This document shows, one piece after another, positions 1 to 64,000 of a DNA stretch of 64,000 bases. The stretch's first letter is position 1, and every line of letters begins with the position of its first letter. The position numbers and the translations under genes were made by a program. The notes beneath the pieces were generated by a model. It was not told where the DNA came from and made no database searches. It saw nothing but the letters and a program-made list of their open reading frames with translations. Source of the DNA: Candidatus Accumulibacter cognatus (GTDB lineage Bacteria; Pseudomonadota; Gammaproteobacteria; Burkholderiales; Rhodocyclaceae); NCBI GenBank assembly GCA_013414765.1, contig CP058708.1:3281553-3345552 (forward strand), in the 5' to 3' direction.

Positions 1-1
1 A

Positions 2-1375
2 ACTCCGGAAGAGAAGCTGCTGCGTGCGATTTTTGGCGAGAAGGCATCTGACGTGAAAGACACCTCGCTGCGCGTTCAGTCGGGTATCTCCGGGACGGTC
101 ATCGACGTGCAGGTGTTTACCCGTGAGGGGATTGAGCGCGACAAGCGGGCACAGTCGATCATCGACGATCAATTGCGAAGCTACAAGCTTGACCTTGCCG
201 ATCAACTGCGCATTGTCGAACGCGATGCCTTTGCACGTGCCGCACGAATGATCGTCGGCAAGCCGGCGAATGGCGGACCAAAAAGGCTGGCCAAGGGCAC
301 GTTGGTCACCCAGGAATACCTCGACAGCCTCGATCCGCATCACTGGTTTGATATCCGGATGGCCGATGAGGAAGTCGCGCAGCAACTCGAATCGCTGCGT
401 GAGGGGCTCGAACAGACCCGCAAGGAATTCGACATCGCATTTGAGGAAAAGCGCAAGAAGCTCACCCAGGGTGACGAGTTGCCGCCAGGTGTTCAGAAGA
501 TGGTCAAGGTGTACGTGGCCGTCAAGCGCCGACTGCAGGCTGGCGACAAAATGGCCGGACGGCATGGCAACAAGGGGGTGGTCTCGCGCATCGTACCGGT
601 TGAAGACATGCCTTACATGGCCGATGGTCATCCCGTCGACATCGTTCTGAACCCGCTCGGGGTGCCTTCGCGGATGAACGTGGGCCAGATTCTCGAAGTC
701 CACCTCGGGCTTGCAGCCAAGGGTCTGGGCCATAGAATTGGTGACATGCTGCGCCGTCAGTCGACAGCCGGAGAGATGCGGGCTTTTCTCGACAAAATCT
801 ACAACAGCACCGGCAAACCTGAGGACCTCGATCAACTGACTGATCACGAGATTCTTGAAATGGCAGGTAACCTTGAAGCTGGCGTGCCTTTTGCGACACC
901 GGTTTTCGATGGTGCAAAGGAGTCCGAAATCAAGTCCGTCCTGGCACTGGCAGGCATGCCGCAGTCGGCCCAGATGACACTGTACGACGGGCGTACCGGC
1001 GAGCAGTTCGAGCGCCAGGTAACCGTAGGTTATATGCACGTCCTGAAGCTGCATCATCTGGTCGATGACAAGATGCACGCGCGTTCGACCGGACCGTACT
1101 CGCTGGTGACCCAGCAGCCACTCGGTGGCAAGGCTCAATTCGGTGGGCAACGCTTCGGTGAGATGGAGGTATGGGCGCTTGAGGCCTACGGTGCGTCCTA
1201 CGTGCTGCAGGAAATGCTCACCGTCAAGTCCGACGACGTCAATGGCCGGACCAAGGTATACGAGAACATTGTTAAGGGTGACCACAAGATCGATGCCGGC
1301 ATGCCGGAATCGTTCAACGTTCTGGTCAAGGAAATCCGTTCACTGGCGATCGATATTGATCTTGAACGCTTCTAA
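2..1375 (+). CDS. rpoB: RNA polymerase beta subunit, C-terminal part (cut by window edge)
   Basis: This is the last third of the beta subunit of DNA-dependent RNA polymerase. The frame is open from base 2 and reads [20 protein letters not shown] at once, a stretch well inside the Escherichia coli protein, so the gene begins upstream of the window. About 457 residues remain. The active-site lysine region [17 protein letters not shown], the [16 protein letters not shown] segment and the C-terminal clamp sequence [20 protein letters not shown] are all present and undamaged. The stop is TAA at 1373-1375. rpoC follows after 84 bases, the usual rpoBC operon arrangement. Confidence 0.98.
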
Positions 1376-1459
1376 TGGCTGTGCGGCGAGCGAGTAAGGT
1401 CTATTCTCCCGCCGCAAGGCCTTTTACCCCTGACAGCGCACTCCTCACAGGAGCAAAAG

Positions 1460-4400
1460 ATGAAAGCATTGCTGGATTTGTTTAGGCAGGTGACGCAGGA
1501 AGAGCAGTTCGATGCGATCACCATCGGTCTGGCTTCGCCGGACAAGATTCGCTCATGGTCTTACGGCGAAGTCAAGAAGCCGGAGACGATCAACTACCGT
1601 ACCTTCAAGCCGGAGCGTGATGGGCTGTTCTGTGCCAAGATTTTTGGTCCTATCAAGGACTACGAGTGTCTTTGCGGCAAGTACAAGCGGCTCAAGCATC
1701 GGGGCGTCATCTGTGAGAAATGCGGCGTTGAAGTGACGCTGGCCAAGGTGCGACGCGAGCGAATGGCACATATCGAGCTGGCCAGTCCGGTCGCCCACAT
1801 CTGGTTCTTGAAGAGTCTACCGAGCCGTCTCGGCATGGTGCTCGACATGACGCTGCGTGACATCGAACGGGTACTGTACTTTGAAGCGTTTGTGGTCTTC
1901 GAGCCGGGCATGACGCCTTTGGCGCGCGGCCAGTTGCTGACCGAGGACGACCATACGGCCAAGGTTGAGGAGTACGGAGACGACTTCGAAGCCAAAATGG
2001 GTGCTGAAGGCATTCGCGAGTTGTTACGTTCAATCGATCTGGCGCGTGAAGTCGAAATGCTGCGTAGCGAACTGGAGACCACCACCTCGGAAACCAAGAG
2101 CAAGAAGTTCTCCAAGCGGCTGAAGATACTTGAGGGCTTTCAGAAATCGGGCATCAAGCCGGAGTGGATGGTCCTCGAAGTGCTGCCAGTACTGCCACCG
2201 GATCTCCGCCCACTGGTGCCGCTTGACGGTGGGCGCTTTGCGACATCGGATCTCAACGATCTCTACCGTCGCGTCATCAACCGCAACAATCGCCTGAAGC
2301 GACTGCTTGAACTGAAGGCGCCTGAAATCATCGTACGCAATGAAAAACGCATGCTTCAGGAAGCGGTCGACTCCCTGCTTGACAACGGGCGTCGCGGCAA
2401 GGCAATGACCGGTGCAAACAAGCGCCCGCTGAAGTCGTTGGCCGACATGATCAAGGGCAAGGGGGGGCGTTTCCGCCAGAACCTGCTTGGCAAGCGCGTT
2501 GACTACTCGGGTCGTTCGGTAATCGTCGTCGGACCACAGCTCAAGCTGCACCAGTGTGGTTTGCCGAAACTGATGGCGCTTGAATTATTCAAGCCTTTCA
2601 TTTTTAACCGTCTCGAAGTGATGGGTCTGGCGACCACCATCAAGCAGGCGAAGAAAATGGTCGAGACCCAGGAGGCGGTGGTCTGGGATATTCTCGAGGA
2701 GGTGATTCGCGAGCATCCGATCATGCTCAACCGCGCGCCGACGCTACACCGCCTAGGCATTCAGGCTTTCGAGCCGACGCTGATCGAGGGCAAGGCGATC
2801 CAGTTGCATCCACTGGTGTGTGCGGCCTTCAATGCCGACTTCGACGGCGACCAAATGGCGGTGCACGTGCCCTTGTCGCTGGAAGCGCAGATGGAAGCAC
2901 GGACCCTGATGCTGGCGAGCAACAATGTACTGTCGCCGGCAAATGGTGAGCCGATCATCGTGCCATCGCAGGATATTGTTCTTGGTCTCTACTACGCCAC
3001 ACGCGAGCGGATCAACGCCAAGGGGGAGGGGATGATGTTCCCGGACCTGGCAGAGGTGACACGCGCCATGCAGGCCGGTGAGCTTGACCTGCACGCACGT
3101 ATTTCGGTTCGTATCACCGAGTACGAGCGCGACGGCGAGAACGGCTGGCAGGAGAAGATCACGCGTTACCAGACAACTGCGGGGCGTGCGCTGCTTTCCG
3201 AGATTCTGCCGAAAGGTCTTCCCTTCAGCTTGATCGACAAGAGTCTCAAGAAAAAGGAAATCTCCAAACTGATCAATGCCGCCTTCCGCCGCTGCGGCTT
3301 AAAGGAAACCGTGGTCTTTGCCGACAAACTGATGCAGAACGGCTATCGGCTGGCGACCCGCGCTGGTATTTCGATCTGTTCCGACGATATGCTGGTGCCG
3401 GCACAGAAACGCGAGATCATCGCTGCTGCTGAGGCGGAAGTGAAGGAAATCGAGAACCAGTACACCAACGGTCTGGTCACCAATGGTGAGCGCTACAACA
3501 AGGTTGTCGATATCTGGGGCCGTACTGGTGACCAGGTTGCCAAGGTGATGATGGATCAGCTTGGTCACGTCGAGGTGAAGAATCGCCGTGGGGAGATGGA
3601 AAAACAGGAGTCGTTCAACTCCATTTTCATGATGGCCGATTCTGGCGCCCGCGGTTCGGCAGCGCAGATTCGCCAGTTGGCGGGCATGCGCGGCCTGATG
3701 GCAAAACCGGACGGATCGATCATTGAAACGCCAATCACCACCAATTTCCGTGAGGGTCTGAACGTTCTTCAGTACTTCATCTCGACGCATGGTGCGCGCA
3801 AGGGCCTCGCGGACACGGCTTTGAAAACCGCCAACTCAGGCTACCTGACGCGGCGACTGGTCGACGTGACCCAGGATTTGGTGGTGATCGAGGACGACTG
3901 TGGAACCAGTAACGGGGTGACGATGAAGGCGTTGATCGAAGGTGGAGAGGTCATCGAGGCCTTGCGCGAGCGTATCCTCGGTCGGGTCACGGCTTCCGAA
4001 GTCGTGCATCCGGACACGCAGGAGACGGTCATCGAGCCAGGGACGCTGATCGGTGAGGATCATTGTGACCTGATTGATCAGTTAGGTATCGACGAAGTCA
4101 AGGCACGTACTCCGCTGACCTGCGAAACCCGTTACGGATTGTGTGCCAAGTGTTATGGCCGCGACCTCGGTCGTGGTACGCCGGTCAATGTCGGTGAGGC
4201 GGTCGGCGTCATCGCTGCACAATCGATCGGCGAGCCGGGGACGCAGTTGACCATGCGGACCTTTCACGTCGGGGGGGCTGCGTCACGTGCTGCCGTGGCA
4301 AGCCAGGTCGAGACGCGAAGTGCTGGTGTGGTACGCTTCACCGCGAGCATGCGCTATGTCACCAGCGCCAAAGGCGAGAAGATTGTCATTACCCGTTCTG

Positions 4401-5671
4401 GCGAGATACTGATCACTGACGATAACGGGCGGGAACGTGAAAAGCACAAGGTGCCCTACGGTTCGACACTGCAGGTCGCTGACGGTCAATCCGTCAAGGC
4501 CGGTGCCCGGCTGGCCAGCTGGGATCCGCACACGCGCCCGATCATTGCTGAGTACTCGGGTCTCGTAAAATTCGAGAATGTCGAGGAAGGGGTCACCGTT
4601 GCCAAACAGATCGATGAGGTCACTGGGCTTTCAACATTGGTGGTCATCGACCCGAAGCGCGGCGGCAAGGCGCCCAGCAAGGGTCTGCGCCCGCAGGTCA
4701 GGTTGTTCGAGCCCGATGGCCAGGAAGTCAAGATGCACGGCAGCGATCATCCGGTCACCATCACTTTTCAGGTCGGGGCGATCATCAATGTTCTCGATGG
4801 GCAACCGATTTCAGTGGGTGACGTGCTCGCTCGCTTGCCGCAGGAATCAGCCAAGACGCGTGACATTACCGGAGGCCTGCCACGGGTTGCTGAACTTTTC
4901 GAAGCGCGAACCCCCAAGGACGCAGGAATGCTCGCAGAATATACCGGCACGATGTCCTTCGGCAAGGATACCAAGGGCAAGCAGCGGCTGGTGATTACCG
5001 ACCTTGATGGGGTCACCCACGAATACCTGATTCTCAAGGACAAGCATGTCCTGGTACATGATGGGCAAGTGGTAAACAAGGGTGAGTCAATCGTCGATGG
5101 GGCGCCGGATCCACATGATATTCTGCGACTCCTGGGGGTCGAGGCGCTGGCCATCTATATCACCGATGAGGTGCAGGACGTTTATCGCCTCCAGGGTGTC
5201 AAGATCAACGACAAACATATCGAAGTTATTGTTCGCCAGATGTTGCGCCGGGTCAATGTGCTGGACCCGGGCGATACCAAGTTCATCAAGGGGGAGCAGG
5301 TAGAGCGTGCGCATCTGCTGGACGAAAATGACCGGATGATCGCCGACGGCAAGCTGCCCGCAACCTATGAGCATGTTCTCCTGGGTATTACCAAAGCCTC
5401 CTTGTCCACCGATTCGTTCATCTCGGCGGCGTCCTTCCAGGAAACGACGCGGGTGCTGACCGAAGCGGCGATCATGGGCAAGCGGGATGAATTGCGCGGA
5501 CTCAAGGAGAATGTCATTGTTGGCCGTCTTATTCCGGCGGGTACGGGCCTTGCCTATCACAGCACGCGCAGAAAGAATGCTGCTGGCGAGGATATCGTTG
5601 GCGGGGGGGGGCTACAGACCGACGATGAGGCCTTGCGTAGTGAAGAGACCCAGAATGCACCGGTTGCTTGA
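1460..5671 (+). CDS. rpoC: RNA polymerase beta' subunit
   Basis: This is the catalytic largest subunit of RNA polymerase. The 1403 residues compare with 1407 in E. coli. The first zinc site is C70, C72, C85 and C88. The catalytic magnesium loop [12 protein letters not shown] starts at residue 458, giving D460, D462 and D464 as in E. coli. The second zinc site is C814, C888, C895 and C898. The ATG at 1460 follows an AGGAG Shine-Dalgarno. The gene is intact, and its last codons overlap a promoter that probably serves rpsL. Confidence 0.99.
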
Positions 5672-5696
5672 CTTGAAATGTAATAGACCATAGAAT
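5668..5696 (+). promoter_or_regulatory. Sigma70-type promoter for the str operon
   Basis: TTGACT (5668-5673) and TAGAAT (5691-5696) are separated by 17 bases, a near-consensus sigma70 promoter. The -35 box overlaps the rpoC stop codon. Transcription would start near 5703, about 130 bases before rpsL. The prediction is by eye. Confidence 0.7.
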
Positions 5697-5750
5697 CGCC
5701 GGTCTTTGTCGTCGATGCCTGCGGCGCTTCGGCCGATCATAATTATTGCC

Positions 5751-5780
5751 AGGGCGGCCTTTGGTCCGCCTTGGTTTTTT
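5751..5780 (+). terminator. Intrinsic terminator or attenuator between rpoC and rpsL
   Basis: AGGGCGG (5751-5757) pairs with CCGCCTT (5766-5772) around an eight-base loop, with one G-T pair, and is followed by GG and six T. It could end rpoBC transcripts. Because it lies downstream of the 5668-5696 promoter it would also sit in the rpsL leader and could act as an attenuator. Confidence 0.65.
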
Positions 5781-5835
5781 GCAGAAGCCATGTGCCTGTC
5801 ACGTCGCTTGCTGAACTGAACATAGGGGTAGAAAC

Positions 5836-6213
5836 ATGCCGACCATTAACCAACTGGTGCGCAAGCCTCGCGAGGCGATACGCAGCAAGAGCAAAGTCCC
5901 GGCGCTGAGCAATTGCCCTCAGAAGCGGGGCGTGTGCACCCGTGTCTATACCACCACGCCGAAGAAGCCAAACTCTGCGCTGCGGAAAGTCTGCAAGGTG
6001 CGATTAACGAATGGCTTTGAGGTCATTTCGTACATTGGCGGTGAAGGCCACAATCTTCAGGAGCACTCTGTGGTTTTGATCCGGGGTGGTCGCGTCAAGG
6101 ACTTGCCGGGTGTCCGTTACCACACCATTCGTGGCTCGCTTGACACACAAGGCGTCAAGAAGCGCAAGCAGGGTCGTTCCAAGTATGGTACCAAGCGTCC
6201 GAAAGCTGCTTGA
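5836..6213 (+). CDS. rpsL: 30S ribosomal protein S12
   Basis: S12 lies at the decoding centre of the small subunit. The protein has 125 residues, close to the family length. The [11 protein letters not shown] segment with K43 and the [10 protein letters not shown] segment with K88 and D89 are the wild-type forms, so the sequence carries none of the classic streptomycin-resistance changes at these lysines. The ATG follows a weak TAGGGGTAG ribosome-binding site. It is the first gene of the str operon (rpsL-rpsG-fusA-tuf). Confidence 0.98.
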
Positions 6214-6308
6214 GTTCCGTCCGAGTAAGGGCTGCTCCTGATGGGTGGCCGGGAGGGCCGGGCTGATGCCCTGACTCTTCGACTGAATTGTGACTATGAG
6301 AGGTTGCT

Positions 6309-6779
6309 ATGCCCCGTCGTCGTGAAGTGCCGAAGCGCGATATTCTACCGGACCCAAAGTTCGGGAATGTTGAAGTGTCAAAGTTCGTGAATACGATTAT
6401 GAAGAGCGGCAAGAAGTCTGTTGCCGAGCGGATCGTCTATGGTGCCTTTGACCAGATTGTCAGCAAGACCGGCAAAGATCCGCTGGAAGTGTTCGGTTTG
6501 GCTTTGGGGAATATCAAACCCTTGGTCGAAGTGAAAAGCCGTCGTGTTGGTGGCGCCAATTACCAGGTGCCGGTCGAGGTCAGACCGAGTCGCCGTATGG
6601 CGCTAGCCATGCGCTGGCTGCGCGAGTCTGCGCGCAAACGTTCTGAAAAGTCGATGGGTCAGCGCTTGGCAGCGGAAATGCTGGAGGCGTCGGAAAGTCG
6701 CGGCGGTGCGGTCAAGAGGCGTGACGAAGTGCACCGTATGGCCGAAGCCAACAAAGCATTCGCTCACTTCCGGTTCTAG
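6309..6779 (+). CDS. rpsG: 30S ribosomal protein S7
   Basis: S7 starts assembly of the 30S head by binding the 3' domain of 16S rRNA. The 156 residues begin [19 protein letters not shown], the standard N-terminus, and contain the conserved [14 protein letters not shown] loop. The ATG follows a GAGAGGTTG ribosome-binding site. It lies 95 bases after rpsL and 65 bases before fusA in the str operon. Nothing unusual is seen; it has the shorter common length and not the extended E. coli K-12 form. Confidence 0.98.
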
Positions 6780-6844
6780 CTCTAAGATGAGCCACCGGCG
6801 CCAATGGTGCTGGAGATCGTTCTTTATTAGTGAAGGTTTATACT

Positions 6845-8938
6845 GTGGCACGCAAAACCCCCATTGAGCGTTACCGGAACATCGGCATCAGCGCTCACAT
6901 CGACGCCGGTAAGACGACGGCGACCGAGCGTATCTTGTTCTATACGGGTATCAACCACAAGATTGGTGAAGTGCATGATGGCGCCGCAACCATGGACTGG
7001 ATGGCACAAGAGCAGGAGCGTGGCATCACCATTACTTCGGCGGCCACGACCTGCTTCTGGAAAGGGATGCAGCTTGATCGCCCGGAGCACCGGATCAATA
7101 TCATCGATACGCCCGGTCACGTTGACTTCACGATCGAGGTCGAGCGCTCGATGCGGGTTCTCGATGGCGCGTGCATGATTTATTGCGCAGTCGGTGGTGT
7201 GCAACCACAGTCAGAGACTGTTTGGCGGCAGGCAACAAAATACAAAGTGCCTCGCTTGGCCTTCATCAACAAGATGGATCGCCAGGGTGCGGACTTTCTC
7301 AAGGTTGTTGATCAAATGCGGACCCGTCTCAAGGCCAATCCGGTCCCGATCGTCATCCCGATCGGCAAGGAGGACTACTTCGAGGGCGTCGTCGATCTGA
7401 TCAAGATGAAGGCGATCTATTGGGATGAAGCCTCTCTGGGGATGAAGTTCGACTATCGCGAGATCCCTGCTGCATTGCAGGCCGAGGCCGATGAGTGGCG
7501 TAGCAAGATGGTCGAAGCCGCCGCCGAGTCCTCCGAGGAGTTGATGGATAGGTATCTCGACGCGGGGGATTTGACCGAAGCCGAGATCATCAAGGGTCTG
7601 CGTGAGCGTACGATTGCCTGCGAAATTCAGCCGGCACTTTGCGGCACTGCTTTCAAGAACAAGGGTGTGCAGCGCATGCTTGATGCGGTGATTGACCTCT
7701 TGCCGTCACCGGTCGACATCCCCCCGGTGACCGGCGAAGATGATAATGGGGAGCCGGATACCCGTGAGGCTTCGGATGCCGCCAAGTTTTCCGCGCTTGC
7801 CTTCAAACTGATGACCGACCCCTACGTTGGCCAGTTGACCTTTATCCGGGTCTATTCGGGTGTCCTGAAGTCCGGTGACACTATCTACAACCCGATCAAG
7901 GCTCGTCGCGAGCGCATCGGGCGGGTTTTGCAGATGCATGCCAACAATAGGGAAGAACTCAAGGAAGTTCTTGCCGGTGACATCGCTGCCTGCGTAGGCC
8001 TCAAGGATGTCACTACCGGCGAAACGCTCTGCGATCCCTCGGCGGTCATCACCCTTGAGCGCATGGTTTTCCCGGAGCCTGTGATTCACGTGGCTGTCGA
8101 ACCGAAGACAAAACAGGATCAGGAAAAGATGGGCATCGCTCTCGGCCGCTTGGCGCAGGAGGATCCTTCTTTCCGTGTGCGTACCGATGAAGAGTCCGGG
8201 CAGACCATCATCTCGGGAATGGGTGAATTGCATCTCGAGATTATCGTTGACCGCCTAAAGCGCGAGTTCGGTGTAGACGCCAATGTCGGTGCACCACAGG
8301 TTGCTTATCGCGAGTGCATCAAGAAGTCGGTCGAGCAGGAAGGAAAGTTCGTCAAACAGTCGGGTGGGCGCGGTCAGTATGGCCATGTCTGGTTGAAAAT
8401 AGAGCCTAACGAGCCAGGCAAGGGCTACGAATTCGTCGACGCGATCAAGGGTGGTACGGTGCCTCGCGAGTACATTCCCGCAGTCGACAAGGGTCTGCAG
8501 GATGCTGTCACCAGTGGCGTGCTCGCTGGGTTCCCGGTGGTCGACATCAGGTTTACCCTATTCGAAGGTTCCTACCACGATGTCGACTCCAACGAAAATG
8601 CCTTCCGTCAGGCTGCAGCCATTGCCTTCAAGGAAGGTATGCGACGGGCGTCGCCGACCTTGCTGGAGCCGATGATGGCGGTCGATGTCGAGACGCCGGA
8701 GGATTACATGGGCAACGTAATGGGCGACCTATCGAGTCGGCGTGGCATGATTCAGGGGATGGAGGATCTGCCGGGCAACATCAAGGCGATCAAGGCAGAG
8801 GTGCCGCTGGCCGAGATGTTCGGTTACTCGACTACTCTTCGCTCGCTGAGTCAGGGTCGCGCGACCTACTCAATGGAATTCAAGCACTATGCTGAGGCGC
8901 CAAAGAATGTCGCCGAAGCGGTCATCAACAAGAAATGA
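6845..8938 (+). CDS. fusA: Elongation factor G
   Basis: EF-G is the translational GTPase that drives translocation and, with RRF, ribosome recycling. I place the start at the GTG at 6845, giving [20 protein letters not shown] and 697 residues. This matches the family N-terminus and has GAAGG eight bases upstream; an in-frame GTG at 6830 would add five atypical residues. The G1 loop AHIDAGKTT is at residues 17-25, followed by the switch-[13 protein letters not shown]3 DTPGHVDF and G4 NKMD. Domains II-V run to the C-terminus without interruption. Confidence 0.97.
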
Positions 8939-8956
8939 CGGATTGAGGATAAGGTA

Positions 8957-10147
8957 ATGGCCAAGGGAAAATTTGAGCGTACGAAGCCGCACGTCAACGT
9001 CGGCACGATTGGGCACGTCGATCACGGGAAGACGACGCTGACGGCGGCGATCACGACGATTCTGGCGAAGAAATTTGGCGGAGTGGCCAAGGCCTACGAC
9101 CAGATCGACGCGGCGCCCGAGGAAAAGGCGCGTGGGATCACGATCAACACTGCGCATGTCGAGTACGAGACGTCCAAGCGCCATTATGCGCATGTGGATT
9201 GCCCGGGGCACGCCGACTACATCAAGAACATGATTACGGGTGCGGCACAGATGGACGGCGCGATTCTGGTGGTTTCGGCGGCGGATGGCCCGATGCCGCA
9301 GACGCGCGAGCACATTCTACTGGCGCGGCAGGTGGGGGTGCCGTACGTGGTCGTTTACCTGAACAAGTGCGACATGGTTGACGACGCCGAGTTGCTTGAA
9401 TTGGTCGACATGGAAGTGCGCGAGCTGCTGTCCAAGTACGATTTTCCGGGTGACGACACGCCGATCGTCCAGGGTTCAGCCCTGAAGGCGCTGGAAGGCG
9501 ATACGGGGCCGCTGGGCGAGCAGTCGGTGATGGCGCTGGCGGATGCGCTGGATGCCTATATTCCGACGCCGCAGCGAGCGATCGACAAGCCATTTCTGCT
9601 GCCGATCGAAGATGTGTTCTCGATCTCCGGGCGGGGCACGGTGGTGACGGGTCGTGTTGAGCGGGGGGTCATCAAGGTGGGTGAAGAGGTCGAGATTGTC
9701 GGCATTCGGCCGACCGTCAAGACGATCTGCACTGGCGTTGAAATGTTCCGCAAATTGCTCGACCAGGGTCAGGCCGGCGACAACGTGGGCGTGCTGCTGC
9801 GAGGCACCAAACGCGACGACGTCGAGCGCGGGCAGGTTTTGGCGAAGCCCGGTTCGATCAAGCCGCACACGCATTTCACCGGAGAGGTGTACTGCCTGTC
9901 GAAGGAAGAAGGGGGTCGCCATACGCCGTTCTTCAACAACTATCGCCCGCAGTTTTACTTCCGCACAACCGATGTGACGGGTGCGATCGCCATGCCGGAG
10001 GGGGTCGAGATGGTCATGCCGGGTGACAATGTGCAGATGACGGTCAAGTTGATTGCACCGATCGCCATGGAAGAAGGTCTGCGCTTCGCGATCCGCGAAG
10101 GCGGTCGTACCGTCGGCGCCGGAGTGGTCGCGAAAATCATCGAGTAG
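8957..10147 (+). CDS. tuf: Elongation factor Tu
   Basis: EF-Tu delivers aminoacyl-tRNA to the ribosomal A site. The 396 residues carry G1 GHVDHGKT (about 18-25), G3 DCPGHADY with the catalytic histidine, and G4 NKCD. The beta-barrel domains II and III are complete. Many betaproteobacteria have a second tuf elsewhere; only this copy is in the window. The first half is rich in GCG, ACG and CTG codons compared with fusA and rpsJ on either side, which may reflect strong codon selection or conversion with a second copy. Confidence 0.98.
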
Positions 10148-10163
10148 TCGGGCACACACTTCT

Positions 10164-10188
10164 GGTGGAGCTTCTCTGCGGCTCCACC
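10164..10188 (+). promoter_or_regulatory. Perfect 8-bp hairpin between tuf and rpsJ
   Basis: GGTGGAGC (10164-10171) and GCTCCACC (10181-10188) form a perfect stem with a nine-base loop. No T run follows, so it is not a canonical terminator. It may stabilise the tuf message 3' end or regulate rpsJ, which starts 21 bases later. Confidence 0.5.
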
Positions 10189-10208
10189 GATCGCTCTTTG
10201 GAAAAAAA

Positions 10209-10520
10209 ATGCACAGCCAAAAAATCCGTATTCGCCTTAAAGCCTTTGACTATCGCCTGATCGATCAGTCCGCACAGGAAATTGTTGAAACGGCCAAGCG
10301 TACCGGCGCCGTTGTCCGCGGTCCGGTGCCGTTACCGACCCGCACCGAGCGTTTTGATATTCTTCGTTCGCCGCATGTAGACAAGACCTCGCGCGACCAG
10401 TTTGAGATCCGCACTCACCTGCGCTTGATGGATATCATCGATCCCACCGACAAGACTGTCGATGCCTTGATGAAACTCGATCTTCCCGCCGGCGTTGACG
10501 TCGAAATTAAGTTGCAGTAA
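10209..10520 (+). CDS. rpsJ: 30S ribosomal protein S10
   Basis: S10 is a 30S head protein and also the NusE partner of NusB in antitermination. I chose the ATG at 10209, giving 103 residues that begin [19 protein letters not shown], the normal family length and start. Longer in-frame extension would run into tuf. The ribosome-binding site is poor (TTTGGA followed by an A run). The NusB-facing sequences are conserved. It sits between the str genes and the S10 operon, with a further promoter between it and rplC. Confidence 0.97.
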
Positions 10521-10541
10521 GCACCTGCGAGCGGCTATAAT
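10512..10541 (+). promoter_or_regulatory. Sigma70-type promoter upstream of rplC
   Basis: TTGCAG (10512-10517) and a perfect TATAAT (10536-10541) are 18 bases apart. The -35 box overlaps the end of rpsJ. Transcription would begin near 10548, about 85 bases before rplC. Confidence 0.65.
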
Positions 10542-10555
10542 CGCCGCCTTTCGTC

Positions 10556-10589
10556 GGACAGTAGCGTAGTGAATACTGCCCGTTTTTTT
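10556..10589 (+). terminator. Terminator-like hairpin in the rplC leader
   Basis: GGACAGTA (10556-10563) pairs with TACTGCCC (10574-10581) with one mismatch, then G and seven T (10583-10589). It lies only about eight bases past the predicted start of the 10512-10541 promoter and 45 bases before rplC. A second small hairpin (CCGGC/GCCGG, 10600-10617) stands just before the rplC ribosome-binding site. An attenuator role is plausible. Confidence 0.6.
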
Positions 10590-10633
10590 GCAGTGCTCGC
10601 CGGCCAATCGTAGCCGGTCAGAGGAGAATAAAC

Positions 10634-11278
10634 ATGAGTCTAGGCCTTGTTGGTCGCAAGGTCGGCATGACGCGCATTTTTACCGAGGATGGAGTGAGTG
10701 TTCCGGTAACCGTGCTCGATGTGTCGAACAATCGCGTCGCCCAGATCAAAACGCCGGAGAAAGACGGCTATTCGGTCGTACAGGTGGCTTTCGGCAAGCG
10801 ACGCGCCTCGCGCGTGAATAAGCCCCTCGCAGGGCATCTTGCCAAGGCGGGTGTCGAAGCCGGCCACGTCTTGAAGGAGTTTCCAGTATCTTCTGCCGAC
10901 CTCGCTGCATTGCAGCCTGGCGACCAGATCAGCGTAAGCATCTTCGCGGTCGGTCAAAAGGTTGATGTCACAGGCCAGACCATCGGCAAGGGCTTCTCGG
11001 GAGGAATCAAACGGCATCAATTCAAATCCCAGGGGGCTGCTCACGGTAACTCGGTCTCGCATCAGGCCCTCGGTTCAACCGGAATGGCGCAGGATCCGGG
11101 TCGTGTTTTTCCTGGCAAGAAAATGCCGGGTCATCTGGGTACTGTCAAACGTACTCAGCAGAACCTTGAGGTCGTTCGTGTTGATGCTGAACGCCAGTTG
11201 CTGTTGCTCAAGGGTGCGGTCCCCGGTTCCAAAGGGTCGGACGTGATCGTGCGTCCTGCAGTCAAGGCGGGGGCATAA
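10634..11278 (+). CDS. rplC: 50S ribosomal protein L3
   Basis: L3 is one of the earliest 50S assembly proteins and reaches the peptidyl transferase centre by a long loop. The 214 residues start [16 protein letters not shown], the family signature, with GAGGAG nine bases upstream. The central loop [20 protein letters not shown] and GKKMPGHLG are typical. The TAA stop is directly followed by the rplD ATG, indicating translational coupling. Confidence 0.98.
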
Positions 11279-11899
11279 ATGGAACTCAAGCTGATCAATG
11301 AACAAGGCCTGGAAGCGAGTCGCCTGGAAGCCTCCGACACGCTGTTTGGCCGCGAATACAATGAAGCACTGGTGCACCAAGTGTTGATTGCCTACCAGGC
11401 AAATGGTCGTGGCGGCAATCGAGCACAGAAAGGCCGGCATGATGTCCGGCATAGCACCAAGAAGCCTTGGCGCCAGAAAGGTACTGGACGCGCCCGCGCT
11501 GGCATGTCTTCTTCACCGATCTGGCGAGGAGGTGGCCAGGTCTTCCCGAGCTCTCCGGACGAGAACTTCGCTCATAAACTGAATCGCAAGATGTATCGCG
11601 CCGGGATGGCGTCGATCCTCTCGCAGCTTGCCCGCGAGGATCGTTTGGCGGTGGTCGATAATTTCACCATCGAAGCTCCAAAAACGAAGATTTTTTCCTC
11701 CAAGATCAAAGGGATGGGCTACGATTCCGTGCTCGTGATCACGGATGACCTCGATGAAAATGTATTCCTGGCAGCGCGAAATCTGCCGAACATTCTGGTT
11801 GTCGAGGTTCAGCAAGCAGACCCGGTATCACTGGTCCGGTTCCAGAAGGTGCTGATGACCAGAGGGGCACTCGCCAAGTTTGAGGAGATCCTGGGATGA
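11279..11899 (+). CDS. rplD: 50S ribosomal protein L4
   Basis: L4 binds 23S rRNA and lines part of the exit tunnel. In E. coli it also represses its own operon by attenuation. The 206 residues contain the tunnel-loop sequence [20 protein letters not shown] and the WRGGGQVF segment. The start ATG abuts the rplC stop and the end overlaps the rplW start by four bases (ATGA). Because L4-type control in E. coli acts on an S10 leader, the hairpin leader before rplC is worth comparing. Confidence 0.98.
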
Positions 11900-12198
11900 A
11901 TCAAGAACGTCTGATGCAAGTGTTGCTCGCTCCCCAGATCTCCGAAAAGGCAACCTTCGTTGCCGATAAACATGAGCAGGTGATCTTTCGTGTGGCATCC
12001 GATGCAACCAAGCCTGAGGTCAAGGGTGCAGTTGAATTACTGTTCAAGGTCTCGGTGAAGTCGGTACAGATCGCGAACGTGAAGGGTAAGCACAAGAAAT
12101 TCGGCCGTAGGATGGGTCGCCGCAAGAGCTGGAAAAAGGCCTACGTCTGCCTGCAGCCGGGCCAGGAGATTAATTTTGTCGATGGAGGAGGCGTCTGA
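11896..12198 (+). CDS. rplW: 50S ribosomal protein L23
   Basis: L23 sits at the tunnel exit and docks trigger factor and the signal recognition particle. The 100 residues begin [20 protein letters not shown] and include the basic loop [20 protein letters not shown]. The start overlaps the rplD stop by four bases, and the TGA stop shares one base with the rplB ATG, so the three genes are tightly coupled. Confidence 0.97.
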
Positions 12199-13025
12199 TG
12201 GCACTCGTCAAAGTCAAACCGACCTCGCCGGGCCGCCGCGCCGTCATCCGGGTCGTGAATGCCGACCTGCACAAGGGCGAGCCTGTTGCTGCATTGCTTG
12301 AGCCACAATCAAAGAAAGCTGGTCGTAATAACAACGGCCATGTTACAACACGGCACCAGGGCGGCGGACATAAGCATCACTATCGGCTGATTGATTTCAA
12401 GCGCAACAAGGACGGGGTTCCGGCCAAGGTCGAACGCCTTGAGTACGACCCGAACCGAACCGCAAACATTGCCCTCCTTTGTTACGCTGATGGTGAGCGC
12501 CGCTACATCATTGCCCCGAAAGGCTTGGCCGTTGGTCAACAGGTCTCGAGTGGTTCTGAAGCACCGATCAAGGCGGGCAATGCTTTGCCGATCCGTAATA
12601 TTCCGGTTGGTACGACAATTCATTGTGTCGAGATGGTGCCGGGCAAGGGCGCGCAGTTGGCACGATCCGCTGGTACCTCGGTACAGTTGTTGGCCCGTGA
12701 AGGTGTGCATGCGCAGCTCCGCTTACGTTCCGGCGAGATTCGTCGAGTGCATGTCGAGTGCCGTGCAACCGTCGGCGAGGTGGGTAACGAAGAGCATAGC
12801 TTACGTTCCATAGGCAAGGCCGGCGGCAACCGTTGGCGTGGTATTCGACCGACCGTTCGGGGCGTCGCGATGAATCCAATCGACCACCCGCACGGTGGCG
12901 GTGAAGGCAAGACAGCAGCAGGTATGCATCCGGTCAGTCCTTGGGGTACCAAGACCAAAGGTTATCGTACTCGTCGCAACAAGCGCACAACGTCGATGAT
13001 CGTGCAGCGCCGCCAAAAACGCTAG
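12198..13025 (+). CDS. rplB: 50S ribosomal protein L2
   Basis: L2 is needed for subunit association and peptidyl transferase activity. The 275 residues begin [19 protein letters not shown]. The C-terminal segment [18 protein letters not shown] carries the conserved histidine-rich motif near the catalytic centre. Length and composition are normal. It is in the S10 operon, followed by rpsS after 13 bases. Confidence 0.98.
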
Positions 13026-13038
13026 GGGATAGATAACC

Positions 13039-13314
13039 ATGGGACGTTCCGTTAAAAAGGGCCCGTTTGCTGATGCCCATCTGATTAAAAAAGTGAGCGT
13101 AGTGCGCGCGACGGGCGACAAGCGCCCGATCAAGACGTGGTCGCGCAGGTCGACCGTGCTACCGGATTTCGTGGGCCTCACTATTGCCGTTCATAACGGC
13201 AAGCAGCACGTACCGGTGTACGTCACCGAGAATATGGTTGGGCACAAACTGGGCGAGTTTTCACTGACCCGTACCTTCAAGGGCCACACCGCTGGCAAGA
13301 AGGCCAAGAAGTAA
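13039..13314 (+). CDS. rpsS: 30S ribosomal protein S19
   Basis: S19 binds the 16S head with S13 near the A site. The 91 residues begin [19 protein letters not shown] and contain the conserved [21 protein letters not shown] segment in shortened family form. The ATG follows GGGGATAG. The gene is in the S10 operon between rplB and rplV and shows nothing unusual. Confidence 0.98.
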
Positions 13315-13324
13315 AGGAATGAAT

Positions 13325-13654
13325 ATGGAAACTCGTGCTGTTTTGCGTGGGGTTCGGCTGTCGAGTCAGAAAGGTAGGCTGGTGGCCGATCAGATTCGCG
13401 GTTTACCGATCGATAAGGCGCTCAACATTTTGAGCTTCAGTCCCAAGAAAGGTGCTGCAATTATCAAGAAAGTGCTCGAATCGGCTATTGCCAACGCCGA
13501 GCACAATGTCGGTGCCGATATTGACGAACTGAGGGTAAAGACTATCTGTGTCGAAAAGGGCATGGTGCTCAAGCGCTTTGCAGCTCGGGCAAAGGGGCGC
13601 GGCAACCGGATCGTCAAGCCGACCTGTCATGTATTTCTGACCGTCGGCAACTGA
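13325..13654 (+). CDS. rplV: 50S ribosomal protein L22
   Basis: L22 lines the exit tunnel through a beta hairpin. Two in-frame ATG codons are close together at 13319 and 13325. I take 13325 because the AAGGA at 13314-13318 then has six bases of spacing, whereas it would touch the first ATG. The resulting 109-residue protein starts [20 protein letters not shown], as in other bacteria. The tunnel hairpin ends in [19 protein letters not shown]. It is part of the S10 operon. Confidence 0.96.
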
Positions 13655-13663
13655 GGAACAAGA

Positions 13664-14509
13664 ATGGGACAAAAGATTCATCCTGCTGGTTTTCGTCTGG
13701 CTGTTACGCGTGATTGGTCGTCTCGCTGGTACGCCAACAGCAAGAACTTTGCCGGCATGCTCAACGAAGATGTTCGCGTTCGCGAATACTTGCGGAAAAA
13801 GCTGAAACATGCTTCGGTCGGGCGCATCCTTATCGAGCGTCCAGCCAAGAACGCACGTGTGACCGTATTTTCGGCTCGTCCGGGTGTGGTGATCGGCAAG
13901 AAGGGGGAAGAGATCGACCACTTGCGAGTGGCCTTGCAGAAGATCATGGGCGTCCCGGTGCATGTGAGCATCGAAGAAATCCGCAAGCCCGAGCTGGATG
14001 CCCAGCTAATTGCCGACTCGATCACACAACAGCTTGAGAAGCGCATCATGTTCCGTAGAGCCATGAAACGGGCGATGCAGAATGCAATGCGGTTGGGAGC
14101 GCAGGGCATCAAGATCATGAGTTCTGGTCGTCTAAACGGAGTCGAGATTGCCCGGCGGGAATGGTATCGAGAAGGGCGCGTGCCGCTGCACACCTTGCGC
14201 GCCGATATTGACTACGCAACCTCGGAAGCGCTGACCACATATGGCCTGATTGGTGTCAAGGTCTGGGTCTTCAAGGGTGAAATTCTCAATCGCCAGGAAC
14301 CGGCTGCTGTTTCTGCCGAACCGGCACTTGACGATCAGCGTCGGCCTCGCCGTTCCCCTCGCCCTGGTGAGGCGGCTGACCGACCGCGTACGGTAAGGAC
14401 CAGGCTCGACGCACAGGAAGAGCTTGTGAGAGCCGAGGGCGTTGCTGCGGAAGCGAAGGCGCCCGTGAAACGAGTAAGAAAGGCAGGAACAGATGCTGCA
14501 GCCAACTAG
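13664..14509 (+). CDS. rpsC: 30S ribosomal protein S3 with long charged C-terminal extension
   Basis: S3 forms the mRNA entry tunnel and has mRNA helicase activity. The protein is 281 residues, against 233 in E. coli. The KH domain motif [17 protein letters not shown] and the C-terminal core [15 protein letters not shown] are normal. From about residue 215 an extension follows that is rich in Arg, Glu, Ala and Pro and ends [13 protein letters not shown]. The end overlaps the rplP start by 17 bases in another frame. Extensions of S3 are common in betaproteobacteria, so this is not a mutation. Confidence 0.97.
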
Positions 14510-14906
14510 AAGAAAATACCGCAAAGAGCAGAAGGGCCGCAATACCGGTCTGGCGCTGCGGGGTGCCAAAGTTAGTTTTGGTGAGTACGGGCTAAAAGCA
14601 ATTGGTCGCGGGCGATTGACTGCTCGCCAGATTGAAGCGGCGAGGCGGGCCATGACTCGTCACATCAAGCGCGGTGGCCGGATATGGATTCGCATTTTTC
14701 CTGACAAGCCGATATCAAAGAAACCAGCCGAAGTCCGGATGGGAAGCGGCAAGGGGAGCCCGGAGTACTACGTGGCAGAGATCAAGCCGGGTAAGGTTCT
14801 TTACGAGATGGATGGGGTTGCCGAAGGTCTGGCGCGTGAAGCTTTTGCGCTTGCTGCTGCGAAGCTGCCGATTCCAACAGTTTTCGTCACGCGTATGGTG
14901 GGTTGA
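14493..14906 (+). CDS. rplP: 50S ribosomal protein L16
   Basis: L16 organises the A-site side of the peptidyl transferase centre. The 137 residues begin [19 protein letters not shown], the standard start. The gene begins inside the last 17 bases of rpsC, so translation of the two is probably coupled. The conserved [20 protein letters not shown] segment is present with the arginine that is hydroxylated in E. coli nearby. It ends two bases before the rpmC start. Confidence 0.98.
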
Positions 14907-14908
14907 TC

Positions 14909-15100
14909 ATGAAAGTCAGTGAACTCAGAGCAAAAACCGTCGACGAGTTGAACAAAGAGTTGCTCGACTTGCTGAAAGCCCAGTTTGGCCTGCGCATGCA
15001 GCTTGCTACTCAGCAGTTGTCGAATAACAGTCAGATTGGCAAAGTGCGTCGTCAGATCGCGCGCGTGCGCACCCTTCTTCGTGAAAAGGCAGTCCAATAA
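14909..15100 (+). CDS. rpmC: 50S ribosomal protein L29
   Basis: L29 is a small helical hairpin at the tunnel exit next to L23. The ATG at 14909 gives 63 residues starting [20 protein letters not shown], the typical N-terminus. An in-frame TTG six bases earlier is less likely. The core [18 protein letters not shown] and the basic end are conserved. The TAA stop shares one base with the rpsQ start codon. Confidence 0.96.
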
Positions 15101-15369
15101 TGAGCGAGACCACCACCAGCAACACGCGTACCCTGGTTGGGCGCGTTGTCAGTGACCGAATGGAAAAGACCGTCACGGTGATCGTCGAGCGTCGCGTCAA
15201 GCACGCCATGTATAACAAGATCATCATCCGTTCGAACAAGTACCACGCACACAACGACAACAACCAGGCAAGAGTTGGCGATGTCGTTGAAATTCAGGAG
15301 TCTCGTCCGCTTTCGAAGACCAAGACATGGATGGTCACGAAATTGCTGGAACGTGCTGTTGCGATTTAG
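15100..15369 (+). CDS. rpsQ: 30S ribosomal protein S17
   Basis: S17 is a primary 16S-binding protein of the OB fold. The 89 residues include [18 protein letters not shown] and [19 protein letters not shown], both diagnostic. The start codon overlaps the rpmC stop (TAATG). This is the last gene before a 124-base gap that holds another internal promoter, so it marks the end of the S10 operon proper. Confidence 0.98.
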
Positions 15370-15372
15370 GAT

Positions 15373-15400
15373 TTGCTTTTTCTGGCAAGTCCGCTATAAT
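15373..15400 (+). promoter_or_regulatory. Sigma70-type promoter upstream of rplN
   Basis: TTGCTT (15373-15378) and a perfect TATAAT (15395-15400) are 16 bases apart in the rpsQ-rplN gap. It would drive the spc operon with a leader of about 85 bases. Confidence 0.65.
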
Positions 15401-15414
15401 CTGCGGTTTTCCCG

Positions 15415-15435
15415 CGCTCGACAGCGTGTTGAGCG
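15415..15435 (+). promoter_or_regulatory. Strong leader hairpin before rplN
   Basis: CGCTCGACA (15415-15423) pairs with TGTTGAGCG (15427-15435) over nine base pairs, including one G-T, with a three-base loop. No T run follows, so it is a structured leader element and not a simple terminator. It would be near the 5' end of the transcript from 15373-15400. Confidence 0.55.
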
Positions 15436-15493
15436 TTCCTCCCCTAGCGGGTTCCAAGACTGACCGCCACAGCGGGCCAAGTTGGAGTGACAG

Positions 15494-15862
15494 ATGATTC
15501 AAGTGCAGAGTACTCTCGACGTTGCCGATAATACTGGCGCACGTTCGGTGATGTGTATAAAAGTGTTGGGCGGATCCAAGCGCCGCTATGCTGGTGTTGG
15601 TGACATTATCAAGGTCACTATCAAGGATGCGGCGCCGCGTGGACGCGTCAAGAAGGGTGATGTCTATAGCGCCGTAGTGGTGCGTACCGCCAAGGGCGTT
15701 CGCCGCCCCGATGGGTCGCTCGTCAGGTTTGACCACAATGCGGCTGTACTCCTCAATAACAAGATGGAGCCGATAGGCACGCGCATCTTTGGGCCGGTGA
15801 CACGCGAGTTGCGTGGTGACCGTTTCATGAAGATTGTGTCCCTGGCGCCGGAAGTGCTGTAG
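15494..15862 (+). CDS. rplN: 50S ribosomal protein L14
   Basis: L14 contacts 16S rRNA in an intersubunit bridge. The 122 residues start [20 protein letters not shown] and contain the [20 protein letters not shown] segment typical of the family. The ATG follows TTGGAGTGACAG. It is the first gene of the spc operon and has its own promoter and structured leader. Confidence 0.98.
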
Positions 15863-15873
15863 GGAAGAAAGCG

Positions 15874-16191
15874 ATGGAAAAGATTCGTAAGGGCGACGAC
15901 GTCCTCGTCATCGCAGGTAAGGACAAGGGCAGGCGCGGAACTGTGCTTCGCCGTACCGACGCCGAGCATGTTCTTGTCGAAGGTGTCAATCGCGTCAAGA
16001 AGCATGTCAAGCCCAATCCGGTCAAGGGTGTTGCCGGCGGCATTGTCGAAATGGAAATGCCGCTGCACATCTCGAATGTTGCGATCTACAACCCGGCGAG
16101 CAGAAAAGCGGATCGTATCGGATTCAGAACGCTTGAAGACAATACCAAGGTGCGTTTTTTCAAGTCGAATGGTGAAGTGTTGGGGGCCTAA
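15874..16191 (+). CDS. rplX: 50S ribosomal protein L24
   Basis: L24 is an assembly initiator of the 50S subunit with a KOW motif. The 105 residues begin [20 protein letters not shown], where the KOW motif [15 protein letters not shown] lies at residues 8-22. The ATG follows GGGAAGAAAGCG. Length and order in the spc operon are normal. Confidence 0.97.
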
Positions 16192-16200
16192 GGAGTAGTC

Positions 16201-16740
16201 ATGGCGCGTTTGCTGGATTATTACAACACCACGGTAGTGGACGAACTGACCCGCAGGTTTGGGTACAAGTCGAGAATGGAAGTGCCGAGAATTACCAAGG
16301 TTACCCTGAACATGGGGGTGGGTGAAGCGGTCGCTGACAAGAAGGTTCTTGAGAACGCGATGAGCGACTTGGTCAAGATTGCCGGACAAAAGCCGGTGAT
16401 CACCAAGGCTCGCAAGTCGATCGCCGGTTTCAAGATTCGTACGGGTTATCCGATCGGCTGCATGGTCACGCTTCGTGGTCCGCGCATGTTCGAGTTTATC
16501 GACCGCTTGGTGACTGTTGCGCTGCCGCGGGTTCGTGATTTTCGCGGCATTTCCGGAAAAGGTTTCGATGGTCGCGGCAACTACAACATGGGCCTCAAGG
16601 AACAGATCATCTTTCCTGAAATTGAGTACGACCGGATCGATGCGCTGCGTGGCATGAACATCAGTGTCACGACTACGGCCAAGACCGATGAAGAGGCGCG
16701 TGCCTTGCTTGGCGCGTTTAAATTTCCCTTCAGGAACTGA
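16201..16740 (+). CDS. rplE: 50S ribosomal protein L5
   Basis: L5 binds 5S rRNA in the central protuberance. The 179 residues contain [34 protein letters not shown] and [20 protein letters not shown], all diagnostic. In E. coli the S8 repressor binds the start of this message. I did not find an obvious copy of that site here, but a fold comparison was not possible by eye. Confidence 0.98.
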
Positions 16741-16746
16741 GACGAA

Positions 16747-17052
16747 ATGGCGAAACTTGCTGTGATCAACCGTGGTGAGAAACGGCGCAAGATGGTTGCA
16801 AAGTATTCCAAGAAGCGTGCGGAGCTAATGGCTGTCGTATCCGACCAGAGTCGTTCTTTGGAAGAGCGGTTCGAAGCGCGCTTGAAAGTGCAGGCGTTGC
16901 CGCGCAATGCTAGTCCAGTCAGGCTCCGTAACCGCTGCCTGCTCACCGGCCGTCCGCGTGGCGTATTCCGCAAGTTTGGTTTGGGGCGTGGCAAACTCCG
17001 CGATTTCGTGATGCAAGGCGAGGTGCCAGGAATGATCAAGGCTAGCTGGTAG
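16747..17052 (+). CDS. rpsN: 30S ribosomal protein S14, zinc-free form
   Basis: S14 is a late-binding 30S head protein. At 101 residues it is the long form without zinc ligands: the region that would hold CxxC motifs reads [20 protein letters not shown] with a single cysteine. The start [17 protein letters not shown] is typical. It therefore contrasts with the cysteine-rich S4 and L36 in the same cluster. Confidence 0.97.
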
Positions 17053-17067
17053 GCAGGAGATAACATA

Positions 17068-17463
17068 ATGAGTATGAGTGATCCGATCAGCGACATGCTG
17101 ACACGCATCCGAAATGCCCAGATGGCAAGCAAAGGCTCGGTCGCCATGCCGTCTTCCAAGGTAAAGATCGCCATTGCCCAGGTCTTGAAGGACGAAGGCT
17201 ATGTAGAGGACTTTGCTGTGAGTCCGAACGATGGTAAGCCGGTTCTAGAGATTGGTCTGAAATATTACGCTGGCCGGCCGGTGATCGAACGCATCGATCG
17301 GGTTTCGAGGCCAGGCCTCCGAATTTATCGAGGTGTCAGTGATATTCCGCAGGTCATGAATGGACTGGGGGTGGCGATTGTATCGACTCCCAAGGGTGTC
17401 ATGACTGATCGTAAGGCGCGCGCTAGCCATGTCGGTGGCGAAGTGCTGTGCTTCGTCGCGTAA
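17068..17463 (+). CDS. rpsH: 30S ribosomal protein S8
   Basis: S8 binds the central domain of 16S rRNA and in E. coli represses the spc operon. The 131 residues start [20 protein letters not shown]. The C-terminal [20 protein letters not shown] is the conserved rRNA-binding loop. A second in-frame ATG lies two codons in, but GGCAGGAG upstream fits the first at 17068. Confidence 0.97.
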
Positions 17464-17472
17464 AGGTTAGCC

Positions 17473-18009
17473 ATGTCCCGCGTTGCAAAGAAACCAATCG
17501 TTCTCCCGCCGGGTGTCACCGTCGATCTTTCAGCAGAGCTCATCTCGGTGAAGGGTCCTCTAGGCGCTCTCGATTTTTCCTCCCACGCTGCAGTGACCAT
17601 AGAACAGGAAGGCGACAGCTTATTGTGCAAACCTGTCGAGGGAGTAGCTCAATCCGATGCGCTTTCCGGAACCATGCGTGCCGTGATTGCCAATATGGTC
17701 ACCGGGGTTAGCAAGGGGTTTGAGCGTAAGCTCAGTCTGGTTGGCGTTGGTTACCGCGCTCAAGTCCAAGGCGATACGCTTAACCTTAGCCTCGGGTTCT
17801 CGCATCCCGTGGTTTACCAGTTGCCTCAAGGGATCAATGCCACGGTGCCGACGCAGACCGAGATCGTGATCAAGGGGGTTGACCGGCAACTCGTTGGCCA
17901 GGTTGCGGCAGAGGTTCGCGCCTATCGTAAACCGGAGCCCTACAAGGGCAAGGGCGTACGTTATGCGGAAGAAGTGGTCGTGATCAAGGAAACGAAGAAG
18001 AAAAAGTAA
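17473..18009 (+). CDS. rplF: 50S ribosomal protein L6
   Basis: L6 lies near the factor-binding site of the 50S subunit. The 178 residues start [20 protein letters not shown] and include [20 protein letters not shown] and, near the end, [18 protein letters not shown], the family signature. The ATG follows AAAGGTTAGCC. The gene is intact and in the expected spc order. Confidence 0.98.
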
Positions 18010-18019
18010 GGGTGCTCAG

Positions 18020-18376
18020 ATGATTGACAAAAAACAGGCGCGTTTGCGCAGATCTCGCCAGACACGTGCCAAAATTGCCGAACTCAAAGCAGTACGTTTG
18101 TCGGTTCACCGCAGCAACTGTCACATCTACGCGCAGGTGATTTCGGTTTGCGGAACGAAGGTTCTGGCAGCAGCATCATCGCTGGAGCCTGAAGTGCGCA
18201 AGCGGCTGCCCAACGGCGGAGACATCAGTGCGGCAAAAACGATTGGTCAATTGATCGCTGAACGCGCGAAACAAGCCGGAATTGACCAGGTGGCGTTTGA
18301 TCGTTCCGGTTTCCGTTACCACGGGCGGGTCAAGGCGCTGGCAGATGCGGCGCGTGAAGCCGGTCTCAAGTTCTGA
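18020..18376 (+). CDS. rplR: 50S ribosomal protein L18
   Basis: L18 binds 5S rRNA with L5. The 118 residues contain the basic N-terminus [19 protein letters not shown], the [20 protein letters not shown] strand pair in family form and the C-terminal [20 protein letters not shown]. It follows rplF after ten bases and precedes rpsE by 27. Nothing unusual is visible. Confidence 0.97.
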
Positions 18377-18403
18377 TCGCACTGCAAAGAATTGGAGTAA
18401 TCA

Positions 18404-18928
18404 ATGGCTAAACCGCAAAGCAGGAAACCTCAGCAAGCCGACAAGCCGGACGACGGCATGCGTGAGAAGATGATCTCGATCAACCGTGTGACCAAGGTGG
18501 TAAAAGGCGGTCGCATTCTCGGTTTTGCTGCGCTGACCGTGGTGGGTGACGGTGACGGTCGGGTGGGGATGGGCAAGGGGAAGTCGCGAGAAGTTCCGGT
18601 GGCAGTCCAGAAGGCTATGGAAGAGGCGCGCCGCAATCTGATCAAGGTCAGTCTACGGAGTGGAACCTTGCAGCACACGGTCGTTGGTCATCATGGGGCA
18701 TCGAAAGTGATGATGCAGCCGGCTCCTGAAGGTACCGGGATCATTGCCGGAGGAGCCATGCGGGCGGTCTTCGACGTCATAGGCATGACCAATGTGGTCG
18801 CCAAGGCGCATGGGTCTACCAATCCTTACAATATTGTTCGGGCGACGATCAATGGTTTGCGGGCAATGACCACGCCGGCCGAGGTTGCCGCCAAACGTGG
18901 CAAGACCGTTGCCGAAATCCTGGAGTGA
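18404..18928 (+). CDS. rpsE: 30S ribosomal protein S5
   Basis: S5 takes part in mRNA entry and decoding fidelity. The 174 residues include the N-terminal double-stranded RNA-binding domain ([19 protein letters not shown]) and the loop [20 protein letters not shown]. The C-terminal half has [19 protein letters not shown]. The ATG follows TTGGAGTAATCA. It is in spc operon order. Confidence 0.98.
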
Positions 18929-18931
18929 GCC

Positions 18932-19114
18932 ATGTCTGAGAAGAAAGTGAAAGTGACGCTTGTCAGAAGCCTGATTGGTACCAAGGAATCGCATCGCGCA
19001 ACAGTGCGTGGTTTGGGGCTTCGGCGTTTGAATAGTACTTCGCTCCTGGAAGATACTCCGGCGATTCGCGGGATGATCAACAAGGTTTCCTACCTCCTGA
19101 AGTGCGAGGGCTGA
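18932..19114 (+). CDS. rpmD: 50S ribosomal protein L30
   Basis: L30 is a small 50S protein that packs near 5S rRNA. The 60 residues carry [20 protein letters not shown] and the closing [13 protein letters not shown], the standard pattern. It begins three bases after rpsE and ends one base before rplO, so the three are translated as a tight set. Confidence 0.97.
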
Positions 19115-19115
19115 A

Positions 19116-19550
19116 ATGGAACTTAATACTGTTCAACCCGCCAAGGGGGCACGAACGGAAAGAAAGCGTGTCGGTCGAGGTATCGGCTCGGGTTTAGGCA
19201 AGACTTGTGGCCGTGGCCACAAGGGTCAGAAATCGCGCGCTGGCGGCTTCCAAAAAGTGGGCTTTGAAGGCGGACAGATGCCGCTGCAGCGCCGTTTGCC
19301 CAAACGTGGGTTCAAGTCGATGATCAATGCCCATAATGCCGAGGTCCGTTTGTCGGATATTGCGCGTCTTCCGGTCGATGAGATCGATTTGGCGACGTTG
19401 ATGCAGGCCAATCTGGTCTCGCAGCATGCACTGTCGGCGAAGGTGGTGCTCTCCGGCGAAATCAACCGTAAGCTTACCCTCAAGGGTGTGAGGGCAACCG
19501 CTGGCGCTCGCGCAGCGATCGAAGCTGCCGGCGGCAGCCTTTCGGAATAA
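19116..19550 (+). CDS. rplO: 50S ribosomal protein L15
   Basis: L15 is a late 50S assembly protein. The 144 residues start [20 protein letters not shown] and continue with the glycine-rich [20 protein letters not shown]. The conserved [16 protein letters not shown] is present. It is followed after 24 bases by secY, the usual spc arrangement. Confidence 0.98.
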
Positions 19551-19574
19551 CAAGCAAGAAAAAGGTGGCCTTTT

Positions 19575-20894
19575 TTGGTAACTAGCTCCAACACGGTCAG
19601 CAAGAGTGGAAAGTTCGGCGATCTGAAACGTCGGCTGTGGTTCCTGCTTGGTGCCTTGGTTGTGTATCGGATCGGCGCGCATATCCCGGTTCCGGGCATT
19701 GACGCCCAGACCTTGAGCATGCTGTTCAACAATCAGCAGGGTGGCATCCTGGGCATGTTCAACATGTTCTCGGGGGGGGCGCTTTCCCGTTTCACAATCT
19801 TTGCACTCGGGATCATGCCGTATATTTCCGCATCGATCATCATGCAATTGATGACTCATGCCAGCCCGCAACTCGAAGCGCTGAAAAAGGAAGGTGAAGC
19901 CGGGCGTCGCAAGATTACGCAGTACACGCGGTACGGAACAGTTTTTCTCGCTTTGTTTCAGGGAATTGGTATTGCTGTCGCGGTCGAATCACAGCCCGGA
20001 TTGGTGATTGATCCGGGAATGCTTTTTCGATTCGTGACCGTTACCACTCTGGTCACTGGTACGATGTTCCTGATGTGGTTGGGGGAGCAGGTCACCGAAC
20101 GCGGGTTGGGGAATGGAATCTCGATCATCATCTTTGCAGGGATCGCAGCCGGATTGCCAAATGCGATAGGCGGCTTGCTTGAATTGGTCCGTACCGGTGC
20201 CATGCATCCTCTGACTGCAATTCTGATTTGCATACTGGTCGTACTGGTAACCGCGTTCGTCGTTTTCGTTGAACGGGGACAACGCAAGATTCTGGTCAAT
20301 TATGCGAAACGTCAGGTGGGTAACAAGATTTATGGTGGGCAGAGTTCGCACCTGCCGCTGAAACTGAACATGGCTGGAGTGATCCCGCCGATCTTTGCTT
20401 CATCGATCATTCTATTTCCTGCAACGATCGCCGGCTGGTTTGGCTCTGGAGAGTCGGTTCGTTGGCTGAAGGACATTGCGGATGCGCTGTCTCCGGGGCA
20501 ACCGATTTATGTGATGTTGTATGCTGCGGCGATCATCTTTTTTTGCTTTTTCTATACAGCGCTAGTGTTCAATTCGAAGGAAACTGCCGACAACCTGAAG
20601 AGAAGCGGTGCATTCGTTCCCGGGATTCGGCCGGGTGATCAGACCGCACGCTATATCGACAAGATTCTGATGCGACTGACTTTGGTGGGTGCGGGCTATA
20701 TCACCATTGTCTGCCTGTTGCCGGAGTTTCTGATCCTGAAATGGAATGTGCCGTTCTACTTTGGCGGCACCTCCCTCTTGATCATTGTCGTCGTCACCAT
20801 GGATTTTATGACCCAGGTACAGGCGTATGCCATGTCGCACCAGTACGAGAGCCTGTTGAAAAAGGCTAACTTCAAAGGCTCACCGGCGAAATAG
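19575..20894 (+). CDS. secY: Protein translocase subunit SecY (TTG start)
   Basis: SecY is the channel of the Sec translocon in the inner membrane. The 439 residues have ten predicted hydrophobic segments and conserved loops such as [19 protein letters not shown] and the cytoplasmic [21 protein letters not shown] place the start at the TTG at 19575, which gives [20 protein letters not shown]. It has AAAGGTGG a few bases upstream, and no ATG lies in the proper region. The next in-frame ATG would delete the first membrane segment. It ends one base before infA. Confidence 0.95.
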
Positions 20895-20895
20895 A

Positions 20896-21114
20896 ATGGC
20901 AAAGGAAGACTTAATTGAAATGCAGGGAGAGGTTATCGAGAACCTCCCCAATGCCACCTTCAGGGTGAAGCTTGAGAACGGCCATGTTGTACTGGGTTTC
21001 ATTTCCGGGAAGATGCGCATGCACTATATTCGCATCCTGCCGGGCGACAAGGTGACCGTGCAGCTGACGCCATATGATCTGAGTCGTGCACGCATCGTCT
21101 TCCGTGCCAAGTAA
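20896..21114 (+). CDS. infA: Translation initiation factor IF-1
   Basis: IF-1 blocks the A site during initiation. The 72 residues form one S1/OB domain starting [20 protein letters not shown] and ending [13 protein letters not shown], typical of the family. It lies between secY and rpmJ, as in many betaproteobacteria. The stop overlaps the downstream ATGGAATGG, which is not a gene. Confidence 0.98.
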
Positions 21115-21215
21115 ATGGAATGGTTTTTAGAAGAATCTACGATCTACGCAGCAATCTACGCAACAACCCGACGAAAGGCAGGCTGCGCCTCAGGCCGGGA
21201 AATCAGGAGTGAATC

Positions 21216-21329
21216 ATGAAAGTGCTGGCATCTGTGAAACGCATCTGCCGCAAGTGCAAGATTATTCGGCGCCATGGCATTGTGCGTGTGATCTGTACGG
21301 ATCGACGTCACAAACAGCGTCAGGGTTGA
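21216..21329 (+). CDS. rpmJ: 50S ribosomal protein L36, zinc form
   Basis: L36 is the smallest 50S protein. The ATG at 21216 with CAGGAGTGAATC upstream opens a 37-residue frame starting [20 protein letters not shown] and ending in RRHKQRQG. C11, C14, C27 and H32 form the zinc site, so this is the zinc-binding version. The preceding 100 bases hold three copies of ATCTACG (21135-21160) but no other gene. Confidence 0.96.
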
Positions 21330-21406
21330 TCGCTGCGACCCACCATGGTGAGTTGTCAGTCGGTTGAAGGCATAAACATTAAGTTTCGATTAATTGGGGT
21401 GAATCG

Positions 21407-21769
21407 ATGGCACGCATCGCAGGTGTAAACCTCCCGAACCACCAGCATGCCGAGATTGCATTAACGGCCATCTACGGTATCGGACGTCCGCGCGCGCAGA
21501 AAATCTGTGATGCTGCTGGAGTTTTACGTTCAACGAAAATGAAGGACCTTACTGAGGCTGAACTGGAGCGTTTGCGCGACCAGATTGGAAAATTCAGTGT
21601 CGAGGGTGACCTGCGTCGCGAAGTCACAATGAGTATCAAGCGCTTGATGGACTTGGGCTGCTATCGTGGCCTCCGTCACCGCAAGGGCCTGCCGTCGCGT
21701 GGCCAGCGGACGCGCACCAATGCGCGTACTCGCAAGGGACCACGGAAGCCGATCGCCGGCAAGAAATGA
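21407..21769 (+). CDS. rpsM: 30S ribosomal protein S13
   Basis: S13 contacts the P-site tRNA and forms bridges to the 50S subunit. The 120 residues begin [20 protein letters not shown], with the helix-two-turn-helix ICDAAGV region, and end in the basic tail [18 protein letters not shown]. The ATG follows TTGGGGTGAATCG. It opens the alpha operon (rpsM-rpsK-rpsD-rpoA-rplQ). Confidence 0.98.
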
Positions 21770-21789
21770 TTAGGAACTAGGACCAGACC

Positions 21790-22185
21790 ATGGCCAAGAC
21801 TGCCGCAAAAGTTCGTAAAAAAGTCAAGATCAGAAAGAATGTGGCCGAAGGAGTGGCACATATCCACGCTTCGTTCAATAATACGATCATCACCATCACC
21901 GACCGCCAGGGTAACGCGCTGTCTTGGGCGACTTCGGGTGGCGCCGGCTTCAAGGGTTCACGCAAGAGTACCCCATTTGCTGCACAGGTTGCAGCTGAAG
22001 CTGCCGGCCGGGTTGCCGTCGAGTGTGGCGTCAAGAACCTCGAAGTCCGCATCAAGGGTCCTGGCCCTGGGCGGGAGTCGTCGGTGCGTGCGCTTAATGC
22101 GCTTGGGATGAAGATCACTGCGATCACCGATGTCACGCCGATCCCGCATAACGGCTGTCGGCCACCCAAGAAGCGTCGGATTTAA
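21790..22185 (+). CDS. rpsK: 30S ribosomal protein S11
   Basis: S11 lies on the platform near the E site. The 131 residues contain [20 protein letters not shown] and end in [13 protein letters not shown], the conserved C-terminus. The [19 protein letters not shown] segment is typical. It is 20 bases after rpsM and 12 before rpsD. Confidence 0.98.
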
Positions 22186-22197
22186 GGAGGAAAAATA

Positions 22198-22827
22198 GTG
22201 GCTCGCAATCTTGATCCGAAGTGCCGTCAGTGCCGCCGTGAAGGCGAGAAGTTGTTCCTCAAGGGGGAAAAATGCTTCACCGACAAGTGTGCGATCGAAC
22301 GTCGATCGTACGCACCCGGTCAGCATGGTCAGAAGTCCGGGCAGCGCTTGTCCGACTATGGTGTTCACCTGCGGGAAAAGCAGAAGATTCGGCGTATCTA
22401 TGGTGTTCTTGAAGGACAGTTTCGCAAGGTTTACAAAGAGGCTGACCGTCGCAGGGGCGTGACCGGTGAAGTGCTCCTCCAATTGCTGGAAGCTCGCCTC
22501 GATAGCGTTTGCTACCGCATGGGCTTCGCGGCCTCGCGCGCGGAGTCGCGCCAAGTGGTCAGGCACAACGGCGTTCTCGTAAACGGTCAGCGAGTCAACA
22601 TTCCATCATACCAGGTCCGCCCCGGTGATGTCGTTGAAGTCGTCGAGAAGACGAAAGCACACCTTCGCGTCAAGGCCGCTTTGGCAGCTGCCGAAGCACG
22701 GGGCTTCCCCGAGTGGGTTGAAGTGGATGCCAAGGCTGCAAAGGGCACTTACAAGGCACACCCGGAGCGTAGTGAACTGCCGCCGACGATCAACGAGAGT
22801 CTCGTCATCGAACTCTACTCGAAGTAG
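22198..22827 (+). CDS. rpsD: 30S ribosomal protein S4, cysteine (zinc) form, GTG start
   Basis: S4 starts 30S assembly and in E. coli is the repressor of the alpha operon. The start is the GTG at 22198 behind an excellent AAGGAGGAAAAATA. The 209 residues begin [21 protein letters not shown]9, C12, C26 and C31 form a four-cysteine zinc site that E. coli S4 lacks. The S4 RNA-binding domain [20 protein letters not shown] follows at about residue 100. Confidence 0.97.
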
Positions 22828-22867
22828 TAGCAGCGAGGCTTGACGGAATCAGGCAAAGGGACAGTAC

Positions 22868-23842
22868 ATGCAAAGCAGTGGACTATTTAAACCGCGCATC
22901 ATCGATGTGCAGAGCTTGTCGCCGGTGCATGCACGAGTGGTCATGGAGCCGTTTGAACGCGGTTACGGACATACTTTGGGCAATGCGCTGCGCCGGATTC
23001 TTTTGTCATCAATGCCTGGCTATGCACCGACCGAGGTCAGCATCGAAGGCGTACTGCATGAATACTCGACTATTGATGGTGTTCAGGAGGATGTGGTAGA
23101 TATCCTCTTGAACCTGAAGGGGGTCGTCTTCAAACTGCACAATCGGGAAGAGGTTCTGCTGCAACTTCGCAAGGAAGGCAAGGGTGTTGTTAGGGCTGCG
23201 GACATCAATGTCTCTCACGATGTCGAGATCATCAATCCCGAGCATGTCATCGCCCACCTCTCAGCCGGTGGAAAGCTGGCAATGGAAATGAAAATCGAGC
23301 GGTCGCGGGGTTATGTGGCTGGCAACCTGCGCGAGATCAGTGATGGCAGCAAGAATATCGGCAAGCTGGTCCTGGACGCATCGTTCAGTCCGGTGCGCCG
23401 GGTCAGCTACGCGGTCGAGAGCGCGCGGGTCGAACAGCGAACCGATCTGGACAAGCTGATCATGGACATTGAGACCAACGGTGCCATTGATCCGGAAGAA
23501 GCCATTCGGACCGCCGCGCGCATCCTGATGGAGCAGCTTTCGGTGTTTGCCGACCTTGCCGGGACGGCGCTACCCATTGAGTATCAGAAGACGGTGCAGG
23601 TTGATCCACTGCTGCTGCGTCCTGTGGATGACCTGGAACTGACCGTTCGTTCGGCCAACTGTCTAAAGGCAGAAAACATCTATTACATTGGTGATCTGAT
23701 CCAGCGCACCGAGAACGAGTTGCTCAAGACACCCAATCTGGGCCGCAAATCGCTGAATGAAATCAAGGAAGTGCTGGCCGCACGCGGTCTGACACTGGGT
23801 ATGAAGCTTGAGAACTGGCCTCCCGCCGGCCTCGAGAAGTGA
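22868..23842 (+). CDS. rpoA: RNA polymerase alpha subunit
   Basis: Alpha dimerises to start polymerase assembly, and its C-terminal domain binds UP elements and activators. The 324 residues include the dimerisation domain ([20 protein letters not shown]) and, after the linker, the C-terminal domain with [19 protein letters not shown] and [19 protein letters not shown]. Length is normal. It lies 40 bases after rpsD and 30 before rplQ. Confidence 0.99.
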
Positions 23843-23872
23843 GCAGCCGGACAAGAACAGGAAGGAATTGAT

Positions 23873-24253
23873 ATGCGTCACCGTTTGGGTCTTCGTAAAC
23901 TGAATCGTACCAGCGCCCATCGTCTGGCGATGTTGCGTAACATGACCGTTTCCTTGCTTCGTGAAGAAGCCATCAAGACCACCTTGCCGAAAGCAAAGGA
24001 GCTTCGGCGCGTCATTGAGCCGATCATCACCCTTGGCAAGAAACCTAATCTTGCCAATCGTCGCTTGGCATTTGACCGGCTGCGCGATCGGGAGATGGTG
24101 GTCAAGGTGTTCGACGAACTTGGGCCACGTTATGCAACCCGCAATGGCGGTTATCTGCGGATTCTGAAGTGTGGTTTTAGAGATGGCGACAATGCGCCGA
24201 TGGCATTTGTCGAGTTGATGGATCGCCCGGAACGCAGCGCTGTCGCCGAATAG
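23873..24253 (+). CDS. rplQ: 50S ribosomal protein L17
   Basis: L17 sits at the tunnel exit side of the 50S subunit. The 126 residues begin [20 protein letters not shown] and contain [20 protein letters not shown] and [20 protein letters not shown], the family signatures. It is the last gene of the superoperon and is closed by a strong terminator 34 bases later. Confidence 0.98.
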
Positions 24254-24287
24254 ACGGCAGCACTAGTCGACGCTATTAGCGCGCAAG

Positions 24288-24314
24288 AGCCAGGCTGTGG
24301 GCCTGGCTTTTTTT
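24288..24314 (+). terminator. Intrinsic terminator of the alpha operon
   Basis: AGCCAGGC (24288-24295) and GCCTGGCT (24301-24308) form a perfect stem with loop TGTGG, followed by a run of T to 24314. It stands between convergent rplQ and the ABC transporter gene. Confidence 0.92.
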
Positions 24315-24323
24315 GCTCTTTGG

Positions 24324-26165
24324 CTATGAACAGCGTATTGGAGACGATTCGGTTGGAACAGCTGCACCGGACTCCTCCAGTTGTTGCAGTGCCCACATCT
24401 GCGCGTACAGGCCGCCAGCGTCGAGCAATTTAAGGTGTGAGCCGCGTTCTACGATATGGCCGGCATCCATCACCAGGATCTCGTCGGCATTCATAATCGT
24501 CGATAAGCGATGGGCGATCACCAGTGTCGTGCGGCCGCGAGCCGCGTTGTCCAGACTCGCCTGGATGGCTTTCTCGGTTTTTGAGTCGAGTGCCGACGTC
24601 GCTTCATCAAAGATCAATACCTGCGGGTTCTTGAGCAGCGCCCGAGCGATAGCAACACGCTGCTTTTCTCCTCCCGAGAGTTTCAGTCCGCGTTCGCCGA
24701 CCCGCGTTTCGTAGCCATCGGGGAGCAGTTCGATGAACCCCGCGAGCTGTGCCGCGGTGGCTGCGGCAAGCACCTGTTCGCGGCTGGCCTCGGGCCGGCC
24801 GTACTGAATGTTGTAGTAAATGGTGTCGTTGAACAACACGGTATCCTGCGGTACGATGCCAATGGCTGCACGTAGGCTCGCCTGGGTGATTTTGCGCAGA
24901 TCGTACCCGTTGATTCGGACATGACCGCTGCTGATGTCGTAGAAGCGGTAGAGCAGCCGTGCCAGGGTCGATTTTCCGGAACCTGACTCGCCGACCACGG
25001 CGAGGGTGCGCCCGGCCGGAATCACAAAATCAACGCTGTACAGAATTTGCCGGTTGGTTTCGTAGAAAAAGTCCACATCGGAAAAGCGGATCTCCATCGG
25101 GCCAGCAGCCGGCAGGGTCATGGCGTCTGGCGCATCGGCGATCTCCCGGTGCACTGCGAGCAAGTCGAACATGCGCTCGATGTCCGCCAGCGACTGGCGA
25201 ATTTCGCGGTACACCACGCCGAGGAAGTTGAGTGGCATGTAGAGTTGAATCAGGAAAGCGTTGACCAGCACCAGATCGCCGAGGGTCATTGAGCCCGCGA
25301 CCACACCACTGGCTGCTCGCCACATCATCGCCGTGACCCCCAAAGCAATGATGATCTGCTGGCCGAGGTTGAGCCAGGACAGGGAGACCTGGCTTCTGGT
25401 CGCCGCGTCTTCCCATAGGTGCATCTGCTGATCGTAGCGGCGGGCCTCGTACTGCTCATTGTTGAAGTATTTGACCGTTTCGTAGTTGAGCAGGCTGTCG
25501 ATGGCACGAGTATTTGCTGCCGAGTCCATTTCGTTGAGTTTTCGGCGAATGCCGATCCGCCAGTTACTGACCTTGACTGTGAATACCACATAGGCCGTCA
25601 ACGAAGCCAGGGTGATCAGGACAAAGGCACTGTCGTACCTGACCAGGAGGATTGTCAGGACGAGCGTGATTTCAACCAGGGTCGGGAGAATCGAATAGAG
25701 CGTGTAGCTGATCAGACTGGAGATCGATCGGCTGCCGCGCTCGATGTCGCGTGAAACGCCACCAGTCTGCCTTTGCAGATGAAAACGCAGCGAGAGTTCG
25801 TGCAGGTGTCGGAAAACCTCCAGCGCGATCTGGCGTACAGCGCGTTGCGTGACGCGTGCAAAGAGAATCTCGCGCAACTCCGTGAACAGCGAGGTCGAAA
25901 AACGCAGTGTGCCGTAGAGCAGCAGCAGCATGGCGGGCAAGGCGAGTGCCTGTTGCGTGCTGCTCAGGCCGTCGATCATCTCCTTGAAAACCAGCGGCAC
26001 GCAGACATTGGCCAGTTTTGCACTGAACAAACACGAGAGGGCCATAAAGGCTCGCCATTTGTATTGCCACAGATAGGGCAGCAACTTGTTGAGGGTCAAC
26101 CAGAGATGACTGTCGGCGGCCGCGGGTCGTTCGGTTGCAGGGTAGGGGGAGGCGGCTCGGCGCAT
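24324..26165 (-). CDS. ATM1-type ABC exporter, fused permease and ATPase
   Basis: This is a half-size ABC exporter of the inner membrane. I choose the ATG at 26165 (613 residues, MRRAASPYPATERPAAADSH); the frame is open further upstream but without a good ribosome-binding site. The first 330 residues hold six hydrophobic segments. The sequences QTGGVSRDIERGSRSI and NYETVKYFNNEQYEARRYD are typical of the ATM1/HMT1 group, whose characterised members export glutathione-linked compounds or heavy-metal conjugates. The ATPase domain has Walker A GESGSGKST near residue 395, signature LSGGEKQR and Walker B VLIFDEATSALD. The substrate cannot be told from sequence. It is divergent from the TetR gene and converges on the rplQ terminator. 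Confidence 0.88.
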   Translation of the reverse strand: MRRAASPYPATERPAAADSHLWLTLNKLLPYLWQYKWRAFMALSCLFSAKLANVCVPLVFKEMIDGLSSTQQALALPAMLLLLYGTLRFSTSLFTELREILFARVTQRAVRQIALEVFRHLHELSLRFHLQRQTGGVSRDIERGSRSISSLISYTLYSILPTLVEITLVLTILLVRYDSAFVLITLASLTAYVVFTVKVSNWRIGIRRKLNEMDSAANTRAIDSLLNYETVKYFNNEQYEARRYDQQMHLWEDAATRSQVSLSWLNLGQQIIIALGVTAMMWRAASGVVAGSMTLGDLVLVNAFLIQLYMPLNFLGVVYREIRQSLADIERMFDLLAVHREIADAPDAMTLPAAGPMEIRFSDVDFFYETNRQILYSVDFVIPAGRTLAVVGESGSGKSTLARLLYRFYDISSGHVRINGYDLRKITQASLRAAIGIVPQDTVLFNDTIYYNIQYGRPEASREQVLAAATAAQLAGFIELLPDGYETRVGERGLKLSGGEKQRVAIARALLKNPQVLIFDEATSALDSKTEKAIQASLDNAARGRTTLVIAHRLSTIMNADEILVMDAGHIVERGSHLKLLDAGGLYAQMWALQQLEESGAAVPTESSPIRCS

Positions 26166-26286
26166 GACTTTGGCGTATCGATCGGGTTTCTGATCCTTGG
26201 AGTATGCCCTGTTGTCGAGTGAGGTCTCAAGGATCGGTTCAGAAAGCGGCAAAAAAACTTGCATTCGGAAAGCGATGGCCCTAACA

Positions 26287-26315
26287 TTGAAACGAACGTT
26301 TGAACTATATATATT
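26287..26315 (+). promoter_or_regulatory. Promoter of the TetR regulator gene
   Basis: TTGAAA (26287-26292) and TATATT (26310-26315) are exactly 17 bases apart, 57 bases before the TetR start. A palindromic operator fills the space between the boxes, so repression by steric block is expected. Confidence 0.7.
26289..26304 (+). promoter_or_regulatory. PsrA-like operator in the TetR promoter
   Basis: GAAACGAACGTTTGAA contains GAAAC-N4-GTTTG, which fits the published PsrA motif G/CAAAC-N2-4-GTTTG/C for fatty-acid regulators. The reverse complement recurs almost unchanged at 60316-60331. Its place inside the promoter suggests autoregulation by the adjacent TetR protein. Confidence 0.65.
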
Positions 26316-26371
26316 GTTGCCAGTCATTCGAAGCGCATATTGCAGCATTTCCTGGGTCAGCGAGCGATTCT

Positions 26372-27106
26372 ATGTCCGATCAGAAAACCACAAGCGATAC
26401 CCGTGAGCGCATCCTGGACGTTGCCGAACGTCTGTTCATGGACAACGGCTACGAAGCGACGTCGATGCGGGCGATCACCAGCGCGGCGGAAGTCAACCTG
26501 GCGGCGGTGAACTACCATTTCGGTTCGAAAGAGGCGTTGTTGTGCGAGGTCTTCCGGCGTCGCTTGACCTGGCTCAACGAGCAGCGCCTGCAGGCCCTCG
26601 ACAAGCTCGAAGCGCAGGCTGCCGGCGCACCGCTCAAACCGTCGCAGATACTCGAAGCATTTTTCGGTACCTTGTTGCGAATGGGTGAGGACCCGTCACT
26701 CGGTGGTATGACCTTTCTGCGTCTGCTCGGGCGAACCCTGACCGAGCCAGCTGAGTTCATTCGAACCTTTTTTGCCGGTGAGTATGCGCAAGTGATCGAT
26801 CGCTACAAGCGGGCGCTATTTCGTGCCTTGCCGGACGTTCCAAAAGCAGAGATTGTCTGGCGCCTGCATTTCATGCTGGGCGCCATGTCCTACGCAATTG
26901 CCGGTACCGACGTGCTGCAGGTCGTCACCGGTTGCGAAGTGGGAGACCTCGCGGGCGAAGCCAGTTGCGACGACCCGGATACGGTGCTGGCCAGACGCCT
27001 GGCAGAACGGCTGATGCCATTTCTGCTCGGTGGCCTGCGGGCACCCTTGCCCCAGTTTCATGAGGAAGCCAATAAACAAAAAGAGCCGTCTTCGAAGACG
27101 GTCTGA
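26372..27106 (+). CDS. TetR-family regulator, PsrA-like
   Basis: This is a predicted repressor of fatty-acid degradation. The start at 26372 gives 244 residues (MSDQKTTSDTRERILDVAER). The N-terminal helix-turn-helix covers about residues 8-55 and includes ITSAAEVNLAAVNYHFGSKE, which is very like the DNA-binding helix of Pseudomonas PsrA. The C-terminal part would bind an acyl ligand. The gene leads directly into fadE, and its promoter holds a PsrA-type palindrome. PsrA is a known sensor of long-chain fatty acids or acyl-CoA. The assignment to that subgroup is inference from motif, site and neighbours. The ribosome-binding site is weak. Confidence 0.8.
   Translation: MSDQKTTSDTRERILDVAERLFMDNGYEATSMRAITSAAEVNLAAVNYHFGSKEALLCEVFRRRLTWLNEQRLQALDKLEAQAAGAPLKPSQILEAFFGTLLRMGEDPSLGGMTFLRLLGRTLTEPAEFIRTFFAGEYAQVIDRYKRALFRALPDVPKAEIVWRLHFMLGAMSYAIAGTDVLQVVTGCEVGDLAGEASCDDPDTVLARRLAERLMPFLLGGLRAPLPQFHEEANKQKEPSSKTV
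27086..27101 (-). terminator. Perfect palindrome at the end of the TetR gene, terminator-like on the - strand
   Basis: CCGTCTTCGAAGACGG is a perfect 16-base palindrome overlapping the last codons of the TetR gene. On the - strand it is followed by CTCTTTTTG, so it resembles an intrinsic terminator facing the antisense direction. On the + strand no T run follows. Confidence 0.5.
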
Positions 27107-27178
27107 TATTCCAGGGACAAGGCGCGAAGCGCAAGGTCCAACATACAACACCCAGGACCAGCAATAGGAGAAGCAGCA

Positions 27179-29527
27179 ATGATCACAACGGTCGTCTCGA
27201 TCATCATCGGTATCACACTGGTGAGTCTGGTCGTGCTATTCGGGTTTCGCCCCTTGCGGCGAGCACTGATTAGCCGGCCAATTTTCAATACCTACAAACG
27301 GATTCTGCCACAGATGTCGGATACCGAGCGCGTTGCGCTCGAGGCCGGCACGGTGTGGTGGGACGGCGAACTGTTCCGCGGTAATCCTGACTGGGAAAAG
27401 CTGCTCGCCTATCCGGTGCCAACGCTCAGGCCGGAAGAGCAGTCCTTCATGGACAATGAGGTCGAGCAGGTCTGTGCGTTGGTGGATGACTGGCAGGTGA
27501 CGAACGAATTATACGATCTGCCACCACAGGCATGGCAGTACATCAAGGACAAGGGCTTTCTCGGGATGATCATCCCGAAGAAGTATGGCGGTCTCGAATT
27601 CTCGGCCTACGCCCACTCGCAGATCGTCACCAAACTGTCGACGCGTTGTTCGGCGTTATCGGTATCGGTGATGGTGCCCAACTCGCTCGGTCCCGCCGAA
27701 CTGTTGCTGCACTATGGAACCGAAGCGCAGAAGAACCACTACCTGCCACGATTGGCCAAGGGAATCGAGATTCCTGCCTTCGCCCTGACCAGCCCCTGGG
27801 CCGGTTCAGACGCCGGCTCGATCCCCGACGTCGGCATTGTCTGCAAGGGCATGTGGCAGGGCCGGGAAGTGCTCGGCATGCGTGTGACCTGGGACAAGCG
27901 TTACATTACCCTCGGTCCGGTGTGCACCATCCTCGGTCTGGCTTTCCATCTTTATGATCCGGATGGTCTACTCGGCAGCAGGAAGCATCTCGGCATCACC
28001 TGCGCGCTGGTGCCGCGTGACACGCCCGGTGCAGAAATCGGTCGTCGCCACTTCCCGCTCAACGCCATGTTCATGAATGGCCCGACACGCGGCAAGGACG
28101 TCTTCATGCCGCTCGACTACGTGATCGGTGGCCCGGCAATGGTGGGTCAAGGCTGGCGGATGCTGATGGAGTGTCTGGCGGCTGGTCGCTCGATCTCGCT
28201 GCCGTCGTCGAACGCCGGCATGGCGCAACTGACGGCTCGCACGGTCGGTGCCTACGCGCGCGTTCGCAGTCAGTTCAAAATGGCGATTGGGCGCTTCGAA
28301 GGCGTTGAAGAGCCGCTGACGCGCATCGGGGCCTACACCTATATGATGAATGCCGTGCGCATCATGACGGCTGGTGCCATCGACCTCGGCGAGAAGCCAT
28401 CGGTGGTCTCGGCAATTGCCAAATACCATGTCACCGAGCGCGCCCGCCAGGTCGTCAATGACGGTATGGACATCGTCGGCGGCAAGGGGATCTGTCTTGG
28501 GCCATCGAACTTCATTGGCCGTGCCTATCAGCAGCTGCCGATCGGGATTACCGTGGAAGGGGCAAACATCCTGACGCGCAGCATGATCCTGTTTGGTCAG
28601 GGAGCCATCCGCTGTCATCCGTATGTCCTAAAGGAGATGAAATCGGCTTTCAATCCGGATCCGCAACAGGGTCTGCGCGATTTCGACAAGGCCTTTTTCG
28701 GTCACCTGGTGTTCACCATCGGACATGCTTTCGGGGCGCTGAGGAAGGGCCTGACCGGGTCGCATTTCGTCTCCGTGCCAGCCAATGTCGCTCCGGAAAC
28801 CCGGCGCTACTACCAACAGCTGACGCGTTTTGCCTCGGCTTTCGCCTTCCTTTCAGACATCTCGATGCTGGTTCTAGGCGGCGAATTGAAGCGCCGGGAA
28901 AAGCTCTCGGCACGGCTTGGCGACATCCTGTCGATGCTGTATCTGTGTTCGGCAACGCTTAAGCGCTATGAGTCGGAAGGGCGTCAGCAGGCCGACGCGC
29001 CGCTGATGCACTGGGCGATGTGGGATGCGATGTACAAGGCGCAGATGGCGTTTGACGGGGTGATTGCAAATTTTCCGGTGCGCTGGATCGCGCGCATGCT
29101 CTACCGTCTCGTCTTTCCTCTTGGGCACCCATACGACGTGCCCTCGGATCGGATTGGTCATCAGGTGGCAAAGTTGCTGATCGAACCGTCGGCTGCGCGC
29201 GACCGTCTGACCGCCGAATCCTATCTGCCCAAGGTCGAAAGCGAAGCCGTCGGCGCACTCGAACTGGCGCTGGCGGCAACCATTGCCGCTGAACCGATCG
29301 AAGCCAAGATTCGCGCTGCTGAAAAGAGTGGCGTACTGACCGACAATCCCGATGCCAATGTCCGCGACCTGGCGCATGCGTCGTTTGCCGCTGGCATCGT
29401 TACCGCGGCAGAGTACGCCGTGCTCAAGAGGCGTAACGAACTGCGCGACATCGTCATTCGCGTCGACGATTTCCCGCATGACCTCGGGCATGTGCGGCAA
29501 CAGCCGCTGCTGCACAAAGCCGCCTAG
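27179..29527 (+). CDS. fadE: Acyl-CoA dehydrogenase, FadE type
   Basis: FadE performs the first FAD-dependent oxidation of acyl-CoA in beta-oxidation. The 782 residues compare with 814 in E. coli FadE. The N-terminus has a hydrophobic segment (about residues 5-25) for membrane attachment, as in E. coli. The acyl-CoA dehydrogenase domain includes FALTSPWAGSDAGSIPDVG and the flavin/substrate region AIAKYHVTERARQVVNDGMD and GGKGICLGPSNFIGRAYQQL. A long C-terminal domain of unknown role follows, also a FadE feature. TAGGAGAAGCAGCA precedes the ATG. It lies 72 bases after the TetR gene and is followed by thiolase and hydratase/dehydrogenase genes, a full beta-oxidation set. Confidence 0.93.
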   Translation: MITTVVSIIIGITLVSLVVLFGFRPLRRALISRPIFNTYKRILPQMSDTERVALEAGTVWWDGELFRGNPDWEKLLAYPVPTLRPEEQSFMDNEVEQVCALVDDWQVTNELYDLPPQAWQYIKDKGFLGMIIPKKYGGLEFSAYAHSQIVTKLSTRCSALSVSVMVPNSLGPAELLLHYGTEAQKNHYLPRLAKGIEIPAFALTSPWAGSDAGSIPDVGIVCKGMWQGREVLGMRVTWDKRYITLGPVCTILGLAFHLYDPDGLLGSRKHLGITCALVPRDTPGAEIGRRHFPLNAMFMNGPTRGKDVFMPLDYVIGGPAMVGQGWRMLMECLAAGRSISLPSSNAGMAQLTARTVGAYARVRSQFKMAIGRFEGVEEPLTRIGAYTYMMNAVRIMTAGAIDLGEKPSVVSAIAKYHVTERARQVVNDGMDIVGGKGICLGPSNFIGRAYQQLPIGITVEGANILTRSMILFGQGAIRCHPYVLKEMKSAFNPDPQQGLRDFDKAFFGHLVFTIGHAFGALRKGLTGSHFVSVPANVAPETRRYYQQLTRFASAFAFLSDISMLVLGGELKRREKLSARLGDILSMLYLCSATLKRYESEGRQQADAPLMHWAMWDAMYKAQMAFDGVIANFPVRWIARMLYRLVFPLGHPYDVPSDRIGHQVAKLLIEPSAARDRLTAESYLPKVESEAVGALELALAATIAAEPIEAKIRAAEKSGVLTDNPDANVRDLAHASFAAGIVTAAEYAVLKRRNELRDIVIRVDDFPHDLGHVRQQPLLHKAA

Positions 29528-29599
29528 ACAACCGGTCGAGAGCCCTGGAAGGTGCGGAGCAGTTGTTCCGTGCCCTCTTGTTTGGCAGAAGGAGAGTTC

Positions 29600-30916
29600 A
29601 TGGGATTTCAGCCCGTGTATGTCGTCGATGGCGCGAGAACGCCTTTTCTCAAAGGGCGCAATGCACCCGGGCCGTTCACGGCGAGCGATCTGGCGGTGCA
29701 GGTCGGACGCGCACTGCTGATCCGCCAGCCGTTTTTGCCGAGTGACCTTGATGAGGTCATTCTTGGTTGTGTCAGTCCATCGCCCGATGAAGTCAACATC
29801 GGCCGTCTCGTCGCCCTGCGTCTGGGTTGCGGCCACCGGGTGCCGGCCTGGACCGTGATGCGCAACTGCGCCAGCGGCATGCAGGCGATCGACTCGGCGA
29901 TGGCCAACATTCAGAATGGACGTTCGCGTCTGGTGCTTGCCGGTGGTGTCGACGCGCTGTCGCATGCACCACTGTTATACAACGAAACGATGGTGCGCTG
30001 GTTTGCTCAGATGATGCAGGCCCGGACGCTCAGCCAGAAGATCGGCTTGTTCACCCGGCTACGTTTGTCGCAAGCCCTGTCTCCTGTAATCGGCCTGTTG
30101 AAGGGTCTGACCGACCCGGTCGTTGGTCTGCTGATGGGGCAGACCGCCGAGAACCTTGCCTGGCGATTCGGTATCTCACGCCAGCAGATGGATGAATACA
30201 GCGTTCGCAGCCACCAGCGTGCCGTCGCTGCGCGTACCGCCGGGCACCTTGGCGAGATCGTTCCGCTCGTTGATGGCAAGGGCAAGGTCTACAACGATGA
30301 TGACGGGGTACGTGCCGATTCGAGCATGGCCGGACTCGCCAAGCTCAAGCCGTTTTTTGACCGCAAGTATGGCCGCGTGACTCCGGGCAACAGCTCGCAA
30401 ATCAGCGATGGGGCCGCATGGTTGCTCCTGGCTTCGGCGGCCGCGGTCGAAGAGTGGCAGCTCGAGCCGCTTGGCGCCATTATCGACAGCCAGTGGGCTG
30501 GCCTGGATCCGGCGCAGATGGGCCTCGGCCCGGTACATGCCGCAACGCAGATCCTGCAGCGCCATCAGCTTGGGTTGGCGGACATCGACCTCTGGGAAAT
30601 CAATGAGGCCTTTGCAGCACAGGTGCTTGGCTGCCTCGCGGCCTGGGCGTCGGACGACTATTGCCGCGAGCAGCTCGGTCTGCCGGGCGCGCTTGGCCAG
30701 ATCGCGCCGGAGCGTCTCAACATCGACGGCAGTGCCATCGCAATCGGTCATCCGGTCGGCGCTTCCGGCGCTCGCATCGTCCTGCATCTGCTGCAGGCCC
30801 TGCGTATTGCCCGGGCGAAGCGCGGTATCGCCGCAATCTGCATCGGTGGTGGCCAGGGCGGGGCGATGCTGCTGGAAACCTTCGATCAGGCACAGGTAAA
30901 ACGGAGAACTTCATGA
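29600..30916 (+). CDS. Acetyl-CoA C-acyltransferase (FadI-like thiolase)
   Basis: This thiolase would cleave 3-ketoacyl-CoA to acetyl-CoA and a shortened acyl-CoA. The start at 29600 has AAGGAGAG in front and gives 438 residues. The nucleophile is C90 in NCASGMQAID. EINEAFAAQVLG, GSAIAIGHPVGASGAR and the second active-site cysteine in ICIGGGQGG are present. An insertion of about 50 residues (MVRWFAQMMQARTLSQKIGL and following) is typical of long-chain FadI-type thiolases. The stop overlaps the start of the next gene by four bases (ATGA), so the two products probably form one complex. Confidence 0.9.
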   Translation: MGFQPVYVVDGARTPFLKGRNAPGPFTASDLAVQVGRALLIRQPFLPSDLDEVILGCVSPSPDEVNIGRLVALRLGCGHRVPAWTVMRNCASGMQAIDSAMANIQNGRSRLVLAGGVDALSHAPLLYNETMVRWFAQMMQARTLSQKIGLFTRLRLSQALSPVIGLLKGLTDPVVGLLMGQTAENLAWRFGISRQQMDEYSVRSHQRAVAARTAGHLGEIVPLVDGKGKVYNDDDGVRADSSMAGLAKLKPFFDRKYGRVTPGNSSQISDGAAWLLLASAAAVEEWQLEPLGAIIDSQWAGLDPAQMGLGPVHAATQILQRHQLGLADIDLWEINEAFAAQVLGCLAAWASDDYCREQLGLPGALGQIAPERLNIDGSAIAIGHPVGASGARIVLHLLQALRIARAKRGIAAICIGGGQGGAMLLETFDQAQVKRRTS

Positions 30917-32835
30917 ATATCAATGGGTTTCAGAACTGGCGGGTGTCGGTGGACGCGGCAGGCATCGCCTGGGCGACGCTCGACCGCGTTGGCGAGTCGA
31001 CCAATGCGCTTTCCAGTGCGGTCATGAATGAACTCGCGCAGCTTCTCGACCAGTTCGATCGTAGCCCACCGAAAGGGTTAATCTTCCGGTCGGGGAAGGC
31101 GGCCGGCTTCATTGCCGGTGCCGACATCCAGGAGTTTACACAGCTTGATACTGCCGAGAAGGGCATCGAATTGGTGGCGCGTGGCTGGCATCTCTTCAAC
31201 CGTCTGGCAGCCGTTTCTTATCCGACGCTGGCGCTGGTACGCGGCCACTGCCTGGGTGGCGGGCTTGAACTAGCGCTGGCGTGTCGTTATCTGCTGGCGG
31301 TTGACGAGCCCTCGACCCGGATGGGGCTGCCGGAAGTGATGCTCGGCATCGTTCCGGGTTGGGGGGGCATGTTGCGCCTGCCGGAACGGATTGGCCCGCA
31401 AGCGGCGCTCGACATGATGCTGACCGGCAAGACGATCGATGCCGTCAAGGCGAAACGCATCGGGCTGGCCGATGACTGCGTACCGGCACGCGTCATGGAT
31501 GGCGCCGCGGCATTGCTGGTGCTCGCCAATCAGCCGCGCCGCCATCCGCCCCTGCTGAAGCGCCTGCTCAATGGTCCGTTGAAGGGTCTGGTGGCGAGTG
31601 CTGCAAGAAAGCAGGTCGGCAGGCGCGCACGCCGCGAACATTATCCGGCACCATACGCGATCATCGACATATGGGCCAATCACCAGGGGAATGCGTTGGC
31701 AGCACCGACGCTGATCGACCGCATGGTCCGTTCGCCGACCGCGCGCAATCTGGTGCGTGTTTTCTTCCTGCAGGAACGCCTGAAGAACTTTGGCAAGGCC
31801 AGCAGTGACACAGTCAGGCGCGTTCATGTCGTTGGTGCCGGCGTGATGGGCGGCGACATCGCGGCCTGGTGCACCCTGCGCGGGCTGACCGTCACTCTGC
31901 AGGATCAGGGAATGGCGCGCATTGCTCCGGCCCTGCAACGCGCCTATGCGGCATGGAGCCAGCGCATCCGGGACAAGCGCGAACTGCGCAACGTCATGGA
32001 CCGGCTGATTCCTGACCCGGAAGGCCACGGTGCACGCCAGGCGGACGTGGTGATTGAGGCAATTTTCGAAGACCTCGACGCCAAACGCGCTTTGCTCGCC
32101 AAGCTCGAAGCGGTGATCAAGGCTGACGCGGTGCTGGCGACGAACACTTCCAGCCTGCGCATCGAGGACTTGTCCACGGTGCTGGCCAGACCGCAACGTC
32201 TGATCGGGATTCACTTCTTCAACCCGGTCGCGAAGATGCCGCTGGTCGAAGTCGTTGCCGCTCCAGGTGCCGATCCTGAAATGCTGCAGCGCGGGACCGC
32301 TTTCGTCAAACAGATCGATCGCCTGCCGTTACCGGTCAAAAGTGCGCCGGGCTTCCTGGTTAACGCCGTTCTCGGACCCTATATGCTCGAAGCGATGCGC
32401 GCCGTCGATGAGGGTTTCTCGGCGGCAACGGTGGACGAGGCGATGCTCGCCTTCGGCATGCCGATGGGCCCGATCGAACTCGTTGATATGGTCGGACTCG
32501 ACGTTGCCATGGCTGCGGGCAAAAGCCTTGCAGAGGCCGCAGCCGAGCCACCGAAATGCCTGCTGGAACGTTTCAATGCTGGCCACCTCGGCAGGAAAAC
32601 TGGCCGGGGTTTCTACGACTATCCTGCTGGCCGACCCGCCAAAGGGCCGGCGGGAACCGTTCCCGCTGGCCTCTCCGCCCGCTTGGTGAAGCCCCTGCTT
32701 GACCGGACGCAGCAACTCGTCAGCGACGGGATCGTTGCCGATGCCGATCTGGCCGATGCCGGTGTGATCTTCGGTACCGGGTTCGCTCCCTTTACCGGGG
32801 GGCCGATGAATTACGTCAAGGGGCATCAGGCCTGA
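30913..32835 (+). CDS. Enoyl-CoA hydratase/3-hydroxyacyl-CoA dehydrogenase (FadJ-like)
   Basis: This multifunctional enzyme would carry out the hydration and NAD-dependent oxidation steps of beta-oxidation with the thiolase just upstream. The ATG at 30913 gives 640 residues, shorter than E. coli FadJ (714). The crotonase domain comes first: GGGLELALA and LPEVMLGIVPGWGG supply both catalytic glutamates. The NAD site GAGVMGGDIAAWCTLRGL begins near residue 303, and GIHFFNPVAKMPLVEV contains the dehydrogenase histidine. A C-terminal domain follows. Translation is coupled to the thiolase by a four-base overlap. Confidence 0.9.
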   Translation: MNINGFQNWRVSVDAAGIAWATLDRVGESTNALSSAVMNELAQLLDQFDRSPPKGLIFRSGKAAGFIAGADIQEFTQLDTAEKGIELVARGWHLFNRLAAVSYPTLALVRGHCLGGGLELALACRYLLAVDEPSTRMGLPEVMLGIVPGWGGMLRLPERIGPQAALDMMLTGKTIDAVKAKRIGLADDCVPARVMDGAAALLVLANQPRRHPPLLKRLLNGPLKGLVASAARKQVGRRARREHYPAPYAIIDIWANHQGNALAAPTLIDRMVRSPTARNLVRVFFLQERLKNFGKASSDTVRRVHVVGAGVMGGDIAAWCTLRGLTVTLQDQGMARIAPALQRAYAAWSQRIRDKRELRNVMDRLIPDPEGHGARQADVVIEAIFEDLDAKRALLAKLEAVIKADAVLATNTSSLRIEDLSTVLARPQRLIGIHFFNPVAKMPLVEVVAAPGADPEMLQRGTAFVKQIDRLPLPVKSAPGFLVNAVLGPYMLEAMRAVDEGFSAATVDEAMLAFGMPMGPIELVDMVGLDVAMAAGKSLAEAAAEPPKCLLERFNAGHLGRKTGRGFYDYPAGRPAKGPAGTVPAGLSARLVKPLLDRTQQLVSDGIVADADLADAGVIFGTGFAPFTGGPMNYVKGHQA

Positions 32836-32934
32836 AGTGGCAATGGTCTCGGTCGAACCCTTCGCCATCTCAGTCTTGCGGGACGGACGCCGATGCGGCC
32901 ACACCGAAGATCACTTTTCGGGGTTTTCTGCGTG

Positions 32935-33633
32935 CTACTCGATTCGGGGAAATTCCTCCGGGTCTGCCGCGTGCATGAAACGACCACTTGCCAGGAAATA
33001 GACGATCTGTGCGGCGCAACGCCGCGAGACGAGCATTTCCGAGTGTGCTAGCGGCAGGTCGATGAAATCGGTGGCGCCGGGCAGTCGCGTCTCCGCCAGC
33101 GTGACGAGGCCATCGTTCGGTGTCGGCAAGTCCGCTAGCACTCGCCCCAAACCGACGCTACGCGTGCCCGCCAATACTCCGACTTCGACCGTCGATCGCT
33201 GCAGCGTGGTGGCGTCGGGGCCCCTGGATAGCCACTCCATCGTCGATTGCCCAAGCAGTGTAGGGAGCCCCCAAAAGCTTGACAGGCGACGCGCAGCGTA
33301 GCTGTCACTACAGGGGGTGCCGAGCAGGACGGCCCGGCGCAGACGGGGATCGCCGGTCTGCGCCAGCATGTCCAGGATGATCAGACCACCTAGGCTATGG
33401 CCCACCAAATGGATGCTCTCTGCGCTGGTCTCGGCCACACGGGTCTTCAGTTCCGCGGCATTTTCCGACAAGGTTGCACGCACGCTGCGGTAGCCGAAGC
33501 GCAACGTACGGTAGCCAAGGCGCTCGAGCCATCGGCTGTGCAACACGAACACCGCGGCTGGCGTCCACAAGCCGTGCACCAGGATCACCAATTCGCCGGC
33601 GTGTCCCTCGTCAGACGTTACCTCATGATCCAA
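32935..33633 (-). CDS. Alpha/beta hydrolase (lipase-like), start uncertain
   Basis: This is a small alpha/beta hydrolase of unknown substrate. Visible motifs are the oxyanion strand LVILVHGLW, the nucleophile elbow LVGHSLGG with S80, and DLPLAHSEM with the likely catalytic histidine near the end. No ATG lies at a sensible place. I choose the TTG at 33633 with GCGGAG seven bases upstream (232 residues). The frame stays open for another 159 codons across paaI in a different frame, but that part has no hydrolase similarity. It would follow paaI on the - strand after 91 bases, so an acyl or aromatic ester role is possible. Confidence 0.7.
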   Translation of the reverse strand: MDHEVTSDEGHAGELVILVHGLWTPAAVFVLHSRWLERLGYRTLRFGYRSVRATLSENAAELKTRVAETSAESIHLVGHSLGGLIILDMLAQTGDPRLRRAVLLGTPCSDSYAARRLSSFWGLPTLLGQSTMEWLSRGPDATTLQRSTVEVGVLAGTRSVGLGRVLADLPTPNDGLVTLAETRLPGATDFIDLPLAHSEMLVSRRCAAQIVYFLASGRFMHAADPEEFPRIE

Positions 33634-33724
33634 GTTGCACTCCGCATGAATGGGCGTGTTCGATCTGGGGGAAGGCCGTGCACTACCATGGTGGCCGGAT
33701 GGAGCCGAGTCGCTTCCCGGTGCT

Positions 33725-34246
33725 TCATTGAGGGTTGCCCTCGATTCTGCTGCTCGGGGCCGAACGATGGCGACTGTCCTCGGCTTCCAGTCCAGTGATG
33801 ACTTCTCCGGCGATGCGGTAGGACTTGCCGCGGAAAAGAGCCAAGACCTGTCCCTTGCGGTCGCGGATGGTTGTGTCGTAGACCCCGGTGCGCCCGGCGA
33901 GAGAACGCTCCTCACACTCGGCTTCCAGTTCTTCGCCTTCACGTGCAGGGCTGAGGAAGTCGATGTGGCAGGCCGAGGCAACCGTGTTACGGTTATAGCT
34001 ATTGCAAGCGTAGGCAAAAGCGGAGTCAGCGAGGGTAAAAAGGAAACCTCCATGGCAGATATGATGAGCATTGACCATATCTGGTCGAACAACCATCGAG
34101 AGTCGCGCATACCCTGGTCGGACAGCCATCAGACGGATGCCGATCAGCTTCAGTGCAGCGTCGCGGCTGTACATTGCTGCGGCTGTTTGTTCGGCGAGCA
34201 AGATCGGAGCTGGTGCATTGTGCCCAGCGCTATTGGACTTGGACAT
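33725..34246 (-). CDS. paaI: Hydroxyphenylacetyl-CoA thioesterase PaaI
   Basis: PaaI is a hotdog-fold thioesterase that releases CoA from dead-end phenylacetyl-CoA derivatives. The ATG at 34246 follows AAAGGAACCTGC and gives 173 residues. CHGGFLFTLADSAFAYACNS closely matches E. coli PaaI, with D74 as the catalytic aspartate, and ALFRGKSYRIAGEVITG matches its end. The last 20 or so residues are an extension absent from E. coli. The gene is divergent from paaX, whose product normally controls paa genes. Confidence 0.92.
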   Translation of the reverse strand: MSKSNSAGHNAPAPILLAEQTAAAMYSRDAALKLIGIRLMAVRPGYARLSMVVRPDMVNAHHICHGGFLFTLADSAFAYACNSYNRNTVASACHIDFLSPAREGEELEAECEERSLAGRTGVYDTTIRDRKGQVLALFRGKSYRIAGEVITGLEAEDSRHRSAPSSRIEGNPQ

Positions 34247-34601
34247 GCAGGTTCCTTTCGGAAAAGACATTGATTGGGCTGCGAGTGACAGCGTATTGCT
34301 TGGCAGGACCGGTAAAAATGGTACAAAACAAGCCGATTGATATTAAAAGGCGTATCATAACGCGCTTTTTGACAATTTTACCTTCTAGTTGATGGCTTGC
34401 TGGTAACAGGAGTCGAGCTGACAGCCTGGGGCGAATGGACGAGAACTCACAGAAACTGGTTCGAGAGGAAAGCCGTTTGATCGAGGCAGTGCCGGATTCG
34501 CTGCACGACGGGCAAGTCGCCGTCACGTGGACCAGGCGGTGCCGTTTGCTGTCTCTTCGGGGAAAGGCGATACTGGATGACGCCACAGGAATGGCGCGCC
34601 G
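34247..34601. promoter_or_regulatory. Intergenic region between divergent paaI and paaX
   Basis: These 355 bases hold no convincing gene. The stretch 34310-34390 is AT-rich, with a TTGACA at 34369-34374 but no matching -10 box at normal spacing. GCGT and ACGC arms surround ATCATA at 34351-34363. It must contain the promoters of both paaI and paaX and probably a PaaX operator, but I cannot fix either by eye. On the + strand AGGA lies 11 bases before the paaX ATG. Confidence 0.5.
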
Positions 34602-35585
34602 ATGAGTGTCGCGATACACACGCGGATCGACGAATTCAGACGGCAGAGGCGGGTGCATGCCGGTTCCTTGATTGTCTCGCTCTTTGGCGATGTCGTGTTG
34701 CCGCGGGGCGGGCGAGTCTGGCTGGGCAGCCTGATTCATTTGCTTGGGCCCTTGGGGATCAATGAGCGCTCGGTCAGGACTGCCGTCTTTCGCCTGACCA
34801 AAGACGAATGGCTGTGTAGCGAAGCACTGGGCCGTCGTAGCGAATACCGCCTCACGACTTCCGGAGAGCGTCGCTGTGCCGATGCAGCGCGACAAATCTA
34901 TGCTGCCCGCGCGCCGCACTGGGATCGTCGTTGGCGACAAATTCTGGTACTTGGCGCGTTCGCTCAGAAGGACCGCGAGGCCCTGCGCCGAGCTCTCTTC
35001 TGGCAAGGTTTTGGTGCCTTGGGCGCGGAGTGTTTCGTGCACCCCAGCGCGGACCTGCCACGTGTCCTTGACGCACTGCTGGCGGACGGTCTGGCGCATT
35101 TGCTGGCCGGGTTGATGCCGTTGCTTGCCGCAGATGCCAGCCTGGTGGGTACAGCTGGAAACGCCGACTTGGTCGCACGGGCCTGGGACCTGCGCGAACT
35201 CGGGCAGGCCTATGCCGAGTTCGTCAGTACCTATAATTCTGTCCTGGTGGAACTACGTAGCGATCCCCTTGCCACAGCCGATGAAGAGGGCGCTTTTCTC
35301 CTGCGATTACTATTGATTCACGACTATCGGCGCTTGCTACTGCGCGACCCGGAACTTCCCGAGCAATTGTTGCCTGCGGAGTGGCCGGGAGAGCGCGCGC
35401 GGCTGCTCTGCAAGGATCTCTACCGACGATTGCTGGTGCCTGCCGAGCGCCATCTTGACCGTCTATTGTTGACCGCGGACGGTGTTTGTCCACCTCTACA
35501 ACCGATCGTATACGAGCGTTTCGCCGAAGACGATCCGCTGCGCTGCCTTCGCCTTGACGTATCAGATCATGCCGGCGAGAAATAA
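34602..35585 (+). CDS. paaX: Phenylacetate-responsive repressor PaaX
   Basis: PaaX represses phenylacetate catabolism genes until phenylacetyl-CoA is bound. The 327 residues match the family length (E. coli 316). The N-terminal winged helix includes SLIVSLFGDVVLPRGGRVWL and GINERSVRTAVFRLTKDEWL, and the C-terminal domain contains LLLIHDYRRLLLRDPELPEQ and LPAEWPGERA, all diagnostic. It is divergent from paaI. Its presence supports the reading of the surrounding genes as one phenylacetate regulon. Confidence 0.93.
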   Translation: MSVAIHTRIDEFRRQRRVHAGSLIVSLFGDVVLPRGGRVWLGSLIHLLGPLGINERSVRTAVFRLTKDEWLCSEALGRRSEYRLTTSGERRCADAARQIYAARAPHWDRRWRQILVLGAFAQKDREALRRALFWQGFGALGAECFVHPSADLPRVLDALLADGLAHLLAGLMPLLAADASLVGTAGNADLVARAWDLRELGQAYAEFVSTYNSVLVELRSDPLATADEEGAFLLRLLLIHDYRRLLLRDPELPEQLLPAEWPGERARLLCKDLYRRLLVPAERHLDRLLLTADGVCPPLQPIVYERFAEDDPLRCLRLDVSDHAGEK

Positions 35586-35651
35586 TGTGGAAATTATCCA
35601 GCGACTCACGAAGAGCGTTGGCAGCAATCCTCGGGCCGAATAGAACCGCAA

Positions 35652-35683
35652 CAGGGGCACTGGCCTAACGGTCGGTGCCCCTG
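35652..35683. terminator. Strong hairpin between convergent paaX and actP
   Basis: CAGGGGCAC (35652-35660) and GTGCCCCTG (35675-35683) pair perfectly. The inner bases TGGCC/GGTCG extend the stem to 14 pairs around loop TAAC. There is no T run on either side, so it is a likely but atypical bidirectional terminator. Confidence 0.6.
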
Positions 35684-35715
35684 CGATGCGACTGCTGCGC
35701 GATCCTTCTTTGGCT

Positions 35716-37386
35716 TTACGCGGTCGGACTGGCTTGTTGCTTCTTGTAGAAGCCAGTTTCGGCCAGCACGTCCTGTTCCGCAAAGGCGGCCTTTTCTCGG
35801 GCTGCGGTTTCGCTGGTGTCGAGAACCGATCCGAGCCAGGCGGCGAGAAATGCCATAGGCATCGAAAAGAGTGCAGGTTGCTCGTAGGGGAACAACGCGG
35901 TCGGATTGCCGAGGACGGTAACCCACACCGCCTTGGAGCAGACTACCAGCGTCAAGGCAGAGATCAGTCCAACCATGGCACCGAGAACGGCACCGCGAGT
36001 GGTCAGACCTTGCCAATACATCGAGAGTATCAGTACCGGGAAATTGGCCGAGGCGGCAATGCCCAGCGTGAGGCCAGACAGGAATGCCAGATTGTGCTTC
36101 TCGAACATGATCCCGAGAATGACCGCGAGCACGCCCAAGCCCAAAGAGGCAATCTTGGACACCTTGATTTCTTCAGCCTCGGTCGCCGTACCCCTCTTGA
36201 TCGCGTTGGCGTAAATGTCATGCGAAATCGCCGAAGCTCCGGCGAGAGCGAGTCCCGACACTACTGCCAGGATGGTTGCAAATGCCACCGCCGCCATGAA
36301 GCCGAGCAGCAGGTTTCCGCCCACGGCATGTGCCAAATGCATTGCTGGCATGTTGCCGCCGCCCAGCAATTTCCCGCCGACGATTCCTCCTTCGAAGTAC
36401 TGCGGATCGGTGCCGACGAGTACGACGGCCGACAGCCCGATCAAGCCGATCATCAGGAAGAAGAAGCCCATCAGGCCGGTGGCAACGAAGGCACTCTTGC
36501 GCGATTCCACGGCATTCGGTACCGTAAAGAAACGCATCAGGATGTGCGGCAGACCGGCGGTACCGAAGACCATTCCAAGTGCCAGAGAAACAGCGGAAAT
36601 CGGGTCGGAGAACATGACACCGGGGGCGAGGATCTTGATTCCGTCCTTATGCACGGCGGCGGCTTTGCTGGCCAGCGTTTCGAAGCTGAAGCCGAATTTC
36701 GAGAAAGCCAGCAAGGCCATTAAGGTGCCGCCGGAAACCAGCAGAACAGCCTTGACGATCTGCACCCAGGTTGTGGCCAGCATTCCCCCGAAAGTTACAT
36801 AGATGACCATCAGCACGCCTACTGCAACTACGGCGATCCAGTACTCGACCCCGAACAACAGCTTGATTACCTGGCCGGCACCCACCATCTGAGCGATCAG
36901 GTAGAAAATGACTACAGTGAGGGAGCAGATCGCCGCTGTAGTGCGTACGGGACGCTGCGACAGACGAAAAGACGTGACATCGGCAAAGGTATAGCGCCCG
37001 AGATTGCGCAGCCGCTCCGCCATGATGAAAAGAATCATCGGAAAGGCTACGATCAGGCACAGGCAATAGAGAAAGCCGTCATAGCCCTTGGCGAAAATCA
37101 GGCTGCTGATGCCGAGTAGTGTTGCTGCGGAGAGCAAGTCGCCAGCGATCGCGAAGCCATTCTGGGTGCCGGTGATGCCTCCCCCTGCAGCATAGTAATC
37201 GCTGGCCGTCCTTGTACGCTTGGCTGCCCAATAAGTGATCGCGAGCGTGATCGAGACAAAGAGCAGAAACATTGCAATGGCCGGAATGTTGGCGGTTTGT
37301 GCTTGGCTTCCTGGCGTAGCCAACGCCAGGCCTGTCCAGGTCAGCAATCCAAGGCTCGTGATCGATTTTGGCGTCAGTCCACTCAT
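35716..37386 (-). CDS. actP: Sodium:solute symporter, ActP-type (acetate or phenylacetate permease)
   Basis: This is an inner-membrane cation/monocarboxylate symporter of the SSS family. The 556 residues start [20 protein letters not shown] with an N-terminal leader-like segment and about 13 hydrophobic helices. [20 protein letters not shown] and [20 protein letters not shown] match E. coli ActP. AGGAGG lies seven bases before the ATG, and the gene overlaps the DUF485 gene by four bases. The close relatives PaaL/PhaJ import phenylacetate, so with paaX next door either acetate or phenylacetate could be the substrate. Sequence alone does not separate them. Confidence 0.88.
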
Positions 37387-37694
37387 TGGTTGGCCTCCTG
37401 TACAATCTGATCGCTCAGGCCGTCGAAATCGCGGCTGGCACGGCGAACGTAGATGCCGGTCGCCACCCAGAAAAACACGATCATCGCCACCCCCAGGGGG
37501 ATGGCGATGGTCGTCACGCCGGCACTTGATACGGGTGTTGCCAAGATGCTTGGTTTGAACGCCACGATCAATACGAAAGAAAAGAACACGCCCAGTGTGC
37601 TGCCAGCTAATAGCCAGGCCAGTCGCTTTCGGCGCCTGACCAGTTCTGCGTATCTAGGATGGCTGAGAATCCTTTGGTAGATTTCGGTGGACAT
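37383..37694 (-). CDS. DUF485 membrane protein (YjcH-like) paired with ActP
   Basis: The ATG at 37694 gives 103 residues, the length of E. coli YjcH (104). Two hydrophobic segments are visible ([19 protein letters not shown] and [19 protein letters not shown]). DUF485 proteins almost always precede actP-like genes and are thought to help the symporter; their mechanism is not known. GAGGAG is 11 bases upstream. The stop overlaps the actP start (ATGA). Confidence 0.88.
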
Positions 37695-38022
37695 ACGAAT
37701 CTTGTCTCCTCTTGATGAATTCGAGGTGCCTGAATTTGCACGCATCCCTCGATGGTCTGCTGGTTTTTTTGATATCAGTCCCCAACCGCGAAAACAGGTT
37801 CTTTCATCTTCCTACATAGGCTTCCCTCCTTTGGGCTCCTGAGCGGGGTGAATGGCACGTATCCAGTGCCCTGCGCTTCCTGCAGCGAGGCGCTCGACCG
37901 TCAGTTCTGTATGTGATGACGAGCACATGCTTCTAGCTTCTACGATCGTGCTGAGGTGGCCGTGGGAAGCGGGTGTGCAGGCGGGCCGTCGTCAAGGGCG
38001 CATTCACCCACAACGCATCCTG
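37695..38022. promoter_or_regulatory. Intergenic region upstream of the DUF485-actP pair
   Basis: These 328 bases lie between the end of the reductase gene and the start of the DUF485 gene, both on the - strand. I see no gene and no clear terminator. The region is GC-rich at its reductase end and more AT-rich near 37740-37830, where a promoter for the symporter pair is expected. No -35/-10 pair is good enough to call. Confidence 0.45.
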
Positions 38023-39090
38023 TTAGCTGATCGGGGTCTGAAGCGAGACCATGTGGCTGATGGGTGCGACCACAGGCCGTTGTTGTTGGAAATAGCCTTC
38101 GCTATGAATCATCTTGGGCTTGGCGCCCAAGGCTTTTACTGCCGAGACACAGTCTTCAACGAAAGCAGGGCTGCCAGCGATGAAAATGGAGAAATCCGAC
38201 AGATCGCTGAACAGAGAGGGGAGGACCTGGGGCACGCGGCCACAGAGACCCTCATGCTGTTCGCGTGTCAGCGTATAGATGTAGCGAAACCCCGGGTGTT
38301 TGGCTTGCCACCATGCCATCAGGCCCGATTCATACAAATCGTGGGTGGTACGTGCAGAGAACAACAGGGTGACCGGTTGGCTGTAGCCACGACGCAAGGC
38401 CGCGTCAGCCAGGGCCAGTACCGGCGCTAGGCCTGAACCAGCAGCAATGCATAGCACCGGCGCGTCAACCGAAGGATCACCGATGAATGTGCCATAGGGT
38501 CCCGACAAGGTTACGGTGTTGCCGACATTCAGATGCTGGTGTACCCATGAGCTGGTGACGCCGTCGTCGACGCGCGTGATTTGCAGAGAGATTTCGCCGT
38601 CTGGTCGGGGGGCGTTGGCAATCGAGTAAGAGCGCGGGGGAATGCCGGACTGGGGTGAGCCGAGCATGATGTATTGTCCTGGCCAGTAACGCATGGGTGA
38701 GGCAAGTGGCCGCAGCCGCAATTCCAGAATGCGGGGTGTACGCATCAGGCGATCGACGACGATGAACTCCTGGTTTTCTCGGGGCGGGAAGAGTTTTGGC
38801 TGGGCATCCTCGGTACCCCAATCGATGACCAATTCATCGGAAATTGGTTTGGCCATGCACATCAGCCCGTAACCCTCATGGCGCTCCTGCTGGGAAAGGG
38901 CCATGTCCAGAACGAAGCCCTGGTCGAAGGTGCCGCTCAAAACCTTAACCTTGCATTCTCCACAGGCCCCGGCACGACAATTGTTGGGCAAGGCATAACC
39001 GGCGGCTTCCAGCGCTTCGAGTACCGCGCTACCTTCCTGACATTCGACGATGTGTCCCGAAGGGTGCAAACGAATATGTTTCATGGCCAT
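38023..39090 (-). CDS. 2Fe-2S/FAD/NAD(P)H oxygenase reductase
   Basis: This is an electron-transfer reductase for a non-heme oxygenase. The 355 residues have an N-terminal plant-type ferredoxin domain with C38, C43, C46 and C78 (NCRAGACGECKVKV and LMCMAKP). An FAD domain follows with PRSYSIANAP, then an NAD(P) domain with CIAAGSGLAPVLALA and IFIAGSPAFVEDCV. The ferredoxin-first order is that of methane or benzoate oxygenase reductases, not of PaaE, whose ferredoxin domain is at the C-terminus. It lies 72 bases downstream of the diiron gene on the same strand and is surely its partner. The ribosome-binding site is weak. Confidence 0.9.
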   Translation of the reverse strand: MAMKHIRLHPSGHIVECQEGSAVLEALEAAGYALPNNCRAGACGECKVKVLSGTFDQGFVLDMALSQQERHEGYGLMCMAKPISDELVIDWGTEDAQPKLFPPRENQEFIVVDRLMRTPRILELRLRPLASPMRYWPGQYIMLGSPQSGIPPRSYSIANAPRPDGEISLQITRVDDGVTSSWVHQHLNVGNTVTLSGPYGTFIGDPSVDAPVLCIAAGSGLAPVLALADAALRRGYSQPVTLLFSARTTHDLYESGLMAWWQAKHPGFRYIYTLTREQHEGLCGRVPQVLPSLFSDLSDFSIFIAGSPAFVEDCVSAVKALGAKPKMIHSEGYFQQQRPVVAPISHMVSLQTPIS

Positions 39091-39162
39091 TCACGTATTC
39101 AACCAAGTGATCAACGGTGGCCCAGCAACGGGCCTCCTTCCCCTAACGAAAAAGTTTCCGGT

Positions 39163-40188
39163 CTAGAACACTGGAATGATGTCCTCCATGTCCACATCGC
39201 GAATTTCCTCGCCGGTGATACCCACCTCGGGGATTGCCGGGAAGGGAATGTCGAACTTGTCGAGAACTCCCTTGAGGTTGAGCATCGCGTTGCGCCAGTT
39301 GTCTTTCTTCGCTTCATATTCCGGGATGTGGAAACCTGCGCTGCGGGCAATGGCTTCAGCTTCGCGCTGGTTGGCGATGAAGTCCTTCGGAATATCCCAG
39401 AAATCCTCTGGCGGTTCGAAGAGAACGCCTGACAGGAACAGGAATCCGGCTCGGATCTGCTTGGTGATCAGCGGCCGATCCGTGAGGTCGAGTTTGGGAT
39501 AGTCGCGCTCCATCAGCGACATGCAAATCGCCATGTGCCGTCCTTCGTCCCGTCCAACATTGCGGAATGCCTCCTTGAATACCGGCTCCACGCATTGCGC
39601 AGCCATCTGGTGGAAGATCGTCGCGGCGGCGATTTCGCCCATCAGGAAGGAACTGAAAAGAACGGCGAGACTGTATTTGGGGACTGCCGTCTTGTACCCC
39701 TCCCAATAACGGGAGCCGTTGTAGTACAGCCAGTGCGCATTTTTCTGGGCTTTCCGGCCGATCTCTGTTTTCGGAACGTAAGTAAGAACATCGGGGTGTT
39801 CAAGCAGTCTGGTGATAGCCATTCCGCACAGTTGCTCGTGGTTCTGCTCGTCACGAGTCACCGAGAAAAAGCAGCGCCTGACGGCCTCTTCCTCATGGGC
39901 TTCGTAGGTCTTGATCAGTGCCGCGGCGAATACGGGGGGCGCGGAGGCGTCGAAAACGGACAGGATGGTCCACCAATAGGCTATGGCTTCCCGTTGCTCC
40001 CACGAGTATTTCGACAGATCCAGGGTGTTCCAGGGAAGTTTTTTGGGGTCCCAGGCTTCGCGCAGCGAAGAATCCCAAATGTCTTCCAGTTTCCTGGTCT
40101 TGGCAGGCCAACTCAGCGGAAAGATGTTGGGCTGCTCGGTTGCCGTCGGCAATTCCATTTTGCCAGCGATGCGCTCATGTTTCGACAT
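39163..40188 (-). CDS. Ferritin-like diiron oxygenase, probable catalytic component
   Basis: The ATG at 40188 follows AAAGGGAATCATCC and gives 341 residues. The pattern of carboxylates and histidines is that of a ferritin/R2-like diiron centre: E96 or E99-101, E114-x-x-H117 (TRDEQNHE), E185 (MGEIAAATIFHQM) and E215-x-x-H218 (GRDEGRHMAI). It does not resemble PaaA or BoxB as I know them. The downstream 2Fe-2S/FAD reductase and the surrounding paa genes suggest oxidation of an aromatic acid or its CoA thioester. I do not recognise a characterised family member. N-oxygenases of the AurF kind and fatty-acyl hydroxylases are other options. Confidence 0.75.
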   Translation of the reverse strand: MSKHERIAGKMELPTATEQPNIFPLSWPAKTRKLEDIWDSSLREAWDPKKLPWNTLDLSKYSWEQREAIAYWWTILSVFDASAPPVFAAALIKTYEAHEEEAVRRCFFSVTRDEQNHEQLCGMAITRLLEHPDVLTYVPKTEIGRKAQKNAHWLYYNGSRYWEGYKTAVPKYSLAVLFSSFLMGEIAAATIFHQMAAQCVEPVFKEAFRNVGRDEGRHMAICMSLMERDYPKLDLTDRPLITKQIRAGFLFLSGVLFEPPEDFWDIPKDFIANQREAEAIARSAGFHIPEYEAKKDNWRNAMLNLKGVLDKFDIPFPAIPEVGITGEEIRDVDMEDIIPVF

Positions 40189-40546
40189 GGATGATTCCCT
40201 TTCAATTTGGTTGCGTGGTCCCGAGACACCGGTGGGTGTGGCGCTGCGGGGGGTGCCGTGGAGCCGTCCGCAGAGCGGTACTGCTCGTTGCGAAATCAAA
40301 GAACTGCTAGGAACCCAAGCCTTGGACGGTAGGGGCTGGGGCACAGAAAATCTGCCGTTGTCAGACTCGCCGACCCGCCAATTGGCCTAATAATGTTACA
40401 TGTTTTTAGGGTGTGTCAACCACTTGTGTGTTACTTTAAGGTCGGTGCAGCCCGGTTCTACAGGCGCCTGCCGAATCATCTGGGAAGGCCTATGGTGTTC
40501 GAAAGATCGTATAAATTTCCTGATGTTATTACCATTAAGGATGCGT

Positions 40547-40563
40547 TCGGATCGTACATCCGA
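40547..40563 (+). repeat. Inverted repeat upstream of paaN, possible operator
   Basis: TCGGAT (40547-40552) and ATCCGA (40558-40563) are perfect inverted arms separated by CGTAC. It lies just upstream of the candidate -35 box at 40595 and could bind PaaX or another regulator. Confidence 0.4.
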
Positions 40564-40594
40564 TCTGGCATCGAGTTATTATCGATACAAGACC

Positions 40595-40623
40595 TTGACA
40601 GTCCGTCGTGTTCTTTGTAACGT
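40595..40623 (+). promoter_or_regulatory. Candidate promoter of paaN
   Basis: A perfect TTGACA (40595-40600) is followed after 17 bases by TAACGT (40618-40623), a weak -10 box. The paaN ATG is 86 bases further. Weak -10 boxes are common at regulated promoters. Confidence 0.4.
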
Positions 40624-40709
40624 TTCTCATTAGGATTATTGCTAGGCCGCCGCCCTGATTGAGCCGTTGGCGAGGGCGAGGCGTTGATGTAAAACTATGT
40701 GGAGGAACT

Positions 40710-42371
40710 ATGGCTCACCCCTTGTTTGAAAGGCACCGTGCAACTCTGGATGCCGCCCTTGAAGCGATTCGTGTTCGCGGCTACTGGTCAGCGTATTCCG
40801 AGATGCCGAGCCCCAAGGTCTATGGGGAAACAGCGATGCAGGATGGCAAGGCCGCCATCGATGCCTTGCGTGGTCAGGAGTTTTTGCTTGACATGCCGGG
40901 GCGGATCGGGGCGGTGGCGTCCGAACGTTCGCCTTACGGCGTGGAACTGTCGATCAGCTATCCGGAATGCGATCCGCAGGCGCTCATCGATGCCGGTCTA
41001 GCGGCCATGCCGGCATGGCAGAAGGTCGGTGCCGACGGCCGTACCGGAATTTGCCTTGAGGCGCTGCAGCGCATCAATCAGCGCAGCTTCGAGATTGCCC
41101 ATGCGGTGATGATGACCACCGGGCAAGGCTGGATGATGGCATTCCAGGCCGGCGGGCCGCATGCGCAGGACCGCGGATTGGAGGCGCTTGCCTATGCCTG
41201 GCGAGAGATGTCCTTTGTGCCGAACGAAGCGCTTTGGGAAAAACCTCAGGGCAAGAACCCACCGCTGACGATGCGCAAGCACTTCGAGATTGTTGGCCGT
41301 GGCGTGGCCTTGGTGATTGGTTGCGGGACCTTCCCGACCTGGAATACCTATCCGGGTCTTTTCGCAGCGCTGGCGACAGGCAATGCCGTGATTGTCAAGC
41401 CGCATGAAAACGCCATCCTGCCGGCGGCGATATCGGTCAGGATCATCCGCGAAGTACTGGCGGAAAACGGCATCGATCCGAATCTGGTGACGCTTGCGGT
41501 GACCTCGGACCGCAAGACGACGCAGGCGCTGGCGGTCAATCCGGCGGTGAAGTCTGTAGATTTCACCGGCAGTAATGCCTTTGGGGAATGGTTGAAGGAA
41601 CATTGTCGACAGGCACAGGTGTATGCAGAGCTGGCGGGTGTGAACAACGTGATCATTGAATCCACCGATGACTACAAGGGAATGTTGAAGAATCTGGCTT
41701 TCACCTTGGCGCTCTACTCCGGGCAGATGTGTACGACGACGCAAGCGATCATCGTGCCGGCGGATGGCATTGAAACCGATGAAGGGCACAAGAGCTTCGA
41801 CCAGATTGGCGCGGATCTCGGGGCAGCGCTTGACGGCTTGTTGGCGAAACCCGAAATCGCTACTGCGGTTCTCGGCGCCATTCAATCGTCCGACACTCTG
41901 GCCCGGCTGGCCGACGCGGCGGCGCTTGGCGAGGTCGTGGTCGCTTCGCGCAAGATCGAGCACGCGGAATATCCCATGGCAGAAGTCCGCACGCCCATCA
42001 TTCTCAAATGTGATGCTGCCGATGAAGGGGCCTACATGCAGGAGCGCTTTGGCCCGATCAGCTTTCTAGTCCGTGTGCAGAACAGTACTGCCGCTGTCGC
42101 GTTGTCGGAGCGCCTGGTGCATGAACACGGTGCCTTGACGGTTGGTCTCTATTCGACGCAACCCGAAGTGGTCGAAGCCGTGACCGCTGCGACTTGCCGT
42201 GCCAAGGTGGCACTGTCGATCAACCTGACCAGCGCGGTTTATGTCAACCAGTCAGCCGCTTTTTCTGACTACCATGCGACCGGGGGCAATCCTGCGGCAA
42301 CGACCTGTTATGCCGATGCCGCATTCGTCGCCAGCCGTTTCCGTGTCGTACAAAGGCGTTATCACGTCTAG
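40710..42371 (+). CDS. paaN: Phenylacetate degradation aldehyde dehydrogenase PaaN
   Basis: PaaN-type proteins oxidise the open-ring semialdehyde-CoA formed after hydrolysis of oxepin-CoA. The ATG at 40710 follows TGGAGGAACT and gives 553 residues. GRGVALVIGCGTFPTWNTYP begins the NAD-binding half, AELAGVNN holds the general base and C341 in GQMCTTTQAI is the catalytic cysteine. The protein ends without the MaoC-like hydratase domain that the two-domain PaaZ has, so a separate hydratase must open the oxepin ring. The family name is clear from the overall pattern. It starts the + strand paa cluster. Confidence 0.88.
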   Translation: MAHPLFERHRATLDAALEAIRVRGYWSAYSEMPSPKVYGETAMQDGKAAIDALRGQEFLLDMPGRIGAVASERSPYGVELSISYPECDPQALIDAGLAAMPAWQKVGADGRTGICLEALQRINQRSFEIAHAVMMTTGQGWMMAFQAGGPHAQDRGLEALAYAWREMSFVPNEALWEKPQGKNPPLTMRKHFEIVGRGVALVIGCGTFPTWNTYPGLFAALATGNAVIVKPHENAILPAAISVRIIREVLAENGIDPNLVTLAVTSDRKTTQALAVNPAVKSVDFTGSNAFGEWLKEHCRQAQVYAELAGVNNVIIESTDDYKGMLKNLAFTLALYSGQMCTTTQAIIVPADGIETDEGHKSFDQIGADLGAALDGLLAKPEIATAVLGAIQSSDTLARLADAAALGEVVVASRKIEHAEYPMAEVRTPIILKCDAADEGAYMQERFGPISFLVRVQNSTAAVALSERLVHEHGALTVGLYSTQPEVVEAVTAATCRAKVALSINLTSAVYVNQSAAFSDYHATGGNPAATTCYADAAFVASRFRVVQRRYHV

Positions 42372-42611
42372 CGCTTCACGGGTCTGGCGCTTGGGTCGAA
42401 GGCCGCGGTGCATGCAGGGCGCGCCGCCGGCCGCTGAAGCCAATAGGCTGGTCTGCAAGGGTCATCCGACGGTGCACTGTGGTTGCGCAGAGACCGAGAC
42501 CGAGAGTGAAGTGGTCCGTGGCCGAAAGCGTTCCTCCGCCAGCTGGCGAGCACGGAGAACGTTCCTGGGCCGGGATCTTGCCCAACAACCTGGTGAATGA
42601 AAGGGGTGTGC

Positions 42612-43403
42612 ATGGCTTTCGAGACTATTCTTTTCTCCGTTGTGGACGGAGTGGCGCGTCTGACGCTGAATCGACCGGATCGCCTCAACAGTTTTACCGA
42701 ACAGATGCACGCGGAAGTGAGGGCGGCCCTGGCGCTGCTCCGCGAGGACAGAACGGCGCGCGTCTTCGTTCTCAGTGGCGCTGGCAGAGGTTTCTGCGCC
42801 GGTCAGGACCTGGCCGATCGAAGTGTCTTGCCTGGAGAGGCCCCGGTGGATCTGGGAGCCAGCGTCGAGAACAATTACAAACCGCTCGTCCTGGCGCTCC
42901 AGAATCTGGCGATGCCCACGATCTGTGCGGTGAATGGCGTTGCCGCCGGGGCGGGTGCCAACCTTGCTCTGGCCTGCGACCTGGTTGTGGCCAGCCGTTC
43001 CGCATCCTTCATCCAGTCATTCAGCAAGATCGGTCTGATCCCGGATACGGGGGGGACTTACGTATTGCCGCAGCGCATCGGCGTTGCACGCGCAATGGGG
43101 CTGGCATTGCTCGGAGACAAGCTTGCAGCCGAACAGGCGGCCGCATGGGGCTTGATCTGGTCATGTGTCGATGACGCGCAGTTCGCTGAGACAGTGGACC
43201 GTCTGGCCGCACAACTCGCACTGGCTCCGACCAAGGCGCTGGTCCGCACGCGGCAGGCGATGCGCGCCAGCCATCTCAACACTCTGGAGCAGCAACTCGA
43301 CCTCGAACGCGACTTCATGCGCGAACTCGGTCACAGTGACGATTATCGGGAAGGCGTCAGTGCCTTCATGGAAAAGCGGTCGCCGCGGTATACCGGCGAA
43401 TAG
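42612..43403 (+). CDS. paaG: Ring 1,2-epoxyphenylacetyl-CoA isomerase PaaG
   Basis: PaaG isomerises the ring epoxide of phenylacetyl-CoA to oxepin-CoA and also shifts double bonds later in the pathway. The ATG at 42612 with AAAGGGG upstream gives 263 residues (E. coli 262). The crotonase motifs GAGRGFCAGQDL, CAVNGVAAGAGANLAL and FSKIGLIPDTGGTYVLPQ are nearly those of E. coli, including the catalytic aspartate in IPDTGG. LDLERDFMRELGHSDDYREG closes the protein. A 240-base GC-rich gap separates it from paaN, with no gene in it. Confidence 0.94.
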   Translation: MAFETILFSVVDGVARLTLNRPDRLNSFTEQMHAEVRAALALLREDRTARVFVLSGAGRGFCAGQDLADRSVLPGEAPVDLGASVENNYKPLVLALQNLAMPTICAVNGVAAGAGANLALACDLVVASRSASFIQSFSKIGLIPDTGGTYVLPQRIGVARAMGLALLGDKLAAEQAAAWGLIWSCVDDAQFAETVDRLAAQLALAPTKALVRTRQAMRASHLNTLEQQLDLERDFMRELGHSDDYREGVSAFMEKRSPRYTGE

Positions 43404-43539
43404 GCCGTCCGCCCACTGGTAACACGGCTGGCGCCATGCTCACGGTGAGGCGTCAGTGAGGCTGCGAAGTATCCATCCGATGGCGCAACAAGAGGATATT
43501 TCGCCTGCCGCAGTTACAGCAGCAGATTCATCCAGCGTC

Positions 43540-43560
43540 ACGGAAGGAATCGTATTCCGT
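43540..43560 (+). repeat. Inverted repeat before paaK, possible operator
   Basis: ACGGAA (43540-43545) and TTCCGT (43555-43560) flank nine bases. GGAAT and ATTCC (43546-43558) form a second overlapping inverted pair. It is 26 bases before the paaK GTG and could be an operator or a leader hairpin. Confidence 0.4.
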
Positions 43561-43585
43561 CATATTACTAACCAAGGAGGAGATC

Positions 43586-44911
43586 GTGACCAGCAAAACC
43601 CCCCAGCCGGGAGATTTGGAGCCCATTGAAACCGCCAGCCGCGACGAGATCTCGGCATTGCAATTGCAGCGCTTGAAGTGGAGCCTGAAGCATGCGTATG
43701 ACAACGTTCCGCACTACCAACGGACTTTTTCCGCTGCGGGTGTCCATCCGGACGACTTGCGCAGTCTTGAAGACCTGGCGAAGTTCCCGTTCACGACCAA
43801 GGTTGATTTGCGGGACAACTATCCTTTTGGCTTGTTTGCAGTGCCGCGCGAGAAAGTGGTGCGCGTGCACGCCTCGTCGGGAACCACCGGCAAACCGGTG
43901 GTGGTCGGGTATACCCGTAACGACATAGACATGTGGGCCAATGTCGTGGCGCGGTCGATCCGCGCAGCTGGTGGGCGGCCCGGCGACATCGTGCACGTGA
44001 CTTACGGTTACGGACTATTCACCGGTGGCCTGGGTGCGCACTATGGTGCCGAGCGCCTGGGTTGTACTGTGATTCCAATGTCCGGCGGTAATACCGAAAA
44101 ACAGGTCCAGATCATTCAGGATTTTAAGCCCGACATCATCATGGTGACCCCTTCGTACATGCTGGTGATCGCCGAAGAGTTCGCAAATCAGGGCCTTGAC
44201 GGTCGCGACTGCTCGCTCAAGTTGGGAATTTTCGGGGCCGAACCCTGGACCAATGAAATGCGTCGCGAAATCGAATCCAAGATGGGTCTTGATGCGGTGG
44301 ATATCTATGGTCTTTCGGAGGTCATCGGCCCCGGCGTGGCTAGTGAATGCGTGGAAACGAAAGATGGCCCGGTGATCTGGGAAGACCATTTCTACCCTGA
44401 AGTGATCAACCCGGAGACCGGTGAAGTGTGTGCCGATGGCGAGGAGGGCGAACTGGTGTTCACCTCTCTGACCAAGGAGGCTTTCCCGGTCATTCGCTAC
44501 CGGACTCGCGACCTGACCCGTTTGCTGCCCCCGACGGCGCGTTCCTTCCGTCGGCTGGCGAAAATCGTCGGGCGTTCCGACGACATGTTGATCATCCGTG
44601 GGGTGAACGTATTCCCGACACAGATCGAGGAAATGATCCTTCGCGACGACAAATTGTCCGGGCAATACCAGATCGTGGTGTCCCGCGATGGCCTCATGGA
44701 CCAAATGGAAGTGCTGTGTGAACTGCAGCCAGGCGTCGCCAAGCAAATGTCTCCGGCCGACGTCGCAAGCGTGGGACGACGTTTGCAGCAGACCATCAAG
44801 TCGCTGATCGGCGTATCGACCCAGGTTCAGGTCCTGCCGCCAAACTCGATCACCCGAACCTTGGTGGGCAAGGCCAAGCGGGTCATCGACAAGAGGTTGG
44901 GTAATGGCTGA
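43586..44911 (+). CDS. paaK: Phenylacetate-CoA ligase PaaK (GTG start)
   Basis: PaaK activates phenylacetate to phenylacetyl-CoA with ATP, the first step of the aerobic pathway. The start is GTG at 43586 behind AAGGAGGAGATC, giving 441 residues. The AMP-binding loop [15 protein letters not shown] spans about residues 96-110. [37 protein letters not shown] and [13 protein letters not shown] are family signatures, and the C-terminal domain [15 protein letters not shown] is complete. Its last eight bases overlap the start of paaJ, so the two are coupled. Confidence 0.95.
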
Positions 44912-46109
44912 AGCGTTCATCTGCGACGCAGTGCGAACGCCGGTCGGTCGCTATGGGGGCAGCCTGGCCACTTTACGGGCCGACGATCTGGCTAGCCTGC
45001 CGATTCGGGCCCTGGTCGAGCGCAATCCGGGTGTCGCCTGGGAGCAGGTCGATGACGTCGTCTATGGATGCGCCAATCAGGCCGGTGAGGACAATCGCGA
45101 TGTGGCGCGCATGGCCGTTCTTCTTGCGGGTCTGCCAGTGGATGTCCCGGGAAGCACGCTCAATCGCTTATGCGGTTCCGGTCTGGACGCGATTGCCCAG
45201 GCCGCACGCGCGATTCGCTCCAGGGAAGCGGACCTGATGATTGCCGGCGGTGTCGAAAGCATGTCGCGGGCACCGTTCGTCATGGGCAAGGCCGCCAGCG
45301 CTTTTCAGCGCAGCCTTGAAGTATTTGATACGACCATCGGCTGGCGTTTTGTTAACCCGAAAATGAAGGCCATGTACGGGATCGACTCGATGCCAGAAAC
45401 GGCCGAGAACGTCGCTGCCGAGTTTGCCATCAGCCGCAGCGATCAGGATGCATTCGCGTGGCGTAGCCAGCAGCGCTGGGCGGCTGCCGACGCTGCCGGC
45501 CGTTTCGCGGACGAGATTCTGGCCGTCGAGATTGCGCAACAGAAGGGCGAGCCCAAACGATTTGTTCGTGATGAGCATGCACGTCCGGAGGTGACGCTGG
45601 AAGCGCTGGCGGCGCTGAAAGGAGTGGTCAAGAGTGGCGGTACGATCACTGCCGGTAACGCGTCCGGAGTCAATGATGGCGCATGTGCGCTGCTTGTTGC
45701 CAGCGAGGCGTCGGCGGCGCGTCATGGCCTGGTTCCCAAGGCACGCATCGTCGGCGCTGCAGTCGCCGGCGTTCCACCGCGCATCATGGGGATCGGGCCG
45801 GCACCCGCGACGCGCAAGCTGCTCGCGCGCCTGGGTATCGATCTCATGGACATCGATTTGATCGAGCTGAACGAAGCGTTTGCAGCGCAGGGGCTGGCCG
45901 TGTTGCGGCAATTGGGCCTGCCCGATGATGCCGAACAGGTTAATCCCAATGGTGGCGCCATCGCCATTGGCCATCCTCTGGGAATGAGCGGGGCAAGGCT
46001 GGCGACAACGGCTACCTACGAGCTGCAGCGACGCGGTGGCCGTTATGCCCTATGTACGATGTGCATCGGTGTCGGACAAGGCATTGCGATGTTGCTGGAA
46101 CGGGTCTGA
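44904..46109 (+). CDS. paaJ: 3-oxoadipyl-CoA thiolase PaaJ/PcaF
   Basis: This thiolase cleaves 3-oxoadipyl-CoA to succinyl-CoA and acetyl-CoA and, in the paa pathway, also removes acetyl-CoA from the 3-oxo dehydrosuberyl-CoA intermediate. The 401 residues have C90 (RLCGSGLDA), H357 ([12 protein letters not shown]) and C387 (TMCIGVGQG). The N-terminus [20 protein letters not shown] and the [15 protein letters not shown] segment are characteristic of the 3-oxoadipyl-CoA group. It overlaps paaK by eight bases and converges with the AraC gene. Confidence 0.93.
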
Positions 46110-46119
46110 GTGGTCTTGT

Positions 46120-46147
46120 CGGGCGGCGGTCGGGCACTTGCCGCCCG
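46120..46147. terminator. Hairpin between convergent paaJ and the AraC gene
   Basis: CGGGCGGC (46120-46127) and GCCGCCCG (46140-46147) pair perfectly with a 12-base loop. No T run follows on either strand. A terminator role is likely from its place between convergent genes. Confidence 0.5.
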
Positions 46148-46160
46148 GTGATTGCCTGGA

Positions 46161-47180
46161 TCAGGTTTTCAGCGTGCGCTGCCGATAGACGCCGGGAGCC
46201 ACGCCGGTCCAGGTCTTGAACGCCCGGTAGAAAGCGGCAGCATCCGAAAAACCGATGTGTTCGGCGATTTCCTCGATCGACAGACGAGAGTGATCGAGGC
46301 AGTCGATCGCGACGTCGCGGCGCAGACCGTCCTTGATTTCCTGGAAGTTGGTGCCTTCGCCAATCAGCCTGCGGTGCAAGGTGCGCTGCGAAAACCCGAC
46401 CGCTTGTGCCGCTTCGGCGATGTCCACATGCGCCGGCAGCGCATCTTTCAGGATGGCTCGGATCTTCTCGCTGAGCAGGTCGGTGGCGCGATATTGCCAC
46501 AGCAGATTTCCCGGTGCGGCGCGCAGGAACTGGTGTAGAGAGTCGACGTCCTGGCTGACTGCCCGGTCAAGGTAAGGCACCGGGATGCCCATGGCCGATA
46601 CGGGTGCGGAAAAGGCAATTTCGCCAGGGAACAAACGAGCGTATTCGTCCCCGTGTATCGGACACGGCCCCGCGAAACGTACTGCCGTCAATTTGATGCG
46701 TTCGCCGATGAGCCAAGAAGCAAGGATATGCAGGCTTTTGAAATAAACGACCGGGAGGAAAGTCGGGTGTTGTTGAGAGCGGGAGGAGGGCCCGGTCAAG
46801 GTGATCCAGGCAACATCGCCTTCCTTTCGGAAGTTCAGGTGAATCTCGTCGGTCAGCAGGCGGTGGGCTTTGACCCAGCGTGCCAGTACCACGTATAGCG
46901 ACAGGGCACCAAACAGCGATGCACGGGCAAGGAAGACGAAGGAACCTCGTCGCAGCGGCTTGGCAAGGTGGCCCATCATTTCATCGTCCAGCTCGTCCAT
47001 CAGCGAAAGTACCAGGGTTTGGTATTGGGTTCCGGAGATGCGTGCCAATGGTAATTCGATCAACTCGCGCGGGATATTCGCATGTTCCAGAAACGGCTGC
47101 GGATCTTGCTGGCGGAGTTTGAGTCCACCCAGCGTTTCACGTACGAAGCCGATGTGTACGGAGATCGGAGGCGAGTTCAT
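46161..47180 (-). CDS. AraC-family transcriptional regulator
   Basis: The ATG at 47180 gives 339 residues starting MNSPPISVHIGFVRETLGGL. The frame is open further upstream, but that part covers a promoter-like AT-rich region. The first 230 residues look like the arabinose-binding-type sensor domain of the OruR/ArgR-like AraC group. The end has two helix-turn-helix units (AEAAQAVGFSQRTLHRRL and EIAEHIGFSDAAAFYRAFK) and the closing TGVAPGVYRQR. It is divergent from the MaoC/acyl-CoA synthetase/phaC genes and probably controls them. The inducer is unknown. Confidence 0.88.
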   Translation of the reverse strand: MNSPPISVHIGFVRETLGGLKLRQQDPQPFLEHANIPRELIELPLARISGTQYQTLVLSLMDELDDEMMGHLAKPLRRGSFVFLARASLFGALSLYVVLARWVKAHRLLTDEIHLNFRKEGDVAWITLTGPSSRSQQHPTFLPVVYFKSLHILASWLIGERIKLTAVRFAGPCPIHGDEYARLFPGEIAFSAPVSAMGIPVPYLDRAVSQDVDSLHQFLRAAPGNLLWQYRATDLLSEKIRAILKDALPAHVDIAEAAQAVGFSQRTLHRRLIGEGTNFQEIKDGLRRDVAIDCLDHSRLSIEEIAEHIGFSDAAAFYRAFKTWTGVAPGVYRQRTLKT

Positions 47181-47199
47181 GGTGTCCAAAGTTCCTGGG

Positions 47200-47225
47200 A
47201 AATTTTGGCAAATTTTGCAATTTTT
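47200..47225. repeat. Phased A/T tracts upstream of the AraC gene
   Basis: AAATTTT, AAATTTT and AATTTTT occur at 47200, 47210 and 47219, about one helical turn apart. Such phasing is known to bend DNA. The tracts lie immediately upstream of the AraC start. Confidence 0.5.
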
Positions 47226-47283
47226 AGGCGTTCGGTGCAATGGCGTTCGGGCAGTCCTTTGCTTTAGCATTTGCGCTGTGGAC

Positions 47284-47318
47284 ATTGACAACACAGGGTA
47301 GTTATTGACAACCGGGTA
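47284..47318 (+). promoter_or_regulatory. Direct repeats, probable AraC-type operator
   Basis: ATTGACAAC occurs at 47284-47292 and again at 47304-47312, exactly 20 bases apart, each followed by GGGTA. Direct half-sites two helical turns apart are the pattern bound by AraC proteins. The repeats lie in the divergent space between the AraC gene and the MaoC gene. TTGACA inside each repeat could also be a -35 box. Confidence 0.55.
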
Positions 47319-47361
47319 AGGCAGGACACCTGCGGGTGAGACCCGATTTTGGGAGGCAGCG

Positions 47362-47802
47362 ATGATCGACAAGAAGTGGATTGGCTACACAGGACCAGAA
47401 GTAAGCTTTGATATTGAAAGAGGAAGATTGAAATTCTTCGCGCAGGCGATCGGCGAAAGCAATCCGATCTATCTGGATCAGAAAGCGGCACAGGCGGCTG
47501 GTTACCGCGACTTGCCGGTACCCCCGACTTTCCTGTTGGCGGCTGATCTGGACTCGAATGAACTGTTCAGTACCTTGGCAAAAATGGGCGTGTCGCTGGG
47601 AAAAATCCTGCATGGCGAGCAGGGCTACACCTATCACCAGCCGGTCTGTGCCGGCGAGACGGTCACGGTATGTTCGAGGATTTCCGACATCTACGACAAG
47701 AAGGGCGGAGCCTTGGAGTTCATCATCCGTGATTCGAGTGTCACCAACGCCAGCGGTGAGTTGGCGGCAGAGTTCCGTAGTGTCATTGTGGTTCGCAATT
47801 AG
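47362..47802 (+). CDS. MaoC-like dehydratase, non-catalytic-looking partner
   Basis: This 146-residue protein has the hotdog fold pattern of the FAS1-type/MaoC N-terminal dehydratase family. The hydratase motif is altered: IGESNPIYLDQKAA has E32 and Y37 where the active form has Asp and His. The next gene supplies an intact motif, so the two probably form a heteromer, as known for HadAB/HadBC and ChsH1-ChsH2. GGGAGGCAGCG precedes the ATG. It begins the + strand lipid/PHA operon, 12 bases before its partner. Confidence 0.82.
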   Translation: MIDKKWIGYTGPEVSFDIERGRLKFFAQAIGESNPIYLDQKAAQAAGYRDLPVPPTFLLAADLDSNELFSTLAKMGVSLGKILHGEQGYTYHQPVCAGETVTVCSRISDIYDKKGGALEFIIRDSSVTNASGELAAEFRSVIVVRN

Positions 47803-47813
47803 GAGAGGGTGAG

Positions 47814-48230
47814 ATGGTCGAACAGAATATGGTGATCAATGTGGGCGATGTCATTCCCGAGTTGAAACTGCCGCCGGTCACGCGTACGACGCTGGCCTTG
47901 TTCGCCGGCGCATCCGGCGATCACAACCCGATTCATGTCGACATCGATTTTGCGCGCAAGGCGGGAATGCCCGACGTGTTCGCGCATGGCATGCTGAGCA
48001 TGGCCTGGCTCGGGCGCCTGCTGACTGCCTGGGTACCGCAGTCGCAGTTGCGTACCTGGTCGGTGCGCTTTTTGGGGATCACTCATCTTGGCGACCGCGT
48101 GACCTGTGGCGGACGGGTGCTCGAGATCTTCGAAGAAAACGGCGAGCGGCGGGCCAAGCTGGAGATCCAGACCCGTAATCAGGAGGGCGAAGTCAAGATT
48201 GCTGGCGAGGCAGTGGTCTGTTTGCCCTGA
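47814..48230 (+). CDS. MaoC-like (R)-specific enoyl-CoA hydratase
   Basis: This 138-residue hotdog protein would hydrate trans-2-enoyl-CoA to (R)-3-hydroxyacyl-CoA. The hydratase-2 motif GASGDHNPIHVDIDFARKAG is intact, with D36 and H41 as the catalytic pair. With PHA synthase 1.8 kb downstream it could work like PhaJ and feed (R)-monomers from beta-oxidation to storage. Hydrolytic opening of oxepin-CoA for the nearby PaaN pathway, a job done by a MaoC domain in PaaZ, is another possibility. Confidence 0.85.
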   Translation: MVEQNMVINVGDVIPELKLPPVTRTTLALFAGASGDHNPIHVDIDFARKAGMPDVFAHGMLSMAWLGRLLTAWVPQSQLRTWSVRFLGITHLGDRVTCGGRVLEIFEENGERRAKLEIQTRNQEGEVKIAGEAVVCLP

Positions 48231-48282
48231 GGGGCATGCTGGTCATCCGACTGCGACGAGCAAGAACCAGGAGAAAACGATC

Positions 48283-49908
48283 GTGCTGGCACAAATGATG
48301 AAGGAGCCGCTACTGCTCTCCAGCGTGTTGACTCACGCCGAAAAGTATCACGGCGACGAAGAGATCGTCAGCCGAATGCCTGCGGGCCAGGTTCATCGCT
48401 ACACCTACCGCGATCTCGCGCAGCGTGTGCGGCAGACGGCAAGAGCGCTGCTGGACCTCGGCCTGGGGGAGGGCGCGTGCATTGCTACCCTGGGCTGGAA
48501 CACCTATCGGCACCTGGAATTGTATTTTGCGATTCCCTGTCTTGGTTCGGTTTGCCACACGATCAATCCACGCCTGTTTCACGAGCAAATCGTCTACATC
48601 ATCAACCACGCCGACGACGTGGCACTCTTCTTCGACGCCTCTTTTGCCCCTCTGGTCGCCGAACTGCGACATCGCTGTCCGGGGGTGAAGTATTGGGTTG
48701 CCTTGGTCGAGGCGGAAAGCATCCCGGCGGATACGCCTTTCGCTCAGTCTTACGAGGCACTGCTGACGCGTCAGCCGAGTCGGTTGGAGTGGCCATCGTT
48801 CGACGAGAATACGGCTTGTCTGCTCTGCTACACCTCCGGAACGACCGGCAACCCCAAGGGTGTTCTGTTCTCGCATCGCACGACCTTGCTGCACAGCCTG
48901 GCGACGGCCTTGCCCGACGCCTTGTCGATTTCGGCCAGAGAGGTCGTCTGCCCGATCGTGCCGATGTTTCACGCCAATGGCTGGGGTCTTCCCTACACCT
49001 GTCCGATGGTCGGCAGCAAGCTGGTCCTTGCCGGGATGAATACGGATGGCGAGAGCCTGTACCGGCTGTTCGAAGCCGAGGGAGTGACTTTTGCCGGTGC
49101 GGTGCCAACCGTATGGCAAGGGGTGATCGATTACATGCAAGCGCACGGACTCCAATTTGGCAGTTTGCGGCGATTTCTCGTGGGCGGCTCATCCTGCCCG
49201 TTTTCGATTATTCGTACCATGTGGCACGACTATGGCGTCGAGGCCCTGCCCGGTTGGGGGATGACCGAACTCAGCCCGATCGGCACGCTGACGACGACCA
49301 AGCGTAAGCACGCCAAGTGGAGCACTGACCAGTTGCTGGAGTTCAAGACCAATCACGGTCGGCCGCTATTTGGCGTCGACCTGCGTCTGGTCGGGAAAGA
49401 GGGGGAAGCCGTGCCATGCGATGGGCAATCCGTCGGTGAACTCCAGGTTCGCGGATTGTGGACGGTAGATACCTATTTCAAGAGTGATCGGAGCGCTCTG
49501 ATCGACGGCTGGTTCCCCACGGGCGACATCGCGGCGATCGATGGGGAAGGCTACCTCAGGATTACCGACCGTTCGAAGGACATGATCAAGAGCGGGGGGG
49601 AATGGATCAGTTCAATCGAACTGGAGAACATCGCCACATTGCATCCGGCGGTGGCGATGGCCGCGGCCATTGGTGTTGCCAGCATCAAGTGGGGTGAGCG
49701 CCCATTGCTGGTCGCGGTGATGAGACCGGGCCAATCCATCAGCAAACAAGAGCTGCTTGCCTGGTTCGAGGGCAAGGTTGCCAAGTGGTGGATTCCTGAC
49801 GATGTTCGCTTCGTTCCGGAGTTGCCGATGACCGCGACGGGCAAACTCTCGAAACTCACACTCCGCAAGCAATATCGGGATTTTCAACTGCCCGCAGAGG
49901 GCGAATAG
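48283..49908 (+). CDS. AlkK-like medium/long-chain acyl-CoA synthetase (GTG start)
   Basis: This enzyme would activate fatty acids to acyl-CoA via acyl-AMP. I place the start at the GTG at 48283, with CAGGAG nine bases upstream, giving 541 residues beginning MLAQMMKEPLLLSSVL. This matches the MLGQMM start of Pseudomonas AlkK, while the later ATG codons are too far from the site. The AMP-binding loop YTSGTTGNPKG is at 183-193 and MTELSPIG, GDIAAIDGEGYL and IKSGGEWISSIELEN follow. The catalytic lysine region ATGKLSKLTLRKQY ends the protein. It stands between the MaoC pair and phaC. Confidence 0.92.
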   Translation: MLAQMMKEPLLLSSVLTHAEKYHGDEEIVSRMPAGQVHRYTYRDLAQRVRQTARALLDLGLGEGACIATLGWNTYRHLELYFAIPCLGSVCHTINPRLFHEQIVYIINHADDVALFFDASFAPLVAELRHRCPGVKYWVALVEAESIPADTPFAQSYEALLTRQPSRLEWPSFDENTACLLCYTSGTTGNPKGVLFSHRTTLLHSLATALPDALSISAREVVCPIVPMFHANGWGLPYTCPMVGSKLVLAGMNTDGESLYRLFEAEGVTFAGAVPTVWQGVIDYMQAHGLQFGSLRRFLVGGSSCPFSIIRTMWHDYGVEALPGWGMTELSPIGTLTTTKRKHAKWSTDQLLEFKTNHGRPLFGVDLRLVGKEGEAVPCDGQSVGELQVRGLWTVDTYFKSDRSALIDGWFPTGDIAAIDGEGYLRITDRSKDMIKSGGEWISSIELENIATLHPAVAMAAAIGVASIKWGERPLLVAVMRPGQSISKQELLAWFEGKVAKWWIPDDVRFVPELPMTATGKLSKLTLRKQYRDFQLPAEGE

Positions 49909-49997
49909 CTCCGCAACGGCTTGGGTCTTGCCAAAAGGCATGCTCCGACGGGTCGGACTTCAGGTGGTATATGGCGATTCAATGAAAGGAAAAGGCC

Positions 49998-51683
49998 ATG
50001 AGTAGGGTTGCTAAAACGGACAAGGCAATGGTGGAAAATGCTGAAGACATCATTGGTTGGGTGCCGCCGGATCTGGGATTTGAAAGTCGGGGCTTCAAGG
50101 AAACACTGAAGGCAGTTCTCGCGTCACCCTTTCGTGACCCGGTGAGTGTTTTCAAGCATCAGGCCTCGCTGGCAGGCGAGATGTTCAAGATTCTGGCCGG
50201 GAATTCGACACTTGCCCCGGACAAGACCGATCGGCGTTTTGCCGACCCCGCCTGGCATGATAACCCGATGTATCGGCGGACGATGCAGGCGTATCTGGCC
50301 AACAATGCTTACTGGCAATCGGTGATCGACGACCTGAAGGTCGACGAGACCGACCGTGAGCGTGCTCGCTTCTTCATTTCGTTGTTCACGGACGCGTTCT
50401 CGCCAACCAATAGCATGGCCCATCCGGCAGCACTCAAGAAGATGCTCGAGACCGGCGGCGAAAGCTTCAAGAGGGGCGCCAAGAACATGCTGCACGATCT
50501 GGTCAATGAAGGCGGGATGCCCAGCATGGTCGACAAGAGCGCCTTCAAGGTGGGCGAGAATCTCGCCACTACCGAAGGTGCCGTGGTGTTCCGTAACGAT
50601 CTCGTCGAACTCATTCAATACAAGCCGTTGGTCCCTCAGGTTCACCAACGACCCTTCTTCATGCTGCCGCCTCCGATCAACAAGTTCTATATCATGGATT
50701 TGACGCCGGAGAAGAGCATGATTCGCTATCTCCTGCAAAAGGGGCAGCAAGTCTTCATCATCAGTTGGCGTAATCCAAAACCAGAGCATTGCGACTGGGA
50801 CTTCAACACCTATGCCAGTTCCGCTCGCGAGGCGTTGCTGGCCGCGCTGGAAATTTCGGGGGCAAAAGACTGCAACATATGGGGGGGCTGTGCAGGTGGG
50901 ATCATCGGCTCGGTGATGCTGGCGCAGATGGCGGCGCGCCAGGAACGCCTGGTCAATTCCTTTACGCTCAACGTGACCATTCTTTATATGCCCACAGACT
51001 CGATCATGGGGATGATGGCGACCGAAGGGCTCCTGAACAAGGCTCGCAAACACACGGCGAAAAAGGGGGTCCTGGATGGCAAGGAAATGGCCAGGATGTT
51101 CGCCTGGCTTCGTCCGAATGATCTGGTCTGGAGCTACTGGGTCAACAATTACCTGATGGGCAACAAGCCGCCGGCCTTCGATATCCTATACTGGAACTGC
51201 GACAATACCCGCCTGACTTCGAAATTCCACACGGAATTGATGGACATCGTCGCCAGGAAGTATCTCGCCCACCCTGGTGAGTTCGAGTCGGGCGGTATTC
51301 CAATCGACCTGAAGAAGGTCGACTGCGACGTTTTTGCCATGGCCGGCGACACCGATCACATTACGCCGTGGAAGAACTGCTATGAGTCCACGATGTTCTT
51401 CGGTGGCAAGTGCGAGTTCGTGCTGAGCAACAGCGGACACATCCAGGCGATGATCAACCCGCCGGGCAACAAGAAGTCCATTTATTTCACCAATCCGGCA
51501 CGCCTGGCCGATCCCGAGGAGTGGTTGGCAGGTGCCACGACCAATCAGGGCAGTTGGTGGGACAGATGGATCGTCTGGCTGAACGAGCGTTCGGGTGAGT
51601 TGGTTGCCGCACCGAAGGGATTGGGTAGCGCATCGCACAAGCCGATGGATCCGGCACCGGGTACCTATGTTCTGGAGCCCTGA
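49998..51683 (+). CDS. phaC: Polyhydroxyalkanoate synthase, class II-like
   Basis: PhaC polymerises (R)-3-hydroxyacyl-CoA into PHA granules. The 561 residues equal the length of the Pseudomonas medium-chain enzymes, and the lipase-like box is WGGCAGG with C298. D451 (GDTDHIT) and H481 (SNSGHI) complete the triad. FYIMDLTPEKSMIRYLLQKG and QVFIISWRNP are conserved. The medium-chain assignment comes from length, box type and neighbours. Short-chain class I enzymes are the usual type in betaproteobacteria. AAAGGAAAAGGCC precedes the ATG, and a PhaZ gene follows, as in the Pseudomonas phaC1ZC2 locus. Confidence 0.92.
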   Translation: MSRVAKTDKAMVENAEDIIGWVPPDLGFESRGFKETLKAVLASPFRDPVSVFKHQASLAGEMFKILAGNSTLAPDKTDRRFADPAWHDNPMYRRTMQAYLANNAYWQSVIDDLKVDETDRERARFFISLFTDAFSPTNSMAHPAALKKMLETGGESFKRGAKNMLHDLVNEGGMPSMVDKSAFKVGENLATTEGAVVFRNDLVELIQYKPLVPQVHQRPFFMLPPPINKFYIMDLTPEKSMIRYLLQKGQQVFIISWRNPKPEHCDWDFNTYASSAREALLAALEISGAKDCNIWGGCAGGIIGSVMLAQMAARQERLVNSFTLNVTILYMPTDSIMGMMATEGLLNKARKHTAKKGVLDGKEMARMFAWLRPNDLVWSYWVNNYLMGNKPPAFDILYWNCDNTRLTSKFHTELMDIVARKYLAHPGEFESGGIPIDLKKVDCDVFAMAGDTDHITPWKNCYESTMFFGGKCEFVLSNSGHIQAMINPPGNKKSIYFTNPARLADPEEWLAGATTNQGSWWDRWIVWLNERSGELVAAPKGLGSASHKPMDPAPGTYVLEP

Positions 51684-51806
51684 TCGAACACCAGGGCTGG
51701 TCGGTCGGCGACGAAGCTTGCCGGCCTGAGCCTGCGATGTCTTGTGGTAGGCAATCTGCAGTCGCGACGCCGGCAGTTCGGCGTTGCTTTTGGCAAGGGG
51801 TTGACA

Positions 51807-52652
51807 ATGAAAATCAGGATGGTCGATGTAGGAAAACAGCGGATTCGTGTGGCCGTCTGGCCCTCGGATCGACAAGGGGGCACGCCACTACTGCTGATCA
51901 ATGGAATTGGGGGCAGTATCGAGGTGCTGCGGCCTTTTGCCGAACAATTGCCCGACACCGAAGTGATTGCCTTCGACGCGCCGGGAACCGGTGCCTCGGC
52001 GACGCCGGTCATGCCGTTGAGAATGGGCGGTTTCGCGAAGCTGGTGGCGGGCATGTTGACCCAGTTGGGCTACGGGCAGGTTGACGTGCTCGGTGTGTCA
52101 TGGGGAGGGGCTCTGGCGCAGCAGTTCGCGCATAGTTTTCCGGGTCGCTGCCGTCGCCTGATCCTGGCCGCGACGTCTACCGGTATGTTCGCCGTGCCGG
52201 GCGACCTGCGCGCCTTGTGGAAGCTGATGTCATCGAGCCGGTTCAACGATGCGGAGTCGATCGTGAAGCACGCTGGCACCATCTACGGGGGGGTATTCCG
52301 CAAGAACCCGGAGTATGCCCGGCAGCACATGAGCGAGATCGTTCCCCCCCACACGCTCGGCTACCTCGGACAGATGTACGCCATCTGGGGCTGGACCAGT
52401 GTCCATTGGCTGTTCACGGTAAAGCAGCCGACGCTGATCATGGTGGGTAGTGATGACCCTCTGGTGCCAGCGGTGAACGGGAAGATCATGAAGGCCCTGA
52501 TTCCCAATGCCGAGTTGGTGGAGCTGGATTGCGGGCATCTCTTTCTGGTCACTCAGGCCGAAATGGCCGTGCCGATCATCCGTCGCTTTCTCGATGAGCA
52601 CCGTGGCACGGCGGCTCAGCCGGCACTCCTGCCGGTCGCATATCCACGGTGA
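51807..52652 (+). CDS. phaZ: Intracellular medium-chain PHA depolymerase PhaZ
   Basis: PhaZ mobilises stored PHA. The ATG at 51807 follows AAGGGGTTGACA and gives 281 residues (Pseudomonas 283). The elbow LGVSWGGALAQQFAHSFPGR with S98, the acid in GSDDPLVP (D217) and H244 in CGHLFLVTQAE form the triad. GWTSVHWL also matches Pseudomonas PhaZ. It follows phaC by 123 bases, the same gene order as in Pseudomonas. A terminator lies 82 bases past its end. Confidence 0.9.
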   Translation: MKIRMVDVGKQRIRVAVWPSDRQGGTPLLLINGIGGSIEVLRPFAEQLPDTEVIAFDAPGTGASATPVMPLRMGGFAKLVAGMLTQLGYGQVDVLGVSWGGALAQQFAHSFPGRCRRLILAATSTGMFAVPGDLRALWKLMSSSRFNDAESIVKHAGTIYGGVFRKNPEYARQHMSEIVPPHTLGYLGQMYAIWGWTSVHWLFTVKQPTLIMVGSDDPLVPAVNGKIMKALIPNAELVELDCGHLFLVTQAEMAVPIIRRFLDEHRGTAAQPALLPVAYPR

Positions 52653-52733
52653 AGGTCGGTCATTGATTGCTATTGCGCTTGGTGGCTCCAACCGCAATGC
52701 TCGCGTGCCGGAGCGCCAGGCCATTTTCTTGAG

Positions 52734-52755
52734 CGGCGCGATACGCCGTTTTTTT
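52734..52755 (+). terminator. Intrinsic terminator after phaZ, directly before the next ribosome-binding site
   Basis: CGGCG (52734-52738) and CGCCG (52744-52748) form a perfect stem with loop CGATA, followed by seven T (52749-52755). The next gene starts at 52767 and its GGAGGAG begins right after the T run. Confidence 0.75.
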
Positions 52756-52766
52756 GGAGGAGAAGC

Positions 52767-55151
52767 ATGAGTTCGCAACGTCTTGTTATTCGCAGAGCGG
52801 CAGTTCTTGGTTCCGGCGTGATGGGCGCGCAGATCGCGGCGCACTTGGCCAACGCAGACGTGCCGGTCATTTTGTTCGATCTGGCAGCCAGGGATGGTGA
52901 TCCCAACGGCATCGTCAGGAAAGCTGTCGAGGGGTTGAAGAGAATGCAACCGGCACCGCTGGTGACCAGAGACCGGCTGGTGAATATCGATGTCGGCAAC
53001 TATGACCAGCATCTCGATAAATTGCGCGAATGCGATCTGGTCATTGAGGCGATATCGGAAAAGATTGAATGGAAGGTCGACCTGTATCACAAGATTGCGC
53101 CGCATCTGAGCGACCAGGCCATCGTCGCTTCGAATACTTCCGGCATTTCGATCAACCAGTTGTCCGAGGCTTTTCCGGCCGAGCGCCGGTCGCGCTTCTG
53201 CGGGGTGCACTTCTTCAACCCGCCGCGCTACATGCAGCTGGTCGAGTTGATCCCGGCTGCGGCGACCGATGCAGCCATGTTCGACGCGCTCGAATCCTGG
53301 CTGGTGACCCGCATGGGCAAGGGGGTCGTTCGTGCCAAGGATACGCCGAGTTTTGTCGCCAACCGGGTGGGCCTTTTCTCGATTCTGGCGGTCATGTATC
53401 ACACCGAGCAGTTCAAGCTCGGGTTCGACGAAGTCGACGCCCTCACCGGGCCGCGCATTGGCCGGCCCAAGAGCGCTACCTATCGCACCGCTGACGTGAT
53501 CGGTCTCGACACGCTGGCGCACGTAACCGATTCACAGCAGCAGACCCTGCCCAATGATCCTTGGCGCGAGCACTTCAAGGTCCCGGCGTGGTTAGCTGCC
53601 TTGATTGGCAAAGGCGCGCTGGGTCAGAAGGCGGGTGGCGGCGTTTTCCGCAAGGTGGGACGCGACATTCAGGTACTCGATATGGCGTCGCTGGATTATC
53701 AGCCGGCAGGCGCCGGTGTCGCTCCGGAAGTCGAACAGATTCTCAAGAACCGGAATGCCGCGGAACGTTTCGCCGCCTTGCGTGCCAGTGCCCATCCGCA
53801 GGCGCAGTTCCTGTGGGCGATGTTCCGCGATGTCTTTCATTACTGCGCCTATCATCTGGCAGAGATTGCCGATAACGCTCGCGACGTGGACTTTGCCATG
53901 CGCTGGGGTTACGGCTGGGCACAAGGCCCCTTCGAGATCTGGCAGTCCGCTGGTTGGCAGGCCATCGCCGAAGCCATCGCACAGGACATTGCCGCTGGCA
54001 AGGCGATGTCGAACGCCCCGCTACCCGCCTGGGTTGCCGCACGCGACCATGCACACCAGGCCGAAGGTTCCTATTCGGCGGCCGAGAACGCGCTCAAGGC
54101 CCGTTCGAGTCTGCCGGTCTATGGTCGCCAACTGTTTCCCGACCTGATCGTCGGCGAGCAACACGAGCGTGGCGAAACCTTGATGGAGAATGACAGCGTG
54201 CGTATCTGGCGCATGCCCAAGGTGGATTCGCGCATCGCCGTTCTGTCGTTCAAGAGCAAGATGCATTCGCTTGGCAAGGAGGTCGTCGAAGGAATTTACC
54301 AGGCCGTGGCGATGGCCGAAGCCGATTTCGATGGCCTGGTCGTCTATCACGACGCTCCGTTCGCAGTCGGTGCCAATCTGCTCGAGGTGATGCAACTGGT
54401 CAAGGCAGAAAAATGGGATGAACTCGACAAGGTGGTTGCCCATTTCCAGGGCGCCACCAAGGCACTACGCTTTGCCCAGGTGCCGACGGTTGCTGCGGTG
54501 GATGGGATGGCCTTCGGTGGTGGAGCCGAAGTGGCGATGCATTGCGCGCACCGCGTCATGGCGCTGGAGAGCTACATCGGGCTGGTTGAAGCGGGTGTCG
54601 GTCTGATCCCGGCGGGTGGCGGCTGCAAGGAAATGGCGCGTCGGGCATCCGAAGCAGCCATGCGCCGGGGCCGGCAGGACCCCTGGGAAGAGATCCAGAA
54701 AGCCTTCGGTTCGATCATCCGCGGCATGACCTCGAAAAACGCTATCGATGCCAAGAGCATGGGTTTTGCGGCGGAGAGCGACACCGTCCTGTTCAACGCG
54801 CGCGAGCTCCCTTACGTTGCCATCCGTCAGGCCCGGGCGATGTTCGAAGGGGCTTATCGGCCGCCCATGCCGGCGCGCGCGATCAAGGTGGTTGGCCGTC
54901 CCGGCAATGCGACCTTGCACATGGATTTGGTGAACCTGCGCGAAGGCGGATTCATGAGCGCGCACGATTATGTGGTTTCCGAAGCGTCGGCCCTGGTGCT
55001 CTGCGGCGGTGACGTCGACCCGGGAACGCTGGTCGATGAAGATTGGCTGCTCGGCATCGAGCGTCGTCAGTTCGTCGAGCTGCTGAAGAACGAGAAGACG
55101 CAGCAGCGTATGACCTACATGCTCGAGAACGGCAAGCCCCTGCGCAATTGA
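52767..55151 (+). CDS. 3-hydroxyacyl-CoA dehydrogenase/enoyl-CoA hydratase (dehydrogenase-first), copy 1
   Basis: This 794-residue beta-oxidation enzyme has the dehydrogenase at the N-terminus (NAD site LGSGVMGAQIAAHLANADV, then GVHFFNPPRYMQLVEL with the catalytic histidine). The crotonase domain is at the C-terminus (AFGGGAEVAMHCAHR near residue 585, then YIGLVEAGVGLIPAGGG). This is the reverse of FadB order and resembles the FadN type. GGAGGAGAAGC precedes the ATG. It pairs with the thiolase that follows after 37 bases. A second, clearly paralogous pair lies at 60.4-64 kb. Confidence 0.92.
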   Translation: MSSQRLVIRRAAVLGSGVMGAQIAAHLANADVPVILFDLAARDGDPNGIVRKAVEGLKRMQPAPLVTRDRLVNIDVGNYDQHLDKLRECDLVIEAISEKIEWKVDLYHKIAPHLSDQAIVASNTSGISINQLSEAFPAERRSRFCGVHFFNPPRYMQLVELIPAAATDAAMFDALESWLVTRMGKGVVRAKDTPSFVANRVGLFSILAVMYHTEQFKLGFDEVDALTGPRIGRPKSATYRTADVIGLDTLAHVTDSQQQTLPNDPWREHFKVPAWLAALIGKGALGQKAGGGVFRKVGRDIQVLDMASLDYQPAGAGVAPEVEQILKNRNAAERFAALRASAHPQAQFLWAMFRDVFHYCAYHLAEIADNARDVDFAMRWGYGWAQGPFEIWQSAGWQAIAEAIAQDIAAGKAMSNAPLPAWVAARDHAHQAEGSYSAAENALKARSSLPVYGRQLFPDLIVGEQHERGETLMENDSVRIWRMPKVDSRIAVLSFKSKMHSLGKEVVEGIYQAVAMAEADFDGLVVYHDAPFAVGANLLEVMQLVKAEKWDELDKVVAHFQGATKALRFAQVPTVAAVDGMAFGGGAEVAMHCAHRVMALESYIGLVEAGVGLIPAGGGCKEMARRASEAAMRRGRQDPWEEIQKAFGSIIRGMTSKNAIDAKSMGFAAESDTVLFNARELPYVAIRQARAMFEGAYRPPMPARAIKVVGRPGNATLHMDLVNLREGGFMSAHDYVVSEASALVLCGGDVDPGTLVDEDWLLGIERRQFVELLKNEKTQQRMTYMLENGKPLRN

Positions 55152-55188
55152 GCGACCATGATTTACGTTGATTTTCGGAGAGTTTGAG

Positions 55189-56385
55189 ATGAACAAGCCA
55201 ATTCAAGACGCCTACATTGTCGCTGCGGCGCGCCTGCCGATCGGAAAGCGCAACGGTTACTACAAGACCACCCGTCCGGATGACATGCTGGTACACGCGA
55301 TCAGGACGGTCCTTGGTCAAGCGCCGGCGCTCGACCCGGCGCTGATCGACGACATCGTCGCCGGTTGCGCCTTGCCAGAAGCCGAGCAGGGTCTGAACGT
55401 CGCGCGCATGGCGGCCATGGTGGCCGGTTTGCCGCACAGCGTTCCAGGCGTGCAGGTGAACCGGTTTTGCTCGTCGGGTCTGCAAGCGGTCGCCATGGCA
55501 GCCGACCGCATTCGCCTCGGTGATGCGGATGTAATGATCGGTTGCGGTACTGAAACGATGAGCATGGTTACCATGCTGGGCAACAAGGTGGTCATCAACC
55601 CCAGTATTTTTGAAGGCAACGACAATCTCGGTGTCGCTTTCGGAATGGGCATCACGGCCGAAAAAGTGGCCGAGCGCTGGCAGGTTGCACGGGAGGACCA
55701 GGACGCCTTCGCGGCGGGATCGAATCAAAAGGCGATTGCCGCGATACGCGAAGGCAAGTTCAAGGCCGAGACGGCTCCGTTTACCGTCAAGACCCGCGTA
55801 CCCGATCCCGCCACCGGTGAGGTCAGGCTCGTCGAACGGGTAGTGGTGGACGACGAAGGGCCGCGTGCTGACGCGACGCCGGAAAAACTGGCGCAGATGA
55901 AACCGGTATTTGCTGCCAAGGGTTCGGTGACGGCGGGCAACAGTTCGCAGATGTCGGATGGCGCTGGGGCGGTACTGCTGGTTTCGGAGAAGATCCTGAA
56001 GCAGTTCGACCTGCAGCCGCTGGGCAGATTCGTCAGTTATTCGGTTCGCGGTGTGCCGCCCGAGATCATGGGCATCGGTCCAGTCGAAGCGATTCCAGAC
56101 GCGCTCAGGAAAGCCGGTTTGCAGAAATCCGACCTGGAGTGGATCGAGTTGAACGAAGCATTCGCCGCCCAGGCGCTGGCGGTCATGCGCAGCTGCGAAC
56201 TCGATCCGGCGCGCGTCAACCCGCTGGGCGGAGCGATCGCTCTCGGTCATCCCCTGGGAGCAACTGGCGCCATCAAGGTGGCCACGCTGCTGCATGGCCT
56301 GCGTCGCGAGAAGATGAAGTACGGCATGGTGAGCATGTGCATCGGTCACGGTATGGGCGCTGCCGGCATCTTCGAAGCGCTTTGA
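55189..56385 (+). CDS. Acetyl-CoA C-acyltransferase (thiolase), copy 1
   Basis: This thiolase is the partner of the preceding dehydrogenase/hydratase. The ATG at 55189 with CGGAGAG upstream gives 398 residues. C94 (NRFCSSGLQ), NEAFAAQALAVM, IALGHPLGATGA and the C-terminal cysteine in SMCIGHGMGAAGIFEAL complete the active site. The sequence runs closely parallel to the partial thiolase at the right edge of the window. A 14-bp perfect hairpin follows the stop. Confidence 0.93.
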   Translation: MNKPIQDAYIVAAARLPIGKRNGYYKTTRPDDMLVHAIRTVLGQAPALDPALIDDIVAGCALPEAEQGLNVARMAAMVAGLPHSVPGVQVNRFCSSGLQAVAMAADRIRLGDADVMIGCGTETMSMVTMLGNKVVINPSIFEGNDNLGVAFGMGITAEKVAERWQVAREDQDAFAAGSNQKAIAAIREGKFKAETAPFTVKTRVPDPATGEVRLVERVVVDDEGPRADATPEKLAQMKPVFAAKGSVTAGNSSQMSDGAGAVLLVSEKILKQFDLQPLGRFVSYSVRGVPPEIMGIGPVEAIPDALRKAGLQKSDLEWIELNEAFAAQALAVMRSCELDPARVNPLGGAIALGHPLGATGAIKVATLLHGLRREKMKYGMVSMCIGHGMGAAGIFEAL

Positions 56386-56409
56386 GTCTTACCCTGGCCA
56401 AGGTCTGAT

Positions 56410-56442
56410 GCTCCGGTGGACCGTCCAGCGGTCCACCGGAGC
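56410..56442 (+). terminator. Perfect 14-bp hairpin after thiolase copy 1
   Basis: GCTCCGGTGGACCG (56410-56423) and CGGTCCACCGGAGC (56429-56442) pair without mismatch around TCCAG and are followed by CTTTGTTG. It is probably a terminator, though the T run is short. Such a long stem could also protect the message 3' end. Confidence 0.65.
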
Positions 56443-56531
56443 CTTTGTTGCGTACAGACCGGTCACATACGGCCGGGTCGGGATTTTTCTTGTCTTGAAG
56501 AGGGCCAGGGCGCCCCATCGGAGTTCCCAGC

Positions 56532-58637
56532 ATGTCGTCAGCTCTTGTCAGTTATCGTCGCGATGGCGAAATCGCTTTGGTCACGGTGGATAATCCGCCG
56601 GTAAACGCGCTGGCCCGGGAGGTACGCGCCGGTTTGTTGAACGCGATTCGACAGGCGGAAGCGAACACGGAAGTCCATGCGACGATCATTCTTTGCGCAG
56701 GGAGAACATTCATCGCTGGCGCCGACGTCAGCGAGTTTGACCAGCCGCCGCAGGAGCCGCATTTACCGGCGGTGACGCAGGCCATCGAGAACGCGCTCAA
56801 GCCGGTGGTCGTGGCCCTGCACGGGACGGCCCTGGGTGGCGGCTTTGAAATTGCGCTGGCCAGCCATTACCGGATTGCCACGGCGACAACCAAGGTCGGC
56901 CTGCCGGAGGTCAAGCTGGGGGTCATCCCCGGCGCTGGCGGTACGCAGCGATTGCCGCGTCTGGTGGGCTTACCGACGGCCTTGCAGATGATCAGCAGCG
57001 GCGAAACCATCACCGCCGAACGTGCGCTGGAAATCGGCGCCATCGACGAAATTGCAGAGGGCGATCTGAAAACCGCGGCGATCGCCGCCGCACGCCGGCT
57101 GGCCACACCGGGTGCTGTCCCGCGGCGTACCGGAACCTTGCCGGTGCCATCGGCACCCCCGGAAATTTTTCAAGAAGCGCGGCGGCAGGCAAGTGAGAAA
57201 CAGCGACACCTGCAAGCACCCTTGACGGCGATCGAAGCAGTCGCCGCAGCGGCCAGCCTGTCTTTCGACGATGGCTTGCGGCGCGAACGCGAGCTGTTTC
57301 TCGAACGTCGGGCGTCGGCACAGGCAGCAGCGCTCCGCAACGCCTTCCTCGGCGAGCGCGAGGTGGCCAAGGTTCCGGGACTGGCCGCAGACGTACGGGC
57401 TCGCGAGATCTTGCAGGTCGCCGTGCTTGGCGCCGGCACGATGGGTAGCGGAATTGCCATGTGTTTCGCCAATGCCGGTTTCAGCGTCCTGATCAAGGAA
57501 GTCGAAGCGCTGGCTCTGGAAAGAGGAATGGCGACGATCAGGAAAAACTATCAGGCCAGTGTGTCGCGGGGCACGCTGTCGCCGCAGGACATGCTGCGCC
57601 GGCTTGAGTGTATCCGGCCGACGCTGGACTGGCAGGAGCTTGCCGACGTCGACCTGGTCGTCGAAGCCGTTTTCGAAGATCTTGGCGTCAAACGCCAGGT
57701 ATTCGAACAACTGGACGCGATTGCCAAACCGGGCGCCATCCTCGCCACCAATACCTCTTATCTTGATGTCGCGCAGATTGCCGAATTCACGCGGCGACCG
57801 CAGGATGTGGTGGGAATGCACTTCTTCAGTCCGGCCAACGTCATGCGCTTGCTGGAAAACGTGCGCACCGACAGGACTGCGCCCGATGTCCTGGTGACGG
57901 TCATGCAGCTCGGCAAGAAACTCGGCAAGATTGCCGTTCTCGTCGGGGGGTGCGATGGCTTCGTTGGCAATCGCATGCTCGCGCAAAGAACTCGCGAAGC
58001 CTGGTTCCTGCTGGAAGAAGGGGCGCTACCGCAGCAGGTGGACGCGGCGCTGGTCGATTTTGGATTCCCGATGGGTCCTTTTGCGGTCGGCGATCTCGCC
58101 GGTCTCGATATCGGCTGGCGCAACCGCAAGGCCAGGGCACATCTTCGCAAGCCGGGCGTGCGCGACTGCGATCTTCTCGATCAGGTTTGTCAGCTTGGAC
58201 GATTGGGTCAAAAAACCGGTGCCGGGTGGTACCGCTACGAATCCGGGAAGCGAACGCCACTGCCGGACGCAGCGATTGAGGAACTGATTGTCGAGCATTC
58301 GCGGGCGAGAGGAATCGAGCGTCGAACGATAGACGATCAGGAGATCGTTGAACGCTGTCTCTTCTCCATGATCAACGAAGGTGCAAAGATTCTTGCCGAA
58401 GGCGTTGCCGCGCGTCCCGTTGATGTTGACATCGTCTGGCTCAACGGTTATGGATTCCCACCATGGCGCGGTGGTCCTCTTTTTTACGCCGATCAATTGG
58501 GCCTGGGACGGGTGTTGGCTACCATCGAAAACTATTGCGAGCGTTTTGGGCCGGACTTCTGGACACCGGCGCCGCTGCTCCAGGAACTGGTGGCGAGCGG
58601 CCGGACCTTCTATCCCCGCAGGCTATTGCCCGAGTGA
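56532..58637 (+). CDS. Enoyl-CoA hydratase/3-hydroxyacyl-CoA dehydrogenase (FadB-like, hydratase-first)
   Basis: This 701-residue multifunctional enzyme has the crotonase domain first (LGGGFEIALASHYR and GLPEVKLGVIPGAGGTQR with both glutamates). The dehydrogenase follows (LGAGTMGSGIAMCFANAGF near residue 300, and GMHFFSPANVMRLLENV). It resembles the peroxisomal L-bifunctional type, and I see no long extra linker. There is no adjacent dedicated thiolase of its own; it sits between thiolase copy 1 and fadL. A TCGGAGTTCCCAGC site precedes the ATG. Confidence 0.91.
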   Translation: MSSALVSYRRDGEIALVTVDNPPVNALAREVRAGLLNAIRQAEANTEVHATIILCAGRTFIAGADVSEFDQPPQEPHLPAVTQAIENALKPVVVALHGTALGGGFEIALASHYRIATATTKVGLPEVKLGVIPGAGGTQRLPRLVGLPTALQMISSGETITAERALEIGAIDEIAEGDLKTAAIAAARRLATPGAVPRRTGTLPVPSAPPEIFQEARRQASEKQRHLQAPLTAIEAVAAAASLSFDDGLRRERELFLERRASAQAAALRNAFLGEREVAKVPGLAADVRAREILQVAVLGAGTMGSGIAMCFANAGFSVLIKEVEALALERGMATIRKNYQASVSRGTLSPQDMLRRLECIRPTLDWQELADVDLVVEAVFEDLGVKRQVFEQLDAIAKPGAILATNTSYLDVAQIAEFTRRPQDVVGMHFFSPANVMRLLENVRTDRTAPDVLVTVMQLGKKLGKIAVLVGGCDGFVGNRMLAQRTREAWFLLEEGALPQQVDAALVDFGFPMGPFAVGDLAGLDIGWRNRKARAHLRKPGVRDCDLLDQVCQLGRLGQKTGAGWYRYESGKRTPLPDAAIEELIVEHSRARGIERRTIDDQEIVERCLFSMINEGAKILAEGVAARPVDVDIVWLNGYGFPPWRGGPLFYADQLGLGRVLATIENYCERFGPDFWTPAPLLQELVASGRTFYPRRLLPE

Positions 58638-58895
58638 GGCGCGTCTGCCTCGGAGAGGAGACCAACACGGTAGCAATGCCACACATGCTGGCAAGGCTTC
58701 TTCCTTGTTGCAATAAAGCAACATGTGCGCAAGTGAGCACGGCATCACACTGAATGCTTGCAGATTTTTCTGGTGCAAGGACTTAGGATAGAGATTCAGA
58801 ATAGCTTCCGGGGTGCGGCGCGAGAACCACGCTTACATCATATCCATACGGAGGACTCTACGTTGATACCACACATTTTCAAGGGGGAGTTGGAC

Positions 58896-60194
58896 ATGGC
58901 ACACAGGATTTCGATGAAGTTGATTCCGGCGCTGTTGTTGGCCGCCTTGTCAGGCACAGTCGCTGCGTCGGGCTTTCAGTTGTTGGAGCAGGGCAGCGGC
59001 CTGGGTAATGCCTACGCCGGTTCCGCGGCCAAGGCCAGCGATGCCAGCACGATCTTCTGGAACCCGGCGGGAATGACGCAGTTGCAGGCGCGGGAAGTCT
59101 CCGGTGGCCTGACGGCGGTGAAGCCGAGTTTCAAGTTCGACAACAGCGCCTCCCAGGTGGGCGTCTTCAATGCCACGGGTGACGGTGGCGACGCGGGTGG
59201 CTGGGCGGTCGTTCCAAATGGCTACCTGTCCTGGGCGGTGAACCGGGATTTGTACGTTGGTCTGGGCATCGGTGCACCTTTTGGCCTGAAGACGAAGTAT
59301 GACAAACCCTGGAAAGGCAGTGCGCAGTCGGACGAGTTCGACATCAAGACGATCAACATCAACCCGTCGATTGCCTATCGGGTTAACGACATGGTATCGC
59401 TGGGCGCCGGCGTGAGCTGGCAGAAAATCGAGGCGGATTACTTCCGCCAGGCAGCCATCGTCCCGGGCGCATCCGGGGTCAGAGCCCACCTGAGTATCGA
59501 TGATGATGCCTGGGGCTGGAACATCGGTGCCTTGTTTACCCTCTCGCCGGCGACCAAGGTCGGGGTGTCCTATCGCTCGGCAATTCAATACCATACCGAG
59601 GGTTCTTCGAAACTGAGCAGCAATGGCACGCCAGCGGCCAACGCGACGGGATTGGCGCTGATCAACTCCGGACGGCAGAGTGATGTCAAGGCCAATATCA
59701 AGGTGCCGGATACCTTCGTTCTGAGCGTGACGCAAAAACTCAGCGATCAATGGGAGATGCTGGGAGATGTCTCCTGGACGGGCTGGAGTTCAATCAAGAA
59801 TGTAGACATCGTCCGTACCTCGGGACCACAGACCGGTCGGACCGCGGAGACGCTGACCGCGCTCTTCGAGGATACTTGGCGCTTTGCCCTGGGGGCGAAC
59901 TACCGCTATACGGATACGCTGAAATTCATGTTTGGTCTCGCCTACGACCAGACGCCGGTCAAGAATGCGAATACCCGTTTGACTGCCCTGCCGGACAACG
60001 ATCGTACGTGGTTCACCTTCGGTACCCAATGGAAGCCGGCTAAGGAACAGACGCTTGAATTCGGCTTGGCGTATCTGTACCTCCAGAACACCAAGATCAA
60101 CAGCAACAAGAGTTCTGAAGGTCGTGGTACGGTCATTGGTGACTACGATTCCAGCGTCTGGATTGTGGGCGCGCAGTATTCGATCGCTTTCTGA
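58896..60194 (+). CDS. fadL: Outer-membrane fatty-acid transporter, FadL/OmpP1 family
   Basis: FadL carries long-chain fatty acids and other hydrophobic compounds across the outer membrane. The ATG at 58896 follows AAGGGGGAG and gives 432 residues. A signal peptide (MKLIPALLLAALSGTVAAS) precedes the mature start GFQLLEQGSGLGNAYAGSAA, and ASTIFWNPAGMTQL is the family NPA signature. The remainder has alternating beta strands and the protein ends in aromatic YSIAF, an outer-membrane sorting signal. A 258-base gap lies before it, with no clear promoter, and a strong terminator follows. Confidence 0.93.
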   Translation: MAHRISMKLIPALLLAALSGTVAASGFQLLEQGSGLGNAYAGSAAKASDASTIFWNPAGMTQLQAREVSGGLTAVKPSFKFDNSASQVGVFNATGDGGDAGGWAVVPNGYLSWAVNRDLYVGLGIGAPFGLKTKYDKPWKGSAQSDEFDIKTININPSIAYRVNDMVSLGAGVSWQKIEADYFRQAAIVPGASGVRAHLSIDDDAWGWNIGALFTLSPATKVGVSYRSAIQYHTEGSSKLSSNGTPAANATGLALINSGRQSDVKANIKVPDTFVLSVTQKLSDQWEMLGDVSWTGWSSIKNVDIVRTSGPQTGRTAETLTALFEDTWRFALGANYRYTDTLKFMFGLAYDQTPVKNANTRLTALPDNDRTWFTFGTQWKPAKEQTLEFGLAYLYLQNTKINSNKSSEGRGTVIGDYDSSVWIVGAQYSIAF

Positions 60195-60215
60195 CGCACT
60201 CCACGGTTTGCCAGA

Positions 60216-60244
60216 AAAGCCCCGGACTCCGGGGCTTTTTTTTT
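60216..60244 (+). terminator. Intrinsic terminator of fadL
   Basis: AAGCCCCGG (60218-60226) and CCGGGGCTT (60230-60238) form a perfect stem with loop ACT, followed by T to 60244. This is a classic terminator. Confidence 0.94.
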
Positions 60245-60288
60245 GCTTGCCATCGACATCTTGGCGCCGAGAGTTTTCCGCATTTTGG

Positions 60289-60316
60289 TTGACGCTACCT
60301 CTAGCCTGAGTATAAT
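60289..60316 (+). promoter_or_regulatory. Sigma70 promoter of the second dehydrogenase/thiolase operon
   Basis: TTGACG (60289-60294) and a perfect TATAAT (60311-60316) are 16 bases apart. Transcription should start near 60323, about 86 bases before the TTG start codon, inside the palindromic operator. Confidence 0.82.
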
Positions 60317-60332
60317 TCAAACGTTCGTTTTA
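60316..60332 (+). promoter_or_regulatory. PsrA-like operator overlapping the transcription start
   Basis: TTCAAACGTTCGTTTTA contains CAAAC-N4-GTTTT. Its first 15 bases equal the reverse complement of the operator in the TetR promoter at 26289-26304. Binding here would cover the -10 edge and the start point and block transcription. Confidence 0.72.
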
Positions 60333-60408
60333 TTGGCTTTGTGCAGAGCCTTTGCGGGATATTCCCGGCGAACATCAACGACCAGAAAGACCAGACAAGG
60401 AGGACAGC

Positions 60409-62796
60409 TTGAGCAACTTCATCGTACGCAAGGCCGCGGTACTCGGAGCGGGCGTGATGGGCGCGCAGATCGCAGCGCACTTCGCGAATGCCGAAGTGCC
60501 GGTGGTGCTTTTCGATCTACCGGCCAGGGAAGGCGATCCCAACGGGATCGTCAGGAGAGCCATCGACGCGCTGAAGAAGCTTGAGCCGTCGCCGCTGGCA
60601 ACGAAGGACCGTGTCGACTACATCGACGCCGCCAATTATTCGCAGCACCTCGATCAGCTCAGGGATTGTGACCTGATCATCGAAGCCATCGCAGAAAGAA
60701 CCGAGTGGAAGGACGACCTGTATCGCCAGATTGCACCCTTCGTTTCGCCCGCTGCGATCGTCGCCTCGAACACCTCGGGACTATCGATCAAGCGCCTCTC
60801 CGAAGGTTTGCCGGAAGCGCTGCGTTCGCGCTTTTGCGGCATCCACTTCTTCAACCCGCCGCGTTACATGCCTCTCGTGGAACTGATCTCGACCAATGCC
60901 ACCAACCTCGCATTGCTCGACGATCTCGAAGGATGGCTGGTCTCGCGGCTCGGCAAGGGTATCGTGCGTGCGCGCGATACGCCGAACTTCGTCGCCAACC
61001 GTGTGGGTGTCTTCTCGATGCTCGCGGTGATGCATCACACTCAGCGCCTCGGACTCGGTTTCGACGTCGTCGATTCGCTGACCGGCCCGATCATTGGCCG
61101 CCCAAAGAGTGCCACCTATCGCACCGCCGACGTCGTGGGTCTCGATACCTTGGCGCATGTCGTCAAGACCATGCAGGATACCTTGCCCACAGATCCCTGG
61201 CATGGCTACTTCGGGGTGCCGGCATGGCTTACGGCACTGATCGGCCAGGGCGCGCTTGGCCAGAAGACGCGTTGCGGAATCTTCCGTAAGGATGGCCGCG
61301 CGATCAAGGTGCTCGACCTGACTCTCCAGGCCTACCGAGACAGTGCGGCCCACATCGACCCGAGCGTGCTGGCAATCCTCAAGAATCGCGACCCGGCCGG
61401 GAAGTTCGCACAGTTGCGCGCCAGCGAACACCCGCAGGCGCAATTCCTGTGGGCGATCTTCCGTGACATTTTTCATTACGCCGCTTACCATCTGGCCGAT
61501 ATTGCCGACAACGCCCGCGATCTTGATTTCGCGATGCGCTGGGGCTTTGGCTGGTCAGAGGGTCCGTTCGAGAGCTGGCAGGCGGCTGGCTGGCTGGCGA
61601 TTGCCGAAGCGGTTCGGGCCGACATCAACGCCGGCCGGGCGATGAGCCAGGCTGCGCTGCCGGCCTGGGTCTTTGGTCGCGTCGCGCAGGAAGGGGTGCA
61701 TGGCGCCCAGGGTTCCTACTCGGCGAGTGCCGACGCCTATCGACCGCGCTCGACCTTGCCGGTCTACCAGCGGCAGATCTTCCCCGAGCAGTTGCTGGGA
61801 GAGAACACCATCGCCGGCAGCACGGTCTGGGAGAACGATGGCGTCCGGATGTGGACGCTACCGCAAATCGATGCCGGCATCGCCATCGTCAGCGTCAAGA
61901 CGCGCAACCACACGCTCGGTCGTGACGTGATCGTCGGCCTGCAGGAGGCTGTGGCGCGTGCCGAAGCCGATTATCAGGGCTTGGTGTTGTGGCACGAAGC
62001 GCCTTTCGCCTTTGGTGCCAACCTCAAGGAGGTTGCCGAGGCGATTGCCGCCGGTGATTTCGATCTCCTTGAAAGATACGTCGGCGAATTCCAGAACGCG
62101 TCGATGTGCCTGAAGTACGCCAAGGTGCCGGTGATCGCGGCGGTGCAGGGAATGGCACTTGGTGGCGGCTGTGAGTTCATCATGCATGCGACCAAACGGG
62201 TGATCGCACTCGAGAGTTACATCGGTCTGGTCGAAGCCGGTGTCGGATTGATCCCTGCCGGGGGGGGCTGCAAGGAGTTCGCCATCCGCGCTGCGCAACA
62301 GGCCGCCAGGACCGCTGGCAACGACCCCTTTGAATTCATCCAGCCGGTATTCATGACTATTGCCATGGCCACCGTGTCGAAGAGTGGCGCACAGGCCAGG
62401 GAACTCGGTTTTGCCGTCGACACGGACAGGATTGTTTTCAATGCCCACGAACTGCTGTACGTGGCGCTGCGTGAAGCACGCGCTCTTGCCGAGGCGGGCT
62501 ACTACCCGCGCCTGTCACCGCGTGCGATCAAGGTTGCCGGGCGCACCGGCATTGCCAACTGTGTCATGTTGCTTGCCAACATGAAGGAGGGCGGCATGAT
62601 TTCAGCACACGACTACGCGGTGGCCAAAGCTGCGGCGACAGCACTGTGTGGTGGCGACATCGAGACCGGGTCCCTGGTTGATGAGCAGTGGCTACTGACC
62701 GTCGAGCGCAAACTGTTCGTCGAACTACTGAAAAACCCGAAAACTCAGCAGCGTATCCAGCACCTGCTGGAAACCGGCAAGCCGCTGCGTAACTGA
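60409..62796 (+). CDS. 3-hydroxyacyl-CoA dehydrogenase/enoyl-CoA hydratase, copy 2 (TTG start)
   Basis: This is a full-length paralogue of the gene at 52767. I place the start at the TTG at 60409, behind AAGGAGGACAGC, giving 795 residues (MSNFIVRKAAVLGAGVMGAQ) and the same length as copy 1. The NAD site, GIHFFNPPRYMPLVEL and the C-terminal crotonase motifs ALGGGCEFIMHATKR and YIGLVEAGVGLIPAGGG are intact. It is driven by its own promoter and a PsrA-like operator, unlike copy 1. The stop is 20 bases before the thiolase. Confidence 0.92.
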   Translation: MSNFIVRKAAVLGAGVMGAQIAAHFANAEVPVVLFDLPAREGDPNGIVRRAIDALKKLEPSPLATKDRVDYIDAANYSQHLDQLRDCDLIIEAIAERTEWKDDLYRQIAPFVSPAAIVASNTSGLSIKRLSEGLPEALRSRFCGIHFFNPPRYMPLVELISTNATNLALLDDLEGWLVSRLGKGIVRARDTPNFVANRVGVFSMLAVMHHTQRLGLGFDVVDSLTGPIIGRPKSATYRTADVVGLDTLAHVVKTMQDTLPTDPWHGYFGVPAWLTALIGQGALGQKTRCGIFRKDGRAIKVLDLTLQAYRDSAAHIDPSVLAILKNRDPAGKFAQLRASEHPQAQFLWAIFRDIFHYAAYHLADIADNARDLDFAMRWGFGWSEGPFESWQAAGWLAIAEAVRADINAGRAMSQAALPAWVFGRVAQEGVHGAQGSYSASADAYRPRSTLPVYQRQIFPEQLLGENTIAGSTVWENDGVRMWTLPQIDAGIAIVSVKTRNHTLGRDVIVGLQEAVARAEADYQGLVLWHEAPFAFGANLKEVAEAIAAGDFDLLERYVGEFQNASMCLKYAKVPVIAAVQGMALGGGCEFIMHATKRVIALESYIGLVEAGVGLIPAGGGCKEFAIRAAQQAARTAGNDPFEFIQPVFMTIAMATVSKSGAQARELGFAVDTDRIVFNAHELLYVALREARALAEAGYYPRLSPRAIKVAGRTGIANCVMLLANMKEGGMISAHDYAVAKAAATALCGGDIETGSLVDEQWLLTVERKLFVELLKNPKTQQRIQHLLETGKPLRN

Positions 62797-62816
62797 GCGA
62801 GCAAGGAGAACAGATC

Positions 62817-64000
62817 ATGAGCAAACAGATTCAGGACGCCTACATCGTCGCCGCCACCCGTCTGCCGGTGGGCAGACGCAAGGGCCTGTTGGGCCACGTT
62901 CGTCCCGACGACATGCTGGCGCACGCCATCCGGTCGGTCATGGCGCAGGCGCCGGGGCTTGACCCGGCGCTGGTCGAGGATGTCATCGTCGGCTGCGCCA
63001 TGCCCGAGGCCGAGCAAGGCATGAATGTCGCGCGCATCGGCCTGCTGCTGGCGGGCCTGCCGAACACCGTTCCCGGGGTCACCGTCAACCGCTTCTGCGC
63101 TTCCGGCCTGCAGACGGTGGCGATGGCGGCTGATCGCATTCGCCTCGGTGAAGCCGATGTGATGATCGCCGGGGGAACCGAAACGATGTCACTGATGAAC
63201 CAGATCATGGGCAACAAGGTGGCCATCAATCCGGCAATTTTCGAGGCCGAAGAAAATTACGCGATTGGGTTCGGGATGGGAATCACCGCCGAGAAGGTGG
63301 CCGCGCAGTGGAAAATCTCGCGCGACGATCAGGACGCCTTCGCCGTCGCCTCAAATCAGAAAGCCTGTGCGGCGATCGCCGCGGGTCACTTCAAGACCGA
63401 GATATCGCCTTATCTGGTCAGCGCACGCGTGCCGAACCTGCAAAGCGGCGAAGTGATGGTCAAGGAGTTTCTGGCTGAGAACGACGAGGGCCCACGTTCG
63501 GACAGCAGCATCGAAAGCCTCGCCCGCTTGCGGCCGGCGTTTGCCGCACGCGGTTCGGTGACCGCCGGCAACAGCTCGCAGATGTCCGACGGTGCGGGGG
63601 CAGTATTGGTTGTTTCGGAAAGAATTCTCAGGCAGTTCGATCTCAAGCCGCTAGCGCGCTTTGCCGCCTACGCGGTGGCGGGGGTGCCACCCGAGGTCAT
63701 GGGTATTGGCCCGGTCGAGGCGATTCCTCGGGTGCTCAGGCAGGCCGGAATCAGCCAGGACGATGTGGACTGGTTTGAGCTGAACGAAGCCTTTGCCGCG
63801 CAGGCGCTGGCCGTGATACGCACGCTCCACCTCGATCCGGGCAAGGTCAATCCGCTCGGTGGCGCGATCGCTCTCGGCCATCCCCTCGGCGCCACCGGGA
63901 CCATTCGGACGGCAACGCTGCTGCACGGAATGCAGCGCACCGGGCAGCGCTACGGCATGGTCTCCATGTGCATCGGCACCGGCATGGGTGCCGCCGGGCT
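62817..64000 (+). CDS. Acetyl-CoA C-acyltransferase (thiolase), copy 2, cut by window edge
   Basis: The ATG at 62817 follows GCAAGGAGAACAGATC. The frame runs to the window end with 394 complete codons, about four short of the expected 398. C94 (NRFCASGLQTVAM), [25 protein letters not shown] and SMCIGTGMGAAG are present. It is the paralogue of thiolase copy 1 and the partner of the dehydrogenase/hydratase directly upstream. The stop codon lies beyond 64000. Confidence 0.93.
   Translation, partial: MSKQIQDAYIVAATRLPVGRRKGLLGHVRPDDMLAHAIRSVMAQAPGLDPALVEDVIVGCAMPEAEQGMNVARIGLLLAGLPNTVPGVTVNRFCASGLQTVAMAADRIRLGEADVMIAGGTETMSLMNQIMGNKVAINPAIFEAEENYAIGFGMGITAEKVAAQWKISRDDQDAFAVASNQKACAAIAAGHFKTEISPYLVSARVPNLQSGEVMVKEFLAENDEGPRSDSSIESLARLRPAFAARGSVTAGNSSQMSDGAGAVLVVSERILRQFDLKPLARFAAYAVAGVPPEVMGIGPVEAIPRVLRQAGISQDDVDWFELNEAFAAQALAVIRTLHLDPGKVNPLGGAIALGHPLGATGTIRTATLLHGMQRTGQRYGMVSMCIGTGMGAAG

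Follow-up and report, generated by a model that had tools for sequence, protein, structure and literature searches.

The phenylacetate locus

Candidatus Accumulibacter cognatus, a bacterium of sewage treatment, has genes for phenylacetate breakdown, and its genome is a single 5.17-Mb contig (CP058708.1). We analyzed positions 3,281,553 to 3,345,552 of this contig, a stretch of 64,000 nucleotides referred to here as the window. Two neighbouring genes, for a candidate diiron oxygenase and a reductase, lie in it divergent from paaN (positions count from the first letter of the window):

33725..34270, minus strand: paaI thioesterase (Pfam 4HBT above cut-off; tblastn 52% to a TIGR02286-passing protein)
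34602..35585, plus strand: paaX repressor (Pfam PaaX and PaaX_C above cut-off; tblastn 44% identity to a TIGR02277-passing protein)
35716..37386, minus strand: SSF symporter, downstream of the pair (SSF 323.5 bits; PRK09395 808 bits, cut-off 750)
38023..39090, minus strand: 2Fe-2S/FAD/NAD reductase, ferredoxin-first, 355 aa (Pfam Fer2, FAD_binding_6 and NAD_binding_1 above cut-off)
39163..40188, minus strand: diiron oxygenase candidate, 341 aa (open reading frame and translation; ligands D80, E114, H117, E185, E215, H218)
40659..42371, plus strand: paaN, aldehyde dehydrogenase (TIGR02288 931.9 bits, cut-off 578.75)
42597..43403, plus strand: paaG, 1,2-epoxyphenylacetyl-CoA isomerase (TIGR02280 393.3 bits, cut-off 345.15)
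43586..44911, plus strand: paaK, phenylacetate-CoA ligase (TIGR02155 729 bits, cut-off 646.3)
44904..46109, plus strand: paaJ/3-oxoadipyl-CoA thiolase (TIGR02430 707.6 bits, cut-off 597)

The reading frames of the oxygenase and reductase were confirmed where a first-pass annotation had placed them, and its naming of paaI, paaX, paaN, paaG, paaK and paaJ around them was borne out by NCBIfam, Pfam and tblastn. The pair is thus linked to phenylacetate genes, sharing the window with paaK, paaG, paaN and paaX. PaaABCDE is missing from the window, as the annotation had also stated: tblastn with PaaA to PaaE references finds none of them, the sole paaE match being the pair's own reductase (27%). The annotated start of paaN is TTG, and an ATG 17 codons further in looks likelier. 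The symporter scores below the TIGR02711 ActP equivalog cut-off; a homologue comes after the pair in loci L017-L020, and the protein is a candidate for phenylacetate uptake.

The oxygenase and reductase proteins

The metal-binding motifs claimed for the diiron protein (E114xxH117, E185 and E215xxH218) are all present, and D80 completes a set of six ligands. These six residues are invariant in a 62-row alignment, as they are in a 6-row alignment reaching down to 48% identity. An AF2 model of the oxygenase (mean pLDDT 87.3) places them on four helices, at residues 63-81, 101-129, 174-198 and 202-232. With this carboxylate/His set on a helical bundle, the protein fits a diiron oxygenase of the ferritin-like superfamily, the metal itself being predicted. 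It lies above no Pfam or NCBIfam cut-off, and a profile search of PDB sequences gave two chance-level matches and no relative. Clear orthology to an enzyme of unrelated function, which would have spoken against the first reading, was sought, and the protein proved to be the ortholog of no named family in the libraries searched. PF05138 (PaaA_PaaC) is absent from its Pfam matches at E 1, and hhalign detected no homology to an 8-row PaaA alignment (probability 1%, with two shallow profiles of Neff about 1.5). Its top Pfam match is AurF (PF11583), which also appears in 6/6 relatives at E up to 1; membership was rejected, as the score is 24.2 bits against a cut-off of 29.6 and a ligand is missing. 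Passages of PMC9478400 describe, for AurF, CmlI and DnfA, a further His ligand, the third, which precedes the Glu of the second ExxH by four residues, and the corresponding position 211 is V or I in 6/6 rows.

The reductase has the ferredoxin-first order that had been noted as unlike PaaE, with Fer2 at 8-82, the FAD domain at 116-202 and the NAD domain at 215-314. PaaE is ferredoxin-last, as stated in passages of PMC4498308, and the window protein is rejected as a PaaE on its N-terminal Fer2 and on its score of 129 bits against the TIGR02160 cut-off of 420.8. The cluster cysteines C38, C43, C46 and C78 are invariant in 16 rows. In 79/80 related loci the reductase gene starts no more than 400 bases downstream of the oxygenase gene.

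Occurrence within the genus and beyond

PF05138 has no match at E 0.001 in the whole one-contig genome, while 4/14 control genomes match, and the possibility that PaaABCDE lies elsewhere in the genome is therefore rejected for PaaA and PaaC. Among 28 Accumulibacter genomes, the pair is found in 8, PaaA/C in 1 and PaaN in 9, which are exactly these 8 and 1. All eight genomes with the pair and PaaN are without PaaA/C, and the ninth (G295) has no pair and carries the five paaABCDE genes consecutively, together with paaN, G, I and J. The pair and paaN adjoin in this genus, so that the eight cases are not independent. In two more Accumulibacter loci a pair-paaX-paaY arrangement lies opposite paaN-paaG-...-paaI-paaJ; the stretches L105 and L106 contain no paaK.

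Some paa gene lies near the pair in 47/80 related loci, and paaX in 33/80, within 1 kb in 26 of these; gene calls in the loci weigh codon-position GC, and some antisense frames remain called. Often the pair is a second enzyme: 48/80 carriers also have canonical PaaA/C, and in five Comamonas-type loci it sits between paaK and paaABCDE. The earlier proposal that the pair stands in the place of PaaABCDE therefore holds in this genome and in the genus, where PaaA/C is lacking and the two alternate beside PaaN, and fails as a general rule. The 32/80 carriers without PaaA/C, mostly metagenome-assembled genomes (MAGs), include Ca. Accumulibacter, Magnetospirillum and Bdellovibrio-type genomes.

Fifty of the 80 carriers were searched for the downstream enzymes. 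PaaN was found in at least 30, full-length PaaZ in at least 20 and either one in at least 46, these being lower bounds since up to 22 and 18 candidates per genome were scored; 18 of the 46 are without canonical PaaA/C. Neither enzyme was found in 4/50, a result based on part of the candidates. A class sample, with at most 4 candidates scored in each genome, has PaaN in at least 4/274. Among the 19 genomes with PaaN from the relatives and class samples, two (G302, G303) have neither the pair nor canonical PaaA/C and three have a remote PaaA-like protein only. A quick tree with 62 labelled rows, half of them (31) with canonical PaaA/C and half (31) lacking it, requires at least 9 label changes, 5 of them forced by starred branches; the length of its two outgroup branches is implausible and many of the labels come from MAGs, and we give it little weight.

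Proposed function and known systems

On these grounds we consider it probable that the pair is a two-component phenylacetyl-CoA epoxidase making the ring 1,2-epoxide. PaaK would supply phenylacetyl-CoA as the substrate. The reductase would take electrons from NAD(P)H and, by way of its FAD and 2Fe-2S cluster, pass them to the presumed diiron site of a single-subunit, R2-like oxygenase, where the reduced metal would activate O2 and place one oxygen atom on the ring. PaaG would then turn the epoxide into its oxepin isomer, and PaaN would oxidize the ring-opened aldehyde. The presence of PaaG and PaaN as partners points to attack on the ring rather than the side chain. In this Ca. Accumulibacter branch the pathway would have no other epoxidase than the pair, which in many other genomes would be a second one beside PaaABCDE; this redundancy with PaaA/C counts against the epoxidase reading and needs explaining. 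Also counting against it are the carriers in which neither PaaN nor full-length PaaZ was found, the PaaN genomes that have neither enzyme or a remote PaaA-like protein only, the missing paaK in L105 and L106, the HmgA-like gene near the pair in Azospirillum and the prevalence of MAGs among carriers that lack PaaA/C.

A refinement of the epoxidase reading is that in lineages keeping both enzymes the pair is a low-oxygen isoenzyme under FNR/FixK-type control, which we hold to be possible and put forward with reserve. An exact TTGAT-N4-ATCAA box lies within 300 bases upstream of the oxygenase gene in 19/79 cases (0 in 40 shuffles), and a box with at most one mismatch in 26/79 (shuffle mean 0.6). 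The loci, 1.42 Mb in all, hold 33 exact boxes, 19 of them upstream of the oxygenase gene; such a box precedes 22/1153 other called frames. No box with at most one mismatch was found in the loci upstream of paaA (0/7), paaN (0/15), paaZ (0/6), paaX (0/31) or paaK (0/18). These FNR-type boxes hint at low-oxygen use of the pair. However, 14 of the 19 exact cases come from one genus, Azospirillum, the intergenic region of the window and six other Accumulibacter loci have no box with fewer than two mismatches, and when two mismatches are allowed paaX (15/31) and paaN (5/15) match too. In a control of upstream regions of paaA (19 of 20; L123 was dropped, its paaA beginning before the contig end), paaA itself has a one-mismatch box in 11/14 Azospirillum genomes, so that a clean split, with the pair under FNR control and paaA not, is not upheld in this genus. 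Passages of PMC6515984 report that PaaA is raised under microoxia in Bradyrhizobium. Together, these two observations indicate that PaaABCDE can be oxygen-controlled too.

The main rival to the epoxidase reading, which we think unlikely though well short of negligible, is that the pair oxidizes another aryl-acetyl-CoA, such as a hydroxyphenylacetyl-CoA, and shares with the phenylacetate pathway no more than the regulator and part of the downstream enzymes. The coexistence with canonical PaaA/C argues for it, and so do several neighbourhoods. In Vitreoscilla hpa-type genes lie a few genes beyond the pair (75% identical to the Accumulibacter pair in V. filiformis). A Variovorax branch, 50% identical, adjoins indolepyruvate ferredoxin oxidoreductase and a CoA ligase, and the closer loci L027 and L084 also carry the former. 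Azospirillum loci have an HmgA-like gene near the pair (80 bits against a cut-off of 510.75) and a gene resembling FAH on visual inspection. Against this rival, the PaaK, PaaG, PaaN, PaaX and PaaI set of the window is accompanied by no epoxidase of the PaaA/C type in the genome, and the pair alternates with PaaABCDE within the genus. A side-chain oxygenase, or an AurF/CmlI/DnfA-like N-oxygenase with a paa-linked role, agrees with the AurF match and with the DnfA/DnfB precedent and is improbable in view of the score under the cut-off and the missing third His, and a side-chain hydroxylase would deprive PaaG and PaaN of their usual substrates.

More broadly, and with considerable caution, the pair may represent an unnamed family of R2-like two-component diiron aryl-acetyl-CoA epoxidases, a non-homologous counterpart of PaaABCDE across Beta- and Alphaproteobacteria and Bdellovibrionota. 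It would replace PaaABCDE outright in some lineages and act as an FNR-type-controlled low-oxygen isoenzyme in others, with a third, single-gene remote PaaA-like protein filling the slot elsewhere. The family is unnamed and occurs in many other bacteria; our literature searches, whose coverage of subscription journals was thin, recognized no paper about this pair. In passages of a 2026 survey (PMC13186573), PaaA and PaaC are put forward as markers by which phenylacetate degradation can be robustly detected in genomes, and the last context filter of the survey retained only ligases near PaaABCDE. If the pair performs the same step, these markers overlook the 32/80 carriers that have no PaaA/C. 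It would also mean that aryl-CoA ring epoxidation arose on a different diiron scaffold that has a single oxygenase protein.

Among known systems, the closest solved folds to the oxygenase model are, at a distance, RNR R2 and R2lox, which make up all 50 best Foldseek matches (E from 1.1e-3, none reaching 0.001; TM 0.38-0.57; 10-18% identity). The first ligand of R2 is Asp, like D80. The oxygenase differs from R2 in having no Ribonuc_red_sm match (1/6 relatives matches, at 2.2e-4), and from both in its own reductase and paa gene context. AurF, CmlI and DnfA share with it a weak Pfam similarity, and DnfA, from passages of PMC9478400, also an adjoining 2Fe-2S reductase gene; the oxygenase differs in its sub-threshold PF11583 score and in the third His. 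BenC and MmoC have the domain order of the pair's reductase, whose best NCBIfam match is BenC (153.5 bits; MmoC 117.6), far under the equivalog thresholds (430 and 500).

A precedent for an aryl-CoA epoxidase built from a single diiron protein and a single reductase is BoxAB, the benzoyl-CoA 2,3-epoxidase, whose BoxA carries two 4Fe-4S clusters (passages of PMC4498308). The BoxA model gives the pair's reductase 24.7 bits against a cut-off of 459.2, and a BoxB-named family is not among the NCBIfam matches of the oxygenase at E 0.1, where the library may hold no BoxB model. PaaABCDE, the 1,2-phenylacetyl-CoA epoxidase, resembles the pair in its substrate and product, as proposed here, in its partners PaaK, PaaG, PaaN/PaaZ and PaaX, and in a diiron oxygenase, predicted for the pair, supplied by a 2Fe-2S/FAD reductase. 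The pair differs in its ferredoxin-first reductase, in the lack of detectable PaaA similarity and in having one oxygenase protein in place of PaaA, B and C.

The gene pair and its two proteins

The first-pass annotation described a diiron oxygenase gene and a reductase gene, divergent from paaN, and both frames are present as described. The neighbourhood reads as follows:

33725-34270: paaI
34602-35585: paaX
35716-37386, minus strand: solute:sodium symporter (SSF) gene, downstream of the pair
37383-37745, minus strand: small frame overlapping the SSF symporter gene, downstream of the pair
38023-39090, minus strand: reductase gene, 355 residues, 72 bases after the diiron gene
39163-40188, minus strand: diiron protein gene, 341 residues
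40659-42371, divergent from the pair: paaN, over its curated NCBIfam cut-off
after paaN: paaG, paaK and the 3-oxoadipyl-CoA thiolase gene, each over its curated NCBIfam cut-off
46161-51683: gene for an AraC-type regulator, next to paaJ, followed by two for MaoC/HadAB-type hydratases, one for an AMP-binding ligase and one for a PhaC-like synthase

Four further Accumulibacter loci (L017-L020) likewise have a symporter homologue 3' of the pair; one of them, the Ca. Accumulibacter vicinus contig L017, is 99% identical to the window across the oxygenase. Phenylacetate uptake is a possible role for the symporter.

The top Pfam match of the diiron protein is AurF, at 24.2 bits (cut-off 29.6), followed by Rubrerythrin, likewise under its own cut-off. 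Three NCBIfam matches reached 13-16 bits against cut-offs of 90-180, and PDB sequences gave only chance-level matches to the single sequence or to a 62-row profile. Six ligands (D80, E114, H117, E185, E215 and H218) are invariant in those 62 rows, at 75-99% identity, and in an alignment reaching down to 48%, so that the motifs noticed at first pass, E114xxH117, E185 and E215xxH218, are conserved in both. In an AlphaFold2 model (mean pLDDT 87.3) the predicted ligand residues lie on helices 63-81, 101-129, 174-198 and 202-232, and the 50 best solved folds for this model are ribonucleotide reductase R2 and R2-like oxidases (best E 1.1e-3, TM 0.38-0.57). In AurF-type enzymes the glutamate of the second ExxH is preceded, four residues earlier, by a third histidine (H209 and E213 in DnfA; excerpts of PMC9478400), whereas V or I occupies this position in the aligned diiron proteins; AurF membership was rejected on this replacement and on the sub-cut-off score. 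No relation was found between the PaaA and diiron-protein profiles, both of them shallow.

In the reductase, Pfam places Fer2 at 8-82, FAD at 116-202 and NAD at 215-314, a ferredoxin-first order, whereas the ferredoxin domain of PaaE is C-terminal (PMC4498308, in part). Among family models the reductase scores highest with BenC (153.5 bits, cut-off 430). The domain order and a score of 129 bits against the PaaE model (cut-off 420.8) uphold its initial description as ferredoxin-first and unlike PaaE.

Canonical and candidate epoxidase genes in Accumulibacter and other PaaN genomes

The window's genome is a single contig of 5,169,514 bases, with completeness rated at 100%. A search of it with PF05138, the model for PaaA and PaaC, gave no match at E 0.001, and the same search matched in 4 of 14 control genomes. 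The initial caveat that PaaABCDE might lie elsewhere in the genome is answered for PaaA and PaaC, the two proteins covered by this genome-wide search.

We searched 61 relatives, 28 of them Accumulibacter (the window's genome included), with the diiron protein, PF05138 and the PaaN model TIGR02288. Among the 28, the diiron protein was found in eight, PaaN in nine and PaaA/C in one; the nine PaaN bearers are the eight with the diiron protein plus G295, the sole genome with PaaA/C, and none of the three was found in the remaining 19. In G295 paaA, B, C, D and E are consecutive, and paaN, paaG, paaI and paaJ lie on a separate contig. Because the pair adjoins paaN, the eight genomes are not independent events, and the informative point is that none of the 28 had PaaN without the pair or PaaA/C, and none had both enzymes. 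Two Accumulibacter loci, L105 and L106, have the order pair-paaX-paaY against paaN-paaG-(frame)-paaI-paaJ, the middle frame being 3-hydroxyacyl-CoA dehydrogenase-like as judged by eye; paaK was not found within these 19-kb stretches.

In the class sample PaaN was present in at least 4 of 274 genomes, the window's among them, a lower bound with part of the candidates scored. Joining relatives and class samples gave 19 PaaN genomes: eight with the pair, six with canonical PaaA/C (G295, G304, G309, G311, G318 and G202), three with a remote PaaA-like protein and two with none of these seen. These two are G302, whose PaaN is 46% identical and stands in a 14-kb stretch without a further paa gene, and G303, whose PaaN is on a 3-kb contig. 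The three (G308, G084 and G208) have neither canonical PaaA/C nor the pair; in them the remote protein, 26-27% identical to PaaA, is encoded between paaN and paaG, which diverge. In Azospirillum isscasi a protein of this kind adjoins paaX and the pair. It is possibly a third epoxidase for the same pathway slot. This single protein was located at:

L100, 11123-11890, plus strand
L102, 11169-11948, plus strand
L103, 2304-3542, minus strand
L054, 7585-8403, minus strand

Pair-bearing loci in other genomes and their upstream boxes

A pattern-based scan of a species-genome collection gave 506 relatives, the best 80 loci of which were analyzed. In 79 of these best 80 the reductase gene follows the diiron gene, starting no more than 400 bases downstream; the exception, L048, is a 3.2-kb contig. 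At least one paa gene was located by tblastn in 47 of the 80, with an identity threshold chosen for each gene and with many loci shortened by contig ends. paaX is present in 33 (31-100% identity to a reference scoring 298.8 bits against TIGR02277, cut-off 264.55) and lies within 1 kb in 26. The actinomycete Nonomuraea (L015, 12001-12966) has an oxygenase 48% identical to the window's, and tblastn with the window's reductase detected none in that locus. Plasmid clusters of Variovorax (L013, 4767-24433; L014; L016) hold a 50%-identical pair together with a MaoC-type dehydratase, thiolase, CoA ligase, ABC transporter and FAD-linked oxidase.

Fifty of the 80 carrier genomes, picked for spread over genera, were searched for PaaN and PaaZ; at least 30 have PaaN, at least 20 full-length PaaZ and at least 46 either, again lower bounds with part of the candidates scored. 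A further PaaZ match, in G733, exceeds the cut-off and is partial with an internal stop; it was left out. Eight carriers are MAGs of Bdellovibrionota and other delta-type groups (L039, L047, L056, L061, L070, L074, L082, L091); full-length PaaZ is present in four (L047, L061, L070, L091) and canonical PaaA/C in none of the eight. Some MAG labels are apparently misplaced: the tree groups Desulfovibrionaceae L032, together with Polyangiaceae L035 and L037, with Burkholderiales-type rows, and Stygiobacter L095 with Magnetospirillum rows.

Canonical PaaA/C, defined by E at most 1e-50, is present in 48 of the 80 carriers (30 of the 50 searched for PaaN and PaaZ, 18 of the remaining 30); of the 32 without it, seven have a remote member only. 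Five loci (L040, L042, L043, L049, L057) have the order paaK-pair-paaABCDE, and in Vitreoscilla a full paaABCDE and paaZ lie a few genes from the pair. Since 48 carriers keep canonical PaaA/C, many genomes have the pair as an additional enzyme and others have it as the sole one, and the replacement role first proposed does not hold as a general rule. Canonical PaaA/C is lacking in 18 of the 46 PaaN- or PaaZ-bearing carriers, most of these 18 being MAGs, where absence is weak evidence; the isolate A. isscasi, with its remote PaaA-like protein, is among them.

We looked for TTGAT-N4-ATCAA, an FNR/FixK-type consensus, in the 300-base stretch preceding the diiron gene of the window and of 78 loci; L032 and L080, where the gene starts at the contig end, were left out. 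An exact box occurs in 19 of 79 (none in 40 shuffles), and 26 of 79 have a box with no more than one mismatch (shuffles: mean 0.6, maximum 2). All 80 loci (1.42 Mb) contain 33 exact boxes, 19 of them within these upstream stretches; of 1153 other called frames, 22 are preceded by an exact box and 40 by one with at most one mismatch. At that tolerance none lay upstream of paaA (0/7), paaN (0/15), paaZ (0/6), paaX (0/31) or paaK (0/18) in the loci; at two mismatches, 15 of 31 paaX and 5 of 15 paaN had one. Fourteen of the 19 exact cases are Azospirillum, the others being Simplicispira, Paraburkholderia, Azohydromonas and two MAGs (L023, L034); one-mismatch cases add Curvibacter, two further Azohydromonas, Pseudothauera and three Bdellovibrionota. 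The Vitreoscilla box, with one mismatch, is at -118. An FNR/FixK protein would be expected to bind at these boxes.

A simple story of oxygen control is opposed by three observations. No box with fewer than two mismatches lies in the intergenic region of the window or in six further Accumulibacter loci. The 19 usable paaA upstreams from carrier genomes contain no exact box, and 11 of them have a one-mismatch box, all among the 14 Azospirillum (L108-L121) and at about -68; the canonical epoxidase may be under oxygen control in that genus as well. Finally, a phenylacetyl-CoA epoxidase subunit A is itself reported as raised under microoxia in Bradyrhizobium (PMC6515984, in part).

A candidate place in the phenylacetyl-CoA pathway

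The established route begins with ligation by PaaK and epoxidation by PaaABCE; PaaG then carries out the isomerisation to the oxepin, and PaaZ the opening and oxidation (excerpts of PMC4498308). The window has ligase, isomerase and aldehyde dehydrogenase genes, with a diiron oxygenase and its own reductase at the place of the missing epoxidase. The simplest reading, which gene content makes somewhat probable, is that the pair is a candidate two-component phenylacetyl-CoA epoxidase: the PaaK-type ligase would supply phenylacetyl-CoA, and the pair would act on it between the ligase and isomerase steps. That it acts instead on another aryl-acetyl-CoA substrate seems to us rather unlikely; this alternative draws on the 50%-identical Variovorax branch, where the pair stands beside an indolepyruvate ferredoxin oxidoreductase (located in L013 and L014), a ligase and a crotonase; L013 and L016 also contain paaN, and paaABCDE is not in the stretch examined.

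PaaA and PaaC are regarded as robust markers in a 2026 pathway survey (PMC13186573, in part). No account of the pair was recognised in the literature searches, few of which combined Accumulibacter with phenylacetate or phenylacetic acid. As a phenylacetyl-CoA epoxidase, the pair would resemble BoxAB, in which one diiron protein and one reductase suffice to epoxidise an aryl-CoA.
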